Positions 1 through 64,000 of a stretch of DNA of 64,000 bases are shown one piece after another (the stretch's first letter is position 1; each line of letters begins with the position of its first letter). Source of the stretch: Taxillus chinensis. Taxonomy: Eukaryota > Streptophyta > Magnoliopsida > Santalales > Loranthaceae. The stretch lies in assembly GCA_023512835.1 (NCBI GenBank), contig CM042090.1:53183365-53247364 (forward strand), written 5' to 3'. A program made the position numbers and the translations under genes. Under the pieces are notes generated by a model. That model searched no databases and had not been told where the DNA came from. It saw nothing but the letters and a program-made list of their open reading frames with translations.

Positions 1-614
1 TTACAAGCCTTAACTTTACCAAAAGTATAAAACATAGGTAAGGCCCAAAAATTTGAATGAGGCAGATTCTGGAGGTCCCATTCAAAAATTCATAACTTGA
101 GTTATACAGATCCAATTGACATGAAACCAAAGCCCATTTGTTCATTTATTACTTAGCTAAAACGTGTAAAAAATTCAGAATTTAATATGAAGCCAATCAA
201 TTCCAGAAGTTAAAATACTACACATAGGTTCAGTATGAACGGGTAAACATTTTAGTATGACTTTAAAATTCAATAACTTTTGTTATACATATGCAAAAAT
301 TATAAAATTGATACCAATTTGTAGATATTTGAGTTAGTAATGCAATAAAATTGGCCGTTTGTCAAAAACTATAAAATTAAAAATGTTATAATTGAATTAG
401 TAGGGAGTACACCAATGTGGACTTTTGATGCCAAAGGAACCTTCTAGGTTTAAAAGTCTTAAAACATTTTTAAATGGTAGGAGGAGATAACCACGTTTTT
501 AATAAGAGATAATATAAGGAAAATAAAGTATTATATATATTTTAAATAATTTAATTTAATGCCAAAGTCAAATTCGTACACTATTTTTCACACTATTACA
601 CCTACCACCTTACC

Positions 615-622
615 TATAAATA
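615..622 (+). promoter_or_regulatory. TATA box of Tekay-A 5' LTR
   Basis: TATAAATA stands alone in an otherwise pyrimidine-rich stretch, followed by CT-rich sequence typical of a plant transcript leader. The same box is at 8106-8113 in the 3' LTR. It probably starts the genomic RNA about 30 bp downstream (inference). Confidence 0.6.
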
Positions 623-811
623 GCATGCCTCACTTCCCTTCTCAAGCACTCTTTCCATTCAAATAAGCCACAAAACTCTCCTCCAAATACTCTCCAAAAA
701 GTTCTATTAACACCCCAATAGTCCTCCATGCCTTCTCTTCTCTCAATCTTCCTCTCACCCGTTGGAAGTTCCAAAAGGTAAATATTTCAAGCATATATTA
801 ATCATGTTCTT

Positions 812-1160
812 GGAAGGCTAATCCTCCTCATACATATATATATTATGGATGGCCTTGCCCCTCAATATATATATGTATATTTATTAAATAATATGTATAT
901 GTGTATATATATATTATTATTATTATTCCATGGAAGGCTAAGCCTCCTCATACATATATATATTATGGATGGCTTTGCCCCTCAATATATATATGTATAT
1001 GATACGTATATGTGTATATATAGATTATTATTATTCCATGGAAGACTAAGTCTCCTCATACATATATATATTATGGATGGCTTTGCCCCTCAATATATAT
1101 ATGTATATTATATAGTATATACGTATATTATATATGTATATGTATATGTATAGATTATTA
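812..1160 (+). repeat. AT-rich tandem repeat in Tekay-A 5' LTR
   Basis: Three imperfect units of about 108-122 bp begin with GGAAG(G/A)CTAA at 812, 933 and 1041. Each contains CTCCTCATACATATATATAT, a TATGGATGGC core and a long (AT)-rich palindromic tail. The same three units recur at 8313-8650 in the 3' LTR. Confidence 0.85.
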
Positions 1161-2099
1161 TTATTATCATGAAAAGTTTTTCCACCATAATATACTTATA
1201 TATGTCTCTCAATATATTACTTATGAATATACTATTATTATTAAAACTAAAATATTAACTTTTAAATTTTATTTCAAGGTTTATAAACGCGGAAGACAAA
1301 AAGATTGTAAGGATCCCCTCTCCCTTTCCTTACCACGATCTCCGACGTGGAAATTCATTTCCTATTTCTTCTCTATATTTCTATCTCAAGATTTCTCCTC
1401 ATAATATTATTTTAAGAAGAATTAACTTTCTTTGGCACTTCTTGGGAATTCGGTAATCTAATTTATTGAATGATGAATAACCCTTTTACTTATCGGGGCT
1501 ATTATTGCAAGACCTTCCTTTACGTTGAATTTACCATTGATGTGATTGTTTGAAAAATTTATGAAGATATGTTTTATGTTTGGCAATATGTTTATGGGTG
1601 GTTCCAGAAAGACCTCCAATGCATTGGGTAAAGAACATCACTGGAGAGTGTCAATCCAGTTGATAACAGGTTATGCATGACATCTAGGTGGTGAACCTAG
1701 ATGAGTAGATATTCTTATTCTTTCATGAGTTAATTATTCTTCATATATTATTCGTTACTTTTAACCTTACTGGGCTATTTGAGCTCATTTCCTTTCATGT
1801 TTTCTTCCAACCCCAGGGAACTAGGAGAAAGCAAGGATGCTAGGATAATGGTGTCCAGAATGCTTGGAATAAAATCATAAGAAGATTATGCATGTAGTAT
1901 TTATATGTCATGTAAACTATAATGGGTTATCAACACCTAGTCTCTAAACGCTAAACCTTAAAGATCTTGTGATGAGTCTTGATGTAATAAATAAACCAAT
2001 CGAATTTATGTTGAGTAATAGATTACTATTCATATAATTGTAATATCTTATTTGTCCAACGCACCCGGTCTGGAAGTCCAGATTTGGGGGCGTTACAGC

Positions 2100-2112
2100 T
2101 GGTATCAGAGCA
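2100..2112 (+). other. Primer-binding site, initiator tRNA-Met type (Tekay-A)
   Basis: TGGTATCAGAGCA lies two bases after the 5' LTR end. It is complementary to the 3' end of plant initiator tRNA-Met, the usual primer for this class. Confidence 0.93.
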
Positions 2113-2272
2113 AAGGTTTAGTTAGGTATAGAGACTAGTTATAAATAGCATAGTATAGAGTCCTAAGCTTATAACAATTATAGTGAATTGTTTTACATAA
2201 GTATTATTGTGGTTATATGGTTAATTTTGAACTAACCTAACCTCGAGTAACATGTGTGCTTAAAGGGCCAAA

Positions 2273-3948
2273 ATGGTTGAAACAAGGAACAGAGGAAACA
2301 GGAACAACTCCACAAGGAATAACGGTATGGCAAATGAACTTCAAGAGGGTTCAACACCAATGAACTCTTCCTCTAGCGGACAGGTCATGGGAACACTACC
2401 ACCAAATGGGCAACCTTCAAACATGGCAGCACCACAAGGTGTAAGCGCAGAGAACCTGATGGCATTTCTTATGCAAATGGCACAAACGATGGCAAGCAAA
2501 TATGACTCAACCCAACACACCCGTCGGTCACCCGGAGCAAGGTATAAACCCTCAACCAAAAGAGGTGACAGTTGACCAATTTATGAAGCAAGCATCCCCC
2601 AACCTTCTCTGGTTCAACCGATCCCACTCACATGGAGGAATGGATTAATAAGTTAGAAAAGATATTCTCGGTATTGGAATGTCCTGACCAGAAAAAGATA
2701 AAGTTTGCCATTCTGCGAATGGAGGGCGAGGCAAACCAATGGTGGACCCTTGTTAAGAATACCAAAACTGAGGGAGAGATAGAAGCTCTAAGCTGGGAAG
2801 CTTTCAAAGGGATCTTACTAGAAAATTATTTTCCTCGATCATTGAGGAGTAAGATGGAGAGGGACTTTCTCGATCTTAAACAAAAGGATGATGATACTGT
2901 GGCCATGTATGAGGCAAAGTTCACCAAGTTAGCAAGGTACGCACCTCAGTACGTAGCTGAAACACAAAGTAAAGTTCAAATGTTCTACCATGGGTTGAAA
3001 CCAAGCATACGGAGAGCGTTGGCAGCTTTTGACTTCCCCGACTATGAAGCTGTTGTTCGATGCGCGATCAAAGTAGAAATGGAACATCTTGACTACCACC
3101 AAAATCGTAGTCAAAATGATAAGAAAAGGAAACACCAAGCTAATGGATCGGAGATCACAAAGCCTAGTATGAAGGAGGTAGTACATTCCACCTGCCCTAA
3201 ATGTGGTAAAAGACACTCTGGTGAATGTCTCCAAGGATCGGGAAAATGTTTCAAGTGTGGTAAAGCTGGACATCAAGCACGTGAATGCCGGGAAAGGCCT
3301 AAACATGGTCCCCAAATGGGTCCTAATCCCATTCGTATGCGTAACCCTTTACATGCACCAAGACCAGAACCAAGTACACGCCCGACCGTCAAATGTTTCA
3401 ATTGCAATGAATTTGGACATTATGCAAATCAGTGCCCACAGGCAAAAACTATGGGGGATTATCGACAACCGTTACAGCAACCACTTCGACATGTACAGCC
3501 ACAACTACAGCAGCCGCAACAACCACCTAGGGCACCAGCTCGCTCGTACGCCATTACAACTGTAGAAGTGGATCCAATAATGGAAGAAGAATCAAACAAT
3601 GATGTGGTGAAAGGTACCTTGCTCATAAGCTCAAGAAACGCTTATACCTTATTTGATTCTGGTTCAACGCATTCTTTCGTCTCACCAAAGTATGCTGAAT
3701 ATATGGATATTCCACATCAGAGATTAAAAGTGGAATTAACAATAATAACACCAAGTGGTATCACCATAAATGCCACTAAGATATATAAAGCATGCCCCAT
3801 TACTATATGTGATAGGGTACTTCCCGGAAACCTAATCTCCTTACAAATAGTGGACTTTGATGTTATATTAGGGATGGATTGGTTAACATCCAATCACGCC
3901 ACCATAGAGTGTACTCAGAAAAGAGTAATTTTTAGTCTCCCAACCTAA
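2273..3948 (+). pseudogene. gag: Tekay-A gag and aspartic protease, frameshifted
   Basis: The start ATG at 2273 opens a Ser/Asn/Gln-rich N-terminus. The frame is lost near 2520-2630 and the capsid-like gag domain continues in another frame from 2632 (MEEWINKLEKIF..., then a WW motif). Cys/His boxes follow: CPKCGKRHSGEC near 3193, CFKCGKAGHQAREC near 3247 and CFNCNEFGHYANQC near 3394. A proline/glutamine linker leads to the protease, whose active site LFDSGSTHSFVS has its Asp codon at 3655 (DSG instead of DTG), and then LGMDWL. A stop at 3946-3948 marks a 1-nt shift into the RT frame. The product would form the virus-like particle and process the polyprotein, but this copy is broken. Confidence 0.88.
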
Positions 3949-3949
3949 G

Positions 3950-6900
3950 TTGGTGTTTACGTGTCAAAAGAATGGAGAGGATGCATCTAACCATCCAAAA
4001 GAGGGATATCTTTCCTCGGTCAACACAAGTGTAGGTGAGGTTACATTAAAAGAAGTCCCTATCGTTTGCAAATATGAAGATGTGTTTCCGGAAGAATTGT
4101 CAGGACCTCCTCCGCCACGAGAAGTTGAATTCTCCATCGATCTATTTCCTGGGACAGATCCAATCTCCAAAAGTCCTTATCGGATGGCACCAACAGAGTT
4201 AAACGAATTGAAGAACCAACTGCAAGATTTGATGGACAAAGGATTCATTAGGCCTAGTGCATCACCTTGGGGAGCACCGGTCTTGTTCGTGAAGAAGAAG
4301 GATGGCTCAATGAGGCTCTGCATCGACTATAGAGGACTAAACAACGTCACCATCAAGAATAAATATCCTTTACCAAGGATAAATGATCTCTTCGATCAAC
4401 TTAAAGGCGCTCAATACTTCTCAAAAATTGACCTTCGATCAGGTTACCATCAATTAAGGGTGAAGGAGATGGACATTCCCAAGACGGCCTTCCGAACGAG
4501 GTATGGCCACTATGAATTCGTCGTAATGCCTTTCGGATTGACCAATGCCCCCGCAATATTCATGGACCTGATGAACAGAATATTCCATGACTCCTTGGAC
4601 AAGTGTGTCGTTGTCTTCATTGATGACATACTTATTTACTCCAAGAGTCGCGAAGAACATGAAGAGCATTTAAGGAGCATACTGCAAACCTTAAGGGAGA
4701 AGAAACTATATGCCAAATTCAGCAAATGTGAATTTTGGTTACAACAAGTCGCATTTTTTAGGACATATTGTCACTCATGAAGGCATCTCCGTGGATCCTG
4801 CAAAAACAAAGGCAATAGAAGACTGCCCAAGACCCAAAACAGCAACGGAGGTTCGTAGTTTTATCGGACTCGCAGGCTATTACCGAAGGTTCGTAGAAAA
4901 ATTTGCGAGACTGGCAGGCCCATTAATAAAGCTGACTCGTAAGGGTGCTAAGATCGAGTGGACCACAAAGTGTGAGGAAAGCTTTCGAGAACTAAAACGG
5001 CGCCTAGTTAGTACACATGTGCTGGCACTACCTTCAGGAGGAGAAAACTTCACAATTTATAGCGATGCATCGAAGGAAGGACTTGGTTGCGTTAATGCAA
5101 AATGGTAAAGTAATTGCCTATGCATCACGACAACTAAAAACCCACGAGGTGAACTATCCCACACACGACTTAGAACTAGCAGCAATCATCCTTGCACTAA
5201 AGATTTGGCGTCACTATCTTTATGGGGAGAAATGTGAGATCTACACCGATCATAAAAGTCTAAAATACATATTCACCCAAAAGGAACTCAACATGCGACA
5301 AAGAAGGTGGCTAGAATTATTAAAAGACTATGATTGCACCATCAACTACCATCCTGGGAAGGCAAACGTGGTGGCAGATGCACTAAGCCGGAAACATGTC
5401 GGAACCTTGGCAACATTGATCACTTCGCAAAGGCCTCTAATTGAAGATCTGAAGAGGTTGGATGTTGAAATCGTAAAACCCGGAGAAAGAAGCTACCTAT
5501 TCCACATGACCATACAACCAACACTTTTGGAGAGGATAAAGGTGGCACAACAAGAAGATCCCAAGCTACAACGAAAGAGGGAAGCAGTGCAAAAAGGTGG
5601 ACATCCTGAGTTCAACATCGATAAAGGTGGTTTCTTAAGATTTGGTACAAGACTCTGTGTACCATCATCTTCTGGACTAAAAAGGGAGTTACTAGCCGAA
5701 GCACATAGCTCCGCATTCTCTATACATCCAGGAAGCACCAAGATGTATCGAGACTTACGAAAGAACTATTGGTGGGACAACATGAAGAGAGAAATCGCGG
5801 AATTTATATCCAGGTGCTTGGTGTGCCAAAGAGTAAAGGCTGAACGCCAATTACCAAGTGGAGTATTGCAATCACTTCCAATACCCGAATGGAAGTGGGA
5901 AAATGTAACTATGGATTTTGTCACGGGTCTGCCCAGAACATCAAAAGGACACAATGCGATTTGGGTCGTAGTGGATCGCCTGACAAAAACGCCTCACTTT
6001 ATCCCTATCTGCGACGATTTCTCGTTGGATCAATTAGCCAAACTATACATCAAAGAAGTCATTCGATTGCATGGAGTGCCATTATCAATCATCTCCGATC
6101 GTGATCCAAGATTCACATCTAAGTTTTGGAGGAGCCTTCAACATGCCTTAAGTACCGAACTGAAGTTTAGTACTGCCTTCCACCCTCAAACAGATGGGCA
6201 ATCGGAGAGGACAATCCAAACTTTGGAGGACATGCTTAGAGCTTGTGCTATTGACTTTCAAGGAGATTGGGAGAAACACCTTCCCTTGGTGGAGTTCTCC
6301 TATAATAATAGCTATCATGCAAGTATACAAATGGCACCATATGAAGCTCTTTATGGGAAAAGGTGTCGAACACCAACATGTTGGGATGAGGTAGGAGAAA
6401 GCAAATTACTTGCCCCCGATTTGGTGCAAGAAACAACAGAAAAGGTGCGTCTAATTCAGCACCATATGCGAGCTGCTCAAAGCAGGCAGAAGAGTTATAC
6501 GGACCACCGACGAAAGGACTTGGAGTTTGAAGTAGGCGATCATGTATTTCTAAAGGTTTCACCATGGAAAGGAGTCATGCGATTTGGAAAGAAAGGGAAG
6601 TTAAGCCCCCGATACATTGGACCATTTGACATAGTAGAAAAGATTGGAGCAACAGCATATCGCCTAGCCCTACCACCACATTTGGAACACGTGCACAATG
6701 TGTTCCATGTGTCTCTCCTAAGAAAGTACATACCAGATCCATCACATGTTTTAACAGAAGAGCTTGTCCAACTCGATGTTGACTTGACCTACGAAGAACA
6801 TCCGGTGCAAATCCTTGACCGCAAGGAACAAGTGTTACGTACGAATAGAATTCCACTCGTGAAAGTGTTATGGAGGAATCAAATCACCGAGGAGGCAACG

Positions 6901-6954
6901 TGGGAGCATGAAGAAACGATGAGGCAAAAATATCCTAAACTTTTCCATGATTAA
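3950..6954 (+). pseudogene. pol: Tekay-A pol: RT, RNase H, integrase, chromodomain
   Basis: RT is in one frame to about 4755, with the catalytic FIDDILIYS near 4615. An extra T in a T-run then shifts the frame for the thumb and start of RNase H (to about 5090). A second shift restores the final frame, which is open to 6954. RNase H shows [11 protein letters not shown] near 5245. Integrase has the HHCC zinc finger (about 5700-5845), the catalytic Asp near 5914, SDRDPRF near 6095 and Glu in QSERT near 6204, followed by a GPF/Y-like module. The last ~60 residues (6767-6954) form a chromodomain ending [18 protein letters not shown], which in this clade is thought to steer insertion to heterochromatin. 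The integrase-chromodomain frame is uninterrupted, while RT is split twice. Confidence 0.9.
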
Positions 6955-6988
6955 GGTACGCAATAATTTCGAGGACGAAATTCTTTTA

Positions 6989-7000
6989 AGTGGGGTATAA
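6989..7000 (+). other. Polypurine tract (Tekay-A)
   Basis: AGTGGGGTATAA directly precedes the 3' LTR start TGTAAGACCC. It is the expected plus-strand primer position. Confidence 0.75.
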
Positions 7001-9689
7001 TGTAAGACCCGCAAAAATTTAAGCTCTTCCTTGAATAGTAATAATAATAATGTCATTACTAAAAATAGTTAGAAAGAATATTTTAGATATTATCAAAATA
7101 AAAATAAGTACCCAATATAGTCATTTAAGTAGCATGTGACTAGTAAGTAGCCGTTAGAATAGTAACTAGCAGTTAGAATAGTAACTAACCGTTGGAATAA
7201 GTAACTAATCGTTATGAATAGTATCCGTTTGAATTGTTATAAATAGGTATGAGTATGTAATAATGTTTTATAATATTATACTTTATAGGGTTATAAAGTA
7301 AGAAGTCATGGAATATAATGTTATCTTACTTTATTGTTTATTGATTACGCAATAATATTATTTATCCGCGTTAATATTAAATACGTTATAAAAAATAAAA
7401 TAAAATAATTTCTTATACGTCATAAAAAGTTTAGATGCTATATATTATGTCATTTAGTTTCTTAGACCAAATTACTATGGGTAAGTAAGTATTACAAGCC
7501 TTAACTTTACCAAAAGTATAAAACATAGGTAAGGCCCAAAAATTTGAATGAGGCAGATTCTGGAGGTCCCATTCAAAAATTCATAACTTGAGTTATACAG
7601 ATCCAATTGACATGAAACCAAATCCCATTTGTTCATTTATTACTTAGCTAAAACGTGTAAAAATTGCAGAATTTAATATGAAGCCAATCAATTCCAGAAG
7701 TTAGAATACTACACATAGGTTCAGTATGAACGGGTAAACATTTTAGTATGACTTTAAAATTCAATAACTTTTGTTATACATATGCAAAAATTATAAAATT
7801 GATACCTATTTGTAGATATTTGAGTTAGTAATGCAATACAATTGGCCGTTTGTCAAAAACTATAAAATTAAAAATGTTATAATTGAATTAGTAGGGAGTA
7901 CACCAATGTGGACTTTTGATGCCAAAGGAACCTTCTAGGTTTAAAAGTCTTAAAACATTTTTAAATGGTAGGAGGAGATAACCACATTTTTAATAAGAGA
8001 TAATATGAGGAAAATAAAGTATTATATATATTTTAAATAATTTAATTTAATGCCAAAGTCAAATTCGTACACTATTTTTCACACTATTACACCTACCACC
8101 TTACCTATAAATAACATGCCTCACTTCCCTTCTCAAGCACTCTTTCCATTCAAATAAGCCACAAAACTCTCCTCCAAATACTCCCCAAAAAGTTCTATTA
8201 ACACCCCAATAGTCCTCCAAGCCTTCTCTTCTCTCAATCTTCCTCTCACCCATTGGAAGTTCCGAAAGGTAAATATTTCAAGCATATATTAATCATGTTC
8301 TTGGAAGGCTAATCCTCCTCATACATATATATATTATGGATGGCCTTGCCCCTCAATATATATATGTATATTTATTAAATAATATGTATATGTGTATATA
8401 TATATATTATTATTATTCCATGGAAGGCTAAGCCTCTTCATACATATATATATTATGGATGGCTTTGCCCCTCAATATATATATGTATATGATACGTATA
8501 TGTGTATATATAGATTATTATTATTCCATGGAAGACTAAGTCTCCTCATACATATATATATTATGGATGGCTTTGCCCCTCAATATATATATGTATATTA
8601 TATAGTATATACGTATATTATATATGTATATGTATATGTATAGATTATTATTATTATCATGAAAAGTTTTTCCACCATAATATACTTATATATGTCTCTC
8701 AATATATTACTTATGAATATACTATTATTATTAAAACTAAAATATTAACTTTTAAATTTTATTTCAAGGTTTATAAACGCGGAAGACAAAAAGATTGTAA
8801 GGATCCCCTCTCCCTTTCCTTACCACGATCTCCGACGTGGAAATTCATTTCCTATTTCTTCTCTATATTTTTATCTCAAGATTTCTCCTCATAATATTAT
8901 TTTAAGAAGAATTAACTTTCTTTGGCACTTCTTGGGAATTTGGTAATCTAATTTATTGAATGATGAATAACCCTTTTACTTATCGGGGCTATTATTGCAA
9001 GACCTTCCTTTACATTGAATTTACCATTGATGTGATTGTTTGAAAAATTTATGAAGATATGTTTTATGTTTGGCAATATGTTTATGGGTGGTTCCCAGAA
9101 AGACCTCCAATGCATTGGGTAAAGAACATCACTGGAGAGTGTCAATCCAGTTGATAACAGGTTATGCATGACATCTAGGTGGTGAACCTAGATGAGTAGA
9201 TATTCTTATTCTTTCATGAGTTAATTATTCTTCATATATTATTCGTTACTTTTAACCTTATTGGGCTATTTGAGCTCATTTCCTTTCATGTTTTCTTCCA
9301 ACCCCAGGGAACTAGGAGAAAGCAAGGATGCTAGGATAATGGTGTCCAGAATGCTTGGAATAAAATCATAAGAAGATTATGCATATAGTATTTATATGTC
9401 ATGTAAACTATAATGGGTTATCAACACCTAGTCTCTAAACGCTAAACCTTAAAGATCTTGTGATGAGTCTTGATGTGTAATGACCCGTGTGTAACCCGTG
9501 TGTAAGGAGTTAACCACAAACACCTTGGATGTTGGTACACAAGTTTAAGGTAAGAGATGAGCCCAAGAGGGGACTTTTGAGAGGTGCATGTGTCAAGCGA
9601 TAGCGTACATTTATGCCCTAGGAAGATGCTATGCGTTTAAGGCGGTTTTAAGTTTTGGCTGATCTTGGAGCTCACTTTTGACCTAGTAG

Positions 9690-9930
9690 ATGGCCTCAAA
9701 CAATTGGCGTGCAAGAACAAAAGTTTCTTAGAATGAGGTCCTCTATCTACCACAGAAATTTCAGAGCATTTGGAGCTGCACGTGAATTCACCCATTTCAC
9801 GTGCAAGCATATTTTTGCTTCTCAGGCCTCTACAAGATGCAAGGAGACTTGGGGTAAAGTTTGAGTGCATTTGGAGCTGCACGCCAATTGGGGAATTGGC
9901 GTTCAAATTGGCGTGCAGGCATATTTTTGC
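9690..9930 (+). repeat. ACGTG hairpin module in the solo LTR U3
   Basis: Unit A has arms GCACGTGAA (9778-9786) and TTCACGTGC (9796-9804). Unit B, about 100 bp downstream, has arms GCACGCCAATT (9879-9889) and AATTGGCGTGC (9906-9916). Both are introduced by GCATTTGGAGCT and followed by GCATATTTTTGC. A lone arm AATTGGCGTGCAAG lies near 9703. The same module is in Tekay-B LTRs (47450-47670, 54850-55070) and in an Athila LTR (63220-63450). Confidence 0.8.
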
Positions 9931-10035
9931 ATGGTTACCTTGGTTTTGTTATTCTAATCATCTTTTTCCAAAGGACTAGGTTGGAATAGTGAGTATTTTG
10001 GTGTGTATGGATGCGGAAAGGTTGTAGCTTGTGTA

Positions 10036-10112
10036 ATCAAAACTACGTCGTTTTGATCCTGGGTTTCACTTAATCAAAACTACGTCGTTTTGATAATGGG
10101 AGGTCTATATAA
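10036..10112 (+). promoter_or_regulatory. Duplicated ACGT-core palindrome and TATA box
   Basis: CAAAACTACGTCGTTTTG occurs inside 10036-10057 and again inside 10073-10094, just upstream of TATATAAG at about 10105. ACGT cores are the recognition core of plant bZIP factors (established), so a role as an upstream promoter element is likely (inference). Confidence 0.6.
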
Positions 10113-10163
10113 GGATGAGGAGACTCCTTGTTCTAGGGTTAGGGTTCTTTTCGGCCGTCGCAG

Positions 10164-10166
<3 letters not shown>

Positions 10167-10218
<52 letters not shown>

Positions 10219-10226
10219 GAGAGAGG
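10167..10226 (+). repeat. (GA)n microsatellite
   Basis: A nearly pure GA run of about 60 bp lies just downstream of the LTR TATA box, in the expected transcript leader. Arg/Glu-repeat and Ser/Leu-repeat translations over it are artefacts. Confidence 0.95.
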
Positions 10227-10760
10227 GGAAGGAAGGAGAGCTGGCTGGCTTGCTTGCCGGAGCGTCGTGCGTGGGGAAGACAACGTCTAGCGTGGAAGCA
10301 AGAGAGTCGGAGGACGTTTTCAAGGTAGGGGTTCTGTCTCACCTGGTCCTGTTCCGGGGTTAGGCCCTGTGTAGAGGGTTTCTCGAGTTTCTATTGATAT
10401 TGTTATATTATTTATATGTAAATTCATATAGGTGTGACCTCCTATATGAATGTTGGCCTTCAATGGCGTGTTGTTTGGATATATGTATATATGCCTCTAA
10501 GTGTTTGAAATTATGCCTGTGAGGTCGTGCATGTTATGTGTTTGAGGTAATGCCTGTGAGGTTGTGCATGTTATGTGTTTGAGGTAATGCCTGTGAGGCC
10601 ACGCACATCAAGTGTGTTAGATTATGTCCGTGGTGGCTGGGTTTATAAGCTTGTGGATATATGCATGCTAAGTGTTCGATGTTATTCCTGTGTGACTAAG
10701 CATACTAAGTGTTTGATGTTAGGCCTGTATGGCCATGTGTGCTGCGTGTTTGCTTGTACA

Positions 10761-10985
10761 CCCGGTGGCTGTGGAAGCCTGGGACTGTTTTGTAGAACCC
10801 GGTGGCTGTGGAAGCCCGGGACTGTTTTGTGGAACCCGGTGGGTGTGGAAGCCCTGGGACTCTTTTGTGGAACCCGGTGGTCGTGGAAGCCCGGGACTGT
10901 TTTGTGAAATCCGGTGGTCTGTGGAAGCCCGGGACTGTTCTTGAAACCCGGTGGCTGTGGAAGCCTGGGAGTGTTTATGTACCAG
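10761..10985 (+). repeat. 37-38 bp tandem repeat, six copies, in the solo LTR
   Basis: CCCGGTGG(C/G/T)TGTGGAAGCC starts at about 10761, 10798, 10835, 10873, 10909 and 10948. The last two copies are more diverged. Tekay-B LTRs have a different tandem arrangement (CAGCCTCTCAGGCTCC-type units) in the corresponding region. Confidence 0.88.
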
Positions 10986-11614
10986 CCCATGTATGATTGT
11001 GTTTCTTGTTATAGCTGTGTAACCATATCTGGTGGAATAATTGTATCACGACACAGCACTTGTACACAAGGCATGTAGATATTAGGTGCATGGGATGGGT
11101 TGGGGAGACATGATCCCTACTGAGCTGTGGTTGCTCACCCCTCCTACCATGTTGTTTTCTTTACAGGAACCTACAGGCGTTAGGCGGGAACACCCAAGTT
11201 GGAGGCAGTTATGTTTTGTGGCTTTGTTTATTATTATTTGAGTTTCGCTGTTTTTGTGTGAGCTTTGTAACCCCAGTGGGAGGATATTGTAATGAGGAGT
11301 TTTATGTAATAAAAGCATGTTTGGGCACTCTTGTATGTTTGGACTTAATAAAAACATGGTTTTTGTCTCTCTAAATATAAAATGTGAAGTGTATGGTATC
11401 CTGTGTGAGCATGTTGTATTCTATCCCCTTTATCCAAACTCGGGTAAAGGGAAGGTCACGTTCCGGTCTCCTCGGGTTGGAAATCCGGGGCGTGACATGA
11501 TGTAATAAATAAACCATCGAATTTATGTTGAGTAATAGATTACTATTCATATAATTGTAATATCTTATTTGTCCAACGCACCCGGTCTGGAAGTCCAGAT
11601 TTGGGGGCGTTACA

Positions 11615-11770
11615 AACTTTCTCCAGGATTGCGCACTCTTACAATCTCAGATCCCGCCGCAATCAAGTATCACAGCCATAACCAATGGCAGACAAAGCAG
11701 AGAACAGACTCATGGGTCTAGAACAATCACAACAAGCCCTGCAGGGGCAAATGGCTTTGATGATGGATAT
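11615..11770 (+). pseudogene. gag: Tat/Ogre-type element, leader and start of gag (piece 1)
   Basis: An ATG at 11685 starts a frame (MADKAENRLMGLEQSQQA...) that runs into the SIRE-m insertion at 11771 in mid-codon. Removing that insertion and one TSD copy makes the frame continue at 24590 (…MLTKLTEERER…). The piece belongs to the same gag as 24590-25380. The 5' LTR and primer site of this element are not in the window: Tekay-A replaces them at 11614, so the leader probably continues left of Tekay-A. Confidence 0.72.
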
Positions 11771-13073
11771 TGATGGTCCCTTGGAGCCTAAAGGGGGGGG
11801 GGGTGAATAGGCTCTTATTAAAACTCTTTTTTTTCTCTCAAGACACAAACACTTATCTAGTTAAGTGATAGAATTACTGCGGAACATAACCAGATAGTGG
11901 AAGTATTTTGTTTTATTATCACAAGATAAATACAACAAAATAGGAGCAAGACTCTCTTACACTCTGTTTACAAATGAACTCACACACTAGCCAACTTCTA
12001 TCTCCAAAGATGAAAACTCTTGTGCATACACAGAATTAGTCTATTCTTTTCTAATGCATATTCGCTTTTTTTTGTTTAATGTACAAGTATGAATATTTGT
12101 ACAAAACATTCCTAAGAGACAACCTTGGAACTTGTAGTTCCGGAATGCGTTCAGCACTAACTATCCCTCGGTAATCTCTCTGCCTTGACTGCTGCGGTTT
12201 GTGGAGCTCAAGATCTTGGGTTCGAAGAGTATAAGTGCGTTTGTGAGTTCCCAATTACAATTAAGGTTGTGTCCACATATCCGGATGATCCACGTGTAAG
12301 ATTCTTCAGGTTCTCAATAAATTCGTCTTACATCGGGATGCCACGAGCTGATAACTTTAAATGCGGTTGAGTTGAAGCAGTATCTTCTTGGTCTGGTGTA
12401 ATTTTCCTTACTCCGTAGCTAATGAAGCTCGGAACCTTACTCCGTGTCAGTGGTTGCTTACTCCGTATCTATTTAGTACTGGAATCCTTAGTCCATGTCG
12501 GTCTTCCTTACTCCGCATGTAAGTTCCTTACTCCGTATGTAAGTTCCTTACTCCGGGCGAGTCTTGAAAAGTCTGATGACTTATTCCGTGTCAGCGCTTT
12601 CTTACTCCGCATGTAAGTTCCTTACTCCGTATGTAAGTTCCTTACTCCGGGCGAGTCTTGAAAAGTCTGATGACTTATTCCGTGTCAGCGCTTTCTTACT
12701 CCGCATGTAAGTTCCTTACTCCGTATGTAAGTTCCTTACTCCGTATGTAAGTTCCTTACTCCGGGCAAGTAAGATATCCGGATTCCTTACTCCGCATCTG
12801 GTTTCCTTACTCCGCACTTATCCTTTAAGTTCTTAGTCCGTACGAATGTTCCTTATTCCGTATGTATTTGTGACTTGGTTATTTACCAAGTGTTTGACGA
12901 CACTCACTCTTGTCCGGATCAGGATTATGTATCCTGTCCTTAGCTTTGCTCTCACGAGTGCATCTCTGGATTAGTAACATATCTTCTGCAATGATCAAAT
13001 AAACACAAAAGATCTCAGATCAAATTACATAAGGCTTTATCAGCATTATCCAAATTCTGGGTTTGATCCAACA
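11771..13073 (-). repeat. SIRE-m 3' LTR (1303 bp)
   Basis: On the plus strand it begins TGATGGTCCCTTGGAGCC and ends TTTGATCCAACA. It holds an 11-G run (11793-11803) near the end and the 20-bp TTCCTTACTCCGTATGTAAG-type array (about 12404-12870). It is longer than its 5' partner mainly because this array has expanded. Confidence 0.93.
12404..12870 (-). repeat. 20-bp tandem repeat array in SIRE-m 3' LTR
   Basis: Variants of TTCCTTACTCCG(T/C)ATGTAAG recur head to tail. A larger ~118-bp block containing GGGCGAGTCTTGAAAAGTC is also duplicated here (12550 and 12650). Each unit has inverted arms CTTAC/GTAAG. The short plus-strand ORF at 12422-12616 is a by-product. Confidence 0.85.
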
Positions 13074-13086
13074 ATCTCCCCCAATT
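13074..13086 (-). other. Polypurine tract (SIRE-m)
   Basis: On the minus strand AATTGGGGGAGAT lies immediately before the LTR start TGTTGGATC. The same tract precedes the SIRE-p 3' LTR at 58991-59001. Confidence 0.85.
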
Positions 13087-13216
13087 ATGGATATGCCCAA
13101 ACCCTTTGTAATCTGATCTGGTGAGCAATGCAAAAGAATAACATACAGAATACGCAACACATCCAATTTCATTAATCAGCAACTAAATACAATTCAGCCT
13201 TAATACAAGTCTTTCA

Positions 13217-15990
13217 CTAGGGTACATAAGGCTTACTATACTTGAAGATCATAGTTGCTGCCTTCTTTCTTAGCTCCATTGTCTGCTTCATCGTAAAGGT
13301 GGTGTGTTGGCTCCAATATTTGTCCACAATTAGGAATGACTTGATGAAGTGACAGACAAAGGCTCCGCAGCTATCTCCATCCGGTTGTTGTGGCACTTGC
13401 TTCTTGCCCCGGAATGTCGCCTTGAGTTTCTCAGTCGGACGCAGGGGTGATATGCCCAACTTTTCATATAATCCGGCTTTCTTCACAGTTTCAGTCAGCC
13501 TGAGACACCGAGGTTCCCATTGATTCTTCCTAACGAAGTGCTCCACAATCTGATGAGAATCAATGAGAATCATTTGCTTGGACTAAATCATGAAGACAGC
13601 CATCATGAAGTGTGGTGACATAATCCGGTACGGAATGAGGATGGTTGAGAGAGTTTTCCATGGTTTGCTATCCTCAGCAGTTCCGTCGATGAAGGACTGA
13701 ATTAGCTCCACACTAGGAAGATAGCCCTCATTCCAACACGGTAGAACGTCAAACAAGTGCCCATCTTTGTAGAGAGATGGAAACAGCCTCATCTCCATTT
13801 TAGCTGCTCGCGAGAAGTTGTCAATGTCTTCCGTAGTAAAGAGTCCTTTCTCCGAACAGAGTCCCGAATGTCGGCCGGGGAGAAAGGGTACATTTCTCGA
13901 AAGACATCTTCTCTCGGCAGAAGACGCAAGATAGGATTTCATTGCCTTGCGCAAGCTTCCATCCGCATCGAAGGATCAAACTCCGCATATGATGGGAGGA
14001 AGGTATCACCACGGATGAGGAGGATGGAGGAGGAGCTGGAGCTGCGGAGAGGAGCTTGGTTGAGAGAAGCGGCTTCATTTGGGAATTTGAACTCCCCGAA
14101 GCACCGAAGTGGCAGGCCGCTTCTCGGTCCGAGTAGATGGTTGTGGGGCAAAGGAGTAGACGGATCGGATGACACTCTCTCCCCCCGGTTTGGCGGATCG
14201 CCGGGAAGCAACAGGAGGACGAGCCATCATGTGCGCCAAATCCGTGAAGGAGGTAGACAATGAATGGACGGATGTGGCGACAAGATCCATTTTCTGCTCC
14301 ATAGAAGTGGAGGAGTCAGTGAGAGCGGAGAGGAGTTGGGCGCCGAGGGCATCAACTTTGGCGACGATGGCGGAAATGGGCGCTTTGAGCTTGGGCGTGT
14401 CGGTCCAGCTGGGCGGAAAGCACAGCGTCGGAGTGGACCGTGCCAAAAGAGGCACGCCCAAGGACCAACTCCGGAGCTTTGGAGGACTCCCCCGCATGAA
14501 CAAGAGCAGGAGTGCATTGGGCAGAGGAGTCCGCAGGAGTATCAGCAGCAGCAGGAGCATCCGGAGCATCAGAGGCATCCGGAGCATCGGAGGCATCCGG
14601 AGCATCAGAGGCATCCGGAGCATTGGAGGCATCCGGAGCAGGGGACCTGCTTTGACCAGATAAGTCAACCACGGGAATCGTGGCAGCAGGAGAAGAGGGT
14701 CCAGCCTTAGCAGAGGAAGGACTTCGTGCAGCAGGGACTGGGCCGGAGGGTGTAGGGAACGGCACATCGGGAATGGCAGCCGGTGTAAGAAAGCCGTGGT
14801 CCAAGTTCCAGATGATCATGGTCTCCGGGGATTCGGTATTGCGTGTGTAAAACACCTGGAGATCGGTGTCAGGAATGGAAGAGGTGTGGGCTAGGCTAAA
14901 ACGGAGCCAAAGGTCCGTTAAGGTGTCGGCGGAGAGATGGTCAAGGTAATCTCGGGGTTGAGGTAGGGGAGGCAAAGGAGCTTCTGGAGTAGAAGCCGGG
15001 ACATTAGCAATGACGGCAACAACAGCGGTATCGACCGCGGCAGCAATAGCGGATGTGGAAGGAGTGGGGACATCAGCAGCAGAGGGGGCTGAGGAAACAG
15101 CTTTAGACGCACTGCGCTGAGAGGGCCCCGCAACCTCGGACGGTTCGGCACGGACACTTGGCTGGGAGGCCCGTGAGTGGGAGGGCGCAGCAACAGACCG
15201 AATCCGGGAGGATCGGGGTGCAGAACTGACCTCATGGGCTTGACTGTCGGAGGGGTCACCAATAGAGCTGCCTTGTTGTTCCGAGGCAGGGAGAATGCGG
15301 AGAGCTACAGTGGGTCGGCGAGCGGTCATGTTCCCGTCCGGCGTAAGGTAACGGAGGTAATAAGCCGAGGGAAACGAGACAGCATCAAATCGGGCGAAAT
15401 GGTCCGGACGTAGATGCCGGAAGACAATGCTGAGGATGCGCCCGAAGGAATGGTTTTTGGAACCATTCTGCAGCAAACGAAATAAGAACATCCCCCAATC
15501 CATCGGAAGACCTTCAAAAACGCCGTACATGGCCAGGAGAAGGTCGTACGGAACTGAGTCCAGGGCGGATGTGCGAGCCAGTAGGCATCGACTTAGAATG
15601 GTCGCCATACATCGATAGCGACCCTGGAAGGATTTCACCTTGTATTCCTTCCCTTTGTTCGTGCAACCCATAGAAGCCGCCATAGGATCGGCATCTGGGC
15701 GCCGTGGTTCACCAAGAGGTAGGTGGAGAGCAACCGGAGAACAACGGAGTGATGATGATGGATTCACCGCGGACATAAGAGGTTATGGAATCGGTGGTGC
15801 AGCGAATCCGTTGGTAATACTCAAGAATGTCGTCGATAAGAAGATCGACGGGATTGGAGATCAGGCTGAGTATATGCGAGGCTTCAAGGAGAGGGCGAAG
15901 TTGGGAAAACCAATCCGGAGGATTAGAAACAGCGTTCCAATCAACCAGATGGCCAGGATTAACGCCAGAAAGAGAGATTCTGGGTGCCAT
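13217..15990 (-). pseudogene. SIRE-m accessory ORF: plant-transposon domain plus Ulp1-like C48 protease, broken
   Basis: The minus-strand ATG at 15990 (MAPRISLSG) opens the same protein as at 56132-58861. Frames change near 15745 and 14370 and again in 13950-14080, and an in-frame stop lies at 13574-13582. The N-terminal domain contains GRYRCMATILSRC and GLPMDWGMFLF. The middle is Ser/Pro/Ala-rich, with an expanded DASDAP repeat (14555-14640) and a coiled-coil-like stretch. The C-terminus keeps SPHFMM, ILIDSHQ and QQPDGDSCGAFVC, the His, Asp, Gln and Cys landmarks of Ulp1/SENP proteases. Here the Gln and Cys positions are intact (SIRE-p has a stop just before them). Function unknown. It lies between pol and the polypurine tract, where envelope-like ORFs occur in SIRE elements. 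Confidence 0.75.
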
Positions 15991-17683
15991 TGCAGATTAG
16001 ATAGGAAGGACAGGATGAAAGGTGAGGTCTTGACAATGGAAGGAGCAACGAGAGGTTTAGGGATTTGAAATGAGCAATACTCGTGCTTCGCAGGAATGAT
16101 CAGAACATATAAGACCGAGTCCGCAAATGTCAGCGGGCCTAGGAATGTGCGAGTGAGATAGGGACCCGCGCGACATTCTGATGTCATTAGTCCTGATATC
16201 GATGTGCCTCCGAATGAAACGATGTCGTAGAGACCGCATGACCAAGTAAAGATAACAACTGGTTGCCATCCAGAGAAGTGTGTGTGCAACCCGAGATATG
16301 TATTTAATGAATCATCATTATTTCTCCTCAAAAGCATGCGACATATGAGTATACATGGATTGTCACAATTGAACAGTGTCAGGAGTCCGGAGGAAAGAGC
16401 CAACAGTCATCCGGAGTAAATAATATTCGTGGAAGAGTATCCGGATGAATAATAGACCTTGTCCGTAGCAAACAGAGTTCGGTGAGAGAGTAGAGTAGAT
16501 TCCTTTGCAGTCAAAAAGTCGAAGAGAAGAGAAGTACCACAACACTTCAAATCCGAGACTGTGGACTGGATTTATCGATACGGGTGCAAAGAAAATCTGA
16601 ACCTGTAGCTAAATAAGGATAGACTGAAAATACAAAAGCTTAACAGGCAAGGATTAGTACGGATTAGAGAAGATAATCAGTGAAAAACAACATAATCCGA
16701 ACTAATGAGAAACAGAACTCATGCATGGCTAAGAATGTAGTAGACATATGCATACGTGAAAATGATCAATATTATTGAATCAGGGCATATGTCGACAAAG
16801 AATACACAGGTTCATATAGGTCAACATAGCGAAACCGTCTTGCTGAACAACGTAGCTAAGATTAATTAGAGAGCATATGATTTGGCCACATTAGGATTCA
16901 TGAGTGTAAAATGATAAAGCGAACACATGTCAAAAGAAGGCAGATGATTAGCCGATTAAAATGCATGGTTGAAGAAGGAAAATACATCCAAACATGCCGC
17001 TTTTCTGATTCAAAATAGCATGTCCAGTCAGATCCGGAAGTAAAAGTTTAGAGGAAGGAGAATCCGAGACATATTAGGGGTTCATTGCTGCTCCCCCGTA
17101 GATCATTTAATCCTCTGAATGAAACGCTCCCCCTCAGATAAACATTCAAGAAAGAGGTCATGAGACATATATGAAATCTAAATGAACATGCTTTTGTCAT
17201 ATTATTACTGAATAATATGAAAAGCATTTTCTCCCCCGTAGATTGTGCAATCCTCTCAGTTGACATTTCCGGATTGTAGAATTCAGCACTATCTATCTTT
17301 TTAGGAAACTATACGTCGAGACCAGATCGTGATTGAGTATTCATCCACCAGGCTTTCCAAACTAACCCATTTCACTTCTTCAACTATGCATGTTAATAGA
17401 GTAATCTAAATGAACATGCTTTTGTCACGTGGTGATTAATGGAAGTTAAGATCATGAACCCGAAAGAAGTAAATCATATAAACTGTAATTATGTTAGCTT
17501 AAACGACTTCAGTCGGGAAACGCAAGCATCTTCCCAATATGAGATTGAGATTAATGTCGAAGCATGAAGCCGTTAAACAAGAAGTATGATCAAGAATACG
17601 ATCAAGAAGTCTCTACTACTTTCAATAAACGTACAATGCATGTTCTGAGAGTAAATATACTATTGGGTAATGCAAATGTGAAG
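15991..17683 (-). other. SIRE-m region between RNase H and the accessory ORF, non-coding
   Basis: No domain is recognisable. On the minus strand it includes CTTATATGTTC near 16108, about 120 bp upstream of the accessory ORF start (candidate internal TATA). Purine-rich GGGGGAG motifs next to conserved GAGGATT sequences occur at about 17085-17300. Short ORFs at 15861-16403 do not resemble anything. The region matches SIRE-p 45229-46085 plus 55302-56131. Confidence 0.6.
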
Positions 17684-19314
17684 CTATGCAGAGAAGTCAA
17701 GCATACCTAATCGGAAGAGTAGTTCAGAGAACCTCGCATCAGGTAGGGGCTTTGTAAGTATGTCTGCTAATTGATCTTCAGTAGCAACATGTTCCAGTAA
17801 AATATGCTTTTTGAGAACATGATCACATATGAAGTGATACTTGACCTCAATGTGCTTCGTCTTAGGATGCATGACAGATTGTTGCCGATGGCAATTGCAC
17901 TAGTGTTGTCACAAGAAGTGGAATAGATGACATGTTGAAACCGTAGTTAGTAAGTTGACTTTGCATCCAAAGTAGGCGTGCGCAAAGAACTTCCGGCAGC
18001 TTATATATTCCGCCTCGCCGGTAGAGGTTGATACGAATTCGCTTTCTTACCGAACCATGAGATCAATCTATTTCCTAGAAACCGACACGTACCGCTTGTG
18101 TTTTTTCTGTCGATGCGACATCCAAAGAGTCGGCATCGAGTATTCGGATAAGGTGAAGTTGGACTCCTTTGGGTACCGAGTCCCAAATTCATCGTTCCCT
18201 CGAGATACCTTAATATCCGTTTTACATGAAGCATATGTGACTCCTTGGGATTCGCCTGGTATCGTGCACGGATGCAGGTTGCAAACATAATGTCTGGGCG
18301 ACTTGCCGTAAGATACGAGAAGGATCCGATCATCCCTCTGTAGTCGATCACATTTACCGATATGTCGTCCACATCCGGATCTAACTTGGCACCGACAGGC
18401 ATGGGAGTTTTGACGGGAGATGAACCTTCCATACCAAACTTCTTAATAAGATCGCGAGTGTACTTAGCCTGATTAATGAAGATTCCTTCCTTTAATTGTT
18501 TAACTTCTATTCCAAGGAAGTAGGACGGTTCTCCCATCATGCTCATTTCAAACTTGCCTGTCATCAACTTAGCAAACTCTTCACAAAGCTTCGGATTCGT
18601 TGATCCGAAAATGATATCATCCACGTATATTTGTACGATCGGAGTGTGTCCTTTCTCTTTTCATAGAAATAGGGTGGTGTCAATCTTCCCCTTTTGGAAG
18701 TTATGAGCAAGTAGGAATTCGACAAGTGTCGTACCAGGCTCTTGGAGCTTGCTTCAAACCATATAGAGCTTTCGAAGTTTGTAGACAAGATGTCCTGCCT
18801 TAGGTTCAATGAAGCCCGGAGGTTGTTCAACATACACCTCCTCTTGAAGGTCTCCATTCAGGAATGCGCTCTTGACGTCCATTTGATAAACTATGAAGTT
18901 TTCATATGAAGCATACGCCGGAAACATTCGGATTGCCTCAAGTCTTGCTACCGGAGCAAAGGTTTCATCATAATCTATTCCTTCTTCTTGACGATATCCT
19001 TTGGCTACCACCTGCTTTGTTCTGGATCACTATTCCATCCGTATCAAGCTTGTTCCGAACACCCATTTAACGCCAATAACTTGCCGAGACTTAGGCCTTG
19101 GTACTAAGGTCCACACATTATTTCTCTTAAACCGATTCAGCTCTTCTTGCATGGCTTTTATCCAATTCGAATCTTGAAGAGCTTCATCTACCACCTTTGG
19201 TTCTATTTGAGATAGAAAACACGAGTAAAGACTTATGTTGGAGGTGGCTGCTCTTGTTCTTACACCAACAGCAGGATCACCAATCACTTGATCTGAGGGA
19301 TGGTTCGAGTCCAT
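17684..19314 (-). pseudogene. pol: SIRE-m reverse transcriptase and RNase H, fragmented
   Basis: Minus-strand pieces, in order, are 19314-19030 (integrase tail and RT start, NWIKAMQEELNRFKRNNVW), 19011-18754 ([20 protein letters not shown]), the YVDDIIFG catalytic region about 18640-18605 in shifted frames, 18624-18001 (RT thumb, then DRKNTSGT of RNase H) and 17872-17684, ending MLDFSA. At least four frame changes separate them. The plus-strand copy at 43817-45228 gives the same order with fewer breaks. Confidence 0.85.
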
Positions 19315-21320
19315 CTATAATTCTGTGCATGTGTTGGATGATCTTGAACAATTTGAAGCTCTTCCAGATTGGGTGGTTCAGTTGTATCAGCTGGTTGAGC
19401 TTCGTCCGGGCTAGATGTTTCCATATTGAGAGGTATGGTTGAACTAGATGGTTCTTCAATACTGTTTCTTCCAGTGTTAACTAGTCCGGACGGACTTGAA
19501 GGTGCTCTGGAATTTTGGGTGTCCGTAGGAGTATATCCGGAGCTAAATGGTAGTCCGGAGTCAGAGTCATCCGTAGCATCATCCATAAAATTTCGTTGTG
19601 TTTCGCTGATGCCACGAGGTTGGTCAGGATGTGTAACAGGAACATTCATAAACTTCGAATAATCGACGTTGCTGTCCATGACCTGCATATTAGAATTTGA
19701 AGAACCGACTTTTGACTAATCAAGATTAGCTTCATCAAAAGTCACGTGGATAGATTCTTCAACTTTAAAAAGTTTTCTATTGAAGACCCGATAAGCCTTG
19801 CTATGCAGTGAGTACCCGACAAAAATCCCATCATCAGATTTTGGTTCAAATTTATTCCTGGGTCTCTTTGCCATTTATCAGATATATAGCAAGTACACCC
19901 AAAAGCTCAAAATGTGAAATTGAAGGTTTTTGTCCTCTCCATATCTCATAGGGTGTTTTCATGGTAGATTTATTTATTAGAGTTCCGTTCAAAATAGCAG
20001 GCAAGGACACGACTTCACCCATGGACCGAGAGGAAGCGTTGCCCCGCTAACATGGATCTACCAGCTTCAACTAAAGTACGATTTTCGCGCTCGGCTACCC
20101 CATTTTGTTGTGGGGTTCCGGGGAGCAGAGAAGTCATGTTGTATGCCCTGTTCGTAACAATATGATCTCATTTCCGAAAAATCAAATTCTGTACCATGAT
20201 CACTCCCGATGCATTTAATGCTCGGTCCTTGTGAGTTGCTTATCCAGTTGAAGAGATCTACTAGATGCTCAAAAGTTTGATCCTTTGATTTCAGGAACAT
20301 CACCCATGTGTATCTCGGTGAAATCATCGATAACCACAAGGGTATATCTCGCACCTACTAGTGATGGAACGATATGGGACCACGGAGGTCCATATGAAGA
20401 AGTTGTAGAGAGAGCAGTTATTGAGTTAACCGATTTGCTCTTAAAGCCGTGTTTGGTCCGTTTGCCAAGTTGGCATTCTCGACAGAGAGAGTCTCCGGAG
20501 AACTTGAGTTTGGGTAGACCAGTGACAAGATCAAGTGACGCTAATTTAGACAAAGTCTTAAAGTTTAAATGTGCGCATCGCTTGTGCCATAGCCAACTAT
20601 CTTCATCCCGATGCTTTCGTGAGGAAGCATACAGGTCGAAGAATTATTTCTTAAGACCACCGAGTATATGTCCCCATCTTTTGATCCGGATAACTTAACA
20701 TCTCCTGGATAAGTTTTCTCTTATCGTACGTGTTGGACAAAAAAGGAAACGAGAAATCCTTTGTCACATAAATTACCGACACTTAGCAAATTATGCTTTA
20801 AACCTTCGACTAGTGCAACTTTAGTGATTGATACACAACCGTTAGTTAAAGTTCCATACCTGACAGCTTACCTTTGTTGTTGTCGCCATATGAAACGGAT
20901 GGACCTTGTTTATCATTAACTTCTACAAGCAGAGTCCGATCACCCGTCATATGTCCTGGAGCATCCACTATCAAGGATCCACTTGCTTTTATTGATCTTT
21001 AACTTCAAGTGATCCGGCAATGCATTCCAGGAGATGCTCCTGAAAGACAACATTTTACACTTTTGGTGCCCAAACTTGTTTCGGGCGTTTAGAGAGAGCA
21101 GCAGATTGTCAACATTTACGGATTTGATTTTGCTTGGACTCTTAGCTTTCCAAGTTGACATTAACTTGTTAGTTTCAACTGCTTCTTTTATTTGGGTTTT
21201 CTTTGGAGAGACACTCCTTTTAGATTTAGATTTTGTTTTGCTCGAAGAACCCCTTTTATAAAACTGATCTTTATTGGATTGAAATTGATTACAAAGCCGC
21301 TGTCGGATAGACTCCAACAT
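19284..21320 (-). pseudogene. pol: SIRE-m protease and integrase, fragmented
   Basis: The protease motif WILDSGCS is at about 20950 on the minus strand; the residues after it are frameshifted. Integrase shows CRECQLGK (zinc finger), VVIDDF (first catalytic Asp) in 20269-20553 and SDHGTEF (second Asp) in 20067-20354. The region containing the catalytic Glu, around 20060-20090, is disrupted. A Ser/Pro-rich linker with many TCCGGA triplets (19284-19688) connects to RT. The breaks are mostly single-base indels. Confidence 0.82.
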
Positions 21321-21397
21321 TCATAGTGATAATGACCCATTTCCCTATAGATGGAACCGACACTATAATGTGAAGTACAAACAGGGATACAGGTCTC

Positions 21398-23345
21398 TTA
21401 GATTTTACGACTTTCTACTGCTTCCCTGTGGCCTAATCCATTGCGTTTGGGTGATGCGCTCTTGGCCCTAAATGCGTCAGCCTTAGCCTTGTCTTTCTTT
21501 TTGGGTGCTACAGTTTTGGCTTTAACTGCAGTAGCCTTCCCTTCATCTTTAGTTACGGGTGCTACTGGTTCGGGAAGTGCAGTAACAACCTCGACTCCAC
21601 AGTCATAAACTATGGTGCCACCTGAAATGAAACCATCCAACGGTTTAGATGTACTAACAGGATATAAGTTGGTTAGTTTAGGAGTGAAATCCGAAGGACA
21701 CTCAGTAGCTTGAGCTATGGAAGTTGATGGTTCGGAACCTAGGCCAGGTTTGACTCGGATGTCGTCAGGATCAGTCCTAAAGGTGGAGGCTATTTCCTCG
21801 GATTTTAGCCACTTACGATTTATTTCCTTTTCCTGTTCCAGTTCATTTTCGAGTCTTTTTACTATAACTTTTAGGCCTGAGAGATTGGTATTTAACAAAT
21901 GATTTTCAGCTCTTAGATTGTGATACCAAGCTTCTTTTCCTCTTAAGTCAGTGATGTCCTTTTCAAGTCTATTAATAGTAAATTCAAGACGTTTATTCTG
22001 ATTTTCCATATCTTTGTACATTTGAGTAATTATTAGTCTCTCATTCTTTTCATGATCACATGCAGTAGTAAGAGATTCTAATTTACTCAGGAGCTCAGAG
22101 ATAGAAGGTACCTCAGTATTTGCCATGAGGCAGACATTCGGCTTAGTGGTCGGCTCATCCGAGGATTCCTCCTCTTCTTCCGAGCCACTCATGTATTTTG
22201 TCACGAGCGCCTTCCTCTTGCTCTTGCTGTTGTCTGAGGTGGAGCGGCGAGGAGTTACCTTGTCACTTTTCTTGGCCATTTTTTATTTGGACCTGCATTC
22301 CTTGGCCCAGTGACCGGTTTTCCCACAGTTGAAGCATTCCTGGGAACTGGACTCCGGTCGCTCCTTCCTTTAGAACGATGATGATGAGCGTCTTCTGAAC
22401 CCTTTTCTCGCTTTCCGTAGGAATCGCTCAAAGGATTTGACAAGAAGGGCTATCTCCTCCTCCTCATCGAATCGAATTCTCGGACACGTCCGTATCATCA
22501 TTCCTCGCATGTTTAGACATTCTGTAGCTTTGAGAGCTACCCCCTTTTCTTTCCGAGCTATTTTCTCATCCCTATCAGAGTACTTAAACCTGACTTCGTG
22601 AGTCCGCAGCTCTCCATACAGTTCTTCAAGGGGAACATACCGCGCTTTTGTCCGATTGCATCCGGAGTTGTTTGGAGTAGTAGCGATCCGGCAAGGAGCG
22701 AAAGAACTTGTCATTGATCTGGGATTGAGAATAGTGCTCATTGACAATCTTCAGCTCAAGAATGAGCTTGCCGAATCTCCGATAGATGCTTTCGAGTGAT
22801 TCGCCCGGTTTATGATTAAAACTCTCAAAGTTCTGTCTGAGAGTGCAGATCACATTCTGCATTTGGGACTGACTCCCCTCATAGAGGATTGTTAGTTTGT
22901 CCCAAACAACTTTTGCTATCGTGCAGCCCTGGACGTCTGTGAAAGCCTCGGAATCCAAGGACGATGTAACATAAGCCAGAGCCTTTTCACTAGCGCACTG
23001 CCAGGCTCTTTCATCGTTGGTAAGTTCAACATCTGTCTTTGGCCTCCTAACTCCATTTTCTCCGATAGTCATCGAAATTGGAATCTCCTGATGAAGACAT
23101 GGCCACATAAGATGATCATGGCAAACCATAAACATCTTCATGCGAGCTTTCCACTGGGAGAAAAGCTTAGGTGTGAATTTGGGCGGTTTCGTTAAAGTAA
23201 AGCCAGAACTCCGTGGTTGAGAAGCGGCAGCAGCAGCAGGTTGAGGTGGGTCAACATTTTCACTGTTGCTTCGATTCGGGGTGGGCTCCTGTGCACCTCC
23301 GGAGTTAAGGCGAGTGTTGAACAACATACTGCTCTCCAGCCATTT
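21398..23345 (-). pseudogene. gag: SIRE-m gag
   Basis: The start ATG region is near 23334, followed by MLFNTRLNSG from 23327. The capsid-like domain (KPPKFTPKLFSQWKARMKMF... through SLPDRYYSKQL) occupies 23327-22640. The frame shifts around 22650 and 22430. A zinc knuckle CFNCGKTGHWAKEC-like box is near 22300. The 293-residue frame 22279-21398 begins with a Ser/Glu-rich acidic stretch, continues as a long Leu/Glu/Lys heptad-like coiled coil and ends Lys/Ala-rich. Such a long coiled-coil tail after the knuckle fits large SIRE-type gags. Confidence 0.83.
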
Positions 23346-23388
23346 CTGAGATTGAAAGAGTGGGATCTCTACTTAGAACAAAATAGAA

Positions 23389-23403
23389 CTTGCTCTGATA
23401 CCA
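23389..23403 (-). other. Primer-binding site, initiator tRNA-Met type (SIRE-m)
   Basis: On the minus strand TGGTATCAGAGCAAG starts two bases after the 5' LTR end. Confidence 0.93.
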
Positions 23404-23405
23404 CT

Positions 23406-24584
23406 TGATGGTCCCTTGGAGCCTAACGGGGGGGGGGGGGGGGGTGAATAGGCTTTTATTAAAACTCTTTTCTTTCTCTCAAGACACAAACACTTATCTA
23501 GTTAAGTGATAGAATCACTCCGGAACATAACCAGATAGTGGAAGTATTTTGTTTTATTATCACAAGATAAATACAACAAAATAGGAGCAAGACTCTCTTA
23601 CACTCTGTTTACAAATGAACTCACACACTAGCCAACTTCTATCTCCAAAGATGAAAACTCTTGTGCATACACAGAATTAGTCTATTCTTTTCTAACGCAC
23701 ATTCGCTTTTTTTTTGTTTAATGTACAAGTATGAATATTTATACAAAACATTCCTAAGAGACAACCTTGGAACTTGTAGTTCCGGAATGCGTTCAGCACT
23801 AACTATCCCTCGGTAATCTCTCTGCCTTGACTGCTGCGGTTTGTGGAGCTCAAGATCTTGGGTTCGAAGAGTATAAGTGCGTTTGTGAGTTCCCAATTAC
23901 AATTAAGGTTGTGTCCACATATCCGGATGATCCACGTGTAAGATTCTTCAGGTTCTCAATAAATTCGTCTTACATCGGGATGCCACGAGCTGATAACTTT
24001 AAATGCGGTTGAGTTGAAGCTGTATCTTCTTGGTCCGGTGTAATTTTCCTTACTCCGTAGCTAATGAAGCTCGGAACCTTACTCTGTGTCAGTGGTTGCT
24101 TACTCCGTATCTATTTAGTACTGGAATCCTTAGTCCGTGTCAGTGCTTCCTTACTCCGCATGTAAGTTCCTTACTCCGGGCGAGTCTTGAAAAGTCTGAT
24201 GACTTATTCCGTGTCAGCGCTTTCTTACTCCGCATGTAAGTTCCTTACTCCGTATGTAAGTTCCTTACTCCGGGCGAGTAAGATATCCGGATTCCTTACT
24301 CCGCATCTGGTTTCCTTACTCCGCACTTATCCTTTAAGTTCTTAGTCCGTATGAATGTTCCTTATTCCGTATGTATTTGTGACTTGGTTATTTACCAAGT
24401 GTTTGACGACACTCACTCTTGTCCGGATCAGGATTATGTATCCTGTCCTTAGCTTTGCTCTCACGAGTGCATCTCCTGGGATTAGTAACATATCTTCTGC
24501 AATGATCAAATAAACACAAAAGATCTCAGATCAAATTACATAAGGCTTTATCAGCATTATCCAAATTCTGGGTTTGATCCAACA
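23406..24584 (-). repeat. SIRE-m 5' LTR (1179 bp)
   Basis: Its ends match the 3' LTR at 11771-13073. It has a 17-G run at 23428-23444 where the 3' LTR has 11 G, and a shorter 20-bp repeat array (about 24048-24370). TATA-like TATAAATATTC on the minus strand lies near 23740. Confidence 0.93.
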
Positions 24585-24589
24585 GATAT

Positions 24590-25380
24590 GCTCACCAAGC
24601 TGACTGAAGAAAGAGAAAGAATCCCGGTAAGAGGAACCCCGACAGGAGGAACTACCAATCACCATCAAGAGAAGGGGTAGGAAGCAGTTCAACCGCCCAT
24701 CTGGCTCCGAGCCAGGCACCCACCTATCATCCTTCTATGGCACAACCCCCAACTCCAAATCCAACTCATTTCACTATGCCCACATCGGGACATGCAATGG
24801 AGGTAATGGGTTCTCCAACCCTGAAGGAGGACATTGAGTCCCCTACTCTAAGACGACTGGAGGAAAGATTGAAAGCCGTAGAAGGCATCGATAGCTATGG
24901 CATAACCAGCCCACAAGACTTATGTCTGGTCCTTAGAGTGGTGCTGCCACCAAAGTTTAAAATGCCAGAGTTTGAGAAGTTCAATGGGACTCGGTGTCCA
25001 AAGACACATTTGGCCATGTACTGTCAAAAGATGGCTGCTTACGCTGGTGAAGACAAGCTCCTCATGCATTGTTTCCAGGAAAGCCTAACTGGGGCATCCC
25101 TTCGCTGGTACTTTCAGCTAAATGGATACCGCATCAAGACATGGAAAGAATTAGCTACTTCCTTCTTGGCACAATACAAACATGTCACCGAGCTGGCACT
25201 AGATCGACTAACCCTGCAGTCCATGGAAAAGGGATCCGAGGAAAATTTCAAAGATTATGCTCGAAGATGGAGAGAGACTGTTGTGGAGGTCCAACCTCCC
25301 CTTACTGAAAGAGAACTCACCACTCTTTTTATCAACACACTAAAAGGCTTATACTACGAGAAGTTGATAGGTAGCGTCTC
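24590..25380 (+). pseudogene. gag: Tat/Ogre-type gag (piece 2)
   Basis: The frame resumes after SIRE-m (MLTKLTEERERIPVRG), shifts by one base near 24650-24680, then runs open from about 24737 to the Athila insertion at 25381. The capsid-like region includes FKMPEFEKFNGT, QESLTGASLRWYF, LDRLTLQSMEKGSEENFKDY, RRWRETVVEVQPPL and INTLKGLYYEKLIGS, phrases characteristic of Tat/Ogre gag proteins. It continues at 34959 after removal of the Athila element and one GTCTC copy. Confidence 0.87.
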
Positions 25381-25639
25381 TGATAACGTGCATTTATGCC
25401 ATTATCCTAGGCCTTATTTTGGGTGTTTTAGAGTATGATTTGTACCTATTTGCATGATATTTTACACATATTTGCTCTAACCCTAAGGAAGACCCTGTTT
25501 GGTGTATAGTGGTACTTTTTGAGTGTTTTTGGCAGGTTTTGGAGCAACCTTTTCCCACACACCTTGGCTAGATCACTCTATACACTCAAGAGGAAGATAT
25601 AGGAAGAAGATGGAAACAAAATGAAGGCAAAATCAAGGT

Positions 25640-25795
25640 GCACGTGAAAAGGCTTTCTCACGTGCATTCTCACGTGCAAGGATTTTATTGCTTAGATGCC
25701 TTCTAGAACTCAAGAGGAAGCTTTGGAGCAAATGTGGGATGATTTGGAGCTGCACGTGAAAAGGGCTTTCTCACGTGCATTCTCGCGTGCATGCA
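25640..25795 (+). repeat. ACGTG hairpin pair in the Athila LTR
   Basis: Two copies of GCACGTGAAAAGG(G)CTTTC followed by TCACGTGC lie about 110 bp apart (near 25640 and 25752). Each is followed by an extra ATTCTC(A/G)CGTGCA arm. The second is introduced by ATTTGGAGCTGCACGTGAA, identical to a Tekay LTR phrase. Confidence 0.8.
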
Positions 25796-25912
25796 TTTTT
25801 GAGCTCCAAATGATGTGTTTTGTTGTTTTAATCATTTTCCTCTAAAGAACTGGGGTCAAATTTGGTGTAGTTTGAGTGTTATTGAGCCTAGAACATTGAA
25901 TAGTGTCATTAA

Positions 25913-26000
25913 CCAAAACGACGTCATTTTGGCTGCGACCCCATTTATAATTAGGGCACACCTTTTGTAACCCTAATTTAGCCCACTAAATCCTATAAAT
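25913..26000 (+). promoter_or_regulatory. Athila LTR core promoter: ACGT palindrome and TATA box
   Basis: The ACGT-core palindrome (25913-25932) lies about 60-80 bp before CCTATAAATAGGGG (TATA at 25993-26000), the usual bZIP-site/TATA spacing range. Assignment is by motif only. Confidence 0.6.
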
Positions 26001-26904
26001 AGGGGTCTTTGGAGGCATTATAAATCATCTTGAGTGGGAGAATCTGATCTGAGTTCTGAAAAGGAGCTATAGCCATTGCTAAAAGATCGGATTGTCCTTG
26101 GCAAGGAGTGATTTTGGGCGGAGGCCGGAGTCTTTGGAGGCTGGAGTCCTGGTTCATCTTGGGGTCTTCCTTTATTGTCCTGGTACTGTAATCATGTTCT
26201 TTCTTGTAATTGTTATTGCTTTTGTCATGATTATGGACTAGTTTTGTTAGTCTAGGGGAGCAATGTAGCCCCCAATAAATTGTATTCAGTTTGGTTATGG
26301 TTGTTCAATAAAATAAAATTCAGTTCTTGTTTAATTCACTTGCTTGAATGGAAATGCCTAGTTTATGCATAATTAGGTAATCTTAGCCCTTGTCTAGGGT
26401 GGAACACTAGTGAATTAGATTTAATATTGTATGATGGACCAAGTTTGCAACTATTAGATTGTTTATCTACCTTGATCACTTTTATTCACATGGACCAAAT
26501 GGGATAAAAGCCTTAAATCTATCTTAGCATGGACCAAATGTAAGATAGGTAGGAGATAATCAACATGAACATGAACTAGAACATAAATCAAGAACAAGAG
26601 CCATAACCAGACTATTACAATCGATTGGGTGGTAAACATTGTGACCCTAGATCCTTAATCACTGAAATTTCTATACCAACACCTTGCCAACATTCTGATT
26701 TAATCACTTTTCGTTCAAACTTTTTATACAACAAAAATCAATTGTCCAGACATAAAATCAACTTGTTAACTTAGTGCTTGCTGCTTAACAGCATTAGCTA
26801 CCTCCCTGTGGTTTCGACAACCAGAGTCGAAATACTCCATTTTATTACTTGACCAGTGTACTTGCTGCAAAACCTATAGACACAATTTATACGGGTCAAG
26901 TTTT

Positions 26905-26922
26905 TGGCGCCGTTGCCGGGGA
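26905..26922 (+). other. Primer-binding site, TGGCGCC type (Athila)
   Basis: TGGCGCCGTTGCCGGGGA lies six bases after the LTR end. It is the hallmark primer site of the Athila/Tat branch, which uses a tRNA other than initiator Met. Confidence 0.93.
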
Positions 26923-27064
26923 GGCAAGCCAAACGTTGTTAGCATTAAGTGACATTCGGTGCTTAAGTTTATTTGTGATCTGGATTTTTACTTTCTTTTA
27001 ATTTTCTAGTACGGTGTTACCTGGTATTTCCTTGTTTTTGCTACTTTTCAGGGGTGCACCATAG

Positions 27065-28842
27065 GTGTTTGAGAAAATTCCTCTATGTATGCGTTACACT
27101 AGGGGTGAGTTATTGCCATACGATCCCGAAATCGAACGGACATTACGAGGGCAGCGAAGGGCTCAGAGGGTATTAGCTGTAGCTGAACAGCAGTTGGAAG
27201 GCTTAAATACCTTGTGTGAAGAAATCATGGCTGAAAACAGAGCAAGAGACAATCAGGGACACAACGGCCAAGGAGGTTATCAGCCTAGGACCTTCATGGA
27301 TTATGCTAGACCTGTACTATTGGATGAGTACTCAGGCATTAGAAGGTTGCCGGTCCAAGCAAATAACTTTGAGCTGAAGCCTGCGCTACTACAGATGGTT
27401 GAGCAAGATGCATTCCGAGGCTCGGCACTAGATGATCCACACAACCATCTAGCGCGATTCTTGTAAATTTGCGACACCATCAAAATCAATGGAGTCTCGG
27501 ATGACGCCATTAAGTTGCAACTCTTCCCGTTTTCATTGAAGGACCGAGCTCTTGGTTGGTTCTAGTCCCTATCTGCTAGCAGCATACACACATGAGACCA
27601 AATGGTGGAGAAGTTTCTCTCCGAGTACTTTCCACCAACAAGAGTTATTCATTTAAGGAGCCAAATAAATCAATTCACCCAGCATGGTGATGAGTTTCCG
27701 TATGAGGCCTGGGAGGGATTCAAAGACTTGGTAAGGAGGTGTCCTAATCATGGCAGGCCAGAATGGTTACAAGTAGAATCTTTTTATGTAGGTCTGCACG
27801 CAAATACAAGGAACATGATAGATGCAGCCGTTGGAGGAGCATTCATGATGATGGAGCCTTCTGCAGTAGTGGAGCTTATAGAGCGAATGGCATTGTCCAA
27901 CTGCCAATGGTCCAATGACAGGCGTCCTAGAGCTGAGCCGGTGGCTGCGGTATCAAATTCAATCAAATTCAACTCAGTTCGATGAGTTGACAAGGAAGAT
28001 GGAGTTGCTGACAGAGCAAATGTCAGTGATGGCTGTTCGCATGGAGGGCGAGTCGAGTAACCCAAGGCGATTCTCGAAGATATTGCTGCCGGCCTTCTAT
28101 ACGAAGAAGCCCAATATGTTGGGAAGCGATGTGGAGGATTCCAGAGACAATTTCGAATCCAAATCGGTCACGAGAATCTTCCTCGGCCCAACAACTTCCC
28201 GGAATCGGGGAGGACCTCAACAATTTCAACAACGGCCTTACTTATGGCAAAGGCAGAATAAGGTCCCTGCTACTGGAGCAGCATAGTATGGAGAACATTC
28301 TCAGCCACAACTTCCTCCTAGGTTCCAGAAGATGCCTCAATAGAAGGAGGAAGACAAAGAGAAGGAAACGGATAAAGAGATGCGGAACTTCTTTTATCAA
28401 TTTGCTAAGCAAGCAACTAATAGAATGAGTAAGGGGGAGACGAGGATTGAGTCCCTTACCACTTCTGTCCAGGATCTTGGAGTTGCTATGAAGAATATAG
28501 AGCAGACAGTTGGCGGTAGCAAATGCGGTTAGGCCATCTTCATCAAATACTTTTCCCAGCAACACGGAGGTCAACCCAAGGGACCAATGCAAAGCTATAA
28601 TGCTTAGAAGTGGGAAAGAACTACCAGCTGGAGAGAAGACAATTGAGCCAAACAAGGAGGAGTCAGAACAGCACGCCCAGGAGGAAGCTAAAGAAGGAGG
28701 TCCTGAGCAGCATAAGGACCAGAAGGAAAAGGTTGGGAGTAGTCAACCGACAGCCAGTCAGCCTAAAGCTAGCGCTCCCGTTCCGTATAAACCTCCTATG
28801 CCATATCCTCAAAGATTGAGGAAAAAGAAATTAGATGCTTAG
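27065..28842 (+). pseudogene. gag: Athila gag, heavily decayed
   Basis: The first Met in frame is at 27089 (MRYTRGELLPYDPEIERTLRG). The capsid-like core (DDPHNHLARFL, then ICDTIKINGVSDDAIKLQLFPF) is crossed by three in-frame stops between 27464 and 27600. It resumes at 27602 in the same frame (KFLSEYFPPTRVIHLRSQINQF). After 27985 the frame is lost and 27990-28510 is only patchily recognisable (QFDELTRKMELLTEQM near 27975). The C-terminal part is the frame from 28510 (CKAIMLRSGKEL), Glu/Lys/Gln-rich, ending at a TAG at 28840-28842. Confidence 0.8.
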
Positions 28843-31800
28843 TTCCAGAAGTTTTTAGACGTATTCAAGAAGCTGGAGGTGAACATCCCATTCATAGAAG
28901 CCTTGGAACAGATGCCTGGCTACGTCAAATTTTTAAAGGATCTGCTGTCCAAGAGGAGAAGCTACATTGATTGTGAGATAGTGGCTCTCACAAATGACAT
29001 CAGTGCAGTGGTGCAGCACAAGCTACCACCCAAGCTTAAGGATCCGGGTAGTTTCACTCTAACCTGCACCATTGGCACCTCGCAACCAGAGCAAGCCCTA
29101 TGTGATTTAGGGGCGAGTATAAATCTGATGCCAATGTCCATCTATCGATGACTGGGCTTGACTGGAATAAAGCCCACCTCCATATCTTTACAATTTGCTG
29201 ATCGCTCGATAGGGAAGCCGGCGGGCATCATTGAAAATGTTTTAATCAAGGTGGATCGCTTTATCTTCCCAGTGGACTTTGCTGTATTGGAAATGGAGGA
29301 AGATAAAGGAGTTCAACTGATTCTTGGAAGGCCATTCCTGAGTACCGGAAGGGCCTTGATCGATGTAAACTCAGGGGAGTTGACACTGCGCGTGGATGAA
29401 GACGCAGTGGTGTTCAACATGGAGCGTTCAATGCGTAAGGCGAATGATCATTCTAGCTGCTATTGGATTGATGAGATTGCTGAATTCGTGGATAACTACT
29501 TCGAAGAGAGCTTGATCACTGAAAGCTTGGATCATGAATTGCAACAGGTGGATTTTGCTGAGGCGGAAGCGGAAAAGACTTATGAAGTGCGGGAAGACCA
29601 AGCTGAGCGACCTTCCGCAATCGAATCCTCGGCGATCACGGAACCCTTACCGGTTCAAACAACTCGCGAACATCTGAGGTACGAGTTTTTGGATACACAG
29701 GGGCGTTACCCTGTGATAGTAGTAGCGTCCTTAACAGTAGAAGAAACCAGTAAGCTATTAGAAGTCTTAAGGGAGCATAAGCAGGCCCTGGGGTGGTCTC
29801 TGGGTGATATAAAAGGTATAAGTCCAGCAGTCTGCATGCACAAGATACTGATGGAGGAGTCTTATACTCCTACTGTAGAGCGCCAACGCAGGCTCAATCC
29901 TGCAATGAAGGAAGTCTTTGGCAAGGAGATTCTGAAGTGGAGGAAAACTGGCATCATATATGCCATTTCAGATAGCTCCTGGGTTAGTCCAGTGCAAGTG
30001 GTTCCCAAGAAGGGCGGCATGACAATGATACGCAATGAGAAGAACGAGCTCATTCCATCCCGCACAGTGACCGGGTGGCGCGTGTGCATCGACTACCGCA
30101 AGCTGAATAAAGCCACTCGTAAGGACCACTTTCCGTTACCTTTCATTGATCAAATGCTAGATCGGTTAGCTGGCTACCCGTATTATTGTTTTCTGGATGG
30201 TTATTCCGGATACAACCAAATAGCAGTTGCCCCGGAGGATCAAGAGAAGACTACATTCACGTGCCCTTTTGGCACATATGCTTTCAGGCGTATGCCATTT
30301 GGTCTCTGCAACGCACCTGCTACTTTCCAGAGGTGCATGATGGCAATATTTCAAGGGTTGGTGGAGGACATTATGGAAGTGTTTATGGATGACTTCTCAG
30401 TATTTGGTTCATCTTTCTCCATCTGCCTCAGAAATCTGGAAACCGTGTTGATCCGATGCAAGGAAAAGGACCTGGTTTTGAACTGGGAGAAGTGTCACTT
30501 CATGGTCAAGGAAGGAGTCATCCTTGGGCATAGAGTGTCCGCAGCTGGGTTGGAAGTAGACAAAGCAAAGATCTCCACCATTGAGAGTCTACCTCCTCCC
30601 ACCAATGTGAAGGGCATCCGGAGCTTTTTGGGTCATGTAGGGTTTTATCGGCGGTTTATCAAAGATTTCTCCAAAATTGCCAAGCCCCTAAGCATGCTTT
30701 TAGAGAAGGATGTTCCTTTCATGTTTTCTGAAGACTGTCTTCAGGCATTTACAGTGCTGAAAGAGAAGCTCAGTTCAGCACCTGTGATAGTAGCTCCAGA
30801 CTGGTCGCAACCCTTTGAGCTGATGTGTAATGCGAGCGATTATGCAGTTGGAGCGGTTCTCGGACAGAAGCGGGACAAGGTTTTCAGGGCAATATATTAT
30901 GCCAATCGTACACTCAATGAGGCCCAGCTCAATTACACTACTACAGAGAAGGAGTTACTTGCTGTGGTGTTTGCTTGTGATAAGTTTCGGTCGTATCTAT
31001 TGGGAACTATGGTAATTGTTTACACCGACCACGCTGCCTTGAGATACTTGTTCAACAAGAAGGATGCTAAACCCAGGTTGATCAGATGGGTTTTGTTACT
31101 CCAAGAGTTTGATCTGGAGATTAAAGACTTGAAGGGGACTTCCAACACTGTGGCAGACCATTTATCAAGGCTGGACCTAGGGGAAGGTAGTACTCAAGGT
31201 TCTACTATTTCTGACACCTTCCCTGATGAGCAGCTCTTTGTAGCTGAAGCAAAGATGCCATGGTTTGCTGATATAGTGAACTACCATGCATGCGACTATG
31301 TACCTACCGAGTTCACTTATCAAGAGAAGACGAGGTTCCTCTTTAATGCAAGAAGATACATTTGGGATGAACCTGTCCTCTACAGGCAATGTGCTGATCA
31401 GATCATCAGAAAATGTGTGCCAGAAGAGGAAGTGGACAGCATATTGAGGCATTGTCATTCATCTGACTATGCTGGCCATTTAGGAGTGCAAAGAACGGTG
31501 GCAAAGATCCTACAAAGTGGGTTTTACTGGCCAACCATGTTCAAGGACACATACACCTTTGTTAAGTCATGTGATCAGTGTCAAAGAATAGGAGGAATTG
31601 CAAGGAAGCAAGAGATGCCCCAGACTGGCATTATGCTAGTAGAACTTTTTGATATATGGGGAATCGATTTCATGGGACCTTTCCCACCATCAGATGGGTT
31701 TTCCTACATCCTTCTAACTTTTGATTACCTCTCAAAGTGGCTTGAAGCTATACCCACTCGGAAGAATGATGCTCAGGTGGTAACCAAGTTCCTTCGCCGC

Positions 31801-32542
31801 AATATATTCAGCAGGTTTGGAACACCTAGAGCAATTATCAGTGATGAAGGGAGTCACTTCTGTAATAAGATTTTTGAAAAGCTCTTAAACAAATATGGAG
31901 TTCAACATAGGCATACTTTAGCCTATCATCCACAGGCAAACGGCCAAGCTGAAGTCTCAAACCGTGAGATTAAGCAAATTTTGGAGAAGACAGTGGGAGG
32001 CAACCGAAAAGATTGGTCTCTAAAACTCGATGAGGCGTTGTGGGCTTACCGCACAACATTCAAAACGCCCATTGGAATGTCTCCTTATCGTCTACTGTAT
32101 GGAAAGGCCTGCCACTTGCCTATTGAATTGGAACACAAGGCATTTTGGACAGTTAAAAAGCTGAACATGGATCCTAATGTTGCTGCTGAACTACGATTGC
32201 ACCAACTAAATGAGTTGGAGGAATTTCGTCTCAATGCCTATGAGAGTGCTAAGCTATATAAGGAGAGGTCTAAGCTCATACATGATAAGAAGATCAGCCC
32301 CTCTCTTTGTGAACTAGCGCAGAAGGTGCTTCTCTTTAATTCCAGAATCAAACTCTTCCCCTGGAAGGCTGCGATCTAAGTGGATGGCGCCTTATACTGT
32401 TATAAAGGTTTTCCCATATGGCAGTGTTGAACTCCAATCAACCACTGGGCAAACATTCAAAGTAAATGGTCAGCATGTGAAGCCATACTACATTCAGGAC
32501 CATGTTAAGGAGGTTGATCATTTCACTCTGAGCACAACTTGA
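28843..32542 (+). pseudogene. pol: Athila protease, RT, RNase H and integrase
   Basis: The frame is continuous with the end of gag across two stops (TAG 28840, TGA 29149). Protease motif ALCDLGASINLMP has its Asp codon at 29104. From 29158 there is a 1073-codon open frame: LILGRPFL (protease end), [20 protein letters not shown] (RT, 30088), catalytic FMDDFSVFG with the Asp pair at 30388-30393, RNase [12 protein letters not shown] (31021), integrase HHCC finger (about 31450-31590), [15 protein letters not shown] (31843) and QAEVSN (Glu near 31950). A one-base shift near 32362 moves the last ~55 integrase residues to another frame, ending at TGA 32540. Apart from that shift RT-INT is intact, the best-preserved pol in the window. 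Confidence 0.92.
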
Positions 32543-32999
32543 CAGAGGGGACGGTCAAGCTAAAGACCTAAACTCAACGCTTCCTGGGAGGCAACCCATG
32601 GTGATTTCTTTTCCTTTTTATTTTATTTTATTTTATTTTATTATTATATTTTATTGTGTGCTTTAACCTATAGTCTGTAGGGAGTGCATGTCTGCTTTGT
32701 TTTAATTTTCTTTGCAGCATTTGAACCAGGGCCTAGGCCCATATTTCTTTGATGGAGCTTATTTCTGCTTGGGCTTACTTGGGCCTGTGTATCAGAACTT
32801 TAGATAAATTTTCTAAGGCCCAAATCCAAGCCCAGTTGAATTGAATCAGTGGGGCCCACTCCAATCTATTGCCAAACCAAGGAGATGAAGTTATGGATTA
32901 TGAGATGGTATTTTGGGCCCACTAACTGACACGTTTTTGTCCTTGGGAGATGGGCTTCCAGCTTATCAAATTTCAGAGCATTTGGAGGGAATTAGAGGT

Positions 33000-33425
33000 G
33001 AAAAAGGCTTGCACACCAAAATAGCCTTTCCACGTGCACATGTATAATGGATCTACAGTTCATCCGTGACCTACTGGTGCAATTTGGACAAAAAAGGCCC
33101 TGACCGTGAAAAGGCTTTTTGCGTGCACAAGGGTAGGATGGTCCAATCGATCTGAAACTTTGCACAAAGGAAACTGGCATCCTCCAGACCTTTCTGAGAC
33201 CTGCCCGTGAAAAGAGCTTTTCGCGTGTATAAGGATAGAAGCGTCTTTTCGATCTCAAATTTTGGTGGAAGACAGCTGGAAGAGTCTAGATTCATCCAAG
33301 CCCTGCCCGTGAAATCACGCTTTTCACGTGCACACCTACCTTTGGCCAATCAGTCTAAAATTTCGGTGGGAGATAGCTGGCATCTTTTAGAGTATTCTTT
33401 GGTCTGCACGTGAAAATGATGGAGC
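33000..33425 (+). repeat. ~100-bp tandem array with ACGTG hairpins (5 units)
   Basis: Units begin near 33010, 33100, 33202, 33303 and 33403. Each starts with a potential stem-loop of type CTGCCCGTGAAA...CTTTTCACGTGCAC, followed by a related spacer (TCTGAAATTT(T)GG...AGACAGCTGG). Divergence between units is high but the hairpin arms are kept. The array ends about 45 bp before the internal TATA box. Confidence 0.75.
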
Positions 33426-33470
33426 ACTTTAAGGGGGTCATTTTCGTCTTTTACCCTTGTGGCGAATCAC

Positions 33471-33478
33471 TATAAAAA
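33471..33478 (+). promoter_or_regulatory. Candidate internal TATA box for the Athila accessory ORF
   Basis: TATAAAAA within CACTATAAAAAGGGAGGGG lies 83 bp upstream of the accessory ATG at 33554, with a C/T-rich leader in between. A separate subgenomic transcript is inferred, not shown. Confidence 0.5.
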
Positions 33479-33553
33479 GGGAGGGGCTCCAAGCTTGAAA
33501 CTCACATCTCATACTTTCTTCCTGCCGAGAGCAAATTCCTTTCCGGGTTAGTC

Positions 33554-34935
33554 ATGGTGCGCACAAGAAGAGCCCGCCAAGGAGAAGGCGGTCTTGAAGC
33601 CTCCGCCACCTCTATGCCTTCGGCATTGAGAGAAGCCGACACGATCTTCGTGGGGAATGTACTTGATTGGGAGATCCTGGAGTCCTCCACGCTTGATTGG
33701 GCCGACGAAGTTATGACCAAGCCGCAAGCTTTGGGGCTGAAAAGGTTAGTATGCGCTCGCAGATGATCTATATTACCCTGCCATGTTAGACTTTTATAAT
33801 TCAGTCTATGTCAATGGGGAAGATGATGAGATCATTGGGGAGGTTCAAGGTGTCTTAATTTCTATTTCCCCTGCTATGTTGAGAGACTGCTTTGATCTGC
33901 CAAATCCCATGCATGCCATACCTGACTTGAACTTAGGAGATTATGGTAGAGCTTTACAGTATAATAAAGAATTTGGGAAACGTCGGCAATTTACTAAAAA
34001 CGGATTTCATGGGAAATACCGTTGCCTTGCAAATTTGGTAGGGAGGTGCTTCTTATTACAAAACCAGTGGCATAGACTCGGTCCTAAGTCCCATTTGGAG
34101 TTTATGTTTTGCATTGATCGTCAGTTACACATTGATTGGGCTGCTGAAATCTTTAAACTATGGAAACGGGATATTCACAAATGTTTATATGGTCGACTAC
34201 TTAGTATGCTTCTACAGTATCAATATGGTCATCTTAGTGCTCAAGTAGTCCCCACTGTTTTCCTGGATAACCAGCGGTTACGAGTTGTCCATCCAGAGGG
34301 TGCCTTAGGCGTTAGTTACAAGGGCAAATGGGGAGATAGTATCCACGTCGCTCCATAGCTTTCACATCACAGCGTACATATGGAGCGACCCACCGAGCAA
34401 TTTAGGGACACCTCTACTCCCATGAATGCTCGCCGACAGCACATCTTTCAGTTGACTGCCATGTACATGCAGTTCAATGTTCACAAGGAGGAAATCTACA
34501 ATTTCTTCCAAGGCGTCAGTGGCCAAGTTATCAGTGAAGCTGATGTTCTTAACTAGGCCTTCACTAATGGCCACATCACAAGACTTCAGCTGGATGAGTT
34601 GCTCGAGTACATCGCTCAAGACCAACAAGCAACCTCTCGTCCATCTTGCCGACCATGGGAAGCCCCAGAACCAACTCCTGCTGCTTCTTATGAAGATTTA
34701 TGGAGGCAAACTGCTCAACTACAAGAGGCACAGGCGGAAACCGTCCAGGAGATCGGGCTGCTGAAGAAAAATCAAACTCTCATCCTCAATGAGCAGAAGG
34801 AAGTCAAAGGTCTGCTTGGTAAGATCTGGAAAGCCCTGGGGAAGAAGAAGAAGAAAACTCCTACACCTCCTATGGAGGATCCATTTGACGCACCGTCACC
34901 TCCGGTCCAGCAGCACACTGTACATAGCGAAGAGA
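33554..34935 (+). pseudogene. Athila accessory ORF (plant-transposon-like domain), broken
   Basis: The ATG at 33554 (MVRTRRARQGEGG) opens a frame that stops at 33766. The body is in another frame from 33783, with stops at 34356 and 34554 and continuation to the element end. The core HGKYRCLANLVGRC (34008-34050), LHIDWAAEIFKLW and YGRLLSMLL aligns with GRYRCMATILSRC, LPMDWGTFLFRLL and FGRILSIVF in the SIRE accessory ORFs. The C-terminal part (34599-34860) is Gln/Glu-rich, coiled-coil-like, and ends in a Lys run. There is no transmembrane segment I would call, so it does not look like a classical envelope. The 3' end is lost with the 3' LTR deletion. Confidence 0.7.
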
Positions 34936-34953
34936 CACAATTTATACGGGTCA
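34933..34953 (+). repeat. 21-bp remnant of the Athila 3' LTR
   Basis: These 21 bases are identical to the last 21 bases of the 5' LTR (26878-26898) and abut the TSD. Everything from the accessory ORF end through the rest of the 3' LTR has been deleted. Confidence 0.85.
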
Positions 34954-34958
34954 GTCTC

Positions 34959-37385
34959 CAAAATCTTTGCAGACTTGGTTGCATTCGGTGAACGTGTAGA
35001 AAGTGGAATTAAAGGAGGAAAGCTAAAGGGTGATACGGATGAGGCATCAAAACGGTTTCAACCACCAACAAAGAAGAAGGAAAATGAGAGCAACCTGGTA
35101 TACCAAGCGCACCAGTCAATACAACCAACATTCTATCAAGCACCAAGGTGCTCTAGAGGGTCACCGGTAGCTGCTTATGCTGCACCTGCTCCACCTCCCC
35201 AATTCATGTCATACTTGCCGCAAGGAGGGGTTCCATTTCCATATTCAATGGTACATAACTCATTTCAACCGAGAGCGCCATACCCAGAGCAACCAAGGCC
35301 AGCAACTCAGGAAGGAGCAGGAGCCTAATTCCAAGGACAGGGGGCAACGGAGGGGCCCAGACCCGGCAAGCGAGAGCGAATCAGGCTCCTTGTTGACCAC
35401 GGCAAGAGTTTGACCCAATTCCAATGACTTATGCGGAATTATACCCCAAGCTCCTAGAGGCAAGGATGGTAACCTCTATACCCTTGGGAGAAATAAAGTC
35501 TCCTCCCCCGGCCAGGTACAAGCCAGATGCCAGATGTGAATATCATGCAGGTGGAGCTGGACATGATATCGAAAATTGTATAACATTCAAAAGGAAGATT
35601 CAGGCATTGAAGGATGCAAAGTGGCTAGACTTTTCTGCACTGACTGGGACGCCAAATGTGAACAACAATCCTCTCCCAGAACACTCCAACAATGTTGTTA
35701 GTATCGAGAATAAAGGACGGCTGGAGAGGGTCTCCCAAGTACAAATGGAGAAAACATATTTGTTTGCTCTGTTACAGGAACATGGCTATGTACTTGCTAA
35801 AGACACGCCGGAGGTAGGAAAAGGAACAGATGGGAAAAAATAATGCCCTTATCACAAGATGTCGCGGGGACATGACATCGCAGAATGTAGTGAGTTTTCC
35901 GAGGTGGTGCAAAAACTCATGGACCAAAGGATGATCGAATTCTCCAGGGAAGAGATAGACAGTCAAAACCACATGATCCAACGAGACATGTCATACAAAC
36001 CATCGTGGGTGCCAACCCCCCTTGTCTTGAATGTTAAGACTCCAGAAATCCCACTACTGCCCCATGGAATTACACCTCTCACCATACGTGTCCCTGCCCC
36101 TTTCCCCTACAAGACAGTTAATGCAGTCCCATGGAATTACAACTGTGAGGTAGTTCAGGGAGCCACCGCAGTAGAAAAGAAAACCCGGAGTGGTCGTGCT
36201 TATGCCCCCGATATGGCGAATAAAGCAGGTAAAGAAAAAGCTATAGAACCCGACATTGAGCCAACACTGGAGACAACAAAGATAGGAACACCGGTCACGG
36301 AAGAAGAGGCTGCGGAATTTCTAAAACTCATGAAGCAGAGCGAGTACAATATTATGGATCAGTTAAGTAGATAACCAGCTCGCATCTCCTTGCTCGCTTT
36401 AATGATGGATTCCCAACCTCACTGGGAAGCACTACTGAAAGTTATGAGCCAAGCCTATGTTCCTCCAACCGTCTCAGTGGCGAATGTTGATGGAATCGCC
36501 AATAACCTCATCATAAACAACATCATTAGCTTTGGAGATGATGAGCTGCCTCAGGAAGGGAAGGGACACATAAAGGCTCTACACATTACTGTTAAGTGTA
36601 AGGCGCACACCATAGCCCGAGTACTCATTGATAACGGTTCTGCCTTGAACATTATGCCTTTACATATACTGCAACAACTTCCGGTCGACACGTACTATAT
36701 GCGCCCCTGTATGATGAAGGTACGGGCATTTGATGGAGGAAAGCGTGATGTGGCAGGAACTATAGACATTCCGCTTCTGATTGGACCAGCTACCCTTATG
36801 GTGGAATTTCAGGTGATGGACATCATGCCATATTACAGTTGTTTGTTGGGAAGACCCTGGATCCACATGGCGAGGCGGTCTTTGTCAAGCCTCCACCAAA
36901 AGATGAAATTTGGAATGGGAGACCAACTTGTTTGCATCTTTGGGGAAACAAGTTTCCTAGTCACCAAGCCAGCATCGGTTCCTTATGTTGAGAACCACGA
37001 AGATATACCAGAATGCTCTTATCGGGTGTTCGAGATGGTGAATGTCACTTTTGCCCCAATACATTATCTCTCGAGGGCTGCAAGAATGGTTGTAGCTACC
37101 ATGATCAAGCAAGGGTACAAACCAGGGCAAGGATTAGGCCCAAAGGCTCAAGGAATCCAGAAACCATTGACCATCCGAGAAAATACCGAGAAGTTTGGGC
37201 TAGGCTACATCCCTACAAAAGATGACAGACAGAGGGAAGCTATCAAGAAAAGGGAAGTCAGAATGGCAAAATTGCAGATAAGGCTAGCACAAGAAGAAAG
37301 GAGGAGCTTCCCCCCATTAAACGTTACATTTCGGACTGGAGGGTTTATCCATAAGAGCGAAACGGGCCCGGACGAAAACCAGTGA
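34959..37385 (+). pseudogene. gag-pol: Tat/Ogre-type gag end, protease and G-patch (piece 3)
   Basis: Gag resumes after the Athila element (FADLVAFGERVESGIKGGK). A shift near 35330-35420 leads into one long frame, 35424-37385, with just two stops (TAA 35841, TAG 36372). Two unusual metal-binding-like boxes follow: CEYHAGGAGHDIENC (35535-35579) and CPYHKMSRGHDIAEC (35844-35888), both CX2HX5HX4C. The protease site VLIDNGSALNIMP has its Asp at 36630 (DNG, usual in Tat elements), then LLGRPWIH. A G-patch domain, a known nucleic-acid-binding module of Ogre/Tat polyproteins, spans about 37080-37215 (QGYKPGQGLG). The sequence then stops matching: RT and everything downstream are missing and copia sequence begins. 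Confidence 0.87.
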
Positions 37386-38133
37386 TGACACGTGGTATGA
37401 AACATTGTCAGAGTTTCTGATCAAGAACAAGTTTAGAAAAGGCAAAATTGACCCCACGCTGTTTCTCAAGGAAAGAAAAGGATCACCCTTGATAGTCCAA
37501 ATTTATGTGGATGACATCATCTTCGGATCAAGGGACAAAAAGCAATGTGAAGACTTCTCCCATCTAATGAAAAGTGAATATGAAATGAGTATGATGGGAG
37601 AACTCTCATTCTTCCTTGGATTGTAGGTCAAGCAGTTGGAGGATGAGATTTTTATCAGTTAAACCAAATACACCAAGGAGATACTGAAGAAGTTTAAGAT
37701 GACTGATGTGACTCACATGAAAACTCCCATTCCTATAAATGCCAAACTGAATATGGATGAAGCAGGCAAAGAAGTGGATATCTCAGAATACAGGAGCATG
37801 ATTGGATCCTTGCTGTACCTGACAGCAAGAAGACTTGACATAATGTTTGCAACATGCATCTGTGCCAGATACCAAGCTAATCCCAAGGAATCCCACTTGT
37901 CTCATGTGAAAAGGATTATGTGGTATCTGAAGGGAACTGAGAATTTGGGACTATGATATCCAAGAGAGTCTGATTTCAAACTGAGAGGATATTCAGATGC
38001 AGACTTTGCCAGATGCAAGATTGATAGGAAGAGCACAAGTGGAACATGCCAACTTCTCGGCAACAAACTTGTATCCTAGTTTAGCAAGAAACAGAATTCA
38101 GTTTCAACCTCCACAGCTGAAGCTGAATACATT
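37386..38133 (+). pseudogene. pol: copia-2 fragment: RT 3' half and RNase H start
   Basis: The frame from about 37390 reads WYETLSEFLIKNKF, then YVDDIIFGS (RT active site, near 37507), [30 protein letters not shown] and [10 protein letters not shown] (RNase H). In-frame stops at 37624, about 37660 and 37954 and another near 38077 look like Gln or Trp codons changed to stops. The 5' half of the element is missing at the Ogre junction. The 3' end is split at 38134 by SIRE-p within the EAEYI motif and continues at 60877. YVDDIIFGS and the RNase H tail suggest a SIRE/Maximus relative, not the same family as SIRE-p. Confidence 0.87.
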
Positions 38134-39551
38134 TGTTGGATCAAGCCCAGAATTTGGATAATGCTGATAAAGCCTTATGTAATTTGATCTGAGATCTTTT
38201 GTGTTTCTTTGGTCATTGCAGAAGATATGTTATTAATCCGGAGATACACTCGTGAGAGCAAAGCTAAGGACAGGATACATAATCTTGATCCGGACAAGAG
38301 TGAGTGTCGTCAAACACTTGGTAAATAACCAAGTCACCAATACATACGGAATAAGGAACATTCGTGCGGACTAAGAACTTAAAAGCTACGGATTACGAAC
38401 TGCTCCTAATGCCTCAAACGGACTAAGTCAAACCGATGCGGAGTAAGAGTCTTGGTCTACAAGGTCGCATGAAGTAAAAGGTTTGACATGGAGTTAAAAA
38501 AAGTTAAGTCTTCCCCTCAAGCGAACTAAAGAAGACACGAAGTAAGGCATCCGAGTCTTTCATACATACGGAGTAAGGAAGTATTGATGCGGAATAAGGA
38601 CCCGAGTCTTTATTCGCACGGAGTAAGGAAACTAGATGCGGAGCAAGGAATCCGGGCCACTCACTCATACGGAGTAAGGAACTTACATACGGAGTAAGGA
38701 ACTTACATACGGAGTAAGGAACTTAAATACGGAGTAAGGAACTTACTTACAGAGTAAGGAACTTACATACGGAGTAAGGAACTTACATACGGAGTAAGGA
38801 ACTTACATGCGGAATAAGGAACTTACATGCGGAATAAGGAAGCATTGACACGGACTAAGGATTCCAGTACCTAATAGATACGGAGTAAGCAACCACTGAC
38901 ACGGAGTAAGGTTCCGAGCTTCATTAGCAACGGAGTAAGGAAAATTACACCGGACCAAGAAGATGCTACTTCAAACTACCGCATTTAAAGTTATCAGCTC
39001 GTGGTGTCCCGATGTAAGACAAACTCATTGAGAACCTGAAGAATCTTACACGTGGATCACCCGGATATGTGGACACAACCTCAATTATATTTGGGAACTC
39101 ACAAAGGCACTTATACTCTTCAAACCCAAGATCTTGAGCTCCACAAACCGCAGCAGTCAAGGCAGAGAGATTACCGAGGAATAGTTAGTGCTGAACGCAT
39201 TCCGGAACTATAAGTTCCAAGGTTGTCTCTTAGGAATGTTTGTATAAATATTCATACTTGTACATTTGTGTACATGTGCGTAAGCAAGCCAAGATCAATC
39301 CTGTGTATGCAGAAGAGTTCAAAAGATAGAATTAGACTAGTGTGTGAATCCCTTTGTAAACAGAGTGTAAGAGAGTCTTGCTTCTATTTTGTTGTATTTA
39401 TCTTTCGATAATAAAACAAAATACTTCCACTATCTGGTTATCTTCCGCAGTGATTCTATCACTTAACTGGATAAGTGTTTGTGTCTTAAGAGATTAGAAA
39501 GAGTTTCGATAAGAGCCTATTCACCCCCCTCTAGGCTCCAAGGGACCATTA
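38134..39551 (+). repeat. SIRE-p 5' LTR (1418 bp)
   Basis: It starts TGTTGGATCAAGCCC and ends GGGACCATTA, where the other three LTRs end CCATCA, so a terminal C has become T. It contains the 20-bp array (about 38660-38840) and TATAAATATTC near 39243, likely the promoter. Confidence 0.93.
38660..38840 (+). repeat. 20-bp tandem array, about nine units (SIRE-p 5' LTR)
   Basis: ACTTACATACGGAGTAAGGA is repeated with few changes. The 3' LTR has about four units at 59541-59610. Arms CTTAC and GTAAG within each unit can pair. Confidence 0.92.
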
Positions 39552-39553
39552 AG

Positions 39554-39568
39554 TGGTATTAGAGCAAG
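39554..39568 (+). other. Primer-binding site (SIRE-p)
   Basis: TGGTATTAGAGCAAG lies two bases after the LTR. It differs from SIRE-m by one base (C to T), which would weaken pairing with initiator tRNA-Met. Confidence 0.9.
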
Positions 39569-39612
39569 TTCTATTTGTTCTAAATAGAGATCCCACTCTT
39601 TCGCTCTCAACA

Positions 39613-41900
39613 ATGGCCGAAGAAAGCAGTATGCTATTCAACACTCGCCTTAACTCCGGAGCTGCACAAGAGCCCATCCCGAATCGAAGCAGCAGTGAAA
39701 CATCGACCCACCTTAACCTACTGCTGCCTCCACTGCTCAACCACGGAGTTCTGGTTTTACTATGACAAAACCGCCCAAATTCACACCTGAGCTTTTCTCC
39801 CAGTGGAAAGCTCGCATGAAGATGTTCATGGTATGCCATTACCATCTCATGTGGCCCTGTCTTCATCAGGAGATTTCAATTCCGATGACAATCGGAGAAC
39901 ATGGAGTTAGAAGGCCAAAGACGGATGCCGAACTTACCAACGATGAAAGAGCCTGGCAGTGCGCTAGCGAAAAGGCTCTGGCTTACGTTACATTGTCTTT
40001 GGATTCCGAGGCCTTCACGGACGTCCAGGGCTGCACAACAGCAAAAGCTGTGTGGGATAAACTGACAATCCTCTATGAGGGGAGTCAGTCCCAGATGCAG
40101 AACGTTATCTGTACTCTCAGGCAGAACTTTGAGAGTTTCAATTATAAACCAGGCGAATCACTCGAAAGCATCTATCGGAGATTCGGCAAGCTCATTCTTG
40201 AGCTGAAGACTGTCAATGAGCATTATTCTCAATCTCAGATCAATGACAAGTTCTATCATTCCTTGCCGGATCGATACTACTCCAAACAACTCCAGATGCA
40301 ATCACACAAAAACTGGCAGTATGTTCCCCTTGAAGAACTATATGGAGAGCTGCGGACTCACGAAGTTAGGTTTAAGTACTCTGACCGGGATGAGAAAATA
40401 GCTCGGAAGGAAAAGGGGGTAGCTCTCAAAGCTACGGAATGTTTAAACATACTGAGGAATGATGATACGGACGCGTCCGAGAATTCTGATTCTGACGAGG
40501 AGGAGGAGATAGCTCTTCTCATCAAATCCTTTGAGCGATTCCTATGAAAAAGCAGAAAAGGATTCAGGAGACGCTCATCATCTTTCCAATGGAAGGAGAG
40601 ACCGGAGTCCAGTTCCCAGGAATGCTACAACTGTGGGAAAACCGGTCATTGGGCCAAGGACTGCAGATCCAAATCAAAAGTGGCCGAGAAAAGTGACAAG
40701 GTAACTCCTCGCCGCTCCACCTCAGACAACAGCAAGAACAAGAGGAAGGCGTTCGTGACAAAGTACATCAGTGGCTCGGAAGAAGAGGAGGAATCCTCGG
40801 ATGATGAGCCAACTCCTAAGCCGAACGTCTGCCTCATGGCAAATAATGAGGTACCTTCTATCTCTGAGCTCATGAGTCAATTAGAATCTCTTATTATTGA
40901 ACGTGATTATGAAAAGAATGAGAGACTAATAATTACTCAAATGTACAAAGATGTGGAAAGTTAGAATAAACGCCTTGAGTTTACTATTACTAGACTTGAA
41001 AAGGACATAGCTGACTTCAGAGGAAAAGAGGCTTGGTATCATGATCTAAGAGCTGAAAATCATCTGTTAAATACCAACCTAACGGGCCTAAAAGTTATTG
41101 TGAAACGACTCGAAAATGAACTGGAACAGGAAAGGGAAATAAATCGTAAGTGGCTAAAATTCGGGGAAATAGCCTCTACCTTTAGGACTGATCCTGACAA
41201 CATCCGAGTCAAACCTGGCCTAGGTTCCGAACCATCGACTTCTATAGCTCAAGCTACTGAGTGTCCTCCGGATTTCACTCCAAAACTAACCAACTTATAT
41301 CCTGTTAGTACATCTAAACCGTTGGATGGTTTCATTTCAGGTGGCACCATAGTTTATGACTGTGGAGTTGAGGCTGTTATTGCTCTTCCCGAAGCAGTTG
41401 CACCCGTAACTAAAGATGAAGGGAAGGCTACTGTAGTTAAATCCAAAACTGTAGCACCCAAAAAGAAAGAAAAGGCTAAGGCTGACGCATCTAGGGCCAA
41501 GAATGCGTCACCCAAATGCAATGGATTAGGCCACAGGGAACAGAGTAGAAAGTCTGTAAAATCTAAGAGACCCGTATCCCCTGTTTGTACTCTGCATTAT
41601 AGTGTCTGTTCCATCTGTAGGGAAATAGGTCATTATCACTATGAATGTTGGAGTTTATCTGATAACTGGCTTTGTAATCAAATTCATATTAATAAAGATC
41701 AGTTAAATAAAAAGGGTTCTACGAGCAAAACAAAATCTAAACTTCAAAAGGAGTATCGCTCCCAAGAAAATCCAAATAAAAGAGGCAGCTGAAACTAACA
41801 AGTTAAAGTCAACTTGGAGAGCTAAAAGTCCCAACAAAATCAAATCCGGAACTGTTGACATTACTGCTGCTCTCTCTAACCGCCAGAAACAAGTTTGGGC
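39613..41900 (+). pseudogene. gag: SIRE-p gag
   Basis: The ATG at 39613 (MAEESSMLFNTRLNSG) is in one frame until about 39700. The capsid-like domain is in the next frame from 39762 (KPPKFTPELFSQWKARMKMF to SLPDRYYSKQL), of the copia-type gag/UBN2 family. That frame continues to 41792 with two stops (TGA 40545, TAG 40961). It includes the zinc knuckle CYNCGKTGHWAKDC (about 40621-40662), an acidic Ser/Glu stretch, a long coiled coil (about 40860-41150) and a Lys/Ala-rich tail. A Cys/His box CSICREIGHYHYEC follows near 41607. The frame is lost around 41740-41940 before the protease. Confidence 0.86.
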
Positions 41901-41946
41901 ACCAAAAGTGTAAACTATTGTCTTTCAGGAGCATCTCTGGAATGCA

Positions 41947-43807
41947 TTGCCGGATCACTTGAAGTTAAAAATCAATCAAAGCAAGTGGATCCTCGATAGT
42001 GGATGCTCCGGACATATGACGGGTGATCAGACTCTACTTGTTGAAGTGAATGACAAACGAGGTCCATCCGTTTCATATGGTGACAACAGCAAAGGTAAGA
42101 TTGTCGGGTATGGCACTTTAACTAACAGCTGTATATCAATCACTAGAGTTGCACTAGTCGAAGGTTTAAAGCATAATTTGCTAAGTGTCAGTAATTTATG
42201 TGACAAAGGATTTACTGTTTCCTTTATGTCCAACACCTGTACAGTAAGAGAAAACTTATCCGGAGATGTTAAGTTATCCAGATCAAGAGATGGGGACATA
42301 TACTCAGTGGTCTTAAGAAATAATTCTTCTGACCCTGTATGCTTCCTCACTAAAGCTTCAGATGAAGATAGTTGGCTATGGCACAAGCGATGCGTACATT
42401 TAAACTTTAAGACATTGTCTAAGTTAGCATCACTTGATCTTGTCACTGGTCTACCTAAACTCAAATACTCCAGAGACACTCTCTGTCGAGAATGCCAACT
42501 CGGCAAACAGACCAAACATAGCTTTAAGAGTAAATCAGTTAATTCGATTACTGCTCCTCTGCAACTTCTTCATATGGACCTCTATTGTCCTATTTCTGTT
42601 CCTTCGCTTGCTGGTGCGAGATATACCCTTGTGGTTATCGATGATTTCACCAGATACACATGGGTGATGTTCCTGAAATCAAAGGATCAAACTTTTGTGC
42701 ATCTTGTAGATCTTTTCAATTGGATAAGTAACTCACAAGGACTGAGCATAAAGTGCATCAGGAGTGATCATGGTACAGAATTTGATTTTTCAGAAATGAG
42801 ATCATATTGTTCTGAACAGGGCATACAACATGATTTCTCTACGCCCAGAACTCCACAACAAAATGGGATAGCTGAGCGCAAGAATCGTACCTTAGTTGAG
42901 GCTGGTAGATCAATGTTAGCAGGGGCAACGCTTCCTCTCAGTCTATGGGTCAAGTTGTGTCCATCGCCCGCTATGTTCAAAAAGAACTCTAATAAATAAA
43001 TCTACCATGAAAACACCCTATGAGATGTGGAGAGGATGAAAACCTTCAATTTCACATTTCAAGCTTTTTGGTGTACTTGCTACATATTGATAAATGGCAA
43101 AGAGACCCCGGAATAAATTTGAACCAAAATCTGATGATGGGATTTTTGTCGGGTACTCATTACATAGCAAGGCTTATCGGGTCTTCAATAGAAAACTTTT
43201 TAAAGTTGAAGAAACTATCCATGTGACTTTTGATGAAGCTAATCCTGATTGGTCAAAAGTTATTTCTTCAAGTTCTAATGTGCAGGTCCTGGAAAGCAAC
43301 ATCGATTATTCGAAGTTTATGAATGTTCCTGTTACACATTCTGACCAACCTCGTGGCATCAGCGAGGCACAAAGAAATTATATGGATGATGCTATGGATA
43401 ACTCGGACTCCGGACTACCATTAAGCTCCGGACATACTCCTACGGAAAACCAAAATTCCGAGGCACCTTCAAGTGCGTCCGGACCAGTTAACACTGAAAG
43501 AAACAGTGTTGAAGAATCACCTAGTTCTACCGTACCTTCTAATACGGAAACATCTAGTCCGGAGGAAGCCCAACCAGCAGATACACCTAAACCACCTAAT
43601 CTGGCAGAGCTTCAAATTGTTCAAGATCATCCATCACATGCACAGAATTACAGATGGACCCGAAACCATCCCTCAGATCAAGTGATTGGTGATCCTACTG
43701 TTGGTATAAGAACAAGAGCAGCCACCTCCAACATGAGTCTTCACTCATGTTTTCTATCTCAAATAGAACCAAAGGTGGCAGATGAAGCTCTTCAGGATTT
43801 GAATTAG
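41947..43807 (+). pseudogene. pol: SIRE-p protease and integrase
   Basis: Protease motif WILDSGCSGHMTG has its Asp at 41995. A pre-integrase zinc finger (WLWHKRCVH ... CRECQLGK, about 42380-42500) precedes the integrase core, with VVIDDFTRYTW near 42632, SDHGTEF near 42768 and the Glu in QQNGIAERKN near 42872. The frame is open 41947-42999, shifts there and resumes at 43094 (RPRNKFEPKSDDGIFVGYS), with a Ser/Pro/Glu-rich linker to 43807. A TAG at 43805 replaces a Trp present in SIRE-m. Confidence 0.9.
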
Positions 43808-45228
43808 ATAGAAGCCATGCAAGAAGAGCTGAATCAATTTAAGAGAAATAATGTGTGGACTTTAGTACCAAGGCCTAAGTCTCAGCAAGTCATTGGAGTT
43901 AAATGGGTGTTCCGGAACAAGCTTGATACGGATGGAATAGTAATCCGGAACAAAGCCAGACTGGTAGCCAAAGGATATCGTCAAGAAGAAGGAATAGACT
44001 ACAATGAGACCTTTGCTCCAGTAGCAAGACTTGAGGCAATCCGAATGTTTCTGGCGTATGCTTCATATGAAAACTTCATAGTTTATCAAATGGACGTCAA
44101 GAGCGCATTCCTGAATGGAGATCTTCAAGAGGAGGTTTATGTAGAACAACCTCCCGGTTTCATTGAACCTAAAGCAGGACATCTAGTCTACAAACTTCGG
44201 AAAGCTTTATATGGTTTGAAGCAAGTTCCAAGAGCCTGGTACGACACACTGTCGGAATTCCTACTTGCTCACAATTTCCAAAAAGGGAAGATAGATACCA
44301 CCTTATTTCTACGAAAAGAGAAAGGACACACTCTAATCGTACAGATATACGTGGATGATATCATTTTTGGATCAACGAATCCGAAGCTTTGTGAAGAGTT
44401 TGCTAAGTTGATGACAGGCAAGTTTGAAATGAGCATGATGGGAGAACTGTCCTACTTCCTCGGAATAGAAGTTAAACAATTGAAGGAAGGAATCTTCATT
44501 AATCAAGCTAAGTACACTCGCGATCTTATTAAGAAGTTTGGTATGGAAGGTTCATCTCCCGTCAAAACTCCCATGCCTGTCAGTGCCAAGTTAGATCCTG
44601 ATGTGGACGGCATATCAGTAAATGTGACTGACTACAGAGGAATGATAGGATCCTTGCTGTATCTTACAGCAAGTCGCCCGGACATTTTGTTTGCAACTTG
44701 CATCTGTGCACGATATCAGGCGAATCCCAAGGAGTCACATATGCTTCATGTTAAACGGATATTAAGATATCTCAAGGGAATGATGAATTTGGGACTCTGG
44801 TACCCAAAGGAGTCCAATTTCACCTTATCCGGATACTCTGATGCCGACTTCGCTGGATGTCGCATTGACAGGAAGAGCACAAGTGGTCTACTGCTGAGGC
44901 GGAATATATAGTTGCTGGGAGTTGCTGCGCACAGCTACTCTGGATGCAAAGTCGACTTACTGACTACGATTTCAACATGTCATCTATTCCACTCTACTGC
45001 GACAACACTAGTGCAATTGCTATCCGCAACAATCCTGTCATGCACCCTAAGACGAAGCATATTGAGGTCAGGTATCACTTCATACGCGACCATGTTCTCA
45101 AAAATCACATTTCCCTGGAACTTGTTGCTACTGAAGATCAACTAGCAGACATACTTACAAAGCCCCTACCTGATGCAAGATTCTCTGAACTACTCATCCG
45201 ATTAGGTATGCTTGACTTCTCTGCATAG
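43808..45228 (+). pseudogene. pol: SIRE-p reverse transcriptase and RNase H
   Basis: The frame is open 43817-44911 and contains [38 protein letters not shown], the catalytic YVDDIIFGS (44348-44374), [14 protein letters not shown] and RNase H start [19 protein letters not shown] deletion of roughly 55 bp just after RKSTSG shifts the frame. RNase H then resumes ([46 protein letters not shown]) to the TAG at 45226. RT alone is intact here; the RNase H would be disrupted. Confidence 0.92.
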
Positions 45229-46085
45229 TTTCACATTTAAATTACTCAATAGTATACTTACTATCAGAACATGCATTGTGCTTTTAGTGGAAGTAGACGA
45301 TACATACTGTTTTTAATGCTGATCATACTTAACGATTAACGGCTTCATGCTTCGATATTATTATCAACTTCATATTGGGAGGATGCTTGCGTTTCCCGAT
45401 CAAGTCGTTTAAGCAAACATGATTAAAGTTTATATGATTAACCTCATTCCTGGTTTCATGATCTTAATTTCCACTGATCACCACATGACAAAAGCTTGTT
45501 TATTTAGATTACTTTACTAACATGTATAATTGAAGAAATGAAATGGGTTAGCTTGGAATGCCTGGTGGATGAATACTCAATCGCAGATCTGATCAGCAAA
45601 GTATAGTTTCCCAAAAAGATCGACAGGTGCTGAATTTCTATATGACGGAAAGGTCACCCGAGAGGATTGCACAATCTACGGGGGAGAAAATGCTTTATAC
45701 ATTATTCAAGTAATACCCCCCGTATATGTCTCATGACCTGTTTCATGGCTGTCTATTTGAGGGGAGTCTATCATTGAGAGGATCGAATGATCTACGGGGA
45801 GCTTAAGCTTCATCTATTACCTCGATAATAACTCCCTAATATGTCTCGGATACTCACTCCTCTAAACTTTTACTTCCGGATCTGACTGGACATGCGTTGT
45901 AGAAAAGGAATTGAGGCATGCCTGGATGTTTTTCTTTTCTTCAACCATGCATTTTAATCGGATAATCAATTGCTTGCATTTGACATGTGTCCGCTTCCTC
46001 ATTTTTCACTCATGAATCCTAGTTTGATCAAATCATAAGATTTTTAATTAATCTTAGCTACGTCGTTCAGCAGGACGGTTTCGCT
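45229..46085 (+). other. SIRE-p non-coding region after pol (first part)
   Basis: No gene. It matches SIRE-m 17683 to about 16800 (reverse). Two purine-rich repeats, GAGGATTGCACAATCTACGG with GGGAGA following (45661) and GAGGATCGAATGATCTACGG with GGAGC following (45777), recur in SIRE-m. The region is cut by Tekay-B at 46091. Confidence 0.65.
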
Positions 46086-46090
46086 ATGTT

Positions 46091-47896
46091 TGTCACGCCC
46101 CGGTTTTCCAACCCGAGGAGACCGGAACGTGACCCTCCCTTTACCCGGGTTTGGATAAAGGGGTGGAACACAACATACACTTCAGAAACCAAAATTACAC
46201 AATTATTTAATTGAAACCATATGCCTTTATTATCTTTCAAACTTCATTACAATATCTCCCTTTGAGGGTTACAATGCCTCAATAAAATTACATAAGTCAA
46301 ATAACATAAAACAAAGCCACAAAGTAGAACTCTTCCACCTTGGTGTTCCCACCTAACGCCTGTAGGTTCCTGCAAGAAAACACACCATAGTAGGAGGGGT
46401 GAGCATCCACAGCTCAGTAGGATCATGTCTCCCCAACCCATCCCATGCTCTTAGCATCTACATGCCATGTGTATAAGTGCAGTGTCGTGTTACAATAATT
46501 CCAACAGACAATAACAAACCACACCAGTAGTCACAATTATCCACCACACAAACCACAAGTGATTTAACCTCCTCTTCAGGCCAATGATTTAACCGCCTCT
46601 CAGGCATAGTTTCCACAGTCAGTCTCACTGACATTAACTCAACCTCTTAGGCTCCACAGTCAGTCTCACTGACATCAACTCAGCCTCTCAGGCTCCATAG
46701 GTACACAAGCATTGCCTCAGCCTCTCAGGCTTCTTAGGCTCCCCAGACAACAACAGACATTTAACATATATCTCAGTTATTCAGGCATAACAACAAACAC
46801 TTAACATGCATGTCCACCCTGGTATAACGTCAAACATCTAGCATGCATATCCTCACAGACATTACATCAAACACCATTCAGGCATAACCACACTGGCATA
46901 ACATCAACACATAACATGCATGGCCTCATAGGCATAATATCAAACACCTAGTGTGCAGTGCCACACAAGCCTAATCTCAACCCATACTTGCCACTGAAGG
47001 CCAACATTCATATAGGAGGTCACACCTATATGAATTTACATATAGATAGTATAACAATAACAGTAGAAGCTCTATAAATCCTCTACACAGGGCCTAACCC
47101 CAGAACAGATCAGGTGAGACAGAACCCCTACCTTAAAGCAGATCTTCCTTGCTCCCGCGCTAAACGCCGTCCTCCCCATGCAAGATGCTTCGGCAACAAC
47201 CAGCAACTCCCTTTCCTTCTCTCTCTCTAGCTCTCTCTCTCTCTCTACAACGGCTGCAACAGTTGAAAAGAACCCTAAACCTAAAACAGAGGGCTTCTCC
47301 TCCTTATATAGACAAAACGACGTAGTTTTGATGGAACAAGCTATGACCTTCCCACATCCATACACACCAAAATATTCACAATTCCAACATGGTCCTTTGG
47401 GAGAAGATGATTAGAACGACAAAACCAAGGTAACCATGCAAAAACATGCCTGCACGCCAATTTGAACGCCAATTCCCCAATTGGCGTGCAGCTCCAAATG
47501 CACTCAAACTTCACCCCAAGCCTCCTTGCATCTTGTAGAGGTCTAGGAAGCAAAAATATGCTTGCACGTGAAATGGGTGAATTCACGTGCAGCTCCAAAT
47601 GCTCTGAAATTTCTGTGGTAGGTAGAGGACCTCATTCTAAGAAACTTTTGTTCTTGCACGCCAATTGTTTGAGGCCATCTACCCTATCAAAAGTGAGCTC
47701 CAAGATCAGCCAAAATAGCTTAAAACCGCCTGTATACGCGTAGCATCTTTCTAGGGCATAAAGGTACATTATCACTTGTCACATGCACCTCCCAAAAGTC
47801 CCCTCTTGGGCTCATCTCTTACCTCAAACTTGTGCACCAACATCCAAGGTGTTTGTGGTTAACTTCTTACACACGGGTTACACACGGGTCATTACA
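46091..47896 (-). repeat. Tekay-B 3' LTR (1806 bp)
   Basis: On the plus strand it starts TGTCACGCCCC and ends GGGTCATTACA. It contains CAGCCTCTCAGGCTCC-type repeats (about 46560-46745), CT-rich leader sequence (47216-47248), TATA on the minus strand near 47305, one ACGT palindrome (47313-47330) and the hairpin module (47450-47670). Confidence 0.93.
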
Positions 47897-47910
47897 TCCT
47901 CTCCCCTTTA
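47897..47910 (-). other. Polypurine tract (Tekay-B)
   Basis: On the minus strand AAAGGGGAGAGGA directly precedes the 3' LTR start TGTAATGACC. Confidence 0.82.
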
Positions 47911-48232
47911 AGACTTTTCGTCCTCGAAAAGAAATGACATACGAGGAAAACAAACACAAGCTACCCATTTGCCACCCGGCAAGCCACAACACCCAAATGG
48001 GTCATACACCGCGCACAGCACATAACAGCACATAACAAGGTACCACCATAATCCATAACCACAATAATGCATATAACACATATCCGCATGTCACAAATAC
48101 ACATCTCAAAACACATCACAAATATGAACACATGTCTAAAAGACAATACAAATACACCAAATCGTACACAACTAATACAAGAAAACACATCACTATCCCT
48201 TGGCCAACAGCCACCTCCCATGCTTAAGATTG

Positions 48233-49771
48233 TTCGTCCTCGAACAATTCTGGGTGCTGCTCACGCATCACGGACTCACGTTCCCATGTCTCCTCCTCAA
48301 TGCCACGGTGCTACCACAGCACACGAACCAAAGGAATAGCACGACCATGCAAAAGCTTCTCTCGCCGATCTAGGATACGGATAGGGGCCTCAACAACGTA
48401 CATGTCATCCTCAATGTCTAAGGTCCCCCAATCGATCACTTGGGTGGGGTCAGGGTGATACTTCCACAACTGGGACACGTGAAACATGTTGTGCACTCGA
48501 CTCAGCCGCGGTGGTAACGCTAACCGGTAAGCCACGGGCCCCACACGATCCAGAATCTCAAAAGGATCAATAAACCGGGGAGATAGCTTGGAACCTTGCC
48601 CAAACCGTCGATGTCCACGATGTGGAGAGACACGAAGGAACACATGATCACCAACAGAAAACTCCAAAGGTCGCCGCCGCTGATCCGCATAAGATTTCTG
48701 CCGACTCTGAGCTGATAACAACCGCTGACGAATCAACTTAACCTTCTCGGTAGCCTCTTGAACCATCTGTGGTCCCAAGAGAGTGGCTTCACCGACCTCA
48801 GTCCAACACAACGGTGATCGACGAGTGCCGCCATACAACGCCTCAAAAGGAGTCATCCCAATGGACGCCTGAAATCGTATTGTGTAGGCAAACTCCACCA
48901 AAGGAAGGTGAGTTGCCCACGAACCCCCAAAATCTAACACACAGGCCCGTAACATGTCCTCCAAAGTCTGATTCGTCCTCTCTGTCTGACCGCCAGTCTC
49001 AGGGTGAAAGGCTGTACTCAAGTGAAGCTTGGTCCCCATAGCCTCCTGCAAACCTGCCCGAAAACAGGAAGTGAACCTCGAATCCCGGTCAGAGACAACC
49101 GACAATGGTACTCCATGCAGTCGCACAATCTCGTTCATGTATAGCTGACTCAAGGTCCCAATAGAGTCCCGCTCGCGAACAGCCAGGAAATGGGCTGACT
49201 TTGTGAGCCGATCCACAATCACCCAAATCATATCCTTCCTCCCACTGGTGGGTGGAAGACCAGTCACAAAGTCCATCGCGATGTGGTCCCACTTCCACTC
49301 CGCTATGGGCAAGGGCTGTAACATGCCCGCCGGCCGCTGATGCTCAGCCTTCACCTGCTGACACGTGAGGCACCACGAAACAAAAGCAGCCACATCGCAT
49401 TTCATCCCAGGCCACCAAAAATGTCCTCGAAGCGCATGGTACATCTTCGTACCCCTTGGATGCATAGCAACTCTAGACTGGTAAAACTCCCTCATCACCT
49501 CATCCCTGAAGGAAGAAGCCACTACCAACCGCCCCTGAAAAGACAACTCATGCTCAGGACCCTCTGTCCAGTCCTCCGATAGCTCCCCAGCCTCAATACG
49601 GGCACGGAGAACCTCACACTCAATGTCACCCAACTGTTCCTCCCGGACGCGCTGGTACAACTCAGGCACAACTACCAAAGGACTCAGGACTGTCCCATTA
49701 TCGCGAACAACGAGTGCCGCCACTGCAACATCGCCAATCGCTCCCATCGGCTTCCACTCTTGCACGGCCAC
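48233..49771 (-). pseudogene. pol: Tekay-B integrase and chromodomain
   Basis: The minus-strand frame from 49771 contains the HHCC finger (HPRGTKMYHALRGHFWW ... CLTCQQVK), [22 protein letters not shown] (catalytic Glu) and the GPF-like module, and runs to TAG at 48311-48313. The stop falls inside the chromodomain just after IPLVRVLW. The downstream half (EEETWERESVMREQHPEL) is still in frame to about 48233, so one nonsense change removed the domain's C-terminal helix. The core integrase is otherwise open, while the link to RNase H is lost by a frameshift near 49860. Confidence 0.9.
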
Positions 49772-49845
49772 CTCGGCTTTCCCTTTTCTCGCTCAACGCA
49801 TCAGCCACAATATTACCCTTGCCCGGGGTATAGGCAAGAGTAAAG

Positions 49846-51129
49846 TCAAAGGTCTGCAAATACTCCACCCATCTCCTCTTGCCTCAAATTCAAGTCCTTC
49901 TGGGTAAAGATGTACTGAAGGCTCTTGTGATCTGAGAACACCACAAACTTCTCCCCCAAGAGGTAATGCTGCCAACTCTTCAGGGCGAAGATGACAGCCA
50001 CCAACTCAAGGTCATGAGTAGGATAATTCTGCTCATGAGGCTTCAGCTGCCTTGACCCATAAGCCACCACACTGTGCTCCTGGATAAGCACACACCCCAA
50101 ACCAACCCTGGACGCATCACAGTACACCTCATATGGGATATCCTCCTGAGGTAACCTCAACACCGGTGTAGTGGTCAAACGGGTTTTGAGAGTCTCAAAC
50201 GCCTGCTGGCACTTGTCCGTCCACTCAAATTTCACTCCTTTCCTAGTCAACGCCGTCATAGGAGCCGCCAAGCGGCAGAACCCCTCGACAAAATGACGAT
50301 AGTACCCCGCCAAGCCAAGAAAACTACGGATCTCAAAAACGTTGGTTGGCCTCGCCCACGATGCCACAGCCTCAATCTTGGCTGGGTCCACCCTAACTCC
50401 CTCAGCTGACACCACATGGCCAAGAAAGTGAACCTCCTGCAGCTAAAACTCACACTTGCAAAACTTAGCAAACAGCTGCTGGTCCCTCAAGGTTTGCAAC
50501 ACTGTTGCCAGATGTTCCACATGCTCCCTCTCGGTCTTGGAATATACCAAGATATCATCTATAAACACCACCACGAATGAGTCTAAGTATGGGGCAAAGA
50601 CTTGGTTCATCAAATGCATGAACACCGCTGGCGCATTAGTGAGCCCGAAAGGCATCACTACCCACTCATAGTGCCCATACCTGCACCGAAAGGCCGTCTT
50701 AGGGATGCCCTCCTCCCTAACCCTGAGCTGGTGATACCCCGACCGTAAATCTATTTTGGAAAACTACTGGGCCCCACTCAATTGGTCAAACAGGTCGTTT
50801 ATCCGAGGCAACGGGTACTTGTTCTTCACAGTCACTAAATTCAGCTTCCTATAATCTATGCAGAGGCGAAGCGTGTCGTTTGCCTTCTTTGCAAAGAGCA
50901 CCGGAGCACCCCAAGGTGAGGTACTCGGTCTGATATACCCCTGGCCCACCAACTCCTCGATTTGCCTCTGAAGCTCCCTCAACTCAGCTGGCCCCATACG
51001 ATACGCTACTTGGGAAATCGAACCCGTCCCCGGCACCAACTCAATGGTGAACTCCACACTCCTCTTAGGTGGCAACCTCCTCAACTCTTCAGGAAAACAT
51101 CCTGAAATTGGTCCACAACAGCGGGCCAC
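49846..51129 (-). pseudogene. pol: Tekay-B reverse transcriptase and RNase H
   Basis: One minus-strand frame covers 51129-49846 with two stops, TAG at about 50764 (where a Tyr codon is expected before FSKI) and TAG at 50443 (where Trp is expected after KCEF). Visible motifs are [22 protein letters not shown], catalytic FIDDILVYS (about 50545-50571), [24 protein letters not shown] and [11 protein letters not shown] of RNase H. The frame shifts near 49860 toward the integrase. Confidence 0.9.
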
Positions 51130-51236
51130 ACCCTCTTTTCCACCTTCCCCTCCTCAGCAAAGGTCAGGGCTGCCAACCTGTGGGTAATGGCACCCCACTG
51201 GTCTAACACTAGCCCAGCCCGACTAGCCTCACGATC

Positions 51237-51722
51237 CTACTCCCCCTGCAAGGTGCAAGAAACCCCCGCAGGTGACACAAAGGAAACCCGCCGCCGATAA
51301 CAGTCTATCTTGGCCTGGAAAGCCATAAGCCAATCCATACCCAAGATCAGGTCAAACGTCCTCAAAGGCATTACATGCAAGTCAAAACTCAGCTCCACCT
51401 CTCCTATGGTTAACACACAATCACGACACACACGCCGTACCTCAATCATACCCCCCACTGGAGACTCAACAACTAGGGGCTTCGCTGCCTCCACACAAGC
51501 TAACCCCAAGCTATCTATCACAAGCTCAGCAACAAACGAACATGATGCACCCGTATTGAAAAGAACAGAAGCTAATGTACGGGAGATCAAAAGGGTACCT
51601 CTAACCACCGATGGTCTTGCTCCACCCTCAGCTGGTGGGGGTGGTAGCTCAGCCTCCTCCTGGTACGTCGCCTCTAGCGCAAACACCCTTCCTTGGCCCG
51701 TGCCACTGGTCGGCTCACTCAC
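51237..51722 (-). pseudogene. pol: Tekay-B aspartic protease with Asp-to-Asn active site
   Basis: The minus-strand frame shows VVRGTLLIS, LFNTGASCSFVA and LILGMDWL, the flap and C-terminal landmarks of the chromovirus protease. The catalytic triplet reads Asn-Thr-Gly; the Asn codon is at 51554-51556 where Asp is required. A single G-to-A change explains it. The frame ends at 51237 before the shift into RT. Confidence 0.88.
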
Positions 51723-51821
51723 TGGACGCTTCCCGCTAAGGTTGCCTCCAGCTTCAGTCTGCTGCCGCTCCGGCCTCCCCTGGGGTTGGGTCTGGCTAGA
51801 TCCCGCATGGCTAGCCTGCCA

Positions 51822-53007
51822 CTAACGGGCTGGCCTCTCCGCTGGAGCGCGGAAACTAGCATCGCTCCTCATGCTGGATGCCACACCTCCTGCTCCCCTG
51901 TAGCCACTCCTGCACACCCGGCTCAAGTGGCCCTCTCGCCCACAGTTGTTACACCGCCAGTCCTTCTTCGGACATTCCCTCTTGAAGTCACCTTGCCTCC
52001 CACAACAAAGACAACCGCTGAGGGAACCTCCTGCTGAACCTCCCTGCCCATTACCGCCAAGGGTGAACCTCCCTGGGTTCACAGATGATTGACCCCGGCT
52101 GCGGTAAGAACTATTATCTCTCTCCTCGGTCTTGGGCCTCTTGGACCCAAGAATCGCGTTCGGACCCACCTTGCAATCGGCGACCCTGGTGAACCTGCCT
52201 TCCATCATCCAGTTCCCTCTCAGCTATGCGCGCTGTCTCAACAACCTCAACATAGGTCCTCAAACGCAGAATCGCCACCCTCTGCCTAAGAGCTGGCCTG
52301 AGACCCAAAGTGAACTTGTGGGCTTTCAGGTCCTCCTTTGCCACAGTCTCGGGGGCAAATCTACTCAAGCTCCGGAACTCCCGCTCATACTCGGGCACCG
52401 TCTTTGATCCTTGCTTCAGGCTGCCAAATTCTTCTCTCTTCTGCAATCTCAAGGACTCAAGGAAAAAGTCATCGTGGAAGAGTTGCTAGAACTCCTCCCA
52501 CAGCATAAACTGCACCGCACGGCTCGCCGCGACACTCTGCCACCACTCCAGAGCATTCCCCTCTAGCTGCCGAATGGCCAGCCTCACCTTATCCTCCTCC
52601 CAGGGTAGGAGAAAGGAAAACACATGTTCGATCTGCCTCAGCTAGTGCTCAACTAACACTGGGTCCTCCTCTCCTTTGAATCGCGGAGGTTGTTCCTTTC
52701 GGAACCGTGTCACTACGTCATCCTCTGCACGAATCGGTATACCACTCAGTGAACCCTCACGCTCCCGGGGTAGCTCCCCCACTGGTGGTGGCACCACCTG
52801 CTGGGCTGCCATCTCGCGGCGCACCTCCTCCCGTACCTCTTGCCGGATACCCTCCCTCAGCTCTAGGACTTCAAGCCGGATGCCTTCTCGCAGCTGCACC
52901 AGCAACAATGCATGCCCTCCAACGGACTGTCCCGCACCCGGACCCTCATGGGCAGATGACTCATCAACCACTGCCCCGGACGCACGAGTCACTCTCCTTG
53001 GTGGCAT
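51822..53007 (-). pseudogene. gag: Tekay-B gag
   Basis: The minus-strand ATG at 53007 (MPPRRVTRASGAV) opens a Glu/Arg-rich N-terminal domain with an amphipathic helix (EVLELREGIRQEVREEVRR). Stops at 52642 and about 52487 interrupt the capsid-like domain (LRQIEHVFSFL, ALEWWQSVAAS, QGSKTVPEYEREF). The frame shifts near 52160. The zinc-knuckle region follows: CLCCGRQGDFKREC (the usual His replaced by Asp) and CNNCGREGHLSRVC (about 51900-52030). Confidence 0.85.
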
Positions 53008-53426
53008 TCTTACTACATGAAGTAAGAAGCATAAACGTCAGAACGCGTTCGACTACTATCAAGTTTCACTACCTCTACCCCATTATCAAGTCAAGCAGTA
53101 CATGGCATCACACACATTTTTTAACCATTGCATCAATCAACATCGCACACAGCACAGTCCACATTGTAGTCATGCCCAAGGCATTCCAAGCTTATTCAGA
53201 GTTGCATAGTTCACACATAATCATGTTATTCACATCCTTCACACATAGCAACAAATGCGACTAGTGCCCTAATGCCAATGCATGCAAATCCTACCTCAGG
53301 TCTGGACTACCCCAAGTACACCTTAGAGGCTCAAAGAGGACCATGTTGATCAGGCATGTCCCTCCAGGTTCCTCCAAAGGACTCAAGATAACCAGATCCG
53401 CCCACTACCCTAGGCCAACTAGACCA

Positions 53427-53439
53427 TGCTCTGATACCA
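53427..53439 (-). other. Primer-binding site, initiator tRNA-Met type (Tekay-B)
   Basis: On the minus strand TGGTATCAGAGCA starts three bases after the 5' LTR end. Confidence 0.92.
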
Positions 53440-53442
53440 TAT

Positions 53443-55296
53443 TGTCACGCCCCGGTTTTCCAACCCGAGGAGACCAAAACGTGACCCTCCCTTTACCCGG
53501 GTTTGGATAAAGGGGTGGAACACAACATACACTTCAGAAACCAAAATTACACAATTATTTAATTGAAACCATATGCCTTTATTATCTTTCAAACTTCATT
53601 ACAATATCTCCCCGCTGGGGTTACAATGCCTCAATAAAATTACATAGCGCAAATAACATAAAACAAAGCCACAAAGTAGAACTCTTCCACCTTGGTGTTC
53701 CCACCTAACGCCTGTAGGTTCCTGCAAGAAAACACACCATAGTAGGAGGGGTGAGCATCCACAGCTCAGTAGGATCATGTCTCCCCAACCCATCCCATGC
53801 ACCTAGCATCTACATGCCATGTGTACAAGTGCAGTGTCGTGTTACAATAATTCCAACAGACAATAACAAACCGCACCAGTAGTCACAATTATCCACCACA
53901 CAAACCACAAGTGATTTAACCTCCTCTTCAGGCCAATGATTTAACCGCCTCTCAGGCATAGTTTCCACAGTCAGTCTCACTGACATTAACTCAGCCTCTC
54001 AGGCTCCACGGTCGATCTGCCCGACATCAACTCAGCCTCTCAGGCTCCACAGGTACACAAGCATTGCCTCAGCCTCTCAGGCTTCTTAGGCTCCACAGAC
54101 AACAATAGACATTTAACATATATCTCAGTTATTCAGACATAACAACAAACACTTAACATGCATGTCCAACCAGGTATAACATCAAACACCTAGCATGCAT
54201 ATCCTCACAGACATTACATCAAACATTATTCAGGCATAACCACACTGGCATAACATCAACGCATAACATGCATGGCCTCACAGGCATAATATCAAACACC
54301 TAGTGTGCAGTGCCACACAGGCCTAATCTCAACCCATACTTGCCACTGAAGGCCAACATTCATATAGGAGGTCACACCTATATGAATTTACATATAGATA
54401 GTATAACAATAATACTAGAAGCTCTATAAATCCTCTACATAGGGCCTAACACCAGAACAGATCAGGTGAGACAGAACCCCTACCTTAAAGCAGATTTTCC
54501 TTGCTCCCGCGCTAAATGCCGTCCTCCCCACGCAAGATGCTCCGGCAGCAACCAGCAACTCCCTTTCCTTCTCTCTCTCTAGCTCTCTCTCTCTCTCTAC
54601 GACGGCTGCAGCAGTTGAAGAGAACCCTAAACCTAAAACAGAGGGCTTCTCCTCCTTATATAGACAACACAACATCAAAACGACGTAGTTTTGATTAAGT
54701 GAATCCCAGCATCAAAACGACGTAGTTTTGATGGAACAAGCTATGACCTTCCCACATCCATACACACCAAAATATTCACAATTCCAACATGGACCTTTGG
54801 GAAAAGATGATTAGAACGACAAAACCAAGGTAACCATGCAAAAACATGCCTGCACGCCAATTTGAACGCCAATTCCCCAATTGGCGTGCAGCCCCAAATG
54901 CACTCAAACTTCACCCCAAGCCTCCTTGCATCTTGTAGAGGTCTAGGAAGCAAAAATATGCTTGCACGTGAAATGGGTGAATTCACGTGCAGCTCCAAAT
55001 GCTCTGAAATTTCTGTGGCAGGTAGAGGACCTCATTCTAAGAAACTTTTGTTCTTGCACGCCAATTGTTTGAGGCCATCTACCCTATCAAAAGTGAGCTC
55101 CAAGATCAGCCAAAACAACCTTAAACCGCCTGTATACGCATAGCATCTTCCTAGGGCATAAAGGTACGTTATCACTTGTCACATGCACCTCCCAAAAGTC
55201 CCCTCTTGGGCTCATCTCTTACCTCAAACTTGTGCACCAACATCCAAGGTGTTTATGGTTAACTTCTTACACACGGGTTACACACGGGTCATTATA
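53443..55296 (-). repeat. Tekay-B 5' LTR (1854 bp)
   Basis: It matches 46091-47896. It has two ACGT palindromes (54674-54695 and 54711-54732), whereas the other LTR has one. It holds the hairpin module (54850-55070) and CAGCCTCTCAGG repeats (about 53930-54105). The outer end reads ATTATA instead of ATTACA, a point change in the terminal CA. Confidence 0.93.
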
Positions 55297-55301
55297 ATGT
55301 T

Positions 55302-56131
55302 GACCTATATGAACTTGTGTATTTTTATCTGACATATGCCCTGATTCAGTAATATGATCATTCTCTCGTATGTATATGTCTATTACATTCTTTGTCATGC
55401 ATAAGTTCTGTTTCTCATTAGTTCGGATTATGTCGTTCTTCACAGACTATTTTCTCTTATCCGTACTAATCCTTACCTGTTAAGCTTTTGTATTTTTAGT
55501 TTATCTTGTTTCAAGCTACAGGTTCAGATTTTCTTTGCAACCTTATCGGTAAATCTAGTCCATAGTCTTGGATTTGAAGTGTTGTGGTACTTCTCTATTC
55601 TTCGACTTATTGACAAGGAAAGGAATCTACTTCTCTCTCACCGCACTTTGTTACTACGGAAATGGTCTACTTTTCATCCGGATACTCGTCACATGACTAT
55701 CGTTAATTTCGGATGATTGTTGGTTTATTCCTCCGGACTCCAGACACTGTCACATTGCGATAATCCATGTCTTCTTTTATATCGTGTGCTTTTGAGGAGG
55801 AATCATGATGATTCATTAAATGCATATCTCGGGATGCACACACTTCTCCGGAAGCCAAATAGCTGTTACCCTTATTTGGTCATGCCGCCTCCATGTCATC
55901 TTATAATTCGGAGGCGCATCGATATCAAGACTAATGACATCAGCCTGTCAAGCGGTTCACTGTTTCACTCGCCAAATTCCTAGACCCGCTGACATTTACG
56001 GACTCGGTCTTATATATTCTGGTCATTCCTGCAAAGCACGAGTGTTACCCTTTTCAAATCCTTAAACCTCTCGTTGCTCCTTCAATCCACAAGACCTCAC
56101 CTTTCCTCTCGCCCTTCAACTTTCATCTACA
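55302..56131 (+). other. SIRE-p non-coding region before the accessory ORF (second part)
   Basis: It continues 45229-46085 after removal of Tekay-B. No gene is present. GTCTTATATATTC near 56007 is a TATA-like sequence about 125 bp before the accessory ATG. The equivalent in SIRE-m has the same position. Confidence 0.6.
56005..56017 (+). promoter_or_regulatory. Candidate internal TATA box for the SIRE-p accessory ORF
   Basis: CTTATATATTC is followed by a C/T-rich leader (CCTCTCGTTGCTCC, CCTTTCCTCTCGCCC) that leads to the ATG at 56132. SIRE-m has CTTATATGTTC at the same distance. A separate mRNA is inferred only. Confidence 0.4.
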
Positions 56132-58861
56132 ATGGCACCCAGAATCTCTCTTTCCGGCGTTAATCCCGGCCATCTGGTTGATTGGAGCGCTGTCTCCAAC
56201 CCTCCGGACTGGTTTTCCGATATTTGCCCTCTTCTAGAAGCCTCTCACCTACTCGACCTGATCCCCAATCCTGCCGATCTGCTTATAGACGACATCCTCG
56301 AGTTTTACCAACGGATTCGCTGTACCACCGACTCCATCATTTCCTATGTTCGCGGTGAATCCATCCTCATTAACCCCGCCGTTCTCCACGCTGCTCTCCA
56401 TCTACCCCCCGGTGAACCACAGCGCCCCGATGCTGATCCCATGGCAGCTTCTATGGGTTGCACCTACAAAGGCAAGGAATACAAGGTGAAGTCCTTCCAA
56501 GGTCGCTATCGCTGTATGGCGACCATCTTGAGTCGATGTTTACTGGCTCGCACATCCGCCCTGGACTCCGTTCCGTATGACCTTCTTTTGGCCATGTACG
56601 GCATTTTTGAAGGTCTTCCAATGGACTGGGGGACATTTTTGTTCCGATTACTGCAGACTGGACCCAAGAACCGTTCTTTCGGGCGCATACTCAGCATTGT
56701 CTTCCGGCATCTTCATCCGGACCATTTCGCCTGCTCTGAAGCTGTTTCATTCCCTCCGGCCTATTACCTTCGCTATCTGATGCCTGATGGGAACATGACA
56801 ACCCGTCATCCCTCTGCAGCTCTCTGCCCTCTCCCTGCTGCGGAACAACAAGGCAGTTCTGTTGGTGACCCCTCTGCCAGCCATGCCCCAGAGGTCAGCT
56901 CTGCTCACCGGTCCTCCCGGATTCGGTCTGTTGCTGCACCCTCCATTTCTCGGGCTTCCCAGCACAGCGTCCGTGGCGACCCTTCCGAGGTTGCGGGACC
57001 CTCTCAGCGCAGCGTCCCTAAATCTATTTCCTCAGCCCCTTCTGCTGCGGATGTCCCCACACCCTCCACTTCCGCCATTGCTGCCGCGGTTGATACCGTT
57101 GTTGCTGCCGTCATTGCTGATGTCCCAGCATCTACTCCAGAAGCCCCTTTGCCTCCCCTACCTCAACCCCGAGATTACCTTGACCATCTCTTCGCCGACA
57201 CCTTAACGGACCTATGGCTACGTTGTAGCCTTGCCCACACTGCCTCCATTCTTGACACCGATCTCCGGGTGTTTTACACGCGCCATACCCAATCCCCAGA
57301 GACCATGATCATCTGGAACTTGGACCAAGGCTTTCTTACGTCGGCCTCCATTCCAGATGTGTCGTTCCCTACATCTTCTAGCCCGGTCCATGCCGCACAG
57401 AGTTCTTCCCCGGCTTAGGCTGGACCTTCTTCTCCTGCTGCCGCCATTCCCGTTGTTGACCTATCTGGTCAAAGCGGGTCTGCTGCTCCAGATGCCTCTA
57501 ATGCTCCAGATGCCCCTTATGTTGCTGCTGCTGGTACTCCTGCGGACTCCTCTGCCCAGCGCACTCCTGCTCCTGTTCATGCGGGGGAGTCCTCCAAAGC
57601 TCCGGAATTGGTCCATGGGCCTGCTTCTTTTGGCATGGTCCACTCCGACGCTGTGCTCTCCGCCCAGCTGGACCGACACGCTTAAGCTCATAGCCCCCAA
57701 ATATCCACCATCGCCGCCAAGGTTGATGCACTTGGCGCCCAACTCCTCTCCGCTCTCACTGATTCCTCCACTTCCATGGAACAGAAGATGGATCTCGTTG
57801 CCTCGTCCGTCCATTCCTTGTCTACCTCCTTCGCGGACCTGGCGCACACGATGGCTCGCCCTCCCATTGCTTCCCGGCGATCTGCCAAACCGGGGGAGAA
57901 AGTGTCATCTGATCCTTCTGCTCCTCCTGCACCACAACCATCCACTCGTGCTGAGAAGCGACCTGCCTCTTCATTGCTTCAGGGAGTCTAAATTCCCAAA
58001 CGTAGCCGCTTCTCTCAGCTAAGCTCCTCGAGTGCAGCTTTTCCTCCATCCTCTCCATCCGCAGCTGACACCTTCCTCCCATCATACGCGGCGTGTGACC
58101 CTTCAGATGCGGATGGAAGCGTGCATAAGGCAATGAAGTCCTATGCTGTGTCTTCTGCCGAGAGAAGATGTCTCTCTGACCTGTACCCTTTTTCCCCGGA
58201 CGACATTCGGACCCTTTGTTCGGAAAAAGGACTCTTTACAACAGAAGACATTGACAACTTCTCTAGGGCTGCTAAAATGGAGATGAGGCTGTTTCCATCT
58301 CTATACAAGGATGGGCACTTGTTTGAAGTTCTGCCGTGCTGGAATGAAGGCTATCTTCCCAGTGTAGATCTCATTCAGTCCTTCATCGACGGAACTGCTG
58401 AGGATAGCAAGCCATGGAAAACTCTCTCAACTATCCTCATTCCGTACCGGATCATGTCGCCACATTTCATGATGGTTGTCTTCATGATTCAGTCCAAACA
58501 AATGATTCTGATTGATTCTCATCAGATTGTGGAGCATTATGTAAGAAAGAATCAATGGGAACCACTATGTCTCAGGCTGACTGAAGCTGTGAAGAAAGCT
58601 AGATTATATGAAGAGTTGGGCATCACACCCTTGAGTCCAACTGAGAAGCTGAAGGCGACATTCCGGGGCAAGAAGCAAGTGCCATAACAGCCGGATGGAG
58701 ATAGCTGCGGGGCCTTTGTCTGTTACTTCATAAAGTCATTCTTAACTATGGACAAATCTTGGAGTCAACACACCACTTATACGATGAAGCAGACAATGGA
58801 GCTTAGAGAGAAAGCAACAACTATGATCTTCAAGTATAGTAAGCCTTATGTACCTCAATGA
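56132..58861 (+). pseudogene. SIRE-p accessory ORF: plant-transposon-like domain, linker, Ulp1/SENP-like C48 protease
   Basis: One reading frame of 909 codons runs from ATG 56132 to TGA 58859, broken only by four in-frame stops (TAG 57416, TAA 57683, TAA 57989, TAA 58685). Residues 1-200 form a domain with ILINPAVLH, GRYRCMATILSRC (from residue 124), GLPMDWGTFLFRLL and FGRILSIVF, homologous to the Athila accessory ORF. Residues ~225-560 are Ser/Pro/Ala-rich. A coiled-coil-like stretch lies near 520-580. The C-terminal ~250 residues resemble a Ulp1/SENP protease: His778 (SPHF), Asp795 (ILIDS), Gln853 and Cys859 (QPDGDSCGAF). The His-Asp spacing of 17 and Gln-Cys spacing of 6 equal those of yeast Ulp1 (H514, D531, Q574, C580). 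Three of the four stops are Gln codons (CAA or CAG) in SIRE-m. Whether it deSUMOylates anything is unknown. Confidence 0.8.
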
Positions 58862-58990
58862 AAATCTTGTATAAAGGCTGAATTGTATTCTGTTGCTGAT
58901 GAATGAAATTGGTTGTGATGCGTATTCTGTATGATATCTTTTTACACTGCTTACCAGATCAGATTACAAAGGGTTTGGGCATATCCATAA

Positions 58991-59001
58991 TTGGGGGAGA
59001 T
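58991..59001 (+). other. Polypurine tract (SIRE-p)
   Basis: TTGGGGGAGAT directly precedes TGTTGGATCAAG of the 3' LTR. The ~130 bp between the accessory stop and this tract hold no gene. Confidence 0.88.
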
Positions 59002-60871
59002 TGTTGGATCAAGCCCAGAATTTGGATAATGCTGATAAAGCCTTATGTAATTTGATCTGAGATCTTTTGTGTTTCTTTGGTCATTGCAGAAGATATGTTA
59101 TTAATCCGGAGATATACTCGTGAGAGCAAAGCTAAGGACAGGATACATAATCCTGATCCGGACAAGAGTGAGTGTCGTCAAACACTTGGTAAATAACCAA
59201 GTCACCAATACATACGGAATAAGGAACATTCATGCGGACTAACAACTTAAAAGCTATGGATTACGGAATCTGTTCCTAATGCCTCAAACGGACTAAGTCA
59301 AACTGATGCCGAGTAAGAGTCTTAGTCTACAAGGTTGCACGAAGTAAAAGGTTTGACATGGAGTTAAAAAAAGTTAAGTCTTCCCCTCAAGCGAACTAAA
59401 GAAGACACGGAGTAAGGCATCCGAGTCTTTCATACATACGGAGTAAGGAAGTATTGATGCGGAATAAGGACCCGAGTCTTTATTCGCACGGAGTAAGGAA
59501 ACTAGATGTGGAGTAAGGAATCCGGGCCACTTACTCATACGGAGTAAGGAACTTACATACGGAGTAAGGAACTTACTTACGGAGTAAGGAACTTACATGC
59601 GAAATAAGTAAGCGCTGACACGGACTAAGGATTCCAGTACCTAATAGATACGGAGTAAGCAACCACTAACACGGAGTAAGGTTCCGAGCTTCATTAGCAA
59701 CGGAGTAAGGAAAATTACACCGGACCAAGAAGATGCTACTTCAAACTACCGCATTTAAAGTTATCAGCTCGTGGTGTCCCGAGATAGCCTAGCCCATACC
59801 CGTCACAAGAATTTTGTCCGCTTTGGCCAACCAGTCTTGGGCCTCGCCCTCATGGCCTGCTCCGCACGGTTTTGTCTTTGGGCCTCACCCAAAACGCGTC
59901 CTTGTGAGGTGAGGTATCCGTCCCCTCCTATAAGGCGGACTTTGTTCTCCTCACCAAGCAATGTGGGACTAACACCCACTCATGGGTTGTTACAATCCAC
60001 CCCCCTTTGGAGGCCCACGTCCCCATGGGACCATGGCACACCGCTCCGGGTCTGGCTCTGATACCATCCGAGATAGCCCAGCCTATACCCGTCACAAGAA
60101 TTTTGTCCGCTTTGGCCAACCAGTCTTGGGCCTCGCCCTCATGGCCTGCTCCGCACGGTTTTGTCTTTGGGCCTCGCCCTCATGGCCTGCTCCGCACGGT
60201 TTTGTCTTTGGGCCTCGCCCAAAATGCATCCCTGTGAGGTGAGGTATCCGTCCCCTCCTATAAGGCAGACTTTGTTCTCCTCACCAAGCAATGTGGGACT
60301 AACACCCACTCATGGGTTATTACATGTCCCGATGTAAGACAAACTCGTTGAGAACCTGAAGAATCTTACACGTGGATCACCCGGATATGTGGACACAACC
60401 TCAATTATATTTGGGAACTCACAAAGGCACTTATACTCTTCAAACCCAAGATCTTGAGCTCCACAAACCGCAGCAGTCAAGGCAAAGAGATTACCGAGGA
60501 ATAGTTAGTGCTGAACGCATTCCGGAACTACAAGTTCCAAGGTTGTCTCTTAGGAATGTTTGTATAAATATTCATACTTGTACATTTGTGTACATGTGCG
60601 TAAGCAAGCCAAGATCAACCCTGTGTATGCACAAGAGTTCAAAAGATAGAATTAGGCTAGTGTGTGAATCCCTTTGTAAACAGAGTGTAAGAGAGTCTTG
60701 CTTCTATTTTGTTGTATTTATCTTTTGATAATAAAACAAAATACTTCCACTATCTGGTTATCTTCCATAGTGATTCTATCACTTAACTGGATAAATGTTT
60801 GTGTCTTAAGAGATTACAAAGAGTTTTGATAAGAGCCTATTCACCCCCCTCTAGGCTCCAAGGGACCATCA
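59002..60871 (+). repeat. SIRE-p 3' LTR (about 1320 bp plus TRIM insertion)
   Basis: It starts TGTTGGATCAAG and ends GGGACCATCA. It has about four 20-bp units (59541-59610) against about nine in the 5' LTR, which accounts for the ~98-bp length difference. The TRIM with its 5-bp duplication interrupts it at 59780-60324. Confidence 0.93.
59780..60324 (-). mobile_element. TRIM (terminal-repeat retrotransposon in miniature), 545 bp
   Basis: TSD TGTCC (59775-59779 and 60325-60329). Two LTRs, 59780-59994 (215 bp) and 60069-60324 (256 bp), flank 74 bp with no coding capacity. On the minus strand the LTR starts TGTAACAACCC. The internal part begins with a TGGTATCAGAGCC primer site (about 60052-60066) and ends with the polypurine tract AAAGGGGGGTGGAT (59995-60008). 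The 41-bp length difference is a tandem duplication inside the second LTR (about 60128-60215). It must depend on another element for enzymes. The apparent ORFs at 59771-60242 are repeat translations. Confidence 0.92.
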
Positions 60872-60876
60872 ACATT

Positions 60877-61194
60877 GCTACAGGAAGCTGTTGTGCTCAG
60901 TTGCTTTGGATAGCCAGTCAACTTTCAGACTATGGGTTTAACCTGAAGGCCGTGCCTCTATATTGTGACAATACAAGCGCCATTGCAATCTCCAACAATC
61001 CTGTTATGCATCCCAAAACCAAGCACATCGAGGTCAGACATCACTTCATACGTGACCATGTGCTGAAGAAAGACATTTCCCTGGAATATATTTCCACTGA
61101 TGACCAGCTTGCTGACATATTCACCAAACCACTGCAAGAAGTCAGGTTCAATGAACTTCTGACAAAACATGGCATGTTAAATTTAAATTCATAA
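60877..61194 (+). pseudogene. pol: copia-2 RNase H C-terminal part
   Basis: It continues 37386-38133 directly after SIRE-p: ATGSCCAQLLWIASQLSDYG, YCDNTSAIAISNNPVMHPK, HIEVRHHFIRDHVLKK and ADIFTKPLQEVRF, ending at a stop near 61192. The ORF can be read from inside the SIRE-p LTR (60799), but residues before 60872 belong to the LTR. The residual RNase H end is undamaged. Confidence 0.9.
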
Positions 61195-62824
61195 GTCTCA
61201 CAGCATGTCTTGTGTTTCATTTCAACCTAATTGCCTGTGCATGAACATAAGTATGACACTGTTAATGATTGTTTATGTCTCCATGAAAATTAGTAGTGAC
61301 TAAGTGTGATTCATGCATATCTAGTGCGGGAAATTGAGAAATCACATGGATAAAACTTGCCACCTCTGAACCTGGTTCAAGTCGTTTGTGCAACCTTTCA
61401 TGAATCCTCAAGTCTTGAGTGAAATGAGTGCAATTCCCTTTATGTTTAAATTAAATGATATTCCTATTACTTGTCATTTTTATTCTGAGCGAATATCACC
61501 TGTGTGGTATTGTATTCATTAACTAGCAGGAACTGTTGTATGTCATGGTACTATTGGCTTGCAAGGAAAGGATCCTCAATGATTTAATGCTCAAAGAATG
61601 ACTGAGACTATAGTATTTAAGAATCATAAAAAGCCTATTACTTAAAAAGAGCCACTACCTTTCACTAGAAAAAGGCAAGGTGAAAAAGGCAAAATGATAA
61701 TAGACAATAAATTGACTGCTTATCTTAGGGGGAGTCCTCACTATTCCCCTTGATTGTGTCTCTATTAGAGTAATAGTTGGAGGTCAAATTGTATGATCTC
61801 GTGATTCAAAAAGATACTGTGTTGAGCTCTATCCATGTAAAAAGGCTCATGAATAAGCACTAAAAATTGATGCTTTATAAAAGAAAAGAGACAACTCACA
61901 TAGACAACCTGCATGATCAAACTCCAAACTTTACCTATACTGTGATGTAAATTAGATAATGATAGAGTGTGTGTTCTGATTCTCAATAGGGCCATCTTGT
62001 CTCTTAAGTCATCTATGCTGAACTGAAAATCATTGTTGGCTCAGGGTTGTGGTAAGATTCGGTTGACCATGAGTATACCAAACAGTGTAATTCTAGTTCC
62101 TGAATTATACTCACATGCTGATCCGAGAGTGAGAGGGTGAGGCCTTCACTGAGTTAGTTTTGCTAATATGTGCGATGATTGTTGATGTTATGACTGGGTT
62201 GTTACATTTGATGAATCACGGTATACTGGATGCTATGTTAACATAGTGATCATTTTCTGGCACAAGATGTAGCGTGACAAAGTACTTAGTCATTTCTAAG
62301 GTAAATGGTAGTGATGCAGCAGCTATACATGTAAACCAGGTATTACGGTTGAAAGAAATCAAGTTCTGGGCACGTAATTTCAATTCCACTCACAATACTA
62401 TTCATCATGCATAATATTATGTGAATTGTCATATGCATCTCATGTGTGTTGTTAAGTGTTGAAAAAGTCCAAAGAAATCCACCTTTCTCTGAATTCGTAG
62501 TTGACCTCGAAGCAAACTGCATCGAAGAACTGCTGGATCGAAGACTGCTGCTTCGAAGCCTCGAAGGTTGAAGCCTCGAAGTCACAGTCCAAAGGATCGA
62601 AGCGAGACGGATTCTGTTACTCACTACTCAAGCATCGCAGACATGTCAGCACGTCACTGTGCAATTAAAATCCAAAACATACCGACTTAAGGAGTGACGT
62701 GGACTTTTCACTTAAGTATTCTAACGAGTGGATCCGGATGATAAAGAGGCAGGTCAGAGAAAAGAACACAGACCATGAAGACGAACCGACAGAGTGTGTG
62801 ACTTCTACGGTACACTTGTCAACT

Positions 62825-62834
62825 CATATATAAG
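62825..62834 (+). promoter_or_regulatory. TATA-like box in the probable copia-2 LTR
   Basis: CATATATAAG precedes a leader that contains CGAACCCTAACC and then a pure CT run. Position and composition fit an LTR promoter. Assignment by motif only. Confidence 0.4.
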
Positions 62835-62897
62835 TCACTGATAGAGACGGAGCCCAGAGGTATGTTCGTTATTTTCACACTCGAACCCTAACCATAG

Positions 62898-62898
<1 letters not shown>

Positions 62899-62936
<38 letters not shown>
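62899..62936 (+). repeat. (CT)n microsatellite
   Basis: About 38 bp of CT dinucleotides are followed by further CT-rich sequence to 63020, in the likely transcript leader of the copia-2 LTR. Confidence 0.95.
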
Positions 62937-62941
<5 letters not shown>

Positions 62942-63029
62942 CTCTCTCTTTCTCTCTTTCTCTCTCCCCTAACCACCTTCAAACCTTACAATCTCTCTCT
63001 ATGAGTGTCTCTTTCTCTCTCTACAAGCT

Positions 63030-64000
63030 TAATAACGTGCATTTTATGCCGTTATTCTATTGTTTATTTAGGGAGTTTAAGAGCATGATTAGAGCCTTAT
63101 TGTATTATATTTCACATATATCTGCTCTAACCCCTAGGAAGATGCTATTTGCAAATACATGTGTTTTTAAGCTGTTTTGGTAGATTTTGGAGATCACTTT
63201 GGACCATGTATATAGCCTCAAACCAATTGGCGTGCAGAACAAACATTTCTTAGCATGATATCCTCTATCTCCCACAGAAGTTTCAGAGCAATCGGACGTG
63301 AACGCCAATTGGACTGAAATGGCGTGCAAGCATATTTTTGCTTATCTGCCCTCCACAAGATGCAAGGAAGCTTAGGGAAGAATTTCAGCTAATTTGGAGG
63401 TGCATGCCAATTGGGCATATCACGTTCAAATTGACGTGCAGCCATATTTTTGCACCGATCCAGTCATTTTTCTATGCTGATCATTCTTTCCTAAAGGGCC
63501 TTGTCCATATTGTGCTTGGATTGAGAGATTTTAAAGTTTGTAGTGTCATTTATCAAAACTACGTCGTTTTGATAGATGGGCTAGGGTACACTTTATAATA
63601 CACATCAAGGCCCATCCATTCTCTATGAATAGAGGCTCTACATGTCCAAGGAGGGTGTGCAATTCATTCTACACGTTTTAGAGAGAGAGAGACGTTTTGG
63701 AGGCTGTTCCTGACCTAGGAGAGCAGCCGTCGCAGCCGTCGCGGATTTTGGAAACTTGGGTTGAAGCTTTGCTGTGCGCGTGGATAAGAAGAAGATGTTG
63801 AGCTTTTCTGCTTTGTGTTTGCTTGTAATCATGCGTGAGTAGTCTTTTAATCTAGGGGAGCAATATAGCCCCCTTGTTGTTGTGCTGAATTTATGAATAT
63901 TGGATTTGGATGATTGAGTTTTACATGTTTTATGAATCTGTTCTTATTCTTCTATCTCTAGGAAGTATACACCTTGGATTCTTAGCCCTAGTCTGGGGCA
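63030..64000 (+). mobile_element. Athila-type 5' LTR, truncated by window end
   Basis: It starts TAATAACGTGCATTTTATGCC, close to the Athila LTR start at 25381 (TGATAACGTGCATTTATGCC) with the terminal G changed to A. It shares TCTAGGGGAGCAAT(A/G)TAGCCCCC (63852) and CTTAGCCCT(A/T)GTCT with that LTR. Positions 63180-63530 are also strikingly similar to the Tekay-B family LTR, including the hairpin module. An ACGT palindrome lies at 63552-63573, with TATA candidates at 63592 and 63624. The element body lies beyond the window. Confidence 0.8.
63220..63450 (+). repeat. ACGTG hairpin module in the right-edge Athila-type LTR
   Basis: It contains CCAATTGGCGTGCAG (63228), GGACGTGAACGCCAATT...ATGGCGTGCAAGC (about 63295-63332) and GCATGCCAATT...AATTGACGTGCAG (about 63403-63442), each followed by CATATTTTTGC. 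The order and spacing equal those of the Tekay-B family LTR. Confidence 0.75.

Follow-up and report, generated by a model that had tools for sequence, protein, structure and literature searches.

The window, by which we mean the whole 64,000-nucleotide stretch of Taxillus chinensis DNA analysed here, contains a SIRE-like Ty1/copia retrotransposon (copy 1) and a second copy of it (SIRE-m, copy 2) on the opposite strand (Table 1). The element has the copia-type gag, the RVT_2 pol and the extra ORF 3′ of pol by which Sirevirus/SIRE elements are recognised. Passages of the Sirevirus literature describe a CA-A(T/G)TGG-TATCAGAGC junction, a C-rich signal near the LTR end, a terminal polypurine tract (PPT) AGGGGGAG situated 10 bp away from the 3′ LTR, which has an AT/TG attachment site, and a linker in which the identical PPT recurs several times (PMC2829016). 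At the LTR/PBS junction, copy 2 has CA-AGTGG-TATCAGAGC exactly, whereas in copy 1 the CA is replaced by TA and the PBS carries a single change. A six-C run (60844-60849) ends 22 bases short of the LTR end, and the terminal PPT of both copies, TGGGGGAG, has one mismatch to AGGGGGAG while matching the described position and attachment site. Several identical linker PPTs were not found: copy 1 has the terminal PPT only, and copy 2 has AGGGGGAG at 17134 (-) in addition to TGGGGGAG at 13083 (-). The element is therefore named 'SIRE-like'. The two LTRs of copy 1 differ at 35 of 1318 aligned sites and those of copy 2 at 18 of 1171, with LTR ends placed to within a few bases.

Three further features were observed around the element. 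The 5′ LTR of copy 1 contains nine copies of CGGAGTAAGGA; repeated motifs at high copy are described for Sirevirus LTRs in the same source (PMC2829016). The insert of ~540 bp in the 3′ LTR of copy 1 (59783-60324) has internal repeats ~290-330 bp apart, and the 5′ LTR lacks it. A G-patch ORF (PF01585, E 9.3e-9) lies directly upstream of the element at 36390-37382 (+).

Table 1. Features of the two SIRE-like copies in the window.
Feature	Position	Strand	Remark
SIRE-like Ty1/copia element, copy 1	38134-60871	+	LTR pair, 5-bp duplication, gag/INT/RVT_2 matches
Target duplication ACATT, 5 bp	38129-38133 and 60872-60876		flanks copy 1 on both sides
Copy 1 5′ LTR	38134-39551	+	followed by AGTGG-TATTAGAGC (PBS region)
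Copy 1 gag (PF14223)	39762-40544	+	Pfam match
Copy 1 pol	41947-44908	+	several frames
Copy 1 integrase	41947-42996	+	within pol
Copy 1 SH3-like	43094-43804	+	within pol
Copy 1 RVT_2 reverse transcriptase	43817-44908	+	within pol
Nested gypsy element, Tf2-type SH3 domain	~46090-55294	-	splits copy 1 between pol and accessory ORF
Copy 1 accessory (env-like) ORF, decayed	56132-58861	+	between pol and polypurine tract
N-terminal domain, PF20167 'Transposase_32'-like	56132-56851	+	~residues 1-240
C48/Ulp1-like protease domain	58097-58858	+	residues 656-909
His778 (SPHF)	58463-58465	+	C48 domain
Asp795 (ILIDS)	58514-58516	+	C48 domain
Gln853 (QPDGDSCGAF)	58688-58690	+	C48 domain
Cys859 (QPDGDSCGAF)	58706-58708	+	C48 domain
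Copy 1 polypurine tract TGGGGGAG	58992-58999	+	then AT, then 3′ LTR (TGTTGG)
Copy 1 3′ LTR	59002-60871	+	contains insert of ~540 bp
Accessory ORF, copy 2 (SIRE-m)	13220-15990	-	spread over three frames, one TAG
C48 part, copy 2	13220-13954	-	four catalytic residues all present

An earlier note on this DNA, made from the sequence alone, had described the accessory gene as a 909-codon frame between pol and the PPT ending in a Ulp1/SENP-like (C48) cysteine protease domain. The position holds, but the frame is not open: stops interrupt it at codons 429 (TAG), 518, 620 and 852 (TAA), the last of these one codon before Gln853. The four catalytic residues are present in the contexts given in that note, with a His-Asp spacing of 17 and a Gln-Cys spacing of 6, as in yeast Ulp1. 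When the residues of the frame were shuffled 5000 times, the pattern H-17-D-(40..69)-Q-6-CG arose in three cases. The same landmarks, reported in SIRE-m at 13217-13954, were found there on the minus strand with one internal stop (TAG).

Close copies of the ORF, most of them decayed, were collected from the 520.9 Mb genome by protein and by DNA. The protein search, run with residues 621-851, had 8468 candidates, of which 150 were scored and are listed with identities of 89-100%; 70 of these, the window copy among them, were taken and aligned together with copy 2, giving a set of 71. His is kept in 70, Asp in 69, Gln in 56 (12 stops and three His among the changes) and Cys in 64. All four residues are kept in 49/71, residues 660-908 are free of stops in 29/71, and both hold in 24/71. 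A strict pattern found a PPT and LTR start at most 320 nt downstream of the ORF in 52 of the 70 copies and missed 18. The DNA-recruited set was chosen by the non-coding DNA just 3′ of the ORF, with 40 of 2652 candidates scored and all 40 used, again including the window copy. Here His is kept in 38, Asp in 38, Gln in 31 and Cys in 35; the four residues are all kept in 23/40, no stop interrupts 660-908 in 14/40, and ten copies combine both. Codon 909 is a stop in 38 of the 40, one codon earlier than in the window copy.

Protein database searches yielded P0002 and P0004 only. P0002 (708 residues, no stops) is the sole homologue with the C-part found among 5.8 billion proteins, sharing 25% identity with the window protein in the N-part (residues 12-225) and 28% in the C-part. 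P0004 (453 residues) has the N-part without C48 and lies on a 1609 bp contig, whose end may cut it. Searching the genome with P0002 produced 101 matches (10111 candidates, 63 of them scored). The matches include a copy of P0002 at 97% and numerous frames ~700-855 residues long, some of them interrupted by stops; in these divergent frames both the N-part and the C-part match P0002 at 26-40%. Sixteen C-domains selected for open frames were combined with five more rows into alignment A3, whose 21 rows have a column identity of 19% on average. His and Asp are present in 21/21 rows with a spacing of 17 in every one; Gln is present in 20/20 and Cys in 19/20, with a Gln-Cys spacing of 6 in 20/20, the row L115 stopping short of both residues. 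The exception is the divergent row L100, which has Ser in place of Cys.

Profile and fold comparisons agree with the C48 assignment. Read with X at its stops, the window copy matches PF02902 over residues 763-896 at 19.8 bits, just below the cut-off of 20.7 (E 7.9e-4), and its separate pieces match in the last 57 residues (E 0.0052). All five sister domains that read open (plus-strand copies among L001-L030) exceed the PF02902 gathering score, as does P0002 (38.5 bits), and 20 of the 21 rows of A3 match at E <= 0.01. The significance of the C48 match thus comes from the sister copies and the family profile rather than from the window copy by itself. Compared with the PDB, the A3 profile finds SENP1 at 1.4e-11, and the stretches around the four catalytic residues align in register; the same search with the 231-residue piece alone returned no C48 match. 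A first AlphaFold run with six rows gave a pLDDT of 41.2, and Foldseek on that model returned nothing at E <= 0.001. It was replaced by a run with the 21-row alignment, which reached a pLDDT of 88.6 and predicts a clan CE fold, the best solved-structure matches being Ulp1 and SENP2. The profile search and structure prediction that the earlier note had proposed therefore both bear out its C48 claim, with significant profile matches and with catalytic residues retained in intact relatives. The C-terminal 250 residues are almost certainly a homologue of peptidase family C48.

Given the retention of these residues, the domain would in all likelihood be catalytically active. An alternative is that it is idle and binds a ubiquitin-like modifier, recruiting SUMO-modified host factors without cutting them. 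Consistent with this, L100 has lost its Cys, and in the close copies Cys859 and Gln853 are worse kept (10% and 20% non-major, respectively) than the average codon of 700-908 (4.7%). The Gln853 changes, 12 of 15 of which are stops in the 71-copy set, are read as decay, and the near-invariance of Cys and Gln in the A3 rows that reach them, at so low a mean column identity, argues against an idle domain, which we consider quite unlikely.

The earlier note had also called for dN/dS over the C-terminal domain. Between the two window copies the value is 0.116, beside 0.127 for the N-domain and 0.264 for the linker; gag gives 0.115, RT 0.135, INT 0.182 and the INT/SH3 part 0.594. Recruitment by protein score biases dN/dS downwards, and our conclusions therefore lean on the two window copies and on the set recruited by DNA. 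The DNA-recruited set has a pooled pN/pS of 0.413, against 0.759 and 0.756 in shifted-frame controls. Its nonsynonymous-to-synonymous counts fall from 126:51 among singletons to 27:34 among variants in at least three copies (p 3.1e-4, against 0.87 and 1.0 in the controls); the result is weaker when the C48 core (763-909) is taken by itself (57:26 vs 13:14, p 0.067). In the protein-recruited set the C-domain has a ratio of 0.205 (104:46 vs 27:52, p 3.7e-7) and the linker 431-655 one of 0.525 (81:22 vs 29:33, p 3.8e-5), while residues 853-909, which lie outside the query, have a pooled pN/pS of 0.237 with no significant shift (25:11 vs 12:8, p 0.56). Since the variant test is significant for the linker too, the protease domain is not alone in being constrained, although its constraint is the stronger. 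Judged from these substitution patterns, the whole ORF is constrained, the N- and C-domains most. The dN/dS and variant tests together make it very probable that constraint acted in replicating copies.

These results bear directly on whether the ORF is a functionless piece of host gene that was captured passively. Both window copies are broken, and passages of a review describe capture of host sequence as common in plant elements (PMC13317346), but the C-domain has a dN/dS equal to that of gag and RT, the DNA-recruited copies are under constraint, and the family comprises 150 scored copies alongside many divergent frames. Passive capture was rejected as contradicted by the selection tests, and we regard it as scarcely credible.

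The N-terminal domain resembles PF20167 below the cut-off (25.2 bits against 45, E 1.8e-5), and it also resembles P0002 and a gypsy-side ORF. The latter lies in the window, where a Ty3/gypsy pol (RT-RNaseH-INT) at 29158-32376 (+) is followed by a stretch at 33653-34307 that is ~28% identical to the accessory N-domain. No C48 part was found beside this pol (29158-34991) by tblastn with P0001 and P0002.

Flanks of 2.2-2.5 kb, situated 1-3.8 kb upstream of seven divergent frames, were read and ten of their open frames scanned. Ty3/gypsy RT (RVT_1 with RT_RNaseH) occurs in four of the seven (L117, L119, L120 and L121). A fifth (L116) has an integrase core only, in an order that fits gypsy without proving it, and L118 gave no Pfam match in two frames scanned. 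The remaining flank (L122), beside the 97% copy of P0002, encodes a MULE transposase (PF10551, E 1.5e-26). Every flank match has the orientation of the accessory frame. Beside another P0002-like copy, a MULE frame with 92% similarity (L125) lies on the same strand and at a comparable distance, while L123 and L124, upstream of a third copy, show no similarity to the MULE frame; the transposase thus lies 3-3.8 kb from a P0002 relative in two of three copies tested. Nesting is frequent here, and proximity by itself is therefore no proof that a frame belongs to the adjoining element. A tree of 22 C-domains unites the copia rows in a single clade (100/100) and groups P0002 with L101-L105 (92/92, not starred); among L101-L105 the flank was read for L101 only, this being the integrase-only L116. 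The earlier note had seen neither the PF20167-like domain at the N-terminus nor the occurrence of this two-part protein next to genes of gypsy and MULE elements.

The ORF's traditional name suggests an envelope-like protein for cell-to-cell movement, in which C48 would be incidental. It lies 3′ of pol, where, according to a passage of PMC6317226, 74% of SIRE-lineage elements have an extra ORF; that source calls these ORFs heterogeneous and their function, in SIRE and Athila alike, speculative. By plain Kyte-Doolittle means, which are not a membrane predictor, a 19-residue window in the Ala-rich linker (315-333) reaches 1.85, so that a membrane helix is possible there. The peak is not family-wide: the best window of P0002 is in the protease core (1.88), and P0004 reaches 1.13. 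An envelope function was rejected on this ground, the 315-333 stretch not being a family feature, and is in our view very improbable.

Because even distant relatives retain the catalytic residues, and because relatives of the gene adjoin genes of two other element classes, we propose that the accessory protein is likely a shared tool that would strip SUMO-type tags from host proteins, possibly in the service of escape from silencing. Judging by the predicted fold, the substrate would be a ubiquitin-like modifier, with SUMO the best candidate, a step we hold with some confidence; clan CE also includes deubiquitinases, deneddylases and virion proteases, which counts against a SUMO protease. The site aligned with the Trp of SENP1 NWLND is Leu in all four SIRE rows of A3 (L008, L007, L010 and L023) and Trp in the 17 others, and modifier recognition may therefore differ in the SIRE proteins. 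By analogy, given that a relative lies beside a MULE transposase and that anti-silencing proteins of other MULEs have been published, we tentatively suggest that the N-terminal domain would act in the nucleus by directing the protease either to the chromatin of the element or to a silencing complex, and that removal of SUMO there would weaken silencing.

The virion proteases of adenoviruses, African swine fever virus and poxviruses, also of clan CE, offer another precedent, by which C48 would cut gag or the accessory protein during particle maturation. We favour a role against SUMO-dependent silencing and consider maturation unlikely. Our main reading is thus that the C-terminus of the env-like ORF is a conserved C48 domain of predicted Ulp1 fold, acting probably as a targeted protease on SUMO or a related modifier, with relief of silencing its most likely purpose; we put its probability at roughly one half. 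The wider proposition, that the SIRE 'envelope-like' gene is a targeting domain joined to a Ulp1-type protease module common to copia, Ty3/gypsy and MULE elements, each erasing SUMO-dependent silencing of its own copies, we consider doubtful as a whole. A conserved enzyme domain makes the function of the SIRE/Athila extra ORF directly testable. If the module does serve elements of both kinds, retrotransposons as well as DNA transposons, then taking off SUMO-type marks would be a means shared among transposons of countering silencing by the plant.

C48 domains are already known on MULE, CACTA, Ginger and nematode non-LTR elements. Among the matches listed in open-licence PMC papers, none placed C48 in a Sirevirus or gypsy env-like ORF, though a C48 entry may already stand in supplementary tables, for example in the list of eORF domains of PMC6317226. 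Sirevirus and Ulp1 co-occurred, among those matches, only in the review PMC13317346, whose matched passages draw no link between them, and the main text of a review of additional ORFs (PMC7264820) contains no Ulp, peptidase or SIRE. In position and N-terminal domain a close counterpart is the 3′ accessory ORF of sunflower Athila, a 487-residue protein with Transposase_32 (PF20167) encoded 3′ of pol (PMC11728184); it differs in belonging to a Ty3/gypsy element, and the matched passages of that paper state no protease for it. CACTA ORF2 with Peptidase_C48, described in excerpts for Chenopodium and others and in one case a 122-bp fragment (PMC8978399), is likewise C48 on a plant transposon, but the element is a DNA transposon and the other partner domains differ. 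Ulp1-like protease domains are also reported, in the passages matched, for Ginger1 transposases (PMC2836005) and for the nematode NeSL/Utopia non-LTR retrotransposons (PMC4640811). Both are animal elements in which the domain is fused to the transposase or RT protein, not carried on a separate env-like ORF.

The Kaonashi/KIU and VANC genes of MULEs (VANDAL) encode an accessory protein that can carry Ulp1, according to passages of PMC13317346, and MULE VANC proteins are described as counteracting silencing (PMC5735166, PMC10398659). The window protein is alike as a transposon accessory protein with a Ulp1 domain; it differs in residing in copia rather than a MULE and in its PF20167-like N-part. 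The VANC domain DUF1985 was absent from the Pfam matches of P0002 (E <= 1), P0004 (E <= 10) and the window pieces (E <= 10), and we therefore speak of likeness to VANC, not membership. Compared with Ulp1/SENP themselves (C48, clan CE), the domain shares the profile, the predicted fold and the His-Asp-Gln-Cys order and register, and is set apart by 13-17% identity to the fold-matched chains, by its place in a retrotransposon and by SIRE rows without the NWLND Trp.
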